A stretch of 50,511 nt of DNA from assembly GCA_024762995.1 (NCBI GenBank), contig JANTGI010000007.1, forward strand, positions 1 through 50,511. The letters run 5' to 3'. Below are positions 1 through 50,511 of this stretch, one piece after another (within the stretch, counting starts at the first letter, position 1; every line of letters begins with the position of its first letter). The DNA is from Saprospiraceae bacterium. GTDB taxonomy: Bacteria; Bacteroidota; Bacteroidia; Chitinophagales; Saprospiraceae. Under the pieces are notes generated by a model. That model searched no databases. It saw only the letters and a program-made list of their open reading frames with translations, and was not told the DNA's origin. The position numbers and the translations under genes are program-made.

Positions 1-75
1 CGCTCTGGTAGCCCTGCTACCATCGCTCTTCCCGCCTTGTCTAATCTCAAAATAATCTCGCCTAATTATGGACAT

Positions 76-1929
76 TTATTCTGATTGTGTCCCTAAGCAA
101 GCAGGCGTGCGAAGTTCTTTTGCTTTTACAAAGTCATCAAGTGCTAGGCGCATGGCTTTGGAATGGTCGCTGTGGCATTGGAGACATCGACCGACTTCTA
201 AGATGCGTTGTTGTTCAATAACTGTAAATGGTCGGGTATCATCATGGGTCACCGCTCGCTTTTTGGGTAAATCTAAAAACCCAATCCATGCATCTTGGGG
301 CAAACTATCGTGTGCCCAGTTTTCATATTCGGAGATGAATGTCCAAGGGGATTTAGGATTGTCCGGATTTTTTTGAAATTCTCCTCGTCCGTAGCCTAGT
401 GCATTGGGGTTGGCATGGCATGTTTTGCAATCTCTCCCTGTTGCCGAAATGGTATGCGCCACAATCGGAGCAAAAAGCCTTTGATGGGTCACATCATCGG
501 GTAGCTTCGTATAGCCGGATTGGTCTAAGGTGATAATCATGCCGGGTACAAAAGTAATAATCTCCCGTTTTCCATTGGATTCTCGTACGCCAAGAGAAGG
601 AAAATCCGCTAAAAATGGGCCCAAATCTTCATTCCATCGCCCGGAAATGTCTTTTTGCGCAAGCAAATCAAATCCCGGAGCCTTTGGATCATAAGAAGTA
701 TGACAATCAATACATTGGGGCGCCCATTGTGTATGACAAGCATTGCAAGTGACGTCGGCATGCACCGGAGCTTGGCATGTTTGGGCGGGTGGCGAAAGAG
801 AATATTTTTGTTGATTAATCTTGCCCACGAGGTAAGCATGGTTATTTTCGATATACACATTGGTTAGGTCTTGACCGCGAATGCCTTGTACAAACCGTTT
901 GTTTTGAGTATCTAGTTGGCGGAGTCGGATGATGGTTTTGGTATCGTATTGTAAGGAGTCATAGGGTTTTGTACGATGATTGGCTTGCGCAAAATGACAA
1001 TCCACACATTGACTGAGCTCGGCTTCCTGTTGGAAAGCATGAGTTTGGCCATCGCCCATCACTTCTAGACTTCCATGACAGTCGATGCAAGCCAATCCTT
1101 TGGCATGGTGGATGTCTTCGGCCACATATCGAAAAACCCGCTCATCATCCAATAAACGGTAGGAGCCGGTGTCGGGCATTGCTTCTTTCTCCAATCTAGT
1201 CTCATGCCAACCTTCGTAACTGGTGGAAATTCGTCCCGAACGACTATGACAACCAAAACAATGGTCATTACTCACCTGTAAGGAGATGGTTGGGTGAAAT
1301 TTTGAGACTTGCTTGTTGGCGTCAATTTTTTTGGCAAAATGCTCACTTGACTTGGCTTTGGTATAGTTTAGGTGACAGGCCAAACAGCCACCGCCCCTGG
1401 ACTCTTGTTGAATCGGGCCGAGCTCTTTTTTCTCTGCGCCCAAGTGGCAGGAAGCACACAAGTCCCTGTTATGGTTATCTGCCGGAGATTGTGTTAAGCT
1501 GTCAGCTATAAAGGTTCCATGATGGTTTTCACCAAAAACCAGCCGATTGATGGCAATAACTCCACTCATGGTATTCATGATGGAATGTTGTACCCGATAG
1601 TCGATGCCGGTATGGCAACCTGAAGTAGAGCAGGTACGAGACGCATCGGATAAATTTCCCGGAATGGGAATAATGCCGGCGTGTGCTTGCTGTTTGTCTT
1701 TTGCGGAAGCATCACCTAGGTGGCAAGCAGTACATCCGATGTCATGATGGCCTTCTGTAAATCCGGATAATTCGTGATGGCAAGAGTTGCATTGTTCGGT
1801 ATTGTCAGCCACGAAGCCCTCGGTGCCGGAGACGGTGTGTGGTCCCCATGTATAAAAACGGCTAACGCTCCATAGCATTAAGCCAATTAGTAGAAAAAAA
1901 ATAAAGTAAATGATGTTTTTTTTTGGCAT
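76..1929 (-). CDS. membrane-anchored multihaem (12-haem) cytochrome c
   Basis: Twelve c-type haem attachment sites are visible. Numbered from an upstream ATG at 2001, eleven are CXXCH (about residues 71, 90, 182, 206, 248, 305, 332, 419, 430, 525 and 606) and one is a CX4CH variant, CSTSGCH, at residue 124. A single hydrophobic segment near the N-terminus (about residues 30-45) looks like an uncleaved signal anchor, so the haem domain should face the periplasm. I prefer the ATG at 1929 because it places MPKKN directly before that segment; starting at 2001 would add 24 polar residues. Proteins of this kind carry electrons or reduce small oxyanions, but no specific reductase family is recognisable and the substrate is unknown. 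The gene is divergent from the DUF2157 gene. Many extra histidines could supply distal ligands. Identity as a multihaem cytochrome is certain; specific function is open. Confidence 0.9.
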   Translation of the reverse strand: MPKKNIIYFIFFLLIGLMLWSVSRFYTWGPHTVSGTEGFVADNTEQCNSCHHELSGFTEGHHDIGCTACHLGDASAKDKQQAHAGIIPIPGNLSDASRTCSTSGCHTGIDYRVQHSIMNTMSGVIAINRLVFGENHHGTFIADSLTQSPADNHNRDLCASCHLGAEKKELGPIQQESRGGGCLACHLNYTKAKSSEHFAKKIDANKQVSKFHPTISLQVSNDHCFGCHSRSGRISTSYEGWHETRLEKEAMPDTGSYRLLDDERVFRYVAEDIHHAKGLACIDCHGSLEVMGDGQTHAFQQEAELSQCVDCHFAQANHRTKPYDSLQYDTKTIIRLRQLDTQNKRFVQGIRGQDLTNVYIENNHAYLVGKINQQKYSLSPPAQTCQAPVHADVTCNACHTQWAPQCIDCHTSYDPKAPGFDLLAQKDISGRWNEDLGPFLADFPSLGVRESNGKREIITFVPGMIITLDQSGYTKLPDDVTHQRLFAPIVAHTISATGRDCKTCHANPNALGYGRGEFQKNPDNPKSPWTFISEYENWAHDSLPQDAWIGFLDLPKKRAVTHDDTRPFTVIEQQRILEVGRCLQCHSDHSKAMRLALDDFVKAKELRTPACLGTQSE

Positions 1930-2121
1930 CAAGGCGGATTGTATAGGTTGTGCAAGGTACGAGTTTTTGGGGATACCGCCGCAGAGTTTCGGTTTATTCA
2001 TCTAAAAACAGTATCTTGGCTGATATTTAAGAAAGATTTAGGCAAAAGACCAACAATGGCATTCAATACCTAACAATGACAAGTTTCTACCTAAAACAGA
2101 TGGGTTAACCAAAAGTAATCT

Positions 2122-3396
2122 ATGAGCTTACACAAAGATTTACCGGAATTAGTGGAATCGGGAGTGATTACCCCCGAAATAGCCGAAAGAATCCGTGCTT
2201 TTTACGCAAGTAAAGGAGGAACACCAAAGAATAGAATGACTATTGTCTTTGGAATATTCGGGGCGATTTTGGTGGGGTTGGGGGTCATTTTGATTATTGC
2301 TCACAACTGGGACGAACTGACTAAAAGCTCTAAAACAATCCTTGCTTTCGTGCCTTTAATCATCAGTCAATGCTTAGCCGGATATACTATTTTGAAAAAA
2401 AAGGATAGTATTTCTTGGCGGGAAAGTACGGGTGTTTTATTGTTTTTTGGAATTGGGGCAAGTATTTCATTAGTCAGTCAAGTATATCATATTTCAGGAG
2501 ATTTGTCGGGATATTTGTTGACTTGGATGGCGTTAAGTTTGCCGGTTATTTATTTGTTGCGCTCCTCTGCGACATCTTTGCTTTATCTTGTGGGGATTAC
2601 CGCTTATGTGATTTCTAGTTATGGGGGTATGGGGCACGAAGAATTAAATTACTATCTATTGATGTTATTCATTTTGCCCTATTATTATTGGCTTTTCCGG
2701 CAATCACCGAATAGCTATTTTCTTTATTTTCACCATTGGTTTATTTCTATTTCTTTGACGATTACCTTGGCAAGTTTAATGAATGTAGCAGCCCCCTTGA
2801 CGATGGTGGGTTATATGAGTTTGTTTGGGCTGTTTTATCAGGTTGGTCAGATGGATTTTTGGAGCAAGGAGAAGTTGTGGCGAAATGCCTACCGTGTAAT
2901 AGGGTCTTTGGGAACGATAGTTCTCTTATTGGGCTTGAGTTTTGAAGATTTTTGGGCGGCTTTGCGCAAATGGTCGTATCAGGATGTAATGGGGACTGCG
3001 GAATTTTGGGTAGCGGCCGTATTGACGGTAGTGACGACAGCGCTATTGGTTTTGAATTTAAAAAAGAAATCCATATTGGAGATGAAGCCGGCGACGTTGG
3101 TTTATTTGCTGTTTCCCTTACTATATTTAATGGGCTTATGGTCCGGCGGGGCAGTAGTGATTGTTAATATTTTACTTTTTGTAATTGGGCTGTTGACGAT
3201 ACGTGAAGGCGGAAGGATGAATAATTTGGGGGTGTTGAATTACGGTGTGTTGATAATAGCCGCTTTAGTGACTTGCCGTTTTTTTGATAGTGACTTGAGT
3301 TTTGTTGCTCGGGGCTTGTTGTTTGTGGCTGTGGGCATAGGCTTTTTTGCGGTCAATTATTGGATGCTACAAAAACGGAAAAGACATGAGTTATAG
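2122..3396 (+). CDS. DUF2157 domain-containing integral membrane protein
   Basis: The protein is 424 aa. Its N-terminal 35 residues form a short soluble helix pair (LVESGVITPEIAERIRAFY), followed by about ten hydrophobic segments. The first segment, GAILVGLGVILIIAHNWDEL, is the hallmark of the DUF2157 family. The function of the family is not established. The gene overlaps the next one by 11 bases (its stop lies inside the start of the GDYXXLXY gene), a pairing known in many bacteria that suggests translational coupling and a shared membrane role. The start is the only plausible ATG ahead of the conserved N-terminal motif. No clear promoter was seen in the 120 bases separating it from the divergent cytochrome gene. 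Confidence 0.88.
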   Translation: MSLHKDLPELVESGVITPEIAERIRAFYASKGGTPKNRMTIVFGIFGAILVGLGVILIIAHNWDELTKSSKTILAFVPLIISQCLAGYTILKKKDSISWRESTGVLLFFGIGASISLVSQVYHISGDLSGYLLTWMALSLPVIYLLRSSATSLLYLVGITAYVISSYGGMGHEELNYYLLMLFILPYYYWLFRQSPNSYFLYFHHWFISISLTITLASLMNVAAPLTMVGYMSLFGLFYQVGQMDFWSKEKLWRNAYRVIGSLGTIVLLLGLSFEDFWAALRKWSYQDVMGTAEFWVAAVLTVVTTALLVLNLKKKSILEMKPATLVYLLFPLLYLMGLWSGGAVVIVNILLFVIGLLTIREGGRMNNLGVLNYGVLIIAALVTCRFFDSDLSFVARGLLFVAVGIGFFAVNYWMLQKRKRHEL

Positions 3397-3976
3397 AAAA
3401 TTGATATTTCCATTGTTTGTCGTTGTCGCTTTGATTCAGCTTTATGTTCCCATGCGTATGATTTTGAATAGGGAGCAGATTATCAGGGAAGGCAAGACGT
3501 ATAAGTTTAGGGTGATTCCGATAGACCCGATAGATCCCTTTCGGGGAAAATACATCAGGCTTCGTTTTGAAGCGCAAAAAGCGAAGGTGGATACGACTGA
3601 AACTTGGGAGCGAAATGAAACTGTTTTTGTCCTCCTTTCGGAAAATAAGGAAGGTTTTGCGCAAGCAGATAGTGTGTTGAAATTACCTCCCCCAAGTGGT
3701 GATTATTTAAGAGCAAAGGTGAGATATACGGTCCATAATCGCCCTTTTGCATTGATTAAATACCCATTTGAACGGTATTATATGGAAGAATCAAAGGCTG
3801 CTACGGCAGAGCGCATTAGCCGGCGTCCTATTCAGCCTGATAGTACACAACTCGTATATGCGGTGGTACAAGTGACGGATGGCGAATCGGTCTTGAGCGA
3901 TGTCATGGTTGATGGGCAAAGAATTGAAGATTTAGTCAAGGAGAAATTGGAAAAAGAGCATCTTGAAAACCAATAA
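3386..3976 (+). CDS. GDYXXLXY domain-containing protein
   Basis: A protein of about 196 aa with one N-terminal hydrophobic segment (LIFPLFVVVALIQLYVPM), then a domain carrying DPFRGKYIRLRFE and a later GDYLRAKVRY, which fits the GDYXXLXY family. FERYYMEE further on is also typical. The family is found next to DUF2157 proteins, as here, and its function is unknown. I take the ATG at 3386, which overlaps the DUF2157 stop, rather than the ATG at 3347, because the earlier start only adds residues encoded within the upstream gene and the signal anchor begins at MSYRKL. The protein probably sits in the inner membrane with its domain outside the cytoplasm. Confidence 0.85.
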   Translation: MSYRKLIFPLFVVVALIQLYVPMRMILNREQIIREGKTYKFRVIPIDPIDPFRGKYIRLRFEAQKAKVDTTETWERNETVFVLLSENKEGFAQADSVLKLPPPSGDYLRAKVRYTVHNRPFALIKYPFERYYMEESKAATAERISRRPIQPDSTQLVYAVVQVTDGESVLSDVMVDGQRIEDLVKEKLEKEHLENQ

Positions 3977-4145
3977 TTACGAATTTGTCTTTGTTTTGTA
4001 CCATCGGAGCGAGCCTTCACCAGTTCACTATGCAATAAAAATCATTTTGGTAAGTGATAATTGTTTTTTGTTTTTGGTAGCTTGAAAAGGTCGTTGTTAC
4101 TATCTTGCCTGTACTATTTGGTCTGAAAAAATAAAAATAAGAAAA

Positions 4146-4571
4146 ATGAAAAATCTAGTAAGTATTCAGCTTTTGGTATTGGTCTTTGTGGGTAGTTTGA
4201 CTTTGTTTTCAACTTCTTGTCAGCCATCTTCTGACTCCTCGTTTAAGAAAAGGGTCGCTAGAGGAAAAGAGTTATATGACAACTACTGTAAAGCTTGTCA
4301 TGGCAAAACCGGAGATGGTCCTTTGGCGAATGAGCTAAAGAAAACACCGCCCGATCTAACAAAGATTAGTGCAAGAAGAAACTCTCCTTCTTTTCCCGTG
4401 CTGGAAGTAGCCCAATACATTGATGGGCGGAAGGACGTAAGCACTCACGGAACCAGAGAGATGCCCGTTTGGGGAGATGAGCTAAAAGTGAAAGAGAATC
4501 TGGACGACGAAAAGGCACTTGAAGGTAAAATCGGGGACTTGTTGGCTTATTTGGAGAGTATTCAACGGTAA
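4146..4571 (+). CDS. monohaem cytochrome c lipoprotein
   Basis: A 141-aa protein with a hydrophobic signal sequence ending in a lipobox-like FSTSC (Cys about residue 25), so it is probably lipid-anchored. One haem site, CKACH, lies at about residue 49 within YDNYCKACHGKTGDG, a standard class I cytochrome c opening, and MPVWGDE at about residue 106 supplies a candidate axial methionine. This matches small electron carriers of the cytochrome_CBB3 type. It stands alone, about 170 bases after the GDYXXLXY gene. Its redox partner cannot be told from the sequence; the multihaem cytochrome nearby is one possibility. Confidence 0.88.
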   Translation: MKNLVSIQLLVLVFVGSLTLFSTSCQPSSDSSFKKRVARGKELYDNYCKACHGKTGDGPLANELKKTPPDLTKISARRNSPSFPVLEVAQYIDGRKDVSTHGTREMPVWGDELKVKENLDDEKALEGKIGDLLAYLESIQR

Positions 4572-4576
4572 AACTT

Positions 4577-4655
4577 CGGTGTGACGGTGCAGCGGTATAA
4601 CGGTATAAACGGTGTGACGGTGCAGCGGTATAATGGTGTAGCGGTGTTACTCTTC
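4577..4655. repeat. CGGT-rich 33-bp tandem repeat
   Basis: Directly after the cytochrome stop, a 24-base unit beginning CGGTGTGACGGTGCAGCGGT occurs at 4577-4600 and again, identically, at 4610-4633 (period 33). It is followed by a decayed third unit rich in GGTGTAGCGGTG. A related CGGT-rich tract occurs at 24368-24420. This is non-coding. Confidence 0.8.
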
Positions 4656-4702
4656 CTTGATTTTGTGTAATTGGTAAGAGGTCAGAATAGGGGTGTTATA
4701 GC

Positions 4703-4736
4703 AAAAGCAGCCGAGACGTTTGTCTCGGCTGCTTTT
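4703..4736. terminator. bidirectional intrinsic terminator
   Basis: A perfect 15-bp stem (arms 4703-4717 and 4722-4736, reading AAAAGCAGCCGAGAC on the left) with a GTTT loop. The A-run on one side and T-run on the other let it work in both directions. It sits between the convergent cytochrome gene (+) and the YeeE/YedE transporter gene (-). Confidence 0.9.
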
Positions 4737-4801
4737 ATTAAATCAAAAATTAATGATTGAGTCTCATTAGTAGATATCAGGAATGTCTTGAATCTACTAT
4801 G

Positions 4802-6406
4802 CTATGCAAATGCTTCTTCCGGGACCGGTGTAGGAATTGGGACTCCATTGATTTCGCCATCGTTTCCGGCGATTTCTTCAATAGTGACTTGAAGGTCTTC
4901 CGTATTTTTGTGCAAAAGCTCATCAGTTGATAACCCAATGTTTTGGCTACCTTTTTTAACGAAATACACCCAAAGTATAATCAAGCCTTGTAACCAAAGG
5001 AACATGATAAATTTCTGCATGCTTGGGTTGTCAGAGAGTAGGGAATACCATTCTTTGGCTTCCCCTATAGCTCCACCTTCGCCAAAAATCATGGTTGCTT
5101 TTAGCAGGTGTTTGTGTGCATGTGGAAATAGGGTGTATGGTAGGTAACCGACCGCAAAGCCAATGAAACCGATTAATGTGTTTAGGTATCCCATCCCAAT
5201 ACGCATATAAGATCGAATCTCACAACCAATCAAGGTGACAGCTCCCAGACCAAGAGAAAATCCACCGAGGAAGTTTCCAATGGTTAGCCCTTTTTTGATA
5301 CCGGGACCCAATGCGGGAGAGACGCCTGTCAGCGTCCATGCAAGAAGCAAAAAGGCAGTTAATAGTACCCAACTGGTGGTTACTCCAATAATTGGATTGT
5401 AACTTCTCATCAGGGTACGAGTAATTTTTGGGACACCCATTTTGGCGAATTTTTTATCTTCTTTGGTCATTGCTCCGGCAACTTCTACAGAAACCAAAGC
5501 ACATTCCGTCCCAAATCCACTTTTTGCTAATGCGACACCGGCGACAGTACCCGCCAATAAGGTCAGGATGACAAATAACCAACCTTTGTCAGAAGGAGAG
5601 CCGCCATAATCTAAAATCGCCCCGTCAGAAGGGTTCATGTGTTGTAAATAAATCGGATTGCCCAAAGCTCCCCAAATAGCTGCCCCGACAAATAAAGCAG
5701 CAAATATGAGTCCTACCCAGAAGGCAGGGTTTTTCTTCCAACTATATCCTTTTTTGTAAGTAGCTTGCTCACCTGGATCCGCATGGCTGACATAATCGAA
5801 AGTTTCTTGATGCTTAAAATAGTTGGCTAATCCGAGTTTTTCCATAATGAAAAATCCCGTCGCTCCCCCTAATGCCATAAAAATAATAGAGCCGGTAGAA
5901 CGAATACCCATGACCGGTACACCACCCATCAAGTGAGTCAAGGTGCATCCCCCTGCCAGACGAGTACCATAGCTAAAGAAAGCACCGCCGATAAATGAAA
6001 CCAACAAGGCTTTTTTTGAATAATAAGCCCAAGCTCTAGATTCTTTTTCAAAGACGGTGACCAAAAAACCACCTAATATCATGCCTACAATCGGCCAACC
6101 TATCCCTGGGGTAAATACCCCACCGCTTGGTATCATTTGGTCTCCAACTTTGGCGTAGTTGCCATATAATTCACTATGGAAGCCAAAAATGTTATTGATG
6201 AATACTTCCAAAGTCCTATACATCCGACCCAAATCCGTGGTTACACTAATTGGAAATAAACCCGGCACCTTTCCAACAGCTACTTTGTGCTGCCAGGTAG
6301 CTAAAATAAAAATAATTTGGGCAACCGTAAAAACAATCCCTGCATAAAAATAGGGCCATTGTCTTTTGGTAAGGCGCTTGAAAAATGATTGCTTAGTTGT
6401 TGACAT
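4802..6406 (-). CDS. YeeE/YedE family sulfur-compound (thiosulfate-type) transporter
   Basis: A 534-aa polytopic membrane protein with two Sulf_transp-like halves. Three conserved cysteines are visible in family-typical glycine-rich settings: AGGCTLTHLMGG (Cys154), GFGTECALVS (Cys302) and LIGCEIRSYMRIG (Cys395). In the characterised thiosulfate transporter TsuA (YeeE), three cysteines relay the substrate through the pore; by pattern these three correspond, which I infer without a structural alignment. The N-terminus has about 20 polar residues before the first membrane segment, and the C-terminal 50 residues are acidic and soluble. The gene is divergent from a membrane-anchored rhodanese, supporting a role in moving thiosulfate or a similar sulfur compound. 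A Crp/Fnr-type site lies between the two genes. Confidence 0.88.
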   Translation of the reverse strand: MSTTKQSFFKRLTKRQWPYFYAGIVFTVAQIIFILATWQHKVAVGKVPGLFPISVTTDLGRMYRTLEVFINNIFGFHSELYGNYAKVGDQMIPSGGVFTPGIGWPIVGMILGGFLVTVFEKESRAWAYYSKKALLVSFIGGAFFSYGTRLAGGCTLTHLMGGVPVMGIRSTGSIIFMALGGATGFFIMEKLGLANYFKHQETFDYVSHADPGEQATYKKGYSWKKNPAFWVGLIFAALFVGAAIWGALGNPIYLQHMNPSDGAILDYGGSPSDKGWLFVILTLLAGTVAGVALAKSGFGTECALVSVEVAGAMTKEDKKFAKMGVPKITRTLMRSYNPIIGVTTSWVLLTAFLLLAWTLTGVSPALGPGIKKGLTIGNFLGGFSLGLGAVTLIGCEIRSYMRIGMGYLNTLIGFIGFAVGYLPYTLFPHAHKHLLKATMIFGEGGAIGEAKEWYSLLSDNPSMQKFIMFLWLQGLIILWVYFVKKGSQNIGLSTDELLHKNTEDLQVTIEEIAGNDGEINGVPIPTPVPEEAFA

Positions 6407-6492
6407 AAAAATTGTTTTTGGTTCATCCTTAAAAGAAAAAGGGTGTATTTTCGTCTTGCGGCCGCAAATTGGCTCAATTCTTTGATTAAATT

Positions 6493-6508
6493 TGTGATAC
6501 TGGTCACA
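6493..6508. promoter_or_regulatory. Crp/Fnr-type operator
   Basis: TGTGATACTGGTCACA is a perfect TGTGA-N6-TCACA palindrome lying between the divergent transporter and rhodanese genes. Its centre is about 41-42 bases upstream of the start predicted from the TACCTTTG element at 6530, the usual spacing for an activator that contacts polymerase next to a weak -33 region. The cognate regulator is not in this window. Confidence 0.65.
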
Positions 6509-6529
6509 TGATGATAGTTATTTCTACAA

Positions 6530-6537
6530 TACCTTTG
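6530..6537 (+). promoter_or_regulatory. -7 promoter element of the rhodanese gene
   Basis: TACCTTTG fits the Bacteroidota -7 consensus TAnnTTTG, 45 bases before the rhodanese ATG. No TTG sits at the -33 position; the Crp/Fnr-type palindrome lies just upstream instead, which suggests an activator-dependent promoter. Confidence 0.5.
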
Positions 6538-6582
6538 TCTTGCTAATTTACGGTGGATGTCTCTCGAATAAAAGAAAACAAC

Positions 6583-7026
6583 ATGAAAAAATTAATTTAC
6601 AGCTTCTTGGCCATTGATGTCATTATATTTGCTTTCTTAGCTATGAATGGTGGATTGAGCGCCCCAAAGTATGATTTGAAGCCGATGGCTTTTAAGCAAG
6701 CCATCGAAAACGGAAACGGTAAGCTGATAGACGTAAGAACTATTGAAGAGTATGAAAACGCCAGAATCCCTAATGCTACGCTTGTCAATTGGAAATCCAA
6801 GGATTTTAAGGATAGGATTCAACAATTTGATAAAAACGAGCCGATTTATATCTATTGCAGAACCGGAATGCGGGCAGCAAGAGCACAGCGTGCTATGAAA
6901 AAAATGGGTTTTAAAGAAGTCTTTAACTTGACGGGTGGGATTAAAGCTTGGGCCAAAGACGGCTTACCTGTAAAGAGTAAACCCGGTTATAACATAAATG
7001 ATAATAACGGAGAAGAAGGTTGTTAA
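6583..7026 (+). CDS. membrane-anchored rhodanese-like sulfurtransferase
   Basis: A protein of about 147 aa with an N-terminal hydrophobic segment (residues 4-22), then one rhodanese domain: LIDVRTIEEYENARIPNATLV and the active-site loop IYCRTGMRAARAQ with catalytic Cys92. GGIKAWAKDGLP closes the domain. A single extra cysteine is the last residue. The ATG at 6583 is preferred to the GTG at 6553, since it directly precedes a signal-type sequence. Rhodaneses transfer sulfane sulfur from thiosulfate or persulfides. Divergence from the YeeE/YedE transporter gene suggests that the two act in the same sulfur route on the outer side of the membrane. The gene ends just before a strong terminator. Confidence 0.9.
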   Translation: MKKLIYSFLAIDVIIFAFLAMNGGLSAPKYDLKPMAFKQAIENGNGKLIDVRTIEEYENARIPNATLVNWKSKDFKDRIQQFDKNEPIYIYCRTGMRAARAQRAMKKMGFKEVFNLTGGIKAWAKDGLPVKSKPGYNINDNNGEEGC

Positions 7027-7042
7027 TAAAAAAATGATTCAT

Positions 7043-7075
7043 AAAAAAGCCCTGCTGTTTAGTAGGGCTTTTTTT
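7043..7075. terminator. bidirectional intrinsic terminator
   Basis: Arms at 7043-7056 (AAAAAAGCCCTGCT) and 7061-7074 with loop GTTT and one G-T wobble, flanked by A and T runs. It separates the convergent rhodanese (+) and TANGO2-like (-) genes. Confidence 0.9.
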
Positions 7076-7107
7076 GTGCGAAAACGGATATTTTTTATCT
7101 TCTGTCC

Positions 7108-7818
7108 CTAAGTAGTTACCGCTTGCAACTGAGTTGTTTTCTTCGTAATCAAATCTGTATGTCGGATTTGCGCTTGGCTGTTTGCATATACCACCTGTGT
7201 GATACTTGTCGTGCAAACGATATCGGCACGATTCATCACAAAACCATTAATCCTGTCCGGCTCTCCTCCATTGAGATGAAAATCAATGATGGCTTCCGGA
7301 CTGTCGGGAGCTTTTTTGAGCCATTGGTCAAACCACGACTGACGCATCGCACGAATAGGTCGATTATACAGGGTTGATGACGACCAAATAGTGGGTTGAT
7401 GATGATTGAGCTTGCGCAAAAAACGCATTTCACCCGTCCACTTTAATTCAAAATAGCCTTCTTGCGGATTCAATCCTATCAAAGTAAAAGGCTCAATATT
7501 TTCGAAGTCATACTCTTTTGCGAAAGCTTCAAAAGAATCCCATTCAAAGCTTTCCAAGACGATTAAACCGCGACTTTTTTTGTAAGGAGGGGAGACAATA
7601 TGCTTAATAAAGCCACCATTGAGTAGGCAGACCATCCGCCCTTTTTCGCCTACGGCAATCCATGTTCCACCTGCTTTGGGGTCTTTAGGAAAGGTAATTT
7701 TTTGTCCGTTTATGGTTTGAGAGAGCAATTCTTCTGCATGGCGAGCCGGAGCAACATCGCGATTGGATGTTAGGATGTATTGATGTCTCCCTTTCGGGAA
7801 AAAAGTTACGGTGCACAT
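7108..7818 (-). CDS. NRDE/TANGO2 family protein
   Basis: A 236-aa protein beginning MCTVTFFP, with TSNRDVAPARHAE at residues 17-29. This N-terminal Cys plus NRD(E) motif defines the NRDE/TANGO2 family, which resembles Ntn hydrolases; Cys2 would be the N-terminal nucleophile if the initiator Met is removed. The middle has GGTWIAVGEKGRMVCLLNGG, also typical. The biochemical role of the bacterial proteins is unsettled (links to haem and acyl-group handling have been proposed for the family). There is no signal peptide, so it is probably cytoplasmic. A TACCTTTG promoter element lies 17 bases before the ATG. Confidence 0.85.
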   Translation of the reverse strand: MCTVTFFPKGRHQYILTSNRDVAPARHAEELLSQTINGQKITFPKDPKAGGTWIAVGEKGRMVCLLNGGFIKHIVSPPYKKSRGLIVLESFEWDSFEAFAKEYDFENIEPFTLIGLNPQEGYFELKWTGEMRFLRKLNHHQPTIWSSSTLYNRPIRAMRQSWFDQWLKKAPDSPEAIIDFHLNGGEPDRINGFVMNRADIVCTTSITQVVYANSQAQIRHTDLITKKTTQLQAVTT

Positions 7819-7835
7819 AATTGTTTTATTTGGTG

Positions 7836-7843
7836 CAAAGGTA
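7836..7843 (-). promoter_or_regulatory. -7 promoter element of the TANGO2-like gene
   Basis: CAAAGGTA on the plus strand reads TACCTTTG on the minus strand, matching TAnnTTTG, 17 bases upstream of the start codon. No good TTG was seen at the -33 distance. Confidence 0.45.
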
Positions 7844-7997
7844 TTCTTTATCTTGGATATTCGCTTTGTATGGGGTGGTGGATACGTCTATCCGGATGGC
7901 TTTTTTGTAGGTGATTGGGCATCCAAAAATTAAGGCCCCGAGTAGTAAATCACTTGAAAATAATAAATTCCGGAAAAAAATTCGTTATTTTGCGACT

Positions 7998-8915
7998 ATG
8001 CAAGAGAGCTTTCGGCAATTTTATAACCATACTATATATCCCGAGCTTTATAGGATGGAGCGTCGTCGTAGGCGTTTGTGGTATATGTTTGCGGGAATGG
8101 GGGCTTTGACGATTCTTCTGCTTGTAGGAAGCGTCCTGTTGAAGTTAAAGGCATTGGTGCTGTTGTTATTTTTTCCGGTATTAGGGTATTTGAGTTGGAT
8201 AGGATATTCCTTGCGGAAATATATCCAGTTGTTTAAGCCACGGGTGGTATTGTTGATTTTGGATTATATTGACAATCAATTGAGCTACGATACCTTGCAT
8301 TATGATCCGGAAAAGGGACTCTCCAAGAAAGAGTTTTTGAAATCAGGATTGTATGTTACCAAAGCGGATGACTATGAATCCGAAGACTATATTTCCGGAA
8401 AAATAGGAGATGTGGCTTTCGAAATGAGTGAGGTCCGGGTGAAGGAGTTGGCCGGGGCGCAAAGTGGTGCCAGATTGGTGTTTTCAGGCATTTTTTTTAA
8501 AGCGACTTTTCATAGACCGGTTCAGGGAGCTTTTTTGATCGTTCCTCGTCAGGTGCGCGCAAAGATGAATAAGGCCATTAAGAAATTTAATTTGAAAGGA
8601 GGCGAGCCTGTGGTGGTCCCCGAATTGGAGGATTTTAATAAGGAATTTTTGATGTATCGGACAAGGGATGCTTCGGTATCTTTAATGGTTTCAGTGGCTT
8701 TTTGCGAAAGCATCTTGAATTATTATAAAAAGACCGGGGAGCACCCGGCAGTATTTATATCCGGTGCCGGGGCCTATGCGGTATTGCCGAGTACCAAGGA
8801 TATGTTGGAGCCAAGTTTATTTGCTTCCAACTTGAAGTTTGAAAAAATTAATGATTTTTACTCTGATCTGACGATGTTGTTGGATTTGATTGAAGAAATA
8901 GACAAAATGTTTTAG
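7998..8915 (+). CDS. DUF3137 domain-containing membrane protein
   Basis: A protein of about 305 aa. Residues 1-30 are polar and basic (MQESFRQFYNHTIYPELYRM), then two adjacent hydrophobic segments (about 30-75) form a membrane hairpin, followed by a soluble domain with GKIGDVAFEMSEVRVKEL and LVFSGIFFKATFHRP, characteristic of DUF3137. The molecular function of the family is not known. I chose the ATG at 7998 rather than the GTG at 7911, because the added residues are not protein-like and family members start with this short basic leader. The stop is only 4 bases before the next gene, so it is probably co-transcribed with the TPR-kinase-like gene. Confidence 0.85.
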   Translation: MQESFRQFYNHTIYPELYRMERRRRRLWYMFAGMGALTILLLVGSVLLKLKALVLLLFFPVLGYLSWIGYSLRKYIQLFKPRVVLLILDYIDNQLSYDTLHYDPEKGLSKKEFLKSGLYVTKADDYESEDYISGKIGDVAFEMSEVRVKELAGAQSGARLVFSGIFFKATFHRPVQGAFLIVPRQVRAKMNKAIKKFNLKGGEPVVVPELEDFNKEFLMYRTRDASVSLMVSVAFCESILNYYKKTGEHPAVFISGAGAYAVLPSTKDMLEPSLFASNLKFEKINDFYSDLTMLLDLIEEIDKMF

Positions 8916-8919
8916 GAAT

Positions 8920-11088
8920 ATGGAAGTCAATGTCATTCAAGATAGTATCATTGTTGAGACGATTCGAGCGTTGTGGCGAAAGAGAGACATTAAGGGTGCT
9001 CTGGCATTGGTGGTTCGTATTCCGGACCCTGTTCAGCAAAAACTTTGGGAAGCGACTATTCTATTGGCGCAAGCAGAGTTGTCGGGTGAAGTCATATCGG
9101 ACGAATTGGAGGAGAATTGGTTTGATGACTTGGACTTGGAGTCAATCTCGGAGGATATCCGCATAGATATGCAATTGGTGACTGGTCGAATTGCCATGGC
9201 GCATGGGAGATTAGATCGTGCAGAAGATTATTTTTTTGATGGCTTATTACGAAGTCGGACATCAGATTATTTGTTGGGGAAGGTGCAAAGTATGGTTGGG
9301 CTAGGCTTAGTCAAGCTAAAAAATAATCAATTTGAGCAGGCCGATGACTTGGCCGTTACAGCTACTTCCCTTGCGGAAAAATTACCTGATAAAAATAGAA
9401 GATATGTAGAAGCTGAAGTGCTTTTGCTCCAATGTAAAGTCTATCTAAGCGTATTGAACTATGAAAAACTAGAGCCCAAAGCCAAGCAGTTGTTGGAGTT
9501 AAGCCAAGAATGCGGGGAGACTTTGAAGTATGTACAAGCTCAAAATCATATTGCGGTGGTCCATGCTTCTAAAGGGAATTATAAGATCGCAATGCCTTAC
9601 TTTTTGGAAGCTTTGGACATCTGTAATCAAATAGAATATCATAGCCTAGCCTTCAAAATTGCTACAAATATTGCCACGATTCATGGTCAGCTACATAATT
9701 ATGATGAGGCTTTGATGCGGTATCACTCTATTTTGGAGGAGTATCAGGCACCTATCCGCCTAAAAAGAAAAGCCGTCATCTTAAATAATATTGGCAATCT
9801 ATATGTGCGACTAGGAAAATGGAAAGAAGCCATTTCGTATTTTTTAGAGGCAGAAAGGATTGCCGATGACAAAGATTATATGCCCCTAAAAAAATTAGCA
9901 TTTTGCCAAGTGGCTCGGTGTCTGGTGGAGTCCGGAAGCTATGATGCGTATTTGACGCATATGCGCTCGGAAGAAAACTTATTTGATAGGGATAGTGCCA
10001 ACGGACTCCAAATCTTGCACTACACTAAAGCTAAATATGCGCTTTCTCAAAAAAAATATGATGAGGCCATTCGTTGGGGTAATCAAGCCATAGAAGTGGC
10101 AGAAGCTTTCAATGATGATACCACTTGTCTGCACACGCAAAGCATTTTGGCGGAAGCCCATGAGCAAAGTGGGCATCTGGAGGAAGCCTTGACCATCTAC
10201 AAACAGCATGCTCGCAAAAAAGAAGCGCTTGAAAAGGAAAGGGTGGATAATATGATCATGAATACGGAGATTGATTATATCCTTGTGGCTAAAGAAAAAG
10301 AAATTCAGACCTTGCAAAGAGAAAATCAGCTTCAGGCCGAGTTGATTAAGTCCACTTCTCTGATTCGTAAGAAAAACAAAGAACTGGTTGCTAAAAATGA
10401 TGAGCTTTCTTATTTTTCTCGAATGATTGCGGTGGATTTTAACAAACATCTTAGAGTGATTAAGCAGTTTGTGGGACTTTTGAATACTTCTACAGCTTTG
10501 GAAAGGGGAGAAAATGCCACTGAGTATCTATCCTATATCCGACAAGCCGTAGATAAAGTCAGTCGGCTTGTGGATGGTTTGCAGAAATATGCTGTAGTTG
10601 TGGATGAGCCGCCGCTAGGTCGAGCAATCAAGGTGGTTGATATTCTTGATGTGGTCTCGTATGACTTAAAAGATTTGCTGGTAAGTCATCAGGTGAGACT
10701 GGAATATGAAGATGATTTGCCGGCCTTGGCTTGTGGGAAAGGGCAATTGGTGGTGGTGTTTAAGGAGTTGATTATTAACGCTTTACAGTTTGTCGGTGAT
10801 CGTCAGCCAGTGATTCATATTTCGTCGCATGATTTGGAAAACGAAATTGTTCTACATATTACGGATAATGGTGTCGGTATTCCTATTGGAGATGAGCGAA
10901 AAATATTTTGGGCGTTTTATCGCTCGGGTAGATTGCCTGATGCCGAAGGGAATGGATTAGGCTTGGCAGCTTGTAAAAAAATTATTGAGAACAATGGCGG
11001 TCGAATAAAGGCGACCAACGCAGCGCCGGAAGGTTTAACAGTGAGTATCTTTTGGCCTAAAGAATGCCACTCAATAGAGGACTCTTGA
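8920..11088 (+). CDS. TPR protein with histidine-kinase-like C-terminus lacking the phospho-histidine
   Basis: A 722-aa protein without a signal peptide. Residues about 60-440 are tetratricopeptide-type helical repeats, then a coiled coil (about 445-495), then a HisKA-like region and a full HATPase domain. The ATPase boxes are intact: N box ELIINALQF, G1 box ITDNGVGIP, F box IFWAFYRSG, G2 box EGNGLGLAACKKIIENNGG. In the dimerisation helix, however, the usual SHDLKEPLR becomes AVDFNKHLR, so the phosphoacceptor position is Val505 (codon GTG at 10432-10434); the only nearby histidine, His510, sits where proline is usual. It resembles cytoplasmic TPR sensor kinases of Bacteroidota but may be a pseudokinase or scaffold. 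No response regulator is adjacent. It follows the DUF3137 gene by 4 bases. Confidence 0.85.
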   Translation: MEVNVIQDSIIVETIRALWRKRDIKGALALVVRIPDPVQQKLWEATILLAQAELSGEVISDELEENWFDDLDLESISEDIRIDMQLVTGRIAMAHGRLDRAEDYFFDGLLRSRTSDYLLGKVQSMVGLGLVKLKNNQFEQADDLAVTATSLAEKLPDKNRRYVEAEVLLLQCKVYLSVLNYEKLEPKAKQLLELSQECGETLKYVQAQNHIAVVHASKGNYKIAMPYFLEALDICNQIEYHSLAFKIATNIATIHGQLHNYDEALMRYHSILEEYQAPIRLKRKAVILNNIGNLYVRLGKWKEAISYFLEAERIADDKDYMPLKKLAFCQVARCLVESGSYDAYLTHMRSEENLFDRDSANGLQILHYTKAKYALSQKKYDEAIRWGNQAIEVAEAFNDDTTCLHTQSILAEAHEQSGHLEEALTIYKQHARKKEALEKERVDNMIMNTEIDYILVAKEKEIQTLQRENQLQAELIKSTSLIRKKNKELVAKNDELSYFSRMIAVDFNKHLRVIKQFVGLLNTSTALERGENATEYLSYIRQAVDKVSRLVDGLQKYAVVVDEPPLGRAIKVVDILDVVSYDLKDLLVSHQVRLEYEDDLPALACGKGQLVVVFKELIINALQFVGDRQPVIHISSHDLENEIVLHITDNGVGIPIGDERKIFWAFYRSGRLPDAEGNGLGLAACKKIIENNGGRIKATNAAPEGLTVSIFWPKECHSIEDS

Positions 11089-11276
11089 TGGGGCGGATGC
11101 TGCAATGAATAATAGGGGGGAGTTGCCTTTGATTTTTATAACAAGAATGATATTCTTTTGTTAAGGAACTATTGTGTTGAAAAAATGTAACTGTTGAAGT
11201 GTCTCTTTGGAGCTGAAATTCTTCATTTCTTTGATAAAACTTGCTGGTACTTAAATAGCTACAAAAAAATACCGTT

Positions 11277-11984
11277 ATGCTGAATCGACTCACTGATGTG
11301 GTCAAACACTTACTCATCATTAATGTGATTGCCTATATCATCACTTTGCCTAATCATTCGTTGTTTGGTTATGATTTGGCGGTGCATTATCCGATGTCTC
11401 CTTTATTTCATCCCTATCAACTGGTCACCCACATGTTTATGCATGGTAGCCCGATGCATTTGTTTTTTAATATGTATGGTTTGGTGTTGTTGGGGCCACC
11501 ATTGGAGGCTCGATTAGGAAGTTCGCGGTTTTTGCTTTTTTATTTGATTAGTGGATTTGGAGCCTTGTTGCTTCATTTTGGCGTAAGCTACTATCAATTG
11601 AGTGCCTTATCCCACTCTATAGACGCTGAGACCCTTACGGAAATATATGATAATGGTGCACAATTGGTTGCAGGAGGACAGAATTATAGTAATCCGGTAT
11701 TGGGTCGTTTTAATGAAATGCTCAATGGAGGGATGCTGGGAGCGTCCGGGGCGATATTTGGTGTTTTGGCAGGGTTTGGGACGATGTTTCCACGGGTGCA
11801 GTTGCAGTTATTATTCCCGCCGATTACGTTGACTGCCAGGTGGTTTGTATTGATTTATGCGGGTATAGAGCTATATTTGGGTCTTAATGGAGTGCAGCAA
11901 GGGGTGGCGCATTTTGCACATATAGGAGGCGCTTTATTTGGGTTTTTATTGCTTCAGTATTGGCGACGGACGACCATCCTTTAA
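11277..11984 (+). CDS. rhomboid family intramembrane serine protease
   Basis: A 235-aa polytopic protein with the full rhomboid signature: HMFMHGSPMHLFFNMYGL (residues 52-69, including the conserved oxyanion-side His and Asn), GASGAIFG with catalytic Ser157, and HFAHIGGALFG with catalytic His215. It should cleave membrane-embedded substrates within the bilayer. A polar stretch of about 45 residues (106-150) precedes the serine motif, a loop common in Bacteroidota rhomboids. The protein is short at both ends, with no cytosolic domain. It has its own leader region of 188 bases and is probably a single-gene unit. Substrate unknown. Confidence 0.92.
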   Translation: MLNRLTDVVKHLLIINVIAYIITLPNHSLFGYDLAVHYPMSPLFHPYQLVTHMFMHGSPMHLFFNMYGLVLLGPPLEARLGSSRFLLFYLISGFGALLLHFGVSYYQLSALSHSIDAETLTEIYDNGAQLVAGGQNYSNPVLGRFNEMLNGGMLGASGAIFGVLAGFGTMFPRVQLQLLFPPITLTARWFVLIYAGIELYLGLNGVQQGVAHFAHIGGALFGFLLLQYWRRTTIL

Positions 11985-12025
11985 AATTGAGTTGAGTGCG
12001 TGAGATGAGGATTTTAGGGTGTTTG

Positions 12026-12096
12026 GTTGCCTTTGGCGCCCGCCTGCAACGGGCAGGTTCAGTTGCCTTCGGCGTCCGCCTGCAACGGCAGGTTTA
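12026..12096. repeat. 36-bp tandem repeat, two copies
   Basis: Two adjacent units, 12026-12061 and 12062-12096, share GTTGCCTTYGGCG and CCGCCTGCAACGG with a few substitutions. Each contains a potential CCTGC/GCAGG stem. The units are more GC-rich than their surroundings. Non-coding. Confidence 0.75.
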
Positions 12097-12554
12097 ATTG
12101 AGTATTGAAAAACAGTCATAGCGGTTAATGAGTTAACCATATTATATTCTCGACTGTTTGTCACGCATTCTAGTCATTTTTTTTTTCTAAGCGGACTCTG
12201 CCCGTGTGGGCAGACAGGGTACATATTTTGATGTCCAACCGGGCGGGGTGAGTAAATTTAGACAAAAACAGCTACAGTTTTACGTATTTTTCTATCTTAG
12301 GCAGCAATATTACTTATTAGGGTATTTGTTATATGAATAGCAATATCCTTTCAGGGGAATACGTTTTGGAAGGAGTGATTGCCAGTATCAGGATTTGATT
12401 TATCTCCTGTTCTTATGAAGAATGCTCCCTTATTTCTTAAAAAAACCGTAAAATATTCGTTGGATATTTTTGGGCTAAAGGCCGAAGAAAAAAGCCAAAA
12501 GTAATATAATTGCCTTTTTTCCCCAATCCTAGAGTAATTAAGCTCAAAAAGGTG

Positions 12555-12562
12555 TATTTTTG
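12555..12562 (+). promoter_or_regulatory. candidate -7 promoter element of the SprB-repeat gene
   Basis: TATTTTTG matches TAnnTTTG and lies 43 bases upstream of the start codon of the 1527-aa protein. There is no clear TTG at the -33 distance, so this is tentative. Confidence 0.35.
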
Positions 12563-12605
12563 CCTACTATTTTGTGGTAATTTTTACAGTTGAAAAAAAA
12601 ATAGA

Positions 12606-15600
12606 ATGACGAATCGTGTAGCTTTTAGTGTTTTTATGTTGATGCTGCTTTTCTTTGTGTCGGTACCCTCCTACGCGCAAAAGCCAACCGCCATAAAAAT
12701 AGATGGGAAGATGAGTACGCAGGGAAGTCCGGAAACTTGTGCCGACCAAACCCCCGGCCATGTCACATTTTCTAACTTTAATGGTCAAAGTAATGACATT
12801 TGGGGTGACCCGGCAACGGATACGATATATCTCTGTTATAATGATCTTTTTAATTTATCGATTTCCGGTCAGGATTTATCCGGGGATCCGGATATGACTA
12901 CTTCTGCCGGTGTGGGATATGGTTTTTATAAGAACAAGCCGATTATCCCCGGGCCTGACCTTGTTAGTGTGGTTCAAGATGACCACTATTTTGATTTCTC
13001 GGGTACGGACTATTTACTCTCGACCGGATGTGATACTTCCGGTGCGCAAACCTTTGAGAATACCGGGATACTTCAGGGACTTCTCAATGGAGGTGCTCCG
13101 ATCTGTATTTGGTTTGCTCCAATTACTTACGACAACCTAGATCCACCATCCCCCACTGCTTGTAAAGCAACTTATGAAAATGGTGGTCCTTGTGTAAAGG
13201 TGGGAATCGATGAATCTTTTCCGGTTGTATATTTGAATGCCATTCAAGCAGATAATATTAACAATAATGACGGTGGCGGCTGTCGTGGGTCTTTCAGAGT
13301 GCTCGGTGGCTTGCCGGAGTATAATGCCAACACCCATTATGATATAGAAATATCAATGGTATCAGATCCGACTAAAAAAGCCTATTTATTGGGTAATCAC
13401 TATACGGATGGACAGTTGGTGCAATTTGAAGTGGGCGAAGGAGGTACTTATGGTATCCATATAAGTGACGGAAAGAGTTGTGATTATTATGGCACCGTCG
13501 ATATGCCGGGATGTAATTCTATCGGAATAGATATGATTGACACTTCGGCAGCAAAAGGAAGCAGTGTGTGTATCCCTGTCAGTGTAAGAGATTTTAACGG
13601 CATTGCTGCGTTGGAGTTTGCTTTTTATTGGGATTCGACAGTGGTTGCTTTTGACAAAATTATGGATCCGGGTGTTCTTGGTGTTAATGGTAATAATGTC
13701 ACGGTCAATCTAGTAGATTCTGCGCACTTAGTTTTATCATGGTCAGATCTTGGAGGAGTAACACTCGCTGATGGTACTGTTATCCTTGAAATATGTTTTA
13801 AGCTTAATGGGCCTTGGGGTAGTTCGACACCGATTTGGATAGGGCCGAATGTAAACGGAAATGGAATAAGCATATCCGGTACTAGTTTGGAACTTTATGC
13901 TCTTGATTATGCTTCCCATAAAGGGAGTATAACCATATTAAATCCGAATGCGATGACCATTAATTTGGATTCAACGGACGTAGTTTGTAAGGGGGAGAGT
14001 ACGGGTTCTTTTTCGGCGAATGTGCTGGGAGGGGGCGGTTTTCCGGTCACTATGGATTGGCAAGAAGTCGGAGGCACTCCTTCCGGAAGTGAAACACTTA
14101 CGACGAGCGGTCAGAACATAACCGTGACTGATTTGCCGGCAGGTACCTATAACTTGCACTTTACCGATAGCGTAGGGGCGGTTCAAGATACGAGTATCAT
14201 CATTGAAGATGGCTATCAATTAGGCGCCAATCTTCCTCCCGTAAATACCTTGTGTAATGGAGATACGATGCATATTTGTCCGATTGTCTCTAAAGATTTT
14301 GTGACGATTAATGATTTAAGCGGCTATAGCTTTTTATGGGAGAATGGGAGTAGTGATATGTGTAGGGATACCATACCGGCCGGATTCTTTGCCATAACGG
14401 TAACAGACCCTGCCGGTTGTGTGGCTACTTCATCTGCGACACTTACCCAGCCATCAAGTATCGTCTTAAATCCATTGGTTACCGAGCCAACCTGCGTAGG
14501 TGTCAATACCGGTCAAATAGAAATTACCCCTACGGGAGGTACGACGACTCCTATGGTAGGAGGTGACTACAACTTTAATTGGGACAATACAGGTTTTACC
14601 ACAAATATTTCATCTACTCTTTCTGGTTTGGGACAAGGGACTCATTATATTCGAGTTACTGACGATAATAATTGCGAGGTCACAGATTCCTTTACTTTGG
14701 TTTATCAAAAAACATTAAACTTATCAGGGACCGGGCAAGACATCTCGTGTGCCGGGAGTGATGATGGTCAGATTGGGGCAGAAGTCAGTAGTGTCGGGGG
14801 GACTCAAGCTTTACCATATTCTTATGCTTGGAATCCAAACGTAACGAGTGTGACTCAACCGACTGCGGATTCTGTGAAGGCCACCTTATTAGCACCGGGG
14901 TTATATGAAATCACCGTAACTGATGGGGATGGTTGTACGGATAGTACTAGCGTGGTATTATCGGAGCCGGATTCTATTATCATTACGTTGGATAGTATTC
15001 ATCATGAATCTTGTACCACAGGAGCAGATGGATTTATAGCTATATCGGCTACAGGAGGCGCCGGTGGATATTCTTATGCGTGGGACAATGGTCCGACAGT
15101 TCCCGTTAATGCTGGTATTGTAGCGGCCTCCTATACGGTTACTGTTACAGATGCCAACGGATGCTCAAAGGAAGCAACTTATACCGTTTTGCCGCCGACA
15201 CCACCGGTGATTACAGGTTTTACGAAAGTAAATGTTAACTGCCCTACAGACAATAATGGTAGTCTAACGCCAATGGTAACCAATGGCAACGGGACACTTA
15301 TCTTATACAGTTGGGGCAACGGCTCCACCGCATCAAATGTTACCGGATTATCGTCCGGAGTTAATTGCTTAACCGTTACGGATGAATATGGTTGCCAAGC
15401 GATGGCTTGTGATACAATTGTTTCTACACAAGGGTTTTATATCTTGGATACCAAATATTTTAAACCGCAGTGTCCGGGTATGTCTAACGGAAGTATTTTG
15501 GTCACCATGAGTAATCAAGACACTTTTGACTTTGCTTGGGATTATGATAATACCAACCATACGAATATTCTTTCCAATATTCCGGCAGGCAATTATAATG

Positions 15601-17189
15601 TGACCATCACCGATTTAAATAGTACCTGCCCGCCACTAAATGCTTCTTTTACCTTACAAGATACGCATTCTATTGTCACCAATATACAGTTATTGAATGG
15701 GGTCAGTTGTTTTGATGGTTCCGCTACAGATGGAAGTGCCAATGTTACGGCCATTTATTCCGACAGTACCACCAATACATTTGATTTCTCTTGGCAAGGA
15801 GGGTATATGTGTCAGGCAACTACCTCATGTACAGCCACAAATCTGGCGATGGGACCGGTCATTGTGACGGTGGATGATGGTACCTGTATCGTACAAGATA
15901 CAGTCATGATTCCGGCACCGGATAGTATAAAAGTAACGACGGCCATTACAAATACCACTTGTTATGGGGATAGTGACGGGAGTATTTTTGCTATTGGCTC
16001 GGGAGGGACTCTGATTTCTAGTTTGGATTATTCTTATGGATGGTCTCCATCGGGACAAACAGGGCCTAATCTAACTAATGCGCCGGCCGGAAATTATGAT
16101 TTGTTGGTGACAGATGATGTGGGTTGTTCTGAACTTTTCCATTTAGTGATTAATGAGCCGGATTCTTTAGAAGTATTGATAGATTTGACCAAGACAGTTG
16201 ATGTTTATTGTTATGGAGACTCTACCGGTCAGATATATGTGCAGCCGATTGGTGGTAATGCCAATACGGGATATACCTATGCATGGTCGCCCAACGTATC
16301 GGATTCTAATGTGGCTTCCTTACTTACCGCCGGTACTTATCAGGTGACGGTGTCTGACGGACTTGGATGTACGCAGGAGTTGACCCATGTGCTTTCGCAA
16401 AATGATCCAATTTCGGCGACCTTAAGTCCTATTGTAGAGCCGGAATGCTTTGGTTATCAGACGCTTATTTCTATTGATACGGTGATTGGGGGTTCCGGTG
16501 GGCCTTATAGCTTTTCTGTTGATTTTAGTCCGCCAAAAAGTATCCAATTAGATTTTCCGGTTTTTGCCGGCCCGCATGTAGTTCGAGTATTAGATGCCTA
16601 TGAATGTTCGAGTGAATATAACGTGGATATAGCTGAGCCGGATGAGATTTATGTGAATTTACCTGAATCCATTACGGTTGAATTAGGAGATAGTATCCAG
16701 TTGAATCCGGTTATTAGCTCTAGTCTGCCTATTGATTCCTTTTATTGGTCTCCGGTAATGTATTTGATGCCGGATAGTGTCTTGCATCCGCAAGTAGTTG
16801 GATTGACCTATGACCAAGTATATGAATTAGTTGTAGTAGATGCCAATGGCTGTACCAAGGAGGCAAGCACTTTGGTGGAAGTTGACCGAAATCGGAACGT
16901 ATATATACCAAATATCTTTTCCCCCAATAATGACGGGTTTAATGATGTTTTCTTCCCCAAAACAGGTATTGGCGTGAAGCAAGTAAACTTTATGAATGTT
17001 TACGATCGATGGGGTGAAATCATCTATGAAGCGAAGGAATTTTTGCCAAGAGACAATTCTACTCAATCTTGGGATGGGACGTACAAAGGCAAAGCTATGA
17101 ATCCCGGAGTATATATTTACTTGATTGAAGTAGAGTTTATGGATGGGGTTAAGCTTCTTTATCGAGGAGATGTGACATTATTGCGATAA
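12606..17189 (+). CDS. T9SS type B surface protein with cohesin-like domain and SprB-like repeats
   Basis: A 1527-aa secreted protein. A signal peptide (residues 1-24, ending SVPSYAQ) is followed by a unique N-terminal region. A cohesin-like domain lies at about 301-445 (opening GIDMIDTSAAKGSSVCIPVS, with the pattern ALEFAFYWDSTVVAFD and a later GTVILEICFKL). Next come about ten SprB-like repeats (about 455-1400), each with a Cys near its start, a G-rich turn, a YxYxW segment and a final GCxxE/T. The C-terminal 95 residues form a gliding-motility-associated (type B) sorting domain: VYIPNIFSPNNDGFNDVF, YDRWGE, WDGTYKGK, PGVYIYLIEV. Such proteins are exported by the type IX system and anchored at the surface, often as adhesins. 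No PorP/SprF-like gene is adjacent. A strong terminator follows. Confidence 0.9.
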   Translation: MTNRVAFSVFMLMLLFFVSVPSYAQKPTAIKIDGKMSTQGSPETCADQTPGHVTFSNFNGQSNDIWGDPATDTIYLCYNDLFNLSISGQDLSGDPDMTTSAGVGYGFYKNKPIIPGPDLVSVVQDDHYFDFSGTDYLLSTGCDTSGAQTFENTGILQGLLNGGAPICIWFAPITYDNLDPPSPTACKATYENGGPCVKVGIDESFPVVYLNAIQADNINNNDGGGCRGSFRVLGGLPEYNANTHYDIEISMVSDPTKKAYLLGNHYTDGQLVQFEVGEGGTYGIHISDGKSCDYYGTVDMPGCNSIGIDMIDTSAAKGSSVCIPVSVRDFNGIAALEFAFYWDSTVVAFDKIMDPGVLGVNGNNVTVNLVDSAHLVLSWSDLGGVTLADGTVILEICFKLNGPWGSSTPIWIGPNVNGNGISISGTSLELYALDYASHKGSITILNPNAMTINLDSTDVVCKGESTGSFSANVLGGGGFPVTMDWQEVGGTPSGSETLTTSGQNITVTDLPAGTYNLHFTDSVGAVQDTSIIIEDGYQLGANLPPVNTLCNGDTMHICPIVSKDFVTINDLSGYSFLWENGSSDMCRDTIPAGFFAITVTDPAGCVATSSATLTQPSSIVLNPLVTEPTCVGVNTGQIEITPTGGTTTPMVGGDYNFNWDNTGFTTNISSTLSGLGQGTHYIRVTDDNNCEVTDSFTLVYQKTLNLSGTGQDISCAGSDDGQIGAEVSSVGGTQALPYSYAWNPNVTSVTQPTADSVKATLLAPGLYEITVTDGDGCTDSTSVVLSEPDSIIITLDSIHHESCTTGADGFIAISATGGAGGYSYAWDNGPTVPVNAGIVAASYTVTVTDANGCSKEATYTVLPPTPPVITGFTKVNVNCPTDNNGSLTPMVTNGNGTLILYSWGNGSTASNVTGLSSGVNCLTVTDEYGCQAMACDTIVSTQGFYILDTKYFKPQCPGMSNGSILVTMSNQDTFDFAWDYDNTNHTNILSNIPAGNYNVTITDLNSTCPPLNASFTLQDTHSIVTNIQLLNGVSCFDGSATDGSANVTAIYSDSTTNTFDFSWQGGYMCQATTSCTATNLAMGPVIVTVDDGTCIVQDTVMIPAPDSIKVTTAITNTTCYGDSDGSIFAIGSGGTLISSLDYSYGWSPSGQTGPNLTNAPAGNYDLLVTDDVGCSELFHLVINEPDSLEVLIDLTKTVDVYCYGDSTGQIYVQPIGGNANTGYTYAWSPNVSDSNVASLLTAGTYQVTVSDGLGCTQELTHVLSQNDPISATLSPIVEPECFGYQTLISIDTVIGGSGGPYSFSVDFSPPKSIQLDFPVFAGPHVVRVLDAYECSSEYNVDIAEPDEIYVNLPESITVELGDSIQLNPVISSSLPIDSFYWSPVMYLMPDSVLHPQVVGLTYDQVYELVVVDANGCTKEASTLVEVDRNRNVYIPNIFSPNNDGFNDVFFPKTGIGVKQVNFMNVYDRWGEIIYEAKEFLPRDNSTQSWDGTYKGKAMNPGVYIYLIEVEFMDGVKLLYRGDVTLLR

Positions 17190-17210
17190 TATTCTTTTGC
17201 AAGAAAATAA

Positions 17211-17245
17211 AAAAGGACTGTCTCTCAAGTGGAGACAGTCCTTTT
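17211..17245. terminator. bidirectional intrinsic terminator
   Basis: A perfect 14-bp stem, arms 17211-17224 (AAAAGGACTGTCTC) and 17232-17245, with a 7-base loop. It lies between the convergent SprB-repeat gene (+) and the dodecin gene (-). Confidence 0.92.
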
Positions 17246-17264
17246 CTACAGAGACGGTCTTGTT

Positions 17265-17465
17265 TTATTTTACCAAGAAGGTAACTTTTAGGTTTACTCT
17301 GTAAGAGGAGACCTTGCCGTCTTTGACCGTAACACTTTGAGATTGCACAAAGGCAGAACGGATGTCGTTAATGCTCTTGGATGCTTTTTTGACGGCTTTT
17401 GCGGTAGCATCTTCCCAGCTTTTAGGAGAATCCCCAAGGATTTCTATTACTTTTAATACTGACAT
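17265..17465 (-). CDS. dodecin family protein
   Basis: A 66-aa protein matching dodecin along its whole length: VLKVIEILGDSPKSWEDATA, a helix KAVKKASKSINDIRSAFV, then the strand pair DGKVSSYRVNLKVTF. Dodecins form hollow dodecamers that store flavin or CoA. The tryptophan that stacks on flavin in classical dodecins (in a (L/I)RWxEV context) is absent; the aligned stretch is IRSAFV. This suggests a variant with altered or no flavin binding, a form that I believe is common in Bacteroidota. It is probably a single-gene unit, bounded by the terminator at its 3' end and an inverted repeat upstream. Confidence 0.88.
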   Translation of the reverse strand: MSVLKVIEILGDSPKSWEDATAKAVKKASKSINDIRSAFVQSQSVTVKDGKVSSYRVNLKVTFLVK

Positions 17466-17498
17466 ATTAATTTTTTTTGGTTAAAAAATGGTTAAGAT

Positions 17499-17527
17499 TC
17501 ACTTGATTTTATCTAAATATCAAGTGA
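17499..17527. promoter_or_regulatory. inverted repeat upstream of dodecin
   Basis: Arms TCACTTGAT (17499-17507) and ATCAAGTGA (17519-17527) with an 11-base AT-rich spacer, beginning 34 bases before the dodecin start codon. It could be an operator or a 5' leader hairpin. No regulator is known for it. Confidence 0.4.
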
Positions 17528-17697
17528 CCTATGACGATGTAACGTATTTATTGGTTTGATGTTATATAAAAAATAGCTAATTCCCGTACAAAAGTTGATA
17601 TTTGTAAGTCATCAGATTTTGTCCAAAACAAAGAAAAATAGAGAATTATTTAGGATGCTTGTTTATTCCCCAATTAGCTGTTATCAAACAAGGAGAG

Positions 17698-18525
17698 TTA
17701 AGCAGTTGCTAGAAAAGAAATGACTTCCTTAAATATGGTTCTATTTTGCAGGCTATGGCCGGCGCCATCTGTTTCTACATATTTGGCTAAAGCCCATTGT
17801 TGCGCGATATTTCGGGCTTCATTTACATCAATGGTTTGGTCTTGTTTGTCATGAATAACAAGCCCTTTGATGTCTGTTAAGGTAGAAGCTTTGTCCGCAA
17901 CGGAAAAGTAGGATACGTTGTAGCCGGAAAGTTTTTTGATGGTTTTATTAAATTCTTTTTCTAATTTTGGCGAAAGCCCTAGCATCTGTGCGTAGGAACG
18001 ATAAACTTCTGAGACTTCCGAAAAGCTGCCTAGAAGAACGAGTTTGTCCGGGTGCCGAAGCTCCTTGGTAGCTAATGCCATGACCGCAGCTCCCGCTCCC
18101 ATAGAATGCCCCACAATTGCTTCAAAGGGGCCTAATTCGCTAAAAATTGCCTGAATAGTGGCCATATAGATGACAAGATGTAACGTCTTGCCACCGGACG
18201 CCCCATGTCCGGGCGCGTCGAAAGCAACGACTTCAAATCCGGCATCCACCAAATCCGGAATAAAAGAACGCCACCGGCCTGCGTTGGATTCCCAGCCGTG
18301 GGCGAAAAGGATTTTTCGGGCTGAATGGCCCCAAATATAGGTCTGAACTTGAAGCTCGTCAACGGTAATCGTCTTTTTGGTTGCGGTGTTTAAGAACTCT
18401 ACTTCTTTCGGTTTTTGTTTTCTCGGACGAGGCGTCGTAAATAACTTGAAGGAGATTTTTTGGGCAAGAGCAGGAGAAACCTTTGCAACTAGGTTGATGG
18501 TTTTACCAATGGTTTTGTAATTCAT
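17698..18525 (-). CDS. alpha/beta hydrolase
   Basis: A 275-aa protein with the alpha/beta hydrolase fold. It shows the oxyanion-side motif FAHGWESNAGRW (residues 74-85), the nucleophile elbow VGHSMGAGAA (Ser141), a candidate acid in HDKQDQTID (Asp229) and the catalytic His257 in GAGHSL. There is no convincing signal peptide; the N-terminal 40 residues are mildly basic. The substrate is not predictable (ester or lipid-like substrates are usual). A 9-bp inverted repeat of TetR-operator type lies just upstream, so expression is probably controlled by a repressor encoded elsewhere. The gene stands alone. Confidence 0.88.
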   Translation of the reverse strand: MNYKTIGKTINLVAKVSPALAQKISFKLFTTPRPRKQKPKEVEFLNTATKKTITVDELQVQTYIWGHSARKILFAHGWESNAGRWRSFIPDLVDAGFEVVAFDAPGHGASGGKTLHLVIYMATIQAIFSELGPFEAIVGHSMGAGAAVMALATKELRHPDKLVLLGSFSEVSEVYRSYAQMLGLSPKLEKEFNKTIKKLSGYNVSYFSVADKASTLTDIKGLVIHDKQDQTIDVNEARNIAQQWALAKYVETDGAGHSLQNRTIFKEVISFLATA

Positions 18526-18540
18526 ATATCCGAAATTTTA

Positions 18541-18562
18541 AATTATACCATTCGGTATAATT
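18541..18562. promoter_or_regulatory. TetR-type operator candidate upstream of the hydrolase
   Basis: A perfect inverted repeat: AATTATACC (18541-18549), spacer ATTC, GGTATAATT (18554-18562), starting 16 bases before the hydrolase start codon. On the minus strand a TATATTCG element (18566-18573), close to the -7 consensus, lies immediately upstream, so a bound protein would cover the transcription start. Confidence 0.55.
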
Positions 18563-18618
18563 GTGCGAATATAGACTTTTTTTTGATAATCGACTAGGAA
18601 TGCCTGATTTAGGCAAAA

Positions 18619-18823
18619 AATAATAGATACAAGGCACGCCTTGTATCTATTATTGTAACTATTTAGGTACCCGCAGGTTTTTGCCATAAAATGCCCTTTT
18701 TGCGGCTGTTTTCGCCCAATTTTTCTCACGTAGCCTAGCTACGCATCAAAAAATTGGGCCCTAGCTTATCGGTAGGCAGGCACAACATACACAAAAATGA
18801 CTATTTTCTGTCTGAAAACAGGG
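18619..18823. repeat. mosaic palindromic repeat, copy A
   Basis: Contains a near-perfect palindrome (18619-18654; core TAGATACAAGGCACGCCT, one central mismatch). A second, different hairpin follows at 18714-18759 (outer arms GCCCAATTTTT/AAAAATTGGGC, inner arms CGTAGC/GCTACG). Then come a CGGTAGGCAGG segment (18770-18780) and an outer module (18783-18823, read on the minus strand) shared with copy B. The GCTACGCATC...TTGGGC and GGTAGGCAGG parts are shared with copy C. It lies 3' of the T9SS type A gene. Confidence 0.75.
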
Positions 18824-18864
18824 GTGCCTAAACAGTTAGAAAAAAAGGTTAAATGCTGAGATTT

Positions 18865-20004
18865 TTAAGGTCTAATGACGACTAATCTTTGGGTCGAAAT
18901 GGTAATATTTTGGTCATTGACAAGGGACAGCAAGTAGGTACCTTTGTTTAAGTCTTCCAAGTTTTCCCAGATTAATTTGTTATTTGAATCCACTTTGTAT
19001 TGTTTTTGCCATACGGCGGCTCCAAGAATATTGTAAATCTTAATGTGGTATTTTCCGGAAGGAACATGGTCTAATCTAAACATGACTTCATTTTCGACGG
19101 GATTGGGGTAAGCCGTAAGAGAAGGTCTAGGGGCGTTGAGGTCAACGTTTGAACTGACGAAATCTGCTTTGTAAATGACCCTTTGAACTTCATCAGTATT
19201 ATTGTCTGTATAGACGCTGGCGATGATTTCCTTTTCTGAGTCTGCGATAAAGTCAAAATGCTTCAGCGTGTCTTTGCCGACTCCTTCTAAGCTCGGAATG
19301 GCAGAGAGAACAGTAGAGGTAATGTCTAGCCACAGGTTGCCTATTTTGGCAAAAATCTTAGTGTCCCTATAATCCGTCATATTCGTCCTGAGTACGGTGT
19401 AGTTGCCACCGGGAATTGTCATTTCACCGTAAGCATCCGCAACGCCGTTTTGTGTATTTTCGATGGTCACACGAATTGAATCCGGAGTGATTGGAAGCTG
19501 ATTGAGCAATGAGTCCGGTAATTGGTCGGCATCCACAGCAAAAGAGACAGACGAAGTGTTGTTGATTTGAGAAAATAAGGACAAAGGGGCACTCCGGAAT
19601 AAGTAAGGCTGCTCGTAGCGGGCATTGACAAATATCCCTAAGCCGACCGGATCATTTCCGGCATAACCCACTAATTCTTGTTTGTCGGATGTGACATTAT
19701 AGTATTGTTCGATGGCTCCACCGGTGATTTGTACGATTTCAGCATCGGGAAATAAATCACTATTAACGCCCATATCTGCATTAAAGAAAGAATCACGAAG
19801 TGTCGGTCCGGCATAACTAAGGGAGGAGTAGTCCCAAGTTTGTTGGTTATTTCCTTGCGGAGAAATGGCAGAGCCGGGTTGATTGTCAATCCTTGTTTTA
19901 AGCACATCACCTGCTGTCACAAAATAAGCGGAGGTGATGGTCGGTTGGGCCAATAGGAAGACCGTTGTTAAACAAAAGAAAGTAGAAAGTAGCATTGTTT
20001 TCAT
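18865..20004 (-). CDS. T9SS type A sorting domain-containing secreted protein
   Basis: A protein of about 379 aa with a signal peptide (MKTMLLSTFFCLTTVFLLAQ), a middle region of about 270 residues of unknown fold, and a C-terminal type A sorting domain: AYPNPVENEVMFRL, IKIYNILGAAVW, LNKGTYLLSLV, ending QRLVVIRP. It is exported by the type IX system and probably cell-surface attached or released. I chose the ATG at 20004 because it precedes the signal peptide directly and because a -7 type element at 20026-20033 overlaps the longer start at 20028. The middle region shows no domain that I recognise. Confidence 0.85.
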   Translation of the reverse strand: MKTMLLSTFFCLTTVFLLAQPTITSAYFVTAGDVLKTRIDNQPGSAISPQGNNQQTWDYSSLSYAGPTLRDSFFNADMGVNSDLFPDAEIVQITGGAIEQYYNVTSDKQELVGYAGNDPVGLGIFVNARYEQPYLFRSAPLSLFSQINNTSSVSFAVDADQLPDSLLNQLPITPDSIRVTIENTQNGVADAYGEMTIPGGNYTVLRTNMTDYRDTKIFAKIGNLWLDITSTVLSAIPSLEGVGKDTLKHFDFIADSEKEIIASVYTDNNTDEVQRVIYKADFVSSNVDLNAPRPSLTAYPNPVENEVMFRLDHVPSGKYHIKIYNILGAAVWQKQYKVDSNNKLIWENLEDLNKGTYLLSLVNDQNITISTQRLVVIRP

Positions 20005-20025
20005 AATCGGTTTTTTTACTGATTC

Positions 20026-20033
20026 CAAAAATA
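20026..20033 (-). promoter_or_regulatory. -7 promoter element of the T9SS type A gene
   Basis: CAAAAATA on the plus strand reads TATTTTTG on the minus strand (TAnnTTTG), 21 bases before the ATG at 20004. Its position argues against the longer start at 20028. Confidence 0.4.
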
Positions 20034-20097
20034 GTCAAAAAATGCGAGAATTGGTTAAGAATAGCCAATGATTGACAAGTATTTAACAAATTTTAAC

Positions 20098-20146
20098 AAA
20101 AAAAAGGTTTTATCCGGCTTTTTCTAAAGAAATAGCAGATAAAATC
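20098..20146 (-). terminator. probable terminator of the efp-accB-accC operon
   Basis: On the minus strand GATTTTATC (20146-20138) pairs with GATAAAACC (20114-20106, one mismatch), followed by eight T residues (20105-20098). The loop is long but contains its own small TTTCT/AGAAA stem. It starts 29 bases after the accC stop. Confidence 0.5.
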
Positions 20147-20175
20147 TTTTGGGATAGGTTAGGTGTCGGGCAGAT

Positions 20176-21522
20176 TTAGGGTTTGGTGGGCATCTCAAAA
20201 CTATCTAAAAATCCGGTAGTATAGTCACCTATGATGAATTTTTCATTTTTCATAAGTGCTTTGTGAAAGGGGATGGTAGTATGAATTCCTTCGATATAAA
20301 ATTCATCCAATGCTCTACTAAGTTTTTGGATACACTCCTCCCGAGTACGTGCCCGACAAATCAGTTTGGCAATCATAGAGTCATAATACGGCGAGATGGT
20401 AAATCCGGAGTAGGCCGCAGTATCAACACGAATCCCATGTCCTTTGGGTAAGTGCAAAAACTGAATAGTACCCGGACTAGGCCTGAAGTCATTGTAAATA
20501 TCTTCCGCATTGATACGGCACTCAATGGCGTGCATCAGTGGGTAATAGTCTTCACCGGAAATAGGGATACCTGCTGCTGCTTTTATTTGCTCTTTGATTA
20601 AGTCATAGTCTATGACTTCTTCGGTAACGGGATGTTCAACCTGTATTCTGGTATTCATCTCCATAAAGTAGAAGTTGCGGTGTTTATCGACCAAAAACTC
20701 AACAGTGCCGACCCCTTCATAGTTGATACTTTTGGCGGCAGCTTTAGCGGCAGCGCCCATTTTTTCTCTCAATTCATCGGACATGAAGGGAGAAGGAGCT
20801 TCTTCCACTAGTTTTTGGTGTCTTCGCTGGATAGAACAATCTCTTTCCGAAAGGTGGCAGACATTGCCGTATTGGTCTCCAATTATTTGAATTTCAATGT
20901 GTCGGGGATCTTCAACAAATTTTTCGATGTACATCCCGTCATTGGCGAAAGCGGCTTTAGATTCTTGTCGGGCATCATTCCAAGCTTTTTCAAATTCATC
21001 TTCTTTCCAGACAATTCGCATTCCTTTACCACCACCACCTGCAGTGGCTTTTAGGATAACCGGGTAGCCGATTTCTTCGGCTATTTTGATTCCTTGTTTT
21101 ACGCTTTTGAGTAGTCCTTCGGAGCCGGGAACGACGGGAACACCGGCTTTAATCATGGTGGCTTTGGCGGAGATTTTATCGCCCATCTTGGCCATTTGTT
21201 TAGAGGTCGGGCCAATAAACTTTACGCCGTATTGTTCGCAAATCTTAGCAAAATCAATATTTTCCGCAAGGAACCCATAGCCGGGATGGATGGCATCGGC
21301 ATTGGTTATCTCAACGGCTGCCATGATGCGGGGAATATTGAGGTAGGATTCTGTAGAACTTGGCGGCCCAATACACACCGATTCGTCCGCAAAACGCACA
21401 TGCAAACTGTCCTTGTCCGCAGTAGAATATACCGAGACGGTTTTAATTCCCATTTCGCGGCAAGTGCGAATAATGCGCAATGCGATTTCCCCTCTATTGG
21501 CAATTAATATCTTATTAAACAT
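20176..21522 (-). CDS. accC: acetyl-CoA carboxylase, biotin carboxylase subunit
   Basis: A protein of about 448 aa that matches AccC throughout: [20 protein letters not shown] at the N-terminus, [10 protein letters not shown], the ATP-grasp glycine-rich loop [46 protein letters not shown], and the catalytic-site stretch [19 protein letters not shown]. It carboxylates the biotin on AccB using ATP and bicarbonate in the first step of fatty acid synthesis. The ATG at 21522 is chosen over 21537, because family members begin at MFNKI. It follows accB by 45 bases in the efp-accB-accC operon. The carboxyltransferase subunits are not in the window. Confidence 0.96.
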
Positions 21523-21567
21523 CCTATCGTTTTTCATTTGGTAAGCAGGGCTGGTGGTTAGGGTGTA

Positions 21568-22050
21568 TTAACCATTAGGATCCACTAAGAACAATACTTG
21601 ATCATATTCTACCGGCGAGGCATCATCAACCATGACTTTGACAATTTTGCCGCTGACTTCGGATTCGATGTCATTGAATAATTTCATGGCTTCCACAATA
21701 CAAACTACATCGCCTTTGTTGACATGGTCGCCAACTTTGACAAATTGTGGCTTGTCCGGTGCGGGGGCTCTGTAGAAGGTGCCGACAATAGGGGAGCGGA
21801 TTTCAAGATATTCTACGGTAGGTTCTTCTGCCTTAGGGGCTGCCTTTTCTGCGGGTGCAGGAGCTGCCATGGCCATAGCAGGAGCGATGGGCATAGATTC
21901 GGGCGCTGATTGAATATAGGTGGTGGATTTGCGCTCGTGATAATCTTTAGTCCGGATGGTCAGTTTGACGTCATCGGTTTCTAGCTTAAACTCCGTTAGA
22001 TTAGATTTATCGATGAGTTGGAGTAACTCTTTAATTTCTTTGATGTTCAT
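21568..22050 (-). CDS. accB: acetyl-CoA carboxylase biotin carboxyl carrier protein
   Basis: 160 aa. The N-terminal dimerisation part is MNIKEIKELLQLIDKSNLTE, followed by an Ala/Pro-rich linker (about 45-78) and the biotinyl domain (80-160), with biotin attachment Lys123 in VEAMKLFNDIE and the thumb-region RAPAPDKP. It carries carboxybiotin between AccC and the carboxyltransferase. It starts 6 bases after the efp stop, so the two are co-transcribed. Confidence 0.96.
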   Translation of the reverse strand: MNIKEIKELLQLIDKSNLTEFKLETDDVKLTIRTKDYHERKSTTYIQSAPESMPIAPAMAMAAPAPAEKAAPKAEEPTVEYLEIRSPIVGTFYRAPAPDKPQFVKVGDHVNKGDVVCIVEAMKLFNDIESEVSGKIVKVMVDDASPVEYDQVLFLVDPNG

Positions 22051-22056
22051 ATCGGG

Positions 22057-22623
22057 TTATTTTTTGACTCTGTCCATGTAATTGCCTGTGGCCGTATCAA
22101 TCCGAATAAGGTCACCTTGATTAACAAATAAAGGAACCATGATGGTTGCTCCCGTTTCCACTTCTGCTTTTTTCAAGGCATTGTTGGCGGTATCCCCTTT
22201 GATACCCGGCTCGGAGTAGGTCACTTCCAAGACGACATATTGGGGCAATTCTACTGTTAAGGGAATTTCTTTGACGGCATGAAATAAGACATCAACGACA
22301 TCACCTTCTTTCAAAAGGTTGGCATTAGCGACCATTTCTTTGGCGACATTGATTTGGTCATAAGTGTCTTGGTCCATAAGATGAAGTCCCATATCGTCTT
22401 CGTAGAGGTATTGATATTTCCGTCGTTCGACTCTTACTTCTTCAATTTTGTGACCGGATTTGAAGGTAAAATCAACGACTTTGCCGGAAGATAAGCTTTT
22501 TAATTTGGTTCTCACAAAAGCCGGACCACGCCCCGTTTGAAATCTTAAAAATTCAAGTACGGAGTAGGTATCACCATTAAGTTCTAGACATAGACCATTG
22601 CGAATATCTGCAGTTGTTGCCAT
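22057..22623 (-). CDS. efp: translation elongation factor P
   Basis: 188 aa, the usual length, with the three EF-P domains: the N-terminal KOW-like domain (TADIRNGLCLELNGDTYSVL), the central OB domain (VDVLFHAVKEIPLTVELPQYVVLEV) and the C-terminal OB domain ending with RIDTATGNYMDRVKK. EF-P relieves ribosome stalling at polyproline. The modifiable loop tip reads QTGRGPAF, with Arg at position 32 where lysine is usual (Lys34 in E. coli). Arginine at this site is the form rhamnosylated by EarP in some proteobacteria; no earP is visible here. It is the first gene of efp-accB-accC. Upstream, a TACCTTCG near-consensus -7 element lies about 33 bases before the ATG. Confidence 0.96.
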   Translation of the reverse strand: MATTADIRNGLCLELNGDTYSVLEFLRFQTGRGPAFVRTKLKSLSSGKVVDFTFKSGHKIEEVRVERRKYQYLYEDDMGLHLMDQDTYDQINVAKEMVANANLLKEGDVVDVLFHAVKEIPLTVELPQYVVLEVTYSEPGIKGDTANNALKKAEVETGATIMVPLFVNQGDLIRIDTATGNYMDRVKK

Positions 22624-23465
22624 TGTAGATGTTAGGTTTTATTCAAAAATCAGTGCGAAGGTACGGCAATTTTTCCCAGAAATTAAGTCTTTTTTTGATA
22701 AAACTGTACTTTTTTTGATGTGGCATCGCTATATTTAGGTGGAGATGATACTTATTTTGTCTAAAATTCAGGATTTAGACGGCGTTATAACCCCTTGACT
22801 ACTTGCTAGAAAGGGGTGGGGTGGCTAAAATTTGTCGTTTTAGCCCCCTGTTTTAAGTATAACTGAATCATTTAGGTGGGAATGAAAATCAGCTATAAAT
22901 GGTTGTTTTAGGTATTTGGCGGACAATTGACACCCCATAAACATATATAATTATCTTGTTATGTATTGATTGCCAGTTAGTTGTGTAAAATCTATGGCAT
23001 CATATTTGCAAAAAATTTGACATATTTTCATATTCTACCTAATTTGCACTAAAATAAGGGCTTCATTATTTGTTTTATCATTTTGGGATACGCCTAAAAT
23101 GGAAATTATGAACTTACTTTGATTCCTTGTTTTTTGTGAAAACAATTAACCGAAGTAATTGGACAGATTTGATTGAATAATTTGTGACGCTTACCTTTTG
23201 ACACCATGCCGGGTGTGGAATGCTCGCTTTCGCTAAAAGCTTTGCCGGTGTTTTTTACCATGGCTGATGACAGAAAGCGTCAAAAATGTAAATCCGATAT
23301 GCCCACTTGCTTTATCATACTTGGTGATTTCTCCAATTAATCCGTGCCATTTGGGGATAAAACGCAATAATTTTCGCCATGTATCTTTCAAATTATGTGA
23401 AATAACCGCTGCTACGATGTCCTTCATCTCCATTTGTAGGATATGGTCGCTCAAAATCAAACCTA
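22624..23465. other. long gene-free divergent interval
   Basis: 842 bases between efp (-) and the thioredoxin-SPOR gene (+). I see no convincing gene. Two small hairpins lie at 22794-22817 (CCCCTT/AAGGGG) and 22823-22845 (GGCTAAAA/TTTTAGCC), followed by AT-rich sequence. The last 280 bases include a minus-strand frame of 80 codons that I do not accept as a gene. The size suggests a decayed gene or a complex regulatory region. Confidence 0.6.
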
Positions 23466-24290
23466 ATGAGAACACTTCTTTTTTCTATTCTATTGATGGC
23501 CACGGTGTCCATGACCTACGCGGCCAAAGTGCCTTTTATCGACGGAGGTATTTACAAAGCTAAAGAAACTGCCGGTCGTGACGGCAAATTATTTTTTGTC
23601 GATTTTTATGCGACGTGGTGTATGCCCTGCAGATTGATGGATGAAACGACGTTTCAAGATGCCGGCGTTGTTAATTATGTCAATAAATACTATGTGCCTG
23701 TCAAGGTGGATGTAGATGATTTTGACGGCATTGCTTACAAACAGCAATATAACATTAAAGTCTTACCGACAACGCTTGTATTCAACTCCAAAGGAGAATT
23801 GTTGGAGCGGGTGGAAGAGGCTTTGTCTCCAAGCAAAATGTTGTCCTTGCTTAAAAAGCATAATAAATCGTTTAACCGAAAGGTGACGATTACGACACCG
23901 GTTGAAAATCCGACACCTGCTACGACTTATACTCCCAAACCGAAAGTAAATCACAATTCTGCTCCGGCCAAAAAGCCCGCAAAAAAGAAAAAGGCCAATA
24001 CCGGTGGAGGATTGTATAGATTTGATGTAGAAAAAGAGCCGGCTATCGGGTATTCTGTACAAGTAGGCGTATATGCCGATTATGCGAATGTTTTGCAACA
24101 AACGGCTATCCTAAAAGAAAATTATGGCAGCAAACCGTTGTTGGTGCATATTGCTAATTTGGGTGATCGAATTGTCTATCGAGTGATGCTCGGGCGGTTT
24201 GATGACAAGGCTTCCGCAAAAAAATTCTTGAATAGAATAAAATCAGATGGCGGGGAAGGAGTTATTAAGACGCTGGATGAGTTGGATTGA
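23466..24290 (+). CDS. periplasmic thioredoxin-SPOR fusion protein
   Basis: A 274-aa protein. Residues 1-20 are a signal peptide (ending MTYAA). Residues 25-130 form a thioredoxin fold with active site WCMPC (Cys52, Cys55) and a cis-proline in KVLPTT. Residues 130-190 are a Pro/Lys-rich linker. Residues 193-271 match a SPOR domain (YSVQVGVYADYANVLQQTA, then VYRVMLGRFDDKASAKKFL). Thioredoxin domains of the DsbD-gamma/thioredoxin_7 type reduce disulfides; SPOR domains bind glycan strands bare of stem peptides at division sites. The combination suggests a thiol-redox protein placed on septal peptidoglycan, which is inferred, not known. It stands alone with a long upstream region. Confidence 0.88.
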   Translation: MRTLLFSILLMATVSMTYAAKVPFIDGGIYKAKETAGRDGKLFFVDFYATWCMPCRLMDETTFQDAGVVNYVNKYYVPVKVDVDDFDGIAYKQQYNIKVLPTTLVFNSKGELLERVEEALSPSKMLSLLKKHNKSFNRKVTITTPVENPTPATTYTPKPKVNHNSAPAKKPAKKKKANTGGGLYRFDVEKEPAIGYSVQVGVYADYANVLQQTAILKENYGSKPLLVHIANLGDRIVYRVMLGRFDDKASAKKFLNRIKSDGGEGVIKTLDELD

Positions 24291-24367
24291 TGTCTTGGTC
24301 AACGTGGTGAATTTAAGTTTTGGCCTGCCGGGCGCAGCGTAAGCTACAGTGGTAGGCGTATAGGTGC

Positions 24368-24420
24368 TTCGGTTTAATCGGTATAACGGTTAGCGGAATA
24401 ACGGTACAGCGGTGTCGCTC
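24368..24420. repeat. CGGT-rich degenerate repeat tract
   Basis: Successive units of CGGTWTAACGGT, TAGCGGAATAACGGT and ACAGCGGTGT, closely related in composition to the tandem repeat at 4577-4655. Both tracts lie downstream of a plus-strand gene and run into a short CTCTT stretch. Non-coding. Confidence 0.6.
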
Positions 24421-24582
24421 TTTTAGGCTTTTCTTGGTTAATGGGTTTTATCTATTACTAGGATTGGATTTGTCCCAATCATCGACACCTGAAAAGCCTT
24501 GCGGAAAACTAGTAAGTAAAGATTTAGTTACTCCAATTTTGATGAAGACAGGCTAGTGTTTTCAAACCTGCCAAAAATAGAG

Positions 24583-24613
24583 AGTGGTTGCCTTTGGGCA
24601 ACCACTTTTTTTT
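24583..24613 (+). terminator. intrinsic terminator
   Basis: Arms AGTGGTTGCC (24583-24592) and GGCAACCACT (24597-24606) with a TTTG loop, followed by eight T residues. It reads on the plus strand, 290 bases after the thioredoxin-SPOR stop, with no gene in between. Confidence 0.85.
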
Positions 24614-24682
24614 GCTGCTTACTCTAATGTTGTCGATTGGATACCGATTTGAATTAAAGGTGGGGATGACCTTTACTTTTGT

Positions 24683-24877
24683 ATGTTTGGGGCAAAGGGA
24701 TGTGTCAGCGGGAAATCGGAGATAATTATGACCGATGTATTGGGACGAATGGTGGATGAGATACGTTATACTCCCGGAGTGCGTCTTGATGTGAGTGAGT
24801 ATCCGCCAGGCTTGTATTTTTATCGCCTGGAAGCGGATGGGCGTGTGTTGGATGTGGGACGGGTTTTGGTGGAGTGA
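24683..24877 (+). pseudogene. remnant of a T9SS type A sorting domain
   Basis: A 64-codon frame whose last 50 residues read like the end of a type A sorting domain: IIMTDVLGRMVDEIR, YPPGLYFYRLEADGRV, then a terminal VGRVLVE. No signal peptide or PNP motif precedes it, and the frame is closed by a stop at 24650-24652. A terminator also lies just upstream, so it is probably the 3' relic of a deleted cargo gene rather than an expressed protein. Confidence 0.6.
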
Positions 24878-24884
24878 GTGTAGC

Positions 24885-24933
24885 GGCGGTTTTAACCGCC
24901 TAGTTCCACATCATCAGGGCGGTTGAAACCGCC
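24885..24933. repeat. pair of GGCGGTT/AACCGCC palindromes
   Basis: GGCGGTTTTAACCGCC (24885-24900) and GGCGGTTGAAACCGCC (24918-24933), 17 bases apart, just downstream of the sorting-domain remnant. They could form two hairpins in RNA. They lie about 180 bases beyond the 3' end of sucB on the other strand. Confidence 0.7.
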
Positions 24934-25111
24934 GATACAGATAAAACCAATTAAATCAAAAAAAATAATTATGAGCCTATCTTCCGCTTTCGCAAAAAAC
25001 ACATTAAGTCTCTACGGGGAATACTATCCACCGATTTTGGTTGATATTGCTTTGAATGAGAAGCAAGTCTCCTCTAATGAAACGACTCCTGCCGTTTCAA
25101 TCAACCATCTC

Positions 25112-26368
25112 TTACAACCCAAGCAAAATCTCCACCGGCTCCTTCGCCCCAAACAACATTCTTTCAGGGTTTTCAAGCATCTCCTTGACCTTATAAAGGA
25201 AACCGACTGATTCTTTTCCATCAATAATTCGGTGATCATAAGACAAGGCAACATACATAATCGGACGAATGACTACCTGACCATTTTCGGCAACGGGTCT
25301 TTCCACGATGTTATGCATACCTAAGATGGCGCTTTGGGGTGGATTGATGATTGGAGTACTTAGCATGGAGCCGAAAACCCCGCCATTGGTAATCGTAAAA
25401 GTCCCACCTTCCATCTCTTGCAAGGTGATTTTTCCATCTCTGGCTTTGATGGCTAGGCGCTTGATTTCTGCTTCAATTTCAAAGAAGCTCATCACTTCGG
25501 CATTCCGAACAACCGGTACCATAAGCCCTTTGGGAGAACTTACCGCAATGCCAATATCCGCATAATCATGAAAAATAATTTCTTTATCTTTAAGTTGCGC
25601 ATTAACCGCAGGGTAAAGCTGGATGGCTTCTGTCACGGCTTTGGTGAAGAAAGACATAAAACCGAGATTAGTGCCATACTTCTTCTTAAATGCTTCCTTA
25701 TATTTTTTGCGAATATCCATGATTGGCTTCATATTCACCTCGTTAAAAGTGGTTAACATGGCCGTTTCGTTCTTGACCGCGACCAGACGTTGGGCAATCT
25801 TACGACGGAGCATAGACAATTTTTGGGTATGGGTATCACGTGTTCCGCCCCAACCCTGCACAAATGAAGCGTCAAATCCACCTGACAATGCCTTTAAAAC
25901 ATCTTGCTTTACAATGCGCCCATGCGAGCCGGAACCATTGATTTTATTGGCAGGAATATTGTGTTCTGCCATGATGTTTTGAGCCACGGGCGTGGCTTTT
26001 TTCTCTATATTCGCCGGCTGTGCGGTTGTTTTGGCCGGTGCCGGCTTTGGTGCTTCGACCGGTGTCGGTGTCTCTTTTTTTACTTCCTGTTTCACTTCCG
26101 GTGTTTTTGCGGAAGCAGGTCTAGGCGCATCGGTGTCAATCAAGCAGATGACTTGCCCCACTTTGACCGTGTCCCCGTTTTTGGCTTTTAGGGTGATGAT
26201 TCCGGCTTCTTCGGACGGCAATTCTAAGGTGGCTTTGTCCGAGTCAATTTCCGCAATGATTTGGTCCCGATCGACCCAATCTCCATCTTCCACTAACCAT
26301 TCTGCGATTTCTACTTCGGTGATGGACTCTCCGGGACTGGGGACTTTCATTTCAAATAAAGGCATCAT
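25112..26368 (-). CDS. sucB: 2-oxoglutarate dehydrogenase E2 (dihydrolipoyl succinyltransferase)
   Basis: A 418-aa protein with one lipoyl domain (lipoyl-lysine Lys45 in [12 protein letters not shown]), an Ala/Pro/Lys-rich linker (about 85-125), a peripheral subunit-binding domain (about 128-165, [21 protein letters not shown] shortened), and the acyltransferase catalytic domain with the active-site motif YDHRIIDG (His379, Asp383). It moves the succinyl group from E1 to CoA in the TCA cycle. It follows sucA with 8 bases between them, so the two form an operon. The odhB/sucB assignment rests on this partner. E3 is not in the window. Confidence 0.95.
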
Positions 26369-26376
26369 TTATATTT

Positions 26377-29100
26377 TTATTTTGCGTGTGCAAAAACGTG
26401 ATCAAAAATGGTTTTTTGTCTCTTTTCAAAGACTTCTTTGGAGCCGGATGCGGGACTTCCTGACCCCGGTCTGGCAATGACAGTCAATGGAGTTAGGTGA
26501 TAATTCAATAACATATAACTCCAAGCGCCCATGTTCGCAGGCTCTTCTTGTACCCAAATGTATTGGGCATTCTTCGTGTATTTTTTGACAATCTTGTTCA
26601 ATTCCTTTTCAGGTAATGGGTAAAGTTGCTCTACTCGGATAATTGCAATGTTTTGCCCTTTATTTCTCTTCTCTTTTTCTTCGAGCAAGTCATAGTAGAT
26701 TTTTCCACTACACAGAATGACCGTATCAATGTCTTTTGTTTTTGCCGAAAGGTCATCAATAACCGGCTGAAAATGCCCTATGGCCAATTCGTCCATCGTA
26801 GAAATAGCTTTTGGGTAACGGAGTAATTTTTTGGGCGTAAAGACAATTAAAGGCACTCTGAAATGCCGTTTTAATTGCGTGCGCAAAAGGTGGTAAAAGT
26901 TGGCGGGCGTCGTCGTATTGCAAACCTGCATGTTGGCTTCTGCGCATTGCTGCAAAAATCGCTCAATCCTGCCACTTGAATGCTCCGACCCCATGCCTTC
27001 ATAGCCGTGTGGCAAAAGCATTACAAGGCCGTTCATCGCCTTCCACTTGTCGGCGGCAGAAGAGATGAATTGGTCGATCAAAATCTGCGCTCCATTAAAA
27101 AAGTCGCCAAATTGGGCTTCCCAAATGGTCAAGCCGTTTGGCACACCAAAAGCATATCCGTATTCAAAACCCAGCACACCATATTCCGAAAGGGGCGAGT
27201 TGTAAATATGAAAAGCACCTTGCTCGTCAGAAATGTTTTTTAATGGATAGTATTCTTGTTCGGTGTCTTCAGCTTTCAATACTCCATGTCGGTGGGAGAA
27301 TGTACCACGCTCCACATCTTGACCGGAAATACGAACGGGATGACCTTCGGCAAGCAAAGTGGCATAGGCCAATGTCTCCGCCGTACCCCAATCCAATTGG
27401 TTGTTCTGAATCATTTTCAGTCGATCCTGCATCAATTTTTTAATCTTCCGAAAGAAATGGATGTCTTCCGGGAGCGTAAATAATTTTTGCGCAAGCGCTT
27501 CCAGCTTTTTCCGATTAAAACTTGTGTTTACTTTTTTATCAAAATCTGCCAACTTAGGTATCTTGAAGCCCGCCCATTCTTCGTGCATAAAGTTTTGAAT
27601 AACAGCATTTTGCGTTGTCTTAGACAGCTCAAATTTTTCATTAAGATATTCTTCTAAATCGGCTTTCTTTTTTTGCGCAAGCGCTGTCGATAACACGCCT
27701 TCTTGTTCGAGCTTCTTAGAGTAGATGGTCAACAAATCAGGGTGTTTGGCGATTGTTTTGTAGAGTTTAGGCTGGGTAAATTTTGGCTCATCACCTTCAT
27801 TGTGCCCATATTTTCGATAGCCCAACAAATCAATAAAAACATCCTTGTGGAAATTTTGTCGGTAGGCCACAGCCAATTCTATAACGGTCGCAACGGCTTC
27901 AATATCGTCGGCATTTACATGAAAAATCGGACTCAAGCTCACCTTGCCTACATCTGTACAATAAGTGCTTGTTCGAGCATCCAAATAATTAGTGGTAAAA
28001 CCCACTTGGTTGTTCACCACGATATGAATCGTGCCGCCGGTCCGATAGCCGTCAAGCCCTGCCATCTGTACGACTTCATAAATCAAGCCTTGTCCCGCAA
28101 TCGCTGCGTCTCCATGAATGATAATGGGCAGCATTTCTTTTTCATCATTCAATTTTAGATCCAACTTGGCTCGACTCAAGCCTTCTGCGACAGCGCCCAC
28201 CGCTTCTAGATGAGAAGGGTTGGGGCAAAGTGTCATTTTTATCTGATGATTATTTTTTGTTTTTATTTTTTTGGTGTATCCTAAGTGGTATTTGACATCT
28301 CCATCAAAAGAATCATCATCGTCATATCCTTTGCCGTAGAATTCATCGAATATTTGATTGTACGGCTTTTCAAAAATATGGGCAATGGTATTAAGTCGTC
28401 CGCGGTGGGCCATTCCAAATACAAATTCTTTGGTTCCGGAATTTACGGCTTCTTCCACCAATTTTTCCAAGGCAGGAATTAATACTTCTCCGCCTTCCAC
28501 AGAGAATCGCTTTTGCCCCACAAATTTCTTTTGCAAAAATTGCTCAAAAATAACCGCCTTGTTCAGGATGTCATGCAATTTTAATTTTTGGGCCGGTGAG
28601 AAGGTAGCCGGTTCCTTCGTTTCGATCCGTTCTTGCAACCATTTGACTCGTTTAGGGTCACGGATATACATGTATTCGACGCCTATGGATTGGCAATAAA
28701 TACGAGTGAGTTGTTTGATGATTTCCGAAAGGGTCGCAGGGCCAATGCCTATGACTTCCCCTGCTTGAAAAACCGTATGAAGATCGGCTTGCGCCAAACC
28801 AAAATTTTCAATGTCCAAAGTAGGGGTATAGGTCCGACGATTTCTTACGGGGTTGGTTTTGGTGAAGAGATGTCCGCGAAAGCGGTAGCCGTTAATTAGA
28901 TTGATGACTTGAAATTCCTTGTGCATTCGTTCCGGCACGACGGCTTGTTCTTCATTGTAGTCTGTTTGACGAAAGTCAAAGCCTTCAAAAAATTTGCGCC
29001 AACCATAATCTACGGAATCGGGATTGGTTTTATACTGCTGATATAGCTCTTCGATGACTTGGCTATGTGCAGCACCTAGAAAAGTTAGGTCGTCTTGCAT
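26377..29100 (-). CDS. sucA: 2-oxoglutarate dehydrogenase E1 component
   Basis: 907 aa, typical of E1o. It opens with FLGAAHSQVIEELYQQYKTN and FFEGFDF. The thiamine diphosphate site includes GMAHRGRLN, HGDAAIAGQGLIYE and HIVVNNQVGFTT; ERGTFSHRH, LLPHGYEGMGSEHSS and the C-terminal VWVQEEP-like YIWVQEEPANMGAW are all family hallmarks. It decarboxylates 2-oxoglutarate and transfers the succinyl group to E2. First gene of sucA-sucB. No -7 element of good quality was seen in the 100 bases upstream. Confidence 0.97.
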   Translation of the reverse strand: MQDDLTFLGAAHSQVIEELYQQYKTNPDSVDYGWRKFFEGFDFRQTDYNEEQAVVPERMHKEFQVINLINGYRFRGHLFTKTNPVRNRRTYTPTLDIENFGLAQADLHTVFQAGEVIGIGPATLSEIIKQLTRIYCQSIGVEYMYIRDPKRVKWLQERIETKEPATFSPAQKLKLHDILNKAVIFEQFLQKKFVGQKRFSVEGGEVLIPALEKLVEEAVNSGTKEFVFGMAHRGRLNTIAHIFEKPYNQIFDEFYGKGYDDDDSFDGDVKYHLGYTKKIKTKNNHQIKMTLCPNPSHLEAVGAVAEGLSRAKLDLKLNDEKEMLPIIIHGDAAIAGQGLIYEVVQMAGLDGYRTGGTIHIVVNNQVGFTTNYLDARTSTYCTDVGKVSLSPIFHVNADDIEAVATVIELAVAYRQNFHKDVFIDLLGYRKYGHNEGDEPKFTQPKLYKTIAKHPDLLTIYSKKLEQEGVLSTALAQKKKADLEEYLNEKFELSKTTQNAVIQNFMHEEWAGFKIPKLADFDKKVNTSFNRKKLEALAQKLFTLPEDIHFFRKIKKLMQDRLKMIQNNQLDWGTAETLAYATLLAEGHPVRISGQDVERGTFSHRHGVLKAEDTEQEYYPLKNISDEQGAFHIYNSPLSEYGVLGFEYGYAFGVPNGLTIWEAQFGDFFNGAQILIDQFISSAADKWKAMNGLVMLLPHGYEGMGSEHSSGRIERFLQQCAEANMQVCNTTTPANFYHLLRTQLKRHFRVPLIVFTPKKLLRYPKAISTMDELAIGHFQPVIDDLSAKTKDIDTVILCSGKIYYDLLEEKEKRNKGQNIAIIRVEQLYPLPEKELNKIVKKYTKNAQYIWVQEEPANMGAWSYMLLNYHLTPLTVIARPGSGSPASGSKEVFEKRQKTIFDHVFAHAK

Positions 29101-29336
29101 AATCTTATTTGTAGGGCTTCATTCCTTTCGGAAAAAGCCTGTTGATTTTCTGTTCCATTGTCAAACGAAGCAGCATTCCTATTTGTTTATAAATCAATGG
29201 AAAAACGCTTTTTTTGTGACGAATCGACAAAAAATCGGCAAGGACTTGGGGTGTGATTGGGGGATTAATTTTTATCTCTGTACTTTGGTAAAGGTGTCTT
29301 GGTCAGTTTTGTGGGATGAAGCAAGCTGCTTGAGAG

Positions 29337-29440
29337 ACCCTGTTTTAGGCAGAAAATAGGCATTTCTGTGTATGTTTGACCGGTTTTTATATGAGCGTAG
29401 ATACAAGGCATGCCTTGTATCTACGCATCAAGGAATGGGA
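29337..29440. repeat. mosaic palindromic repeat, copy B
   Basis: A module at 29337-29376 (CCCTGTTTTAGGCAGAAAAT onward) matches the outer module of copy A in about 35 of 40 positions. It is followed by a perfect 32-bp palindrome at 29395-29426 (core TAGATACAAGGCATGCCT) and CTACGCATCAAGGAATGGG. Its right edge is 50 bases from the 3' end of the 2.7-kilo-residue T9SS gene. The 389-base interval 29101-29489 holds nothing else that I recognise. Confidence 0.8.
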
Positions 29441-29489
29441 AAAAAATTTAATCAGTATTTTACCATAAAGAATCTTCTTGCCTAGATGG

Positions 29490-32400
29490 TTAGTTTACAA
29501 TATTGATATCTCCATGGAACTCAATGATTCGTCCGTCAATGTATTTGAGTTTAATGATATAGACGAAGACTCCTTTTTCGACTTTTTTGCCACGATAAGT
29601 TCCATCCCAACCTTCGCTATAGTTATTAAGCGAGAAATGCTCTTTTGAAAAGATATGGCTACCCCAGCGATCATATATCTGCATCGTCACAACTTCTTCA
29701 ATCCGCTCTGTATTGCCCAAGACGGTGAAGTAGTCATTTTGTCCGTCTCCATTGGGAGAGAACACATTGGGGATAAATACATCCGGATCCGCAACATGTA
29801 CAGTTGTCTTAGTATGAGCTACACATCCCAAAGTATCCACCAGCGTAATATTATAAACCGTGGTCACCATCGGTTTGACGGTTTGTTTTAGGCAGTTGTC
29901 TAAGCAGTATAAATCTTGGATAGGATTCCAAATGATGGTGTCTATCGCATCTAGAGGCGTACTGGTAAACACTTCAATAGTGGTGCTGTCGCCCAGTTTT
30001 ATTTGGGTATCCGGTTCTACCAAAATATCTCCTTCTGTAGGAATGGGTAGATTAACGGTTTCGGAATATTCACACCCCATCTCATCCTGAATCACCACTT
30101 CATAGTCTCCCGGATTTAGTCCGATACCAATTGGGATGTTTCCGAAATGTTGCCCACCGTCAAAAGAGTAAGTAAATGGAGCTTTCGACCCAATTACATC
30201 TGTAACAATAAGCGCACCTGTGCGACCGTCACAACCCGGTAGAGATTTCACAATGTTTGCACCGGTCAGGGGAGCAACTTCCGATACAGAGACATCATCT
30301 TCACTGGCACATCCGGTGTGCATGTCGATTACTTTTAATCGGTAGGTTCCTATTTTATCGACAATTGGGTTGGGTAAGTTATTAGCAGAAACGAAATGCC
30401 CGTCTTGTGTCGTCCACTCAAAGATTACGTTATTCATATTGGCATTGTCCAAGTTTCCTATTTGTACCAACGTAGTCGCACAATCTTGTTTTTGGATATC
30501 ATCGGCATCTGCCAAGGGTGCTGTATAGTCAGAAAAAGCTTCAATGGTTTTTGTGGCCGTACAACCGGTGCTCGGATTGGTTACCACTGCAGTATATAAA
30601 CCGGGCTGGCTGACTAGAATGTTTACGTTTGTGGGGTCACTGTTTATGACTCCATTATCGCTGTGCCATTCAATGGAATAACTGTTATCTGTAAGTGCAC
30701 TGACCGTAATTAGTGTATCTTTACAAGTAAGTGTGTCGATGGCAGAAAGGTTTAATTGTGGTACATCCACTGATGAATTTACCGTAACACTAGAAGTCGT
30801 GGTACACCCTGAGCCATTATCTGTGACCACAACCGTGTATGTCCCTGATTGGCCGACTAATGGATTGGAAGTTGTATCTCCGCTAACAATGGCCGAAATT
30901 GGACTCCAATCATAGCTATAATTGCCACTACCACTAGTGACATCGGCTTCAATAAATACTTGTTGAATACTGCAGCTAATAGGTTGGTTGGATAGGGTGG
31001 TAACGGCTGGCGGTGTAGTATTTTCGACGATGTTGATGGATGTCGAAGCTTTACAGCCATTTGCCGGGTTTTCTGCGGTAATGGTATATTGTCCTCCCGC
31101 ACAGATGGTTGGCTGAAGGGTTGATTGCCCGCTTTGAATACTACCGGAAACCGTTGACCAAGTATAATTGGTATTTGATGGATTTGTTCCTGCGGCTTCC
31201 AATTGAATACACGATGTTTTACAATTAATTTCCTGTGTTGGCGCAAGTATGCTAATGCTGGGTGATAATGTATCTATATCCACCACTGTTGTTGCAGAAG
31301 CCGTACATCCATTCGTCAAGTCAGTAACTTCTAATTGATACATTCCGGCTTGCGTGGCATCAGTAATCAGTGCTTGGGTGTTACCGGATAAACTTCCATT
31401 GGATGTGGACCATTGATAAGCATAATTGCTTCCTACATCTGAACCATTACCACTTAGGAAAACAGTATTATTTATACAACTTAATTTATCATGCGGCTCT
31501 ACAATCATAGCGGTAGGTTTGACGGTATCCATTAGAACCGTAGCAATAGAATACGTAGAGACATTGGATACCGTGTCCAATATGGTTAAACGATAATCTC
31601 CCGGCATATCGACGACAATTACTTTGGTACCTTGGCCACTAAGGATGTTGCCGGAAGTCGTTGTCCAATTGTATGTAAAGTTAACTCCATCGCTGGACGA
31701 AGATCCATCAATAGTTACTGTTGAAGTTTGACAATCCAGTGTGTCCGTTGGTGCAAAAACCACTTCTAGGTTTCCGACTTTGATATATACGGTTGCGGTG
31801 TCGCATAGTGTCGGAGTGCCCGTGTCGCAAACGATGTAATCAAATTGATCATAGCCATTAAAGTTGGTATTCGGCGTATAAACAAAAGTTCCATCGGTAT
31901 TTAGCGTAAGCGTACCATATGTCGGCCCGTTTATCGGAGAAGTATTTACAACCAATCCGTCACCATCCAAGTCATTGTCATTAGCTGTTACATTTTCACT
32001 GACAATAGGCTGATTGGTTGGCGTCGAATAATTATCATCTATGGCAATTGGCGGATCATTTACGGGTGTCACCGTGATATAAACCGTTGCGGTATCGCAT
32101 AAGGCCGGTGTTCCATGATCGCAAACTTGATAGACAAAACTGTCCGGACCGTTATAGTTTAGGTTGGGCACATAAGTAAATGTTCCGTCTGCATTCAAGG
32201 TTAAACTACCATGACTTACATCAATTACCGGAGTTGTACTGACCACTAAACTATCTTCGACTTCCGTGTCATTTGTCGTTACATTATCCGATAAAGGTGT
32301 ATCTTCCGGAGTTGTATAATTGTCATCTATGGCAATTGGCGGATCATTTACTGGTGTTACTGTAATATAGACCGTTGCGGTATCGCATAAGGCCGGCGTG

Positions 32401-35400
32401 CCTGCATCACAGACTTTATAGACAAAACTATCGGTCCCTACGTAGTTGGATGCCGGTACATAGGTAAAACTACCATCTGTATTTAGCGTAAGCGTACCAT
32501 TGGACACGTCGGTAACAGGCGTTGTATCATAATTCAGGCTTCCGCCATCCGGATCGGTATCATTAAGAGCAACAGATCCGGATAAAGGGGTGTCTTCCGG
32601 TGTGGTAAAATTATCATCAATAGCAATTGGTGGGTCATTTACCGGAGTTACCGTAATATAGACGGTTGCCGTATCACATTGTTGAGGGTCACCCGTATCA
32701 CACACTTGATAGATGAAGCTATCCGAACCATTATAGTCCGGATTGGGTGTATAGGTAAAAGTGCCATCGTTGTTTAATACTAAAACCCCATGTGTTACAT
32801 TCGAAATCGGCATGGTATCTACTATCGCCCCCGCAGGAGTGTCATTAGTCGATACATTTGCATTTAAAGGCGTATCTTCAGGCGTTGTGAAATTATCATC
32901 TACCGCATCCATTCCCTGGGTTAAAGGAACCACAAAGCTGGTCAAACTACAAAGGCAGTTAGAATTAGACGGAGCGATTTCTACGATTAGTCCGTTGGCC
33001 GGATTACAAGAAGTACTTGCGTAAAAATATTGCGTAAAATCAAGTGTGTCACCTGTGAGCAAAATATCCGAGAAACTGCCTAAATAAATAGAAGTACCCG
33101 GGTTGCCGGAGCCATCCGCACAGTAAACGGTATAGTTGTATCCGGATGTCGCATCTATTCCTATATTTTGTAGGTTTAAGTGGAGACCGTATTTTGTGTC
33201 GCCCAAAGATGTCGTCATGTAAGTAGCAACAGTATTGCTGGTTATGACTAAATCCGGCTTAGCAATGGTCAAAGAGTCTATTTGATGACCGGTAGGGATT
33301 TTTATAGGAGCACAAGCTGCGGAACCACAGAAGCCTCCTGTCGAGTAAATATAGGATTCAATATCAAAATAAGAATTGTCGCTACAGTAACTATTACTCG
33401 TCACGACATCAAATTGATAATTGATGCTGTCTTTATTACCTACTCCTTGCGGAAAAACCAGGACTATGTGGTCTTGTCCGGAGTTGATGTATTTATATCC
33501 AAAAGTGGCACAATTAGGGCCGTTACAATTCAATGAACCATCAACGAACTTTAAGCCCACCGGAATGGTAATATCGGCAGAATCAATAATGCCGGTTGTT
33601 CCTGCAATAATTGTCGATTTAACATCCACAGTTAATGTTGTTCCGCAATTTTTAATAGTATCCGGAAGCGTGAATTCGCTATAAGCATAATATGCCGTAT
33701 TCGCTCCTATGACTACAAGGTCGTTTCCGGAAACGCTCATACCATTACCTGCCGCCGGCGCATGACAAGGGCTTTCGCCAAATGCTTGTACACCAATAGT
33801 ATGCAAATTCAAAAAGCCACAATCCAATGCAATGTACATTTCTACGGTTGCAATTCTTCTATCATCTTGACTCTCCAGATAGCTACCTAACATTCCATCG
33901 GTGCCTATGCCGGAGTGATTACTTAGGTCTATCCTTAGTTGGTTGCCTACTACGGTAGCGGGAACAGACTCTCTATTGCCGGAGTTTTTGGGATATTCAA
34001 CGATAATGCTGTCCACCGACATGCTACTAATACTGCCCGGTATTTCGACTAGTAAATATGGATTTAATAAATTGGCCACTTGGGCACTATTCACTTCCAT
34101 GACCATTTTAAAAGGATCACAATATTGGATAGAGTCCGGTTGCTGGGTTATATCTAGTTGAACCTGAGCGGTTTGAATAGAAAGTGTAATGTCTATACTC
34201 TTTTGGTAACAAATAGTATCTAAACCGGCATAATCCGTGGGATAAGCCTGACAATCCCACCCATTAGACACGGTGATAGTTTGATTACTACACGACAAAA
34301 TATTTCCATAAATTCGGACCATTTTGCATTCTGTGGGGCCTGATTTTACCTGTCCTGCTTCGACCCAAGTCTCATCAGCCAACGTCGTAAAATTAGTTGA
34401 GGCGACTTCATTTCCTGCTGCATCCAACATAAATGCCTTGGTCACTTGAAAATCAGGGTGATTATTGATTTTCAACCAATTATAGTCAATATCGACCGGA
34501 CTGGTATTGCAAATTTCAACATCAATATATGTTTCGTTATTCACAACGGTCACATTAGGATGCGGACTATGCAATTCAAATTGTGGACGATAATAGGTGA
34601 ATTTCGGATGCCCTGTTTTTGAGATTGGTGTTGGGTTTACATAAGCGTATTTTTGATAGAATACAGTATAAGTATAAGGAGTTTCGGCATCCGCTTCGCA
34701 AGTACCTATGAATTCCGGTCTAAACCTAGGATATCTTGTTCCCGTTTGATCCAAATTCTTAAAATTAGGCCCCGGATAAACAATCAAAGAATCACCACGA
34801 ACTTGATAAGTAACCCCTCCATTCGTTTCGGAATAAGCAGGGTTGTATGAAGTTGTATAGTTAAAATACCGGATGCTTCCTGTAAACCGAACACCTTTAG
34901 GCATGACAATAACTGTGGAGTCCCAAGTTACCGGATTTCTAAATTCATTCGGAAATAAATCGCCTATATCCGAATAATTATTAAAAAAGAGTTGCTGTTC
35001 AGACGGGTCGCAGTACCAAGCCTTCACGCCATTTACACTATTAGATGTTTGTCTTCTCACTTTCAGATAGTCAACCTGCTCATACAAAGAGCCACACCCG
35101 GTTTCTATGGTGCCATTTTTTGCAAAGAAAGTCGCACTAAAATTATTTAATTTAAAATATTTAATATCATTAAACTTATCAGTAAGTATTAAATTTAATT
35201 TTAGGGCAACGGTATCGTTTTGATTGCCTTCGCCATATTGATAACTACCGGAAACTAAATTTTTGTAATTGGAAATATCAAAAGTCAGTTTGTAGCTATT
35301 AGGTCCTACTATTGTTTTTGTTGGGGCCGACATCATTGGACCGGAGAATACACCGGCAGATATATCATTTATGGTAATGGTTCCATCAACAAAATCAAAC

Positions 35401-37559
35401 AAATCTTCATCTCCACCACCCGTTGCGGTCTCATAGGCCATCTCAAAAAATAAGTTTTGCACGGTAGAATCTTGAATGACCGCAATGGCATCAACTTGCA
35501 TCGTATCATTGGCCATATATTTATCTAGGGCAAAACTGTTATCTAAGGTCACCCGAGTTGTCTTTGAAGCGTCCGTCCATCCGGCTACTGTCCGGTGCGA
35601 ATCAAACGAGACGATGGCTGGGCCCTTGCATGGTGTAGGACATAGATTTTGTATTTCGACGCTTCCGCAATGGATATCAGCGTCCCAACAAGTACAATGA
35701 TAGTGTGTCTTATAGGATATCGTAAACTTTTCGGGACCTGAATAAGTAGCGCAATCAAATGTAAGAGGGAAGTTATAATATTTATAATTATAACCACTTT
35801 GGGTATAAGTAATGGTGTTTCCTACTTGACTGAAACCGGCCGGTGCTGAACTTTGCAAATTCACTCCATTTGGAACGGTCAATTCAATCGACCATACAAC
35901 ATTTGAGCCAGTAAACATATCTTCACCATTACATTTGGGCGCTCCAAGCGTGATCCAACCTCCTCTATAAAAATGGGGTTTTAGTCCAAATATAAAATCT
36001 TCGCCATCTGCCACACCGTTTGGACTGGTTGTGGTTGTTTCATTAAGATAGTCTCGAATGATATTAGAATATTCGAAGTTAATACGCTCTGTATATCGCT
36101 CGTTGGCGCATTGGTCCTTAAATAGAGCATCTATATAAAGGTGTTCCCACGTTATGTAATCATGCCTTTTGGTACCGCAATCGGCCAAAGGAGTATATTC
36201 GTAATCAAAACTAACATCAAAATGAGCGCCCGGAGCTAAATCATCAAAATAACCATCACCATCTATATCTTCCAAGCCCCCGGGTCCATCGGGGTCAGTG
36301 ACAAAATAATCATACGGAATACGCATTGAATTTCCGGAACCGCGAGTGGGATATATTGTACTTGGCCAATTAGTGGTGGTCACCGGATGTCCATTAATTT
36401 TTACATTGCTCAGGTGTCTAATGTTTTTCCAGTCAAAAGCCCAAAAAGGATTGGAGTCATAGTCTGACAGAGGAGAGTTGTTGTGACCTAGTCCCAAGTT
36501 AACGTTGATATCTTTGGCCATGGCACCGGGGTGTGTGGCGATATTTTCGATGCGAATGGTAAAATTTTGACCACCGCATAAATCCATATAATTGTCCCCT
36601 GCTATTTTTTTGACAGTTACTTCCGGTACCGAACCTTGAAAGTTAAGGACTCCGGTTTCCGGCTCTGAAACTTGACAGAGTTCTGACAATGAACACCCCC
36701 AAGCACCTTGGTGAATGACATCGACATCACTACAACCCTGTACTTGAAAACTTTCGTCAAATTCGATGGTTTCTCCGTTTTCAAAGAGGGCATCGCCATT
36801 TCCTACTGATCCCAAAAACGGAGCTTGATCTAAGTAAATGTTGTAAAAGTAAGTATTGCCTGCTATGGAATCCGGTGTGAGAGAAGTGCCTTTATAGGAT
36901 AATTGATAATTTCCGATTTCACTACCTATCTGTACCCTGTGTTGGTACCACTTTAACCAACCTTGCCCTCCTTGGACCATAGTGATCTTTCTGGAGATTG
37001 TCTGCCCAACTATGACATCTTTATCCGGAATAGACTGAAGTGCCAAGCTAGGCACAAGTACCTGATAATTTGATACATTTGGATTTAAATTAGAAAAATG
37101 GTGGACCGTGGGCCCTTGCGTCAAATCAACGATTTGAATGTCCTTAAATAGCGCACCACTATTCAACGGGCCGACGGCATTACATCCGACTCTTTTCGCA
37201 AATCGAAAGCGAATTATATCTCCGAGTCCGGCTGTACCACCACTTTGTGGGAAAATAGTAAAAACAGGAGCATTAATGGTACCAGTTGGGGCGGTACTAT
37301 TATATTTCCCGCCCGGGTTTTGGGTAATGGAAAAACTGCCATTTACATAGGTGACGCCCGTCGGAAGTTGAAATTCAACAGTTAGATATTTTAGATTTGT
37401 TGCTTTATACAAAATTTCTACTTCGACAAAAGATGTGTCACATGGATGTACATCTTCCGGAAATATTTTCATGCGCATAATATTATTGTCAAATTGCGCA
37501 AATAGGCTAATTGTGGACAATAAGAATAAAATAGGTAGAACTATTAACCGCCTTTTCAT
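29490..37559 (-). CDS. giant T9SS type B surface protein with cadherin-like and PKD-like repeats
   Basis: About 2689 aa from the ATG at 37559, chosen because it directly precedes the signal peptide KRRLIVLPILFLLSTISLFA; the ATG at 37613 adds 18 residues. About 1500 N-terminal residues are beta-rich with paired cysteines and resemble DUF11-like/CARDB-like cell-surface modules. Four cadherin-like/VCBS-type repeats of about 96 residues follow (DDNFTTPEDTPL to VYITVTPVNDPP). Then come about seven PKD/Ig-like units of about 85 residues (YxWT, then SGxYxxxVTD), one SprB-like unit, and a type B sorting domain (VFIPNVFSPNGDGQNDYF, YDRWGS, WDGTYRGKK). It is probably a long adhesin or gliding-related filament on the cell surface. 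No PorP/SprF gene is nearby. Confidence 0.9.
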   Translation of the reverse strand: MKRRLIVLPILFLLSTISLFAQFDNNIMRMKIFPEDVHPCDTSFVEVEILYKATNLKYLTVEFQLPTGVTYVNGSFSITQNPGGKYNSTAPTGTINAPVFTIFPQSGGTAGLGDIIRFRFAKRVGCNAVGPLNSGALFKDIQIVDLTQGPTVHHFSNLNPNVSNYQVLVPSLALQSIPDKDVIVGQTISRKITMVQGGQGWLKWYQHRVQIGSEIGNYQLSYKGTSLTPDSIAGNTYFYNIYLDQAPFLGSVGNGDALFENGETIEFDESFQVQGCSDVDVIHQGAWGCSLSELCQVSEPETGVLNFQGSVPEVTVKKIAGDNYMDLCGGQNFTIRIENIATHPGAMAKDINVNLGLGHNNSPLSDYDSNPFWAFDWKNIRHLSNVKINGHPVTTTNWPSTIYPTRGSGNSMRIPYDYFVTDPDGPGGLEDIDGDGYFDDLAPGAHFDVSFDYEYTPLADCGTKRHDYITWEHLYIDALFKDQCANERYTERINFEYSNIIRDYLNETTTTSPNGVADGEDFIFGLKPHFYRGGWITLGAPKCNGEDMFTGSNVVWSIELTVPNGVNLQSSAPAGFSQVGNTITYTQSGYNYKYYNFPLTFDCATYSGPEKFTISYKTHYHCTCWDADIHCGSVEIQNLCPTPCKGPAIVSFDSHRTVAGWTDASKTTRVTLDNSFALDKYMANDTMQVDAIAVIQDSTVQNLFFEMAYETATGGGDEDLFDFVDGTITINDISAGVFSGPMMSAPTKTIVGPNSYKLTFDISNYKNLVSGSYQYGEGNQNDTVALKLNLILTDKFNDIKYFKLNNFSATFFAKNGTIETGCGSLYEQVDYLKVRRQTSNSVNGVKAWYCDPSEQQLFFNNYSDIGDLFPNEFRNPVTWDSTVIVMPKGVRFTGSIRYFNYTTSYNPAYSETNGGVTYQVRGDSLIVYPGPNFKNLDQTGTRYPRFRPEFIGTCEADAETPYTYTVFYQKYAYVNPTPISKTGHPKFTYYRPQFELHSPHPNVTVVNNETYIDVEICNTSPVDIDYNWLKINNHPDFQVTKAFMLDAAGNEVASTNFTTLADETWVEAGQVKSGPTECKMVRIYGNILSCSNQTITVSNGWDCQAYPTDYAGLDTICYQKSIDITLSIQTAQVQLDITQQPDSIQYCDPFKMVMEVNSAQVANLLNPYLLVEIPGSISSMSVDSIIVEYPKNSGNRESVPATVVGNQLRIDLSNHSGIGTDGMLGSYLESQDDRRIATVEMYIALDCGFLNLHTIGVQAFGESPCHAPAAGNGMSVSGNDLVVIGANTAYYAYSEFTLPDTIKNCGTTLTVDVKSTIIAGTTGIIDSADITIPVGLKFVDGSLNCNGPNCATFGYKYINSGQDHIVLVFPQGVGNKDSINYQFDVVTSNSYCSDNSYFDIESYIYSTGGFCGSAACAPIKIPTGHQIDSLTIAKPDLVITSNTVATYMTTSLGDTKYGLHLNLQNIGIDATSGYNYTVYCADGSGNPGTSIYLGSFSDILLTGDTLDFTQYFYASTSCNPANGLIVEIAPSNSNCLCSLTSFVVPLTQGMDAVDDNFTTPEDTPLNANVSTNDTPAGAIVDTMPISNVTHGVLVLNNDGTFTYTPNPDYNGSDSFIYQVCDTGDPQQCDTATVYITVTPVNDPPIAIDDNFTTPEDTPLSGSVALNDTDPDGGSLNYDTTPVTDVSNGTLTLNTDGSFTYVPASNYVGTDSFVYKVCDAGTPALCDTATVYITVTPVNDPPIAIDDNYTTPEDTPLSDNVTTNDTEVEDSLVVSTTPVIDVSHGSLTLNADGTFTYVPNLNYNGPDSFVYQVCDHGTPALCDTATVYITVTPVNDPPIAIDDNYSTPTNQPIVSENVTANDNDLDGDGLVVNTSPINGPTYGTLTLNTDGTFVYTPNTNFNGYDQFDYIVCDTGTPTLCDTATVYIKVGNLEVVFAPTDTLDCQTSTVTIDGSSSSDGVNFTYNWTTTSGNILSGQGTKVIVVDMPGDYRLTILDTVSNVSTYSIATVLMDTVKPTAMIVEPHDKLSCINNTVFLSGNGSDVGSNYAYQWSTSNGSLSGNTQALITDATQAGMYQLEVTDLTNGCTASATTVVDIDTLSPSISILAPTQEINCKTSCIQLEAAGTNPSNTNYTWSTVSGSIQSGQSTLQPTICAGGQYTITAENPANGCKASTSINIVENTTPPAVTTLSNQPISCSIQQVFIEADVTSGSGNYSYDWSPISAIVSGDTTSNPLVGQSGTYTVVVTDNGSGCTTTSSVTVNSSVDVPQLNLSAIDTLTCKDTLITVSALTDNSYSIEWHSDNGVINSDPTNVNILVSQPGLYTAVVTNPSTGCTATKTIEAFSDYTAPLADADDIQKQDCATTLVQIGNLDNANMNNVIFEWTTQDGHFVSANNLPNPIVDKIGTYRLKVIDMHTGCASEDDVSVSEVAPLTGANIVKSLPGCDGRTGALIVTDVIGSKAPFTYSFDGGQHFGNIPIGIGLNPGDYEVVIQDEMGCEYSETVNLPIPTEGDILVEPDTQIKLGDSTTIEVFTSTPLDAIDTIIWNPIQDLYCLDNCLKQTVKPMVTTVYNITLVDTLGCVAHTKTTVHVADPDVFIPNVFSPNGDGQNDYFTVLGNTERIEEVVTMQIYDRWGSHIFSKEHFSLNNYSEGWDGTYRGKKVEKGVFVYIIKLKYIDGRIIEFHGDINIVN
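31770..32911 (-). repeat. four in-frame tandem cadherin-like repeats
   Basis: Units of about 288 bases inside the giant gene, near-identical at their junctions (protein VYITVTPVNDPPIAIDDN at three boundaries; plus-strand GGCGGATCATTTAC at 32049 and 32338). Units 2 and 3 are the most alike; the outermost, 5'-most and 3'-most, are more diverged. Confidence 0.85.
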
Positions 37560-37814
37560 GAGCTTGTTGCTTTGGTAAAAGGGGCCGTGTATGGACGTCA
37601 AATTTTGTGCCATTTTGTGTTTTTATTGTTATAATTATCCGGACATATTAAGCGAAACGTATATTGATAGTTTATTGGCTCCTGTATCACGCTGAAAATA
37701 TAAGATTTTACTTCTGCTTAATACTCTTGTTCTTCTATTTTACATCGGTCAAACAGGTCAAAATGTAACCCTAATATGTTCGTCTCTTGCTTATTTGTTA
37801 TAAATAAGATTGTA

Positions 37815-40127
37815 CTATCTATTTATCTCTATACTTCCGGTCATTCGACCTCCTTCTCCCGTCTCAAAAATATAAAAGTAGGTGCCATTGGGTAAGTCTG
37901 TTTTTTCATCATCCCAATAGCCTGTCCAAGAATTGTCATAAGGTGATTGTTCCCAAACCTTGTTTCCCCATCTATTGAAAATAATCAACCTGTTATTGGG
38001 ATACTTTGATATGCCTTGTATGACAAATTGGTCATTGATACCATCTCCGTTTGGAGAAAACCCATTCCTTATTTTTATATTATTACATTTTAGATAAATG
38101 GATGCGGATGCCGTATCACAACCAAACTCTGTGCAAGCTTCATACACCAAACTCACGGTCTCTTCACAAATATTTGGTTCAGGGATATAATTAATAAATC
38201 CGAAACTATCCGCTTGGGCCACTCCTAATGTCGGGTATTCCAAAATGGTAAGACTTTGTAAAGGCGCATTTAAGGTGTCATTTGATATGACTTTTAATTG
38301 GGTAGGAACACCTTGTTCCGTGGTATCTACATCATTTAGAGTAATGGGCAATATGTGTGATAAGGCTTTAATAGTAATATTTATCATCGTCGTATCACAG
38401 ACACCTAAATCATCGCATACAACCATACAGAAACTGTCTTGCCCTATGTGATTGGTAAATGGTGTGTAGTTAAAACAATTTTTATTGATGGCCGAAATGC
38501 TGCCTTGGGCGGGTGTAGAGCATAATTGACTAGTGACCACGTTGCCATTTAATTCTAACGTGTCCAAACATATTGTAATGGGTTGATTTTCATTTGTTTG
38601 TAAGTAGATAGTGTCCTTGGTGATAGACTGAACTATCGTAACGTATTGAACTCCCATGTCGATGAAATTAACCGTATTTCCGGCAACAATCATTAATGAA
38701 TCACTCTGCCCTAAGCTATCTACATCACTGTCTATACTGTCATCACTTCCATAATCCTTTTCAGAAATAACAAAGCCGGCAGGAAGCATATTTAAATCAA
38801 AAGATATGTGGTAAGAGCCGGGAACAATATTGGAAAAACTATATTTTCCATTTGTATCTGTTAGGGTAGTTTGCGTTGTATCTCCTGTATTGGATATTAA
38901 GAAAGTACCGATACCTGCAATGCCTGACTCATCAAAAGAAAACAAATTGTCCATATTTTCATCATGCCAAACCCGACCATTAGAAGATCCATATATTGGT
39001 GGGTTGAATAATCCAAGATCGATATTTGTCACATCTGTAAATATGTTTATAATATCTGTTCTTCCATTGGCATTCGCATCTGAGTCTATTTGGTCATCAG
39101 AACCCACATCTTTAGCAACGATTTGATAGGAATTGCTATATGATGAAGTGTCGAATTGAATGGTATAATTTCCGGAAGTAATATTCTGAAATTGATACTG
39201 ACCGTTGGCATCTGTTGTGTCGGTTTGGATGGTATTATCCATTGTATCTAATAAGTGAACAAATACATTGTTAATACCAATTTCACCGGATTCAAAAAGG
39301 CCATTATTATTTATATCATACCAAACTTGACCGGAGGCTAAAAAAGTTTGTGGTACATCTCTAAGGCCTATGTCTATATGGTCTATGTTCCCACTCACTT
39401 GAATGGTGTCTGTTTTGCCGTTTGCGAAAGCATCAGAATCAATAGTATCATTTGTGCCTGTGTTTGGAATTACGGGAACTAAATTAGGAGGAAAGGAAGC
39501 GGTGTCGAAAATAACCACATACTTACCATATTCCACAGGGGTAAAAACGTAATTTCCATTTGTATCTGTGGTGTCTGTGTAAATAGTAAGCCCAAAACTA
39601 TCAACAAGAGAAACAAGGATGTTTGCTAGATTTGTATCTCCGGTATTTTTGATATGATTATCATCCATGTCCTGCCATGCATTGCCGGAAATCGTTGCTG
39701 TCGGAGTGACTTCAAGCCCCAAGTCTATATCCGGGATATCACTTCCGGCTCCGGAAATAATTATTTCTGATGTTAGGCCTGTCGGGTCTGCATCAGAGTC
39801 CACGTCAAAGAAAAAGCCGGAGTTTTGAACAGCAGGCTTTCGCCATCCCATAGGCGCAGTATGCAACATAAATTGTACAAAATAACTGGAAGCACTAAGT
39901 CCGTTAAAAACATACTTTCCATCGATATCGGTGGTATCGGTTTGCACAATATTCATTCCGGCATCCATTAAGACGACCGTTACTCCTTGTACAAAAGGTT
40001 CGCCGGCATCCTTGATGTTGCTGGCATCAATATCCTGCCAAACTTGACCGGAAATCGTTGCACAATAGGCCGACGAGCTCATTAAAATACTTAAAATAAT
40101 GAATTGAATCCCTAGTATTAGTTTCAT
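37815..40127 (-). CDS. T9SS type B protein with four SdrD_B-like repeats
   Basis: A 770-aa protein with a signal peptide (ending SSAYCA). Four tandem SdrD_B-like domains of about 118 residues follow (residues about 23-495), each with (G/R)xxWxDxxxxxxxxxGE, a TDTTDxxGxYxF turn and a DSDxxxxGxTD calcium-type loop. Next come two cadherin-like units of about 90 residues and a type B sorting domain (IRNGFSPNGDGINDQFVI, FNRWGNKVW, WTGYWDD, LPNGTYFYIFE). The many Asp-rich loops suggest calcium-stiffened rods. It lies upstream of the giant gene on the same strand, 201 bases away, possibly co-regulated; the gap shows no strong terminator. Probable surface-exposed adhesin or spacer. Confidence 0.9.
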   Translation of the reverse strand: MKLILGIQFIILSILMSSSAYCATISGQVWQDIDASNIKDAGEPFVQGVTVVLMDAGMNIVQTDTTDIDGKYVFNGLSASSYFVQFMLHTAPMGWRKPAVQNSGFFFDVDSDADPTGLTSEIIISGAGSDIPDIDLGLEVTPTATISGNAWQDMDDNHIKNTGDTNLANILVSLVDSFGLTIYTDTTDTNGNYVFTPVEYGKYVVIFDTASFPPNLVPVIPNTGTNDTIDSDAFANGKTDTIQVSGNIDHIDIGLRDVPQTFLASGQVWYDINNNGLFESGEIGINNVFVHLLDTMDNTIQTDTTDANGQYQFQNITSGNYTIQFDTSSYSNSYQIVAKDVGSDDQIDSDANANGRTDIINIFTDVTNIDLGLFNPPIYGSSNGRVWHDENMDNLFSFDESGIAGIGTFLISNTGDTTQTTLTDTNGKYSFSNIVPGSYHISFDLNMLPAGFVISEKDYGSDDSIDSDVDSLGQSDSLMIVAGNTVNFIDMGVQYVTIVQSITKDTIYLQTNENQPITICLDTLELNGNVVTSQLCSTPAQGSISAINKNCFNYTPFTNHIGQDSFCMVVCDDLGVCDTTMINITIKALSHILPITLNDVDTTEQGVPTQLKVISNDTLNAPLQSLTILEYPTLGVAQADSFGFINYIPEPNICEETVSLVYEACTEFGCDTASASIYLKCNNIKIRNGFSPNGDGINDQFVIQGISKYPNNRLIIFNRWGNKVWEQSPYDNSWTGYWDDEKTDLPNGTYFYIFETGEGGRMTGSIEINR

Positions 40128-40369
40128 TTTTTATGGTAATTCTTGTTTATTGAGGGCTTTTTGCTATTATATGTGCAATAATTATGCCTTTTTACTCAAG
40201 TCAAAACAATAATAATACATCCCCCTAACGGAAAGCTATTTCCCGTAAGGTTGGCTCAGGAGTTATATACAAAGTAAAAAAAAATGGAAATTGTGTGGTA
40301 TTACACAACAATCAGAATGGTAAGAAAGCCCATGATGGCAAGCACTTTTTAAGCGATTATCGACGGGAC

Positions 40370-41599
40370 TTATTCATATCTTAAAGCTTCGATAGGGTCT
40401 AGGTTAGCGGCTTTTTTGGCGGGATAGTAGCCGGATACTACGCCCACAATTAGGCAGAGCGCCACTCCCAATCCCAGCCAACCCCAAGGCATTAAAAAGG
40501 TACCCCCCATTTTGTAAGGTATTATATTTCCTACAAGGACACCCAATAGGATGCCTACAATACCACCAAGTTGGCCAATGATTAAGGCTTCCGCCAGAAA
40601 AATTTTTCGAATGTCGGACTTTAGGGCACCAAGCGCTTTATTGATGCCAATTTCTTTGGTTCGTTCGGTCACGGAGACCAACATAATGTTCATTAAGCCG
40701 ATAGCGGCACCAAGTAAAGTGATGAGACCGATAGAAATAGTGGCGATGCGTAGCGTAGATGTATTTTCTTCCAGCATGGCAATCATGGCGTCTGCTTTAC
40801 GAATCTCAAAATCGTCATCTTCTCCGATTCTGAGCCGTCTGACCTTTCGGAAAAGTCCTTGGGCTTCCGCAATGATGTGATCCATCTCTTGGACTTCATT
40901 GCCGCGGACGATTATATCATATCCGTTTCTGGGTTTGCCATAAACCATTTTTGCGACAGAAAGTGGTACCATCACTATGCGGTCACTTCCTCCGCCCATT
41001 CCTGAGCCTTTAGATTCTAATATACCGATGACTTTATATTTTAGGTCACCGACGGTAATGGATTTTCCAATGGCTTGGGATTCTTTTCCGTCAAATAAGT
41101 CATTCACAATGTCCTTGCCTAGGATGGCTTTGTGGCTACCATTTTCTATCTCCGTATTCGAAAAAATGCGGCCGGATGACAGGTCTTTTCCATTTACATA
41201 AAGATAGTTTTCATCAATTCCCATGACGTGAACATTAGGATTGGTTGATTTTTTTTTGTTTCTAGCCGTTGCCGAAAATGTGCCGTTCATAGACAAGGAT
41301 ACCCGTGCATTGGCATTGAATCTTTTTTTGAAAGAAGCGGCTTGTTGGTAGGAGATGACATCGCCGATTCTTCGTCCGTGTGGCCCATTTCCTTTTTCTA
41401 TCTTTTGGGATATTTGAAACGAATTGGCGCCCAGCCCCGAAAAACTATCACTCAGTGCATAGGTAATCCCATCCAGAGCCGTCAAAATACCAACCAATGC
41501 CATAATCCCAATGGCGATAATAGAAATGGTGAGCATTGTTCGTAATAAGTTATTACGGACATTCCCATAAGCCATCTTGATAATATCAATTAAATCCAT
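40370..41599 (-). CDS. MacB/FtsX-type ABC transporter permease
   Basis: A 409-aa protein. A first membrane segment (about 20-42) is followed by a periplasmic MacB-like core domain of about 220 residues, then three membrane segments in the C-terminal FtsX domain (MNIMLVSVTERTKEIGINKALGA, the family signature, sits at the second). The C-terminus, GYYPAKKAANLDPIEALRYE, is typical of this permease class. Such proteins work with a separate ATPase to move lipoproteins, peptides or drugs, or to transmit force across the envelope. No ATPase or membrane-fusion partner is adjacent in the window, which is unusual for this class. Start chosen at the conserved basic N-terminus. Confidence 0.9.
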   Translation of the reverse strand: MDLIDIIKMAYGNVRNNLLRTMLTISIIAIGIMALVGILTALDGITYALSDSFSGLGANSFQISQKIEKGNGPHGRRIGDVISYQQAASFKKRFNANARVSLSMNGTFSATARNKKKSTNPNVHVMGIDENYLYVNGKDLSSGRIFSNTEIENGSHKAILGKDIVNDLFDGKESQAIGKSITVGDLKYKVIGILESKGSGMGGGSDRIVMVPLSVAKMVYGKPRNGYDIIVRGNEVQEMDHIIAEAQGLFRKVRRLRIGEDDDFEIRKADAMIAMLEENTSTLRIATISIGLITLLGAAIGLMNIMLVSVTERTKEIGINKALGALKSDIRKIFLAEALIIGQLGGIVGILLGVLVGNIIPYKMGGTFLMPWGWLGLGVALCLIVGVVSGYYPAKKAANLDPIEALRYE

Positions 41600-41965
41600 A
41601 ATGCGTGTGTTGGCGTGATTTGACGAATCGGTTCCTTTTAAGATTTTTCGGTGGGCATTTTAACCGCTTAGCCTAGGCCCAAACAAATCACCTAATTTGG
41701 GATGTTTATTTGTAATTATTTTAGGCGCCCGCCGATTTCTGCCACTAAATGCCCTTTTTTTATCTAAAAAAAAGGGACTCCTAAGTAGTTCCTTTTAAAT
41801 TTAACATAAAAGTCGGCAAAAAAAGCGATAAAATAGAATTTGTTAGATAAATTTGCCTTCTTCATAGACGAAAATTAATTTGTCTATCTAACTAATGATA
41901 TTTGAAGTGAAGGACGGCTTACGCGAAAGGCCCATTCTTTTCAATAATTAAACACAAAATCAGCA
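41600..41965. other. gene-free divergent interval
   Basis: 366 bases between the permease (-) and the biotin carrier gene (+). It contains a 44-base segment at 41717-41760 related to 18659-18701 in copy A. This runs into a hairpin of CCC plus seven T (41752-41761) pairing with an A-run and GGG (to 41776). TAAATTTG at 41848-41855 fits the -7 consensus on the plus strand, but a -33 TTG is lacking. Confidence 0.6.
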
Positions 41966-42448
41966 ATGAGTCAACCTTTTGTCATAAAAATCAATGAAAA
42001 TCGCTCTTTTGATATCACTCCGGAGACGCTTGCGCAAATGGATATTGTGCGGCTCGATGAAAATCATTGGCAATTGCTGGAGCAAGGCATTTCGTATCAT
42101 ATTAGATTGGTTGCTTTTGATTATGCCAATCGGAAAATGCAATTGGCCGTTAACGGTGAAGTATTTGATGTAGCCATAGATGATCGCTATGCGCAGTTGA
42201 TTGAGCGGATGGGATTGAGTAAGGAAGTGGTGATTGATGTAAAAGATATCAAAGCACCGATGCCGGGATTGGTGTTAAAAATTAATTTTAAGGCAGGCGA
42301 CCACTTCCAAAAAGGTGATCCCTTACTCATTTTGGAGGCCATGAAGATGGAAAACGTCATTAAGGCTCCTGTTGATGGTACGATAGTCAAAGTGAATGTA
42401 AAAGAAGGGGAGTCCGTAGAGAAAGGGCAGGTTTTGATGGAGCTTTAA
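41966..42448 (+). CDS. orphan biotin/lipoyl carrier protein (acyl-CoA carboxylase biotinyl subunit)
   Basis: 160 aa. The C-terminal 70 residues are a biotinyl domain (APMPGLVLKINFKAGD, then LILEAMKMENVIKAP with biotin on Lys127). The N-terminal 90 residues are a small beta-rich domain unlike that of AccB (ENRSFDITPETLAQMDIVRL). EAMKMEN and this architecture fit the free biotin carrier of propionyl/methylmalonyl- or other acyl-CoA carboxylases. Neither a carboxylase nor a carboxyltransferase gene is next to it; the partners must be elsewhere, or it could be served by the AccC at 20-21.5 kb, which is speculative. A terminator follows about 90 bases after the stop. Confidence 0.85.
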   Translation: MSQPFVIKINENRSFDITPETLAQMDIVRLDENHWQLLEQGISYHIRLVAFDYANRKMQLAVNGEVFDVAIDDRYAQLIERMGLSKEVVIDVKDIKAPMPGLVLKINFKAGDHFQKGDPLLILEAMKMENVIKAPVDGTIVKVNVKEGESVEKGQVLMEL

Positions 42449-42535
42449 ATGGCCCCGCTGAATGGTCTAATGGTCGGAATTTTCTCCTTCATGTGGGCAT
42501 TTCTGAAGGATTTATCAGGGGGATGACCAAGAAAA

Positions 42536-42570
42536 AAAGCCTTGACAATCAAATGATTATCAAGGCTTTC
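42536..42570. terminator. intrinsic terminator between biotin carrier and tRNA genes
   Basis: Stem AAAGCCTTGA (42536-42545) with TCAAGGCTTT (42560-42569), continued inward by ATC/GAT around an AAAT loop with one mismatched pair. The A-run on the left and TTTC on the right allow use from either side: for the biotin carrier gene (+) and the tRNA (-). Confidence 0.75.
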
Positions 42571-42574
42571 GTAG

Positions 42575-42647
<73 letters not shown>

Positions 42648-42676
42648 ATATAAACCCCTTGCTTTCTAAGGGACTG

Positions 42677-42707
42677 CAAAGATAAGAGCTTTTTTGTTTA
42701 TATTCAA
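42677..42707 (-). promoter_or_regulatory. promoter of tRNA-fMet
   Basis: On the minus strand TTG (42707-42705), 20 bases, then TATCTTTG (42684-42677). This is an exact fit to the Bacteroidota consensus TTG-N17-23-TAnnTTTG, ending 29 bases before the tRNA. It is the clearest promoter in the window. Confidence 0.8.
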
Positions 42708-42772
42708 GTAAAAAGGTATTTTTTTGCTTACTATTTTGGGCGGGAAGGTTTTTTGCTTTAAAAAATGTCACT

Positions 42773-42861
42773 GTTTAGACTCTCGCTAGTTTTTGCCCCT
42801 GCCTACCGGTAAGGTAGGCGCAATTTTCGATGCGTAGATACAAGGCATGCCTTGTATCTAC
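42773..42861. repeat. mosaic palindromic repeat, copy C
   Basis: A short CTGTTTAG start (about 42772-42779), a hairpin GCCTACC/GGTAGGC (42801-42819), GGCGCAATTTTCGATGCGTAG-like sequence (42817-42837), and a perfect 28-bp palindrome (42834-42861, core TAGATACAAGGCATGCCT). The CCTGCCTACCGGTAAG part matches copy A read on the minus strand. It lies 85 bases from the 3' end of the 2133-aa T9SS gene. Confidence 0.75.
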
Positions 42862-42945
42862 TTAGTTATCCGGCAATCCCGATGTGTTTTTTGGGGACGC
42901 AAACAAACCTTTTTCCGCAAGGAGAAATCAACGGATATATTCCTT

Positions 42946-45900
42946 TTATCTCAATAAAATCACATCTCCCTTGATGGCTTTCCTTTCGCCATCTACACAA
43001 TCCAGTACCACCAAATATACATAAACATCAGCAGGCAGTTTCTTTCCCTTGTACTTGCCATCCCAGCCATGATTTCCTTTTTCTGTAAAGACCTTTTCGC
43101 CCCAGCGACTGAAAAGCGTGATTTGAATATCGCCAAAATCAGGGTTTAAGTTGGCTATTCTAAATAAATCATTCTGACCATCTCCATTGGGTGTAAACGC
43201 ATTGGGAATTTCTATTTCTATATTACATAGTGTCTCGACACTAATCAAAACAGAGTCTATGGCATGGCAACCATTGTTGTCTATCGCATCGACATGATAT
43301 AAGGTGGTTTCTGTTGGAGAGGCGATGGACGTTAGACATTCCGAGCAACTCAAATTTCCGGAAGGAGACCAATGGGCACTCTGGATATTTCCTGTAACTT
43401 CCAATACAATACTATCGCCAATCTGAATGAAACCTGAATTTGGTTGGGTGGAAATAGACGGACTCGGTAGGACTTCCAACAATAGGCAGTACGTACTATC
43501 GCATCCACCTTGACTCATGGTATCCACACAATAAACGCCGGATTCTGTCAAGCTCATGTCATTTAGCATATAGTTTTCGCCGGCACATATTTGTGCGGTG
43601 TCATTGACAACAATGCTGTCCAAAACATTGACTTGGACACATTTTATCTCATAACAACCGGTGGCGTGTTCAATCGTATCACAGTAAACCCCGGCCGCAT
43701 GAACCGTTTGGCCAAATAAAACAATACTAGACCCCTCGCAGATGTCTAAGTTGGAAGTGGTCCGTAAGGTGTCTTCTATTATGGTTACTTGAACACCGAT
43801 TGTATCTTCGCAGCCATCGTTAGTCATCCCTTTTACCGTCAGGTGAAGGCTTTCGGTGGGGGCTATTTGGACGGTAGAGCAGGCGGCATCTTGGCACATG
43901 CCCAGCGTGTTAGGCGTCCAAATATAGGTGTCCGCTCCGCTTACATGAAGTGTCACCGTATCTCCCAGGCAGATGGAGGTATCCGGGCTGATTGTTAAGT
44001 TAACTCCATCAAAAAATAGAACATTCACTTCATCTGTTGAGGTACACGTGCCGTTGGAGACGGTGAGATTAAAAGTGGTGTTGGTCGTTGTCAAAATGGT
44101 TGGGTCGGCTATGTTGGGATCTGTGATTTTTGGAAAACCGGGTGTCCAAGAGATGTCCAAGTTGGCTGCTACATTTGCATTTAAGTGAGCGGTCATTCCT
44201 TGACAAACGGATATGTCCGCACCGGCATCCGCAACGGGAGCGGGCAGGACATTGACGATGACAGAATCGATGTTTTGGCATCCTTTATCATTGGTGATAG
44301 TAACGATATAAAGCCCGGTATTCAAGGGGCTGACCATTTGAATTTGTTGCTCGGGGGCCGTGATGCCTTCTCCTTGCCACTGGTAAGAAAGCGCATCTGA
44401 AGCGACCAAGGTCGAGATATCCCCTTGGCAAATTTGCTCATCAGCGGACCAAATTCTCGGTTTAGGAAGGACGGTTATCTCGTATTCGTAAGAAACTAAG
44501 CAATCGGCATTGTCCTTTAAAATAAGCATATAGGTCACGGCATTAAAGGATTCATTGACTTGCGTAAAATGAGTTTCTGCGCAAGTCAAGCACTCGATGC
44601 CGGTATTATTTTCCCATTGGTAGCTGTGTCCTGCGAGTGCGGGGCGACCGATGGATAAGGTCTCTCCGGAGCAAATCGTATCTGTCTTGACGCTTGGATA
44701 CACGATGGGTGTTTGTACCTTGCCCACAGTGGGTGCGCAAACACAATTTTCGGGACTTCCAATGACCATCATCAATTTACATATATCTGCCGGGTCAATA
44801 GCTTGCGCAAAAATATCTAAATAGGTCGCATCGCCTTGGTCTAAATATTTATCAAAACTAAAGGATTGCAGGAAAACATCACTTGCCGAAATCGTCCCGT
44901 CTCCATCTTCATCAAGATATAATTTAGCAATAATTGGTGAATAATTCAAAATGCCTAAATTTTGGACATTCATCGAAAGGTTGACTAATTGATCATTGCC
45001 GTCAATAGGTATTGCCACGAAGGAGGAGATGGAAAAAATAGGTTTTTCAATATCAATAGTGGCGACTTGTGCACCGGTTTGGACTTTGATGGTGCAATCT
45101 TGATTAGTACTGACGCACAGCGTATTAGCTAGAGAAGTGGCATAAAAAGGGATGCCTACTGTTTGACAATCTTGTCCTAAAAATCCGGTTACTTTAAAGG
45201 CTAAATTCGCGGTAGTGACACCTTGCGGCAAATTCCATTCCAATTCATTGCCATTGATGGTTGGTTGGCAATTGGGTAGGCTGCCGGAGCAGGAATTGGG
45301 GACGAAAGAGACGTTAGGTGGGAGTTGAGCAAATAGATGGTCTTGGCTGCCCGTTGTGTCAGAAAAACTTAAGTGGACCATGATGGAGAGACTGTCCTGA
45401 CAACCGGGATTTCCATCTGTCCCAATAGTCATTGAGGTGGTGTAAGGGGTGGAAACATTTTCTACTTGTAGTGCTTCACCAATCTTTGCGACGGTATTAG
45501 TTGGCAGGTTGCATATTTTTTTGGCAGAAGCAGAGTAAATAATGAAGGAACCTGAGATGAAATCACAAGTTGTTAATGTCTTAAAACGGATTGTTACCGA
45601 ATTTGCCGGGTCTGCCTGAACGCCAGGAAGCCCATGTGCTTGGAGTGTGTCCAAAGCATCGGTGACCGACCATTGGTATTGATCGTTACCTAGGTCGGCG
45701 GGGTCACTGACGGGGACAAAGTTGCCACTACCGCCGGGCCATTCCATTTCGCTGGTGCCCGTTTGTATCATTAGACCGGGAGGGAGTTGGGCTTTTACTT
45801 TTACGCCAAAAACAGCACCTAAGCCGGCATCAAAAACTTTTACATAAGACCAAGGCATCTCTTCGCAAAGTCCTGCAGAAAGGGCCATGCTATCCGGTAT

Positions 45901-48900
45901 TAAGTCGATGACGCCCGGCGGTGAAGTAATTTTACATGTTTTTATTGAGGAGGCGCAAGGTTCTTCCAAGGGGTTGGTGTAAGGTGTGCAACTCCACCCA
46001 TATTGCATGTGTACATCAACGGGGTCGCACTGATGATTAATTGCCGTTAAGGTAAGGTGCATTGTATCGCATTGGAGGATAGAGTCTAGTTGGAAAATGC
46101 CATTTTGTTCCATGATTTCTTGACCGGTAAATTGGTCGAATAGCCGGTAGTTGTCCATCGAATTGCCTACGGTGTAGGGGCGAATCCAGACATTGGGGGC
46201 ATCTGTTATGACGACATGCGGACATTGAAAATCCAAAATATTACTTATCGAAATGCCCCAAGAAACACTATCGCTTAATGCTAACTTGTCACAGAGATCA
46301 AAATCTAAGTTTAATGACGGGTGTTTGCCGGTCAGTCTCATGCGAAAAGTACTGTCTATTTGTTCATGGTAATCACTATTTTGCGGAAGCAGTTCACTGG
46401 TGAGTTCGCCTAGAAAATTGGTACCACCGATAAATTGGCACCCGGAGTTTTTGTAATTTAAGCGTAAGCGAACATATACATTATCATCCCAAAACAATTC
46501 CGGAAGGTCACTTTCGTTGAAAATATAAAAACCGGTGACATCTTCATTGGGATAGGAAACCATAGCCGGCTCGATGGAGCTATAATGTATAACCGTAGAG
46601 TCCAAAATGTACTGACCGTTTAAGGTGGCAAACTCTATGTAGGCGTTGGTGAGTTCCAGACCTTCGATTTGGGGGATTTTGATTTGTGTTAGGTTGGCGG
46701 TTTTGCGATATTCGTTGGGAAAGAAATTGGGGAATACACCATAATAAAACGGTAGAGCAAGCCCTTCATCAGAAGTCCCGCCACCACAAATATCAACGGT
46801 GTTGGCAAATCCATCTTGCGCAAAGCAAGTGATATTGGCGACATCCAAGACGGCTTCTTTGCAATTACAAGCAAACAAATCTTCTTTCGCCGGGAAGGGC
46901 TCGTTGGCTAAGAAGATAGTAGGAGCCAGATTCAAACTAAAAAAACCAAAGGCGGAACCATTGTTAAAATTGTAATTGATGCGATAATCTGCTTCAAATA
47001 AAATAGAATCTCCCTTTTCATATAGATAATTGACCGGTACATTGCCGCCGGCAGATGCCAATGAAGACGGAGAAATATCGTAGTAGTACAGCAAGGTTTG
47101 ACCCGATAGGGTAGCGGGCTCTCCGTCAGGAACTATGGGGCAGGTGTAGTAGGTATTTTCACTTTTGTCATAAATGCGGATGGCTTTCGCAAAATTTTGG
47201 AATCCGCTTACCGGGTTGAGCAGTTTTTTTATTTCTTGGGCCTTTAGATTGACTTGGACCCCAAAAGAAGAATCTACTCCTATCCTTAATTCCAGATAGC
47301 CGTTGGAAAAGGCTGTTGATGGCAAGTCCGTAATGATAATTGCTTGAACATCAGCGTGTAAGCTATCGCCTGCGACTGCTCGGTCACGCCGGATGTTGTT
47401 CAGGTCTAAGCTGCCGTTTAAATCCGGCTCATGGTTGTCATCGTTATCCGCCTGTCCCAATGTAGTCCGGTAAAAATCAAAAGTATAAGAAGCATAACCC
47501 GCTACCGTATCCACACATAAACCGGCGATATCCGCATCGAATGTGCTGGTTTTGTTGTTGCAATATTGGATGTTACAAGCAGATTGGCAAGCAGAATCGA
47601 GAAGTAAAGTCGTTTCTAAGGTGATATTGGCTCCGTTGGTTACTTTAACGCATCCCGCTTCACCTACACAGATAAATGAGCAGGAACTCCATAGACTATC
47701 TTTGGGTACCGTGATATGCGGGTAGCATACGGTATCCAACGCAAAGAAAACCGGTAAAGCGACAAAACCCGCTGAATCCACTATCGGTGTGGGATACTCT
47801 AAGGTGATGTGTGTGATGTCTCCGGAAGAGTCGATATCTATAGTGGCGGCCGGAGTGCCATTAAAGCTCCAGTCTATCGGCTCTTGGATAGTCATTCCGC
47901 AAGGTAAATCAATGGCTAAGTTCAAGATGCCCGATAAACTGTCCAAAAAAGGACTGGCTACATGAAATTTAATGGTTTGGTACTGGCCATCTTGAAGGGG
48001 GGCGGCTTCTATCGATGAGAGTAATAAATTGGTGGGTTGTACGTCATGTTTGGGAATGACATGGTAGGTGTCGTCAGGAATGGTGCAGTCTTTATAGTAG
48101 GAGCCGGAATATGCCCAGTATAGACCTTCTTGGAGACAAAGACCATCCTTACAAACATTCATGTCCCATAGGATGGTTACTGTCTCTCCGGCTTCAATAC
48201 TTGGCACGGTGAAAGACATGGTGGTGTAGCAATTCTCAAAAGGAGTGCAGTAAGGCTCTATTTTGGACGCAAAAACAGTCGAAATAGACAGCGTATCTCC
48301 GTTTTTAATCATGCGAGCATCTCGTTCTAAGAAATATTCACCAAATTTTAGGGGCTCAAATTCTATCAAAATATTGCCGGCATCATTATAAGGGCTATGG
48401 TTGGTGATGGATAGACTTTGAGTGATAGGATCCGTACTACAATAACAAGTCGGTTGTATGACCGTAGAGTCAAAAGTAAGAATGTCGCCCAATTCCGTAT
48501 TCAAATCAATATAAACAACGGCATTAAAATCGAAAGTCCCACAATTTTGATTATCGCATCCCCAGTCAAGGTGAAGGTCGGACAGTGCGGCAATTTGCTC
48601 TTGCCCGCATACCAGAATGGTGATTTGTTCCGTGATGATTAGCTCTTCTCCCTGCTCCAATAAATCATCCCCGTCTCCAATATTTTGGAAATCTGCTCCG
48701 TCGAAAGACAATTTTAGTTCGTCGTTAGAAGTGGAAATGTCCGTTCCGGAAGTGGCCGAAATCGCTAAGCCATTATCATGTGTATCCGTGAAAACAAAAT
48801 GATGTACCGGGCCGGGGCGTGTATTCCTTACGGAAAAAGTCCTGGTTATGGTTTGGCCTTTTATCCCATGTAGGATGGGGTCATCTACTTGCGTAAAAAC

Positions 48901-49347
48901 AAGTAAGGATGTTTCCATATCAAATTCTCCGGAGGAGACATTGTGCAACTGACCACCCGTATAGTCTAAATCCAAATTATAGGAAAAGAGTTGTCCGGCA
49001 TCGACACATGCGGATACCGCACAAGGCGCATGAGCCGAAAAAGAGAGCACCACGGAGTTGCCGGCAGGTAAATTTGCCAAATTAAAGACGGGCTGGTTTA
49101 GATCAGAAATATTACCTTCAGTCGCCCCTCCTATCGTCCCGGCCACATAAGCAATTTCGCAGGGGAAATCTAGGTGGACTGTGATGTTTTCGAGTGTACT
49201 GCTCGTGTTATTGGCAATGTTTACTTGAAAGTCCGCTTCATTGCAAGTGAAAAAGTCATCAGGATTTGTAAATGTAATGGATTGGGCAAAAACAGAAGAT
49301 GTGAATAAGACAAAAGCCAAAACATATAACAAGTGGATGTGTTTCAT
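42946..49347 (-). CDS. giant T9SS type B surface protein
   Basis: A 2133-aa protein with a signal peptide (HLLYVLAFVLFTSSVFAQ). About 1560 N-terminal residues are Cys-rich beta modules resembling the N-terminal half of the 2.7-kilo-residue protein (openings such as VTVHLDFPCEIAYVAGT and NTRPGPVHHFVFTDT, DUF11-like). From about residue 1560 there are PKD/Ig-like units (QICQGDIS and SYQWQGEG; VCQGMTAHL; SICLGDTVTLHV) and two short Saprospiria-style modules ending in GCYEIKCVQVNV and GCDSTYCLLLEV. The C-terminus is a type B sorting domain (IEIPNAFTPNGDGQNDLF, FSRWGEKVF, WDGKYKGKKLPADVYVYLV). Exported by the type IX system and probably surface-anchored. It stands alone; a TTG-N23-TATTTTTG promoter lies just upstream. 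Confidence 0.9.
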   Translation of the reverse strand: MKHIHLLYVLAFVLFTSSVFAQSITFTNPDDFFTCNEADFQVNIANNTSSTLENITVHLDFPCEIAYVAGTIGGATEGNISDLNQPVFNLANLPAGNSVVLSFSAHAPCAVSACVDAGQLFSYNLDLDYTGGQLHNVSSGEFDMETSLLVFTQVDDPILHGIKGQTITRTFSVRNTRPGPVHHFVFTDTHDNGLAISATSGTDISTSNDELKLSFDGADFQNIGDGDDLLEQGEELIITEQITILVCGQEQIAALSDLHLDWGCDNQNCGTFDFNAVVYIDLNTELGDILTFDSTVIQPTCYCSTDPITQSLSITNHSPYNDAGNILIEFEPLKFGEYFLERDARMIKNGDTLSISTVFASKIEPYCTPFENCYTTMSFTVPSIEAGETVTILWDMNVCKDGLCLQEGLYWAYSGSYYKDCTIPDDTYHVIPKHDVQPTNLLLSSIEAAPLQDGQYQTIKFHVASPFLDSLSGILNLAIDLPCGMTIQEPIDWSFNGTPAATIDIDSSGDITHITLEYPTPIVDSAGFVALPVFFALDTVCYPHITVPKDSLWSSCSFICVGEAGCVKVTNGANITLETTLLLDSACQSACNIQYCNNKTSTFDADIAGLCVDTVAGYASYTFDFYRTTLGQADNDDNHEPDLNGSLDLNNIRRDRAVAGDSLHADVQAIIITDLPSTAFSNGYLELRIGVDSSFGVQVNLKAQEIKKLLNPVSGFQNFAKAIRIYDKSENTYYTCPIVPDGEPATLSGQTLLYYYDISPSSLASAGGNVPVNYLYEKGDSILFEADYRINYNFNNGSAFGFFSLNLAPTIFLANEPFPAKEDLFACNCKEAVLDVANITCFAQDGFANTVDICGGGTSDEGLALPFYYGVFPNFFPNEYRKTANLTQIKIPQIEGLELTNAYIEFATLNGQYILDSTVIHYSSIEPAMVSYPNEDVTGFYIFNESDLPELFWDDNVYVRLRLNYKNSGCQFIGGTNFLGELTSELLPQNSDYHEQIDSTFRMRLTGKHPSLNLDFDLCDKLALSDSVSWGISISNILDFQCPHVVITDAPNVWIRPYTVGNSMDNYRLFDQFTGQEIMEQNGIFQLDSILQCDTMHLTLTAINHQCDPVDVHMQYGWSCTPYTNPLEEPCASSIKTCKITSPPGVIDLIPDSMALSAGLCEEMPWSYVKVFDAGLGAVFGVKVKAQLPPGLMIQTGTSEMEWPGGSGNFVPVSDPADLGNDQYQWSVTDALDTLQAHGLPGVQADPANSVTIRFKTLTTCDFISGSFIIYSASAKKICNLPTNTVAKIGEALQVENVSTPYTTSMTIGTDGNPGCQDSLSIMVHLSFSDTTGSQDHLFAQLPPNVSFVPNSCSGSLPNCQPTINGNELEWNLPQGVTTANLAFKVTGFLGQDCQTVGIPFYATSLANTLCVSTNQDCTIKVQTGAQVATIDIEKPIFSISSFVAIPIDGNDQLVNLSMNVQNLGILNYSPIIAKLYLDEDGDGTISASDVFLQSFSFDKYLDQGDATYLDIFAQAIDPADICKLMMVIGSPENCVCAPTVGKVQTPIVYPSVKTDTICSGETLSIGRPALAGHSYQWENNTGIECLTCAETHFTQVNESFNAVTYMLILKDNADCLVSYEYEITVLPKPRIWSADEQICQGDISTLVASDALSYQWQGEGITAPEQQIQMVSPLNTGLYIVTITNDKGCQNIDSVIVNVLPAPVADAGADISVCQGMTAHLNANVAANLDISWTPGFPKITDPNIADPTILTTTNTTFNLTVSNGTCTSTDEVNVLFFDGVNLTISPDTSICLGDTVTLHVSGADTYIWTPNTLGMCQDAACSTVQIAPTESLHLTVKGMTNDGCEDTIGVQVTIIEDTLRTTSNLDICEGSSIVLFGQTVHAAGVYCDTIEHATGCYEIKCVQVNVLDSIVVNDTAQICAGENYMLNDMSLTESGVYCVDTMSQGGCDSTYCLLLEVLPSPSISTQPNSGFIQIGDSIVLEVTGNIQSAHWSPSGNLSCSECLTSIASPTETTLYHVDAIDNNGCHAIDSVLISVETLCNIEIEIPNAFTPNGDGQNDLFRIANLNPDFGDIQITLFSRWGEKVFTEKGNHGWDGKYKGKKLPADVYVYLVVLDCVDGERKAIKGDVILLR

Positions 49348-49361
49348 ATCGGTTGCTTTAT

Positions 49362-49395
49362 CAAAAATACATTATAGGTGGAGATAATATTTCAA
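49362..49395 (-). promoter_or_regulatory. promoter of the 2133-aa surface protein gene
   Basis: On the minus strand TTG (49395-49393), 23 bases, then TATTTTTG (49369-49362), 15 bases before the start codon. It fits the Bacteroidota consensus at the long end of its spacing range. Confidence 0.5.
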
Positions 49396-49806
49396 GGTGT
49401 AAAGATATAATTTTTTTTGCAACCGTTGAGTCTGTGGTAAAAGTCGATGGTTTTCTTCTTTGCCAAGTTTTGTTTCGTTCCCTGTTCTTTTTTTTTATTT
49501 GTTTAACCTGCCCGACACTGGTGGGGCGTGCAAGCGTTAAATTGTTGAATCGAATTAATTGATAATCAGTTAGTTATAGAAATCGGCCCGCTTGCTAGGG
49601 CAAGTTGAACAGCACTCCCCCAAAACCAAATAATATCCTACTAAACGAGAGCAAATCTTCCAAGAAGAACCTATTACATTGGGTGTAAATTGGGAATGAT
49701 TATTCAGTTTGTCGCCGGTAATTCAGCTTTAAATCCCTTTGGATTCCCGTTTTTTACCGACCTTTGTCAATGATGAATGCGCCGTGTAAAAAAAAAGACA
49801 GAAGAG
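49396..49806. other. gene-free divergent interval
   Basis: About 410 bases between the giant gene's promoter and the FAH-family gene. It is AT-rich with one small CTTGC/GCAAG hairpin near 49590-49604. No gene, repeat copy or good promoter element was seen. Confidence 0.6.
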
Positions 49807-50406
49807 ATGAAAATAATCTGCATAGGTCGAAATTATATTGACCACGCCAAGGAGTTGAATAATCCCGTTCCAAAAGAACCACTTATTTTTTTAAAACCGG
49901 ATAGCGCCCAGTTATTGCCGGGTAAACCATTTTTTTATCCCAATTTCTCGAAAGAGATTCACTATGAAGGGGAGCTGGTTTTGAAGATTTCTCGCAATGG
50001 ACGACATATTGAGCCACAATTTGCACACAAATACTATGACAAAATCACCGTAGGTATTGATTTTACCGCAAGGGATCTACAACAGAAATTCAAAGAAAAA
50101 GGATGGCCATGGGAATTGGCGAAGGGATTTGATGGGTCGGCAGCCATCGGGCGATTTATCCCAATACCGCCAAGTCCTATTGTTTATTCCTTGCGGAAAA
50201 ATGGCGAACAGGTGCAATGGGGCAACACAAAAGATATGATTTTTTCTTTTGATCAGATTATCTCTTATGTTTCCCGGTTTTTTACATTAAAAATGGGGGA
50301 TTTGGTCTTTACCGGAACACCTTCGGGAGTGGGACCCATTCAGATAGGAGATTCGTTTGAAGGCTTTGTGGGGGAAGAGCAGGTGTTAGATGTGAAAATT
50401 TTGTAG
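49807..50406 (+). CDS. fumarylacetoacetate hydrolase (FAH) family protein
   Basis: A protein of about 199 aa with the FAH fold signature: MKIICIGRNYIDHAKELNN at the N-terminus, IHYEGELVL (metal-binding glutamates), VGIDFTARDLQ, WELAKGFDGSAAIG and the C-terminal GDLVFTGTPSGVGPIQIGD. Small members of this family act as acylpyruvases, oxaloacetate decarboxylases or tautomerases; the exact reaction is not fixed by sequence. The ATG at 49807 is chosen over 49777, because family proteins begin at MKI and it follows an AGAAGAG tract. It is metal-dependent (Mg or Mn) and cytoplasmic. The remaining 105 bases to the window end show nothing. Confidence 0.92.
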   Translation: MKIICIGRNYIDHAKELNNPVPKEPLIFLKPDSAQLLPGKPFFYPNFSKEIHYEGELVLKISRNGRHIEPQFAHKYYDKITVGIDFTARDLQQKFKEKGWPWELAKGFDGSAAIGRFIPIPPSPIVYSLRKNGEQVQWGNTKDMIFSFDQIISYVSRFFTLKMGDLVFTGTPSGVGPIQIGDSFEGFVGEEQVLDVKIL

Positions 50407-50511
50407 TGGATGACACCGAGAAGTATTGTGAACTTTTTTTCTAGTCTTAAATAAGGTAATTGCTAGGTGCTTTGTCTCTGGATGATTAGCACTTTGACGT
50501 GATAAGAATCA

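Follow-up and report, generated by a model that had tools for sequence, protein, structure and literature searches.

CstR, SqrR/BigR and FisR sense through cysteines and control genes for the handling of sulfide and persulfide, PDO, SQR, TauE and YeeE/YedE genes among them, as described in PMC9774590 and PMC7315123. They are of the CsoR, ArsR and sigma54-activator types; the examples cited there come from Firmicutes and Proteobacteria and include no member of the Crp/Fnr family. One section of PMC9774590 lists CstR, SqrR/BigR, PigS, FisR, OxyR, LasR and OhrR as reactive-sulfur regulators, again with no Crp/Fnr protein among them, and searching PMC9774590 for 'bacteroid' found no occurrence. 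A literature search on crp together with sulfane-sulfur or persulfide sensing listed no title on a Bacteroidota Crp sensor; companion searches probably missed the slash spelling Crp/Fnr, and we do not claim absence from print. The locus described here carries a predicted Crp/Fnr-type operator between two divergent sulfur genes of a Saprospiraceae bacterium.

A conserved palindrome between divergent sulfur genes

The window, by which we mean the whole stretch of 50,511 nucleotides that was analyzed, contains one exact match to TGTGA-N6-TCACA. This palindrome, TGTGATACTGGTCACA (6493-6508, not assigned to a strand), is a predicted site for a Crp/Fnr-type dimer. It lies between divergent open reading frames at 4802-6406 (minus strand) and 6583-7026 (plus strand), where the original prediction had put an exact palindrome, between a YeeE/YedE gene and a rhodanese gene. 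The plus-strand frame encodes a rhodanese-domain protein of 147 aa (Pfam PF00581, 82.6 bits), also listed with an upstream GTG start at 6553; from a signal read by eye, the protein is probably exported or membrane-anchored. The minus-strand frame encodes a YeeE/YedE-type sulfur transporter of 534 aa (PF04143, Sulf_transp). It is a permuted fusion, with the C-terminal half of the family first and the N-terminal half second: residues 4-182 match Sulf_transp 164-309, and residues ~348-438 match 29-119, this second match being below the cut-off. At another locus, L244, each part has a gene of its own, and the two genes lie side by side, ordered as in the fusion.

The spacing of the palindrome suggests an activator site. 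A TAnnTTTG promoter box for the rhodanese gene, TACCTTTG, lies at 6530-6537 on the plus strand, 21 nt after the palindrome. The transcription-start map of Flavobacterium psychrophilum, in its account of this box, places TAnnTTTG at -12 to -5 (PMC9723704), which would put the rhodanese transcription start at 6542 (plus strand) and the centre of the palindrome at -41.5, as for a class II activator site. The centring near -41.5 that had been proposed is reproduced in this way from TACCTTTG and the published box position, and the class II geometry supports the accompanying view that the spacing suits activation at the rhodanese promoter. On the other side, a look for a YeeE promoter box found a weak element: CAATTTGC, read on the minus strand at 6464-6471 and offset by 21 from the palindrome, is a possible weak box. 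NAnnTTGC at offset 21 also occurs in two congeners (G002 and G001), and a third (G003) has a poorer version at offset 22 (offsets counted by eye).

Rhodanese orthologues were found in three of four congeners (91, 69 and 68% identity). All three congeners with the rhodanese/YeeE pair keep the palindrome, two of them exactly and one with a single mismatch, and the TAnnTTTG box lies exactly 21 nt downstream in all four orthologous regions. The alignment shows conserved half-sites and a conserved box set in flanks that have diverged. The fourth congener, a 79% complete genome, gave no YeeE match at E <= 1e-15. At that threshold, orthologues of the 534-aa YeeE were found in 4 of 46 genomes, all of the genus, so conservation of the window site rests on four genomes; a YeeE match was also seen in two Winogradskyella loci of an 80-locus Bacteroidota set. 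The original prediction had named loss of the palindrome in relatives as a reason to abandon it; palindrome and spacing are instead kept in all four genomes that have the pair (this one and three congeners). Exactness, conservation and spacing together support, by computation, the reading of the palindrome as a Crp/Fnr-type operator.

The genome itself (3,676,171 bases in 241 contigs) contains three exact TGTGA-N6-TCACA sites, compared to none for the reversed control. The second lies between genes for a 105-aa rhodanese and a LysE-type protein (C23:9131) and the third within a coding open reading frame (C82:12387). With up to one mismatch the bare pattern occurs 65 times, compared to 40 for the control, a mild and noisy enrichment. 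A refined pattern, TGTGAYNNNNRTCACA, also with up to one mismatch, was enriched in the five genomes of the genus that were searched (27/9, 17/8, 30/8, 19/4 and 36/14). Matches in the window with up to two mismatches were set aside as evidence: there were 14, compared to 22.6 expected, and because this count is below chance it is the exactness and the position of the palindrome that matter.

Other features of the window include a 641-aa multihaem cytochrome (76-2001, minus strand) similar to ExtM from operons for selenite/tellurite reduction (226.7 bits, compared to a cut-off of 800), with a cytochrome c near it at 4146-4571; a SprB-repeat protein of 1527 aa that carries a type IX secretion signal (12606-17189); and two very large minus-strand open reading frames, of 2707 aa (29490-37613) and 2133 aa (42946-49347).

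Similar sites precede other sulfur and thiol genes

We examined 50 of the 65 one-mismatch sites in the genome, those among the matches listed. Of the 19 intergenic sites among them, 8 have TAnnTTTG at 21-22 nt, and none of the 31 coding sites does; at random nearby positions it was found in 10 of 3800 cases. Boxed sites precede rhodanese genes in the window and on contigs C23, C16, C67 and C87 (the last behind a porin gene). The C23 site has a LysE-type exporter gene on its other side, and this divergent LysE/rhodanese site is kept in all of G001, G002 and G003, where it is flanked on either side by a box at 21/22. Other boxed sites belong to genes for a thioredoxin-like protein (C10), a DUF6588 protein (C46) and a small protein that matches no Pfam family (C6:315). 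The recurrence of similarly spaced sites before rhodanese, LysE-type and thioredoxin-like genes strengthens the proposed connection to sulfane-sulfur use. With the refined pattern, sites were found on C116 and C143, each with a box at 21 nt, before open reading frames of 533 and 507 aa, and at a coding position on C133.

Weaker boxes accompany some of the sites. A one-mismatch site at C16:5859 precedes a gene for a metallo-beta-lactamase/rhodanese fusion and has TATCTTTA at 22, and a site at C6:48436 precedes a tandem rhodanese pair and has CAACTTTG at 21 (both boxes by eye). We call proteins with Lactamase_B and Rhodanese domains PDO-type, for persulfide-dioxygenase-type; the C16 fusion scores 55.3 bits with the curated model for bifunctional ST/SDO Blh, compared to a cut-off of 625. 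No TTTG box was found at 20-23 from the one-mismatch site of the genome's own PDO-type gene. An SQR-like gene on C56, whose protein is likewise far below its curated-model cut-off, has a site with no TAnnTTTG within 60 nt. At L244, a Saprospiraceae locus, an exact site is followed at 21 nt by the box-like TTTCTTTG and then by PDO-type, sulfate permease, YeeE-type and DUF6691 genes.

Other sites were seen in genomes of the genus. An operator with TAGCTTTG at 21 nt occurs at position 1938 of L322 (G000) and 1501 of L095 (G001) before similar-looking proteins, one of 507 aa and one in an open reading frame cut at 459 aa, whose N-termini are alike by eye. An exact palindrome at position 29 of L323 (G002), at the start of a contig, precedes hydrogenase-like genes (named by eye).

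A candidate regulator with cysteines that align with the cAMP pocket

A search of the genome with PF13545 found six proteins, two of which form a tandem pair, Crp1/Crp2, at C16:12205-13528, on a different contig from the window. Crp2 has 213 aa (12205-12846, minus strand; locus L052) and Crp1 is the adjoining 234-aa open reading frame. A check suggested with the prediction was to find the Crp/Fnr protein with the matching recognition helix, and it singled out the C16 pair: only these two of the six read SRExxSR, and the other four read AKETVIR (C81), SRQTVTT (C47), SRQTVTF (C54) and ARNVLNR (C37). The pair lies ~6 and ~8 kb from the PDO-type gene and a gene for a 92-aa rhodanese.

Domain scores place Crp1 in the Crp/Fnr superfamily (HTH_Crp_2, 38.5 bits with a cut-off of 27; Crp, 27.8 with a cut-off of 21). 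For cNMP_binding (cut-off 27.5), Crp1 is below the cut-off, at 22.6, and Crp2 above it, at 35.9. The model of a Crp1 homologue from Phaeodactylibacter luteus (L241; pLDDT 90.5) matched CRP-family structures, among them 4ev0 (Z 17.7, rmsd 3.6, 199 aligned). At E <= 1e-15 Crp1 had matches in 46 of the 60 relatives searched and, counted without regard to cysteines, homologues at E <= 1e-30 were present in 65 of 198 sampled Bacteroidota genomes. A PDO-type or rhodanese gene lies near Crp1/Crp2 homologues at 58 of 80 loci in the Bacteroidota set and at 23 of 41 loci in a second set; the two sets use different flanks, of up to 10 kb, and overlap in part (L142 and L254 have contigs of equal length and identical Crp1 proteins). 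We consider it highly probable that the window palindrome is an operator for a Crp1/Crp2-type regulator. This assignment is well supported by computation, strong but indirect. The regulator genes lie elsewhere than beside the window site.

Three cysteines distinguish Crp1. In the numbering of the 234-aa frame, Cys93 is present in 47 of 47 sequences, Cys99 in 40 and Cys100 in 38, and these are the only cysteine columns common to at least 8 of the 47. The full Cys-x5-Cys-Cys triad occurs in 77 of 83 sequences of the 80-locus set. The three cysteines align with the phosphate-binding cassette of CRP, in which E72 and R82 contact the phosphate of cAMP. In a pairwise alignment of 33.9 bits, possibly off by a residue, E72 is gapped and R82 is replaced by lysine in Crp1, and the residue before the invariant serine varies among Crp1 relatives. 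With these contacts not kept and a score of 48.8 for NF008732 (cut-off 266), Crp1 does not resemble a cAMP-activated CRP. FNR has N-terminal cluster cysteines; the score of Crp1 for the FNR model NF008365 was 23.6, compared to a cut-off of 228, and neither by this score nor by its shared cysteine columns does Crp1 resemble FNR. In the L241 model the corresponding cysteines, 80, 86 and 87, lie just before and within a helix at 81-89. Crp2 of the genus keeps the first cysteine only, with serine at the positions of Cys99 and Cys100, and retains the SRExxSR helix; it may be a differently tuned partner of Crp1.

We put forward sulfane-sulfur sensing as a hypothesis, because its basis is the position and conservation of the cysteines and the linkage of the genes. 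The original prediction suggested that oxygen, nitric oxide or redox state might be sensed. Both the candidate regulator and the genes around it point to sulfane sulfur and thiol chemistry, leaving oxygen and nitric oxide unsupported; redox sensing in a broad sense is compatible with what we found.

Operator type follows the recognition helix

Crp1 homologues with an RExxSR helix (E-type) pair with TGTGAY-N4-RTCACW, and those with RVVxSR (V-type) with KGTAAC-N4-GTTACM, at the same spacing; several PDO-type promoters of V-type genomes have KGTAAC-N4-GTTACM in place of TGTGA. We scored 63 upstream regions of PDO-type genes, taken from 41 genomes after one of 64 matches had been omitted as truncated, assigning to each genome the helix type of its best Crp1 homologue. 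Regions paired with an E-type helix gave 14 E sites, 1 V site, 2 ties and 20 with none. Those paired with a V-type helix gave 0 E, 12 V and 14 with none, so that no site was found in 34 of the 63 regions. Among 1260 shuffled sequences, 1 was called as E and 2 were called as V. The Fisher p value is 7e-7, with kinship ignored and the V motif chosen partly on the same promoters; for this last reason the 80-locus set is the fairer test. There, E-type loci had 13 E sites, 1 V site and 13 with none, V-type loci had 33 V, 3 E, 1 mixed and 14 with none, and two loci with both kinds of helix had V sites; no site was found in 27 of the 80 loci. In this set the TAnnTTTG offset was 21 for 13 of the 17 E occurrences and for 47 of the 56 V occurrences.

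In a tree built from 120 proteins, 116 of them different, with the helix columns removed, helix type changes five times, and helix and operator agree in 73 of the 77 rows with both traits. Over three independent pairs (four on all branches), the two traits changed in the same direction 2.4 times on average and never in opposite directions; these pairs are too few for significance in a sign test. Among the exceptions, three loci of the Winogradskyella clade (L289, L305 and L318) combine a V-type helix with TGTGA-type sites at a spacing of 20, which could reflect either a swap of regulators or another mode of recognition. TGTGA-type palindromes lie before or near PDO-type genes at position 6138 of L289, 3678 of L318 and 12494 of L305. 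One locus (L312) has an E-type helix, SREVISR, with V sites, and members with SREVISR may be less strict than those with SREA[VI]SR. Mixed operators occur in L282, a V-type locus, and in G017.

The genome-wide contrast between E and V genomes was modest. The density of the V pattern is 0.61 per Mb over 20 V genomes, compared to 0.10 per Mb over 23 E genomes. Genome-wide it is not enriched, since in each group it occurs less often than its reversed control (48 compared to 103 in V genomes and 12 compared to 76 in E genomes). The E pattern, on both strands, occurs 121 times in E genomes (39 for the control) and 62 times in V genomes (43 for the control). A change from glutamate to valine at the helix position leading to GTA-type sites would fit the behaviour of NtcA and of mutants of CRP at E181; a literature search on CRP Glu181 specificity found no paper, and another found PMC2633013 only.

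Proposed mechanism and alternatives

We infer that a Crp1/Crp2-type dimer would bind the palindrome at -41.5 and activate the rhodanese promoter as at a class II CRP site, perhaps activating the divergent YeeE gene as well. The site would be one member of a dispersed regulon for the handling of sulfide and sulfane sulfur, comprising genes for rhodaneses, the metallo-beta-lactamase/rhodanese fusion, the LysE-type exporter and the thioredoxin-like protein, to which relatives would add TauE, SQR-like and YeeE/DUF6691 genes. Sulfane sulfur would probably be sensed by Cys93, Cys99 and Cys100 through persulfide or polysulfide links. Taken as a whole, with the sensing included, we regard this thiol-based, sulfane-sulfur-responsive class II activator as somewhat probable from the sequences.

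The alternative that survives best, although unlikely, concerns the signal. Crp1 could be the regulator and sense, instead of sulfane sulfur, an oxidant, metal, nucleotide or low-molecular-weight thiol; its cysteines would then be structural or serve as ligands of a metal or cluster. Crp2, which keeps the first cysteine only, would fit this, as would two findings in the part of PMC7315123 on such proteins: glutathione activates PrfA and Vfr, and the Crp of A. baumannii is persulfidated, with unknown effect. The near-invariance of the three cysteines and the repeated linkage of Crp1 to PDO-type, rhodanese, SQR-like and TauE genes argue instead for sulfane sulfur.

It is distinctly improbable that another Crp/Fnr protein of the cAMP, oxygen or nitric oxide type (those on C81, C47, C54 and C37, or one missed by PF13545) acts at the site, with the sulfur genes belonging to a respiratory or anaerobic regulon. 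In favour of this reading, a Crp-type HTH occurs in six proteins of the genome, structures close to the Crp1 model include HcpR of P. gingivalis, and TGTGA-N6-TCACA is the textbook CRP site, as presented in PMC2633013. However, the SRExxSR helix is limited to the C16 pair and differs in the other four, operator and Crp1 helix change together from relative to relative, and many of the sites are followed by sulfur or thiol genes.

A chance palindrome in a conserved promoter is very improbable: sites with one or two mismatches are common, but this one is kept in four of four genomes at a fixed spacing while its flanks diverge, and exact sites number three genome-wide, compared to none in the control. 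The left half reads TTTGTGA, similar to a TTGTGA-like half site, but the chance that a Rex-type redox repressor binds here is negligible, since the inner bases differ from the Rex consensus, the -41.5 position suits an activator, and PF06971 (the Rex N-terminal domain) had 0 matches in this genome and was positive in 7 of 14 control genomes.

Comparison with known systems

Crp1 and its predicted operator share with E. coli CRP and its class II promoters the fold, the TGTGA-N6-TCACA sequence, an R-E-x3-R helix and the -41.5 centre. They differ from E. coli CRP in the cysteine triad in the pocket, the cAMP contacts that are not kept, the Bacteroidota promoter box and the sulfur regulon. Cyanobacterial NtcA has, by alignment, the R-V helix of V-type Crp1 members, and its operator, GTA-N8-TAC, matches KGTAAC-N4-GTTACM. 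NtcA senses 2-oxoglutarate and controls nitrogen genes, and Crp1 scores 44.7 with the NtcA model (cut-off 244.95). The best sequence match to Crp1 in the PDB is 3dv8 (4.4e-17), a Crp/Fnr protein of Eubacterium rectale with C-x5-C in the same place, described in the PDB as a putative regulator.

More generally, and tentatively, with somewhat less than even confidence, we suggest that a widespread class of Bacteroidota Crp/Fnr activators has a Cys-x5-Cys-Cys sulfane-sulfur sensor in place of the cAMP site and governs the detoxification and oxidation of sulfide and sulfane sulfur, and that a glutamate-to-valine change in the helix re-specified the operator from TGTGAY to KGTAAC more than once. 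If so, a large phylum gains a Crp/Fnr regulator of sulfur stress with a predicted operator, targets and sensor residues, and the E and V helix types are a natural experiment in DNA recognition. By analogy, the system in the window would work like the control of sulfide genes by CstR, SqrR/BigR or FisR, with a regulator from another superfamily.
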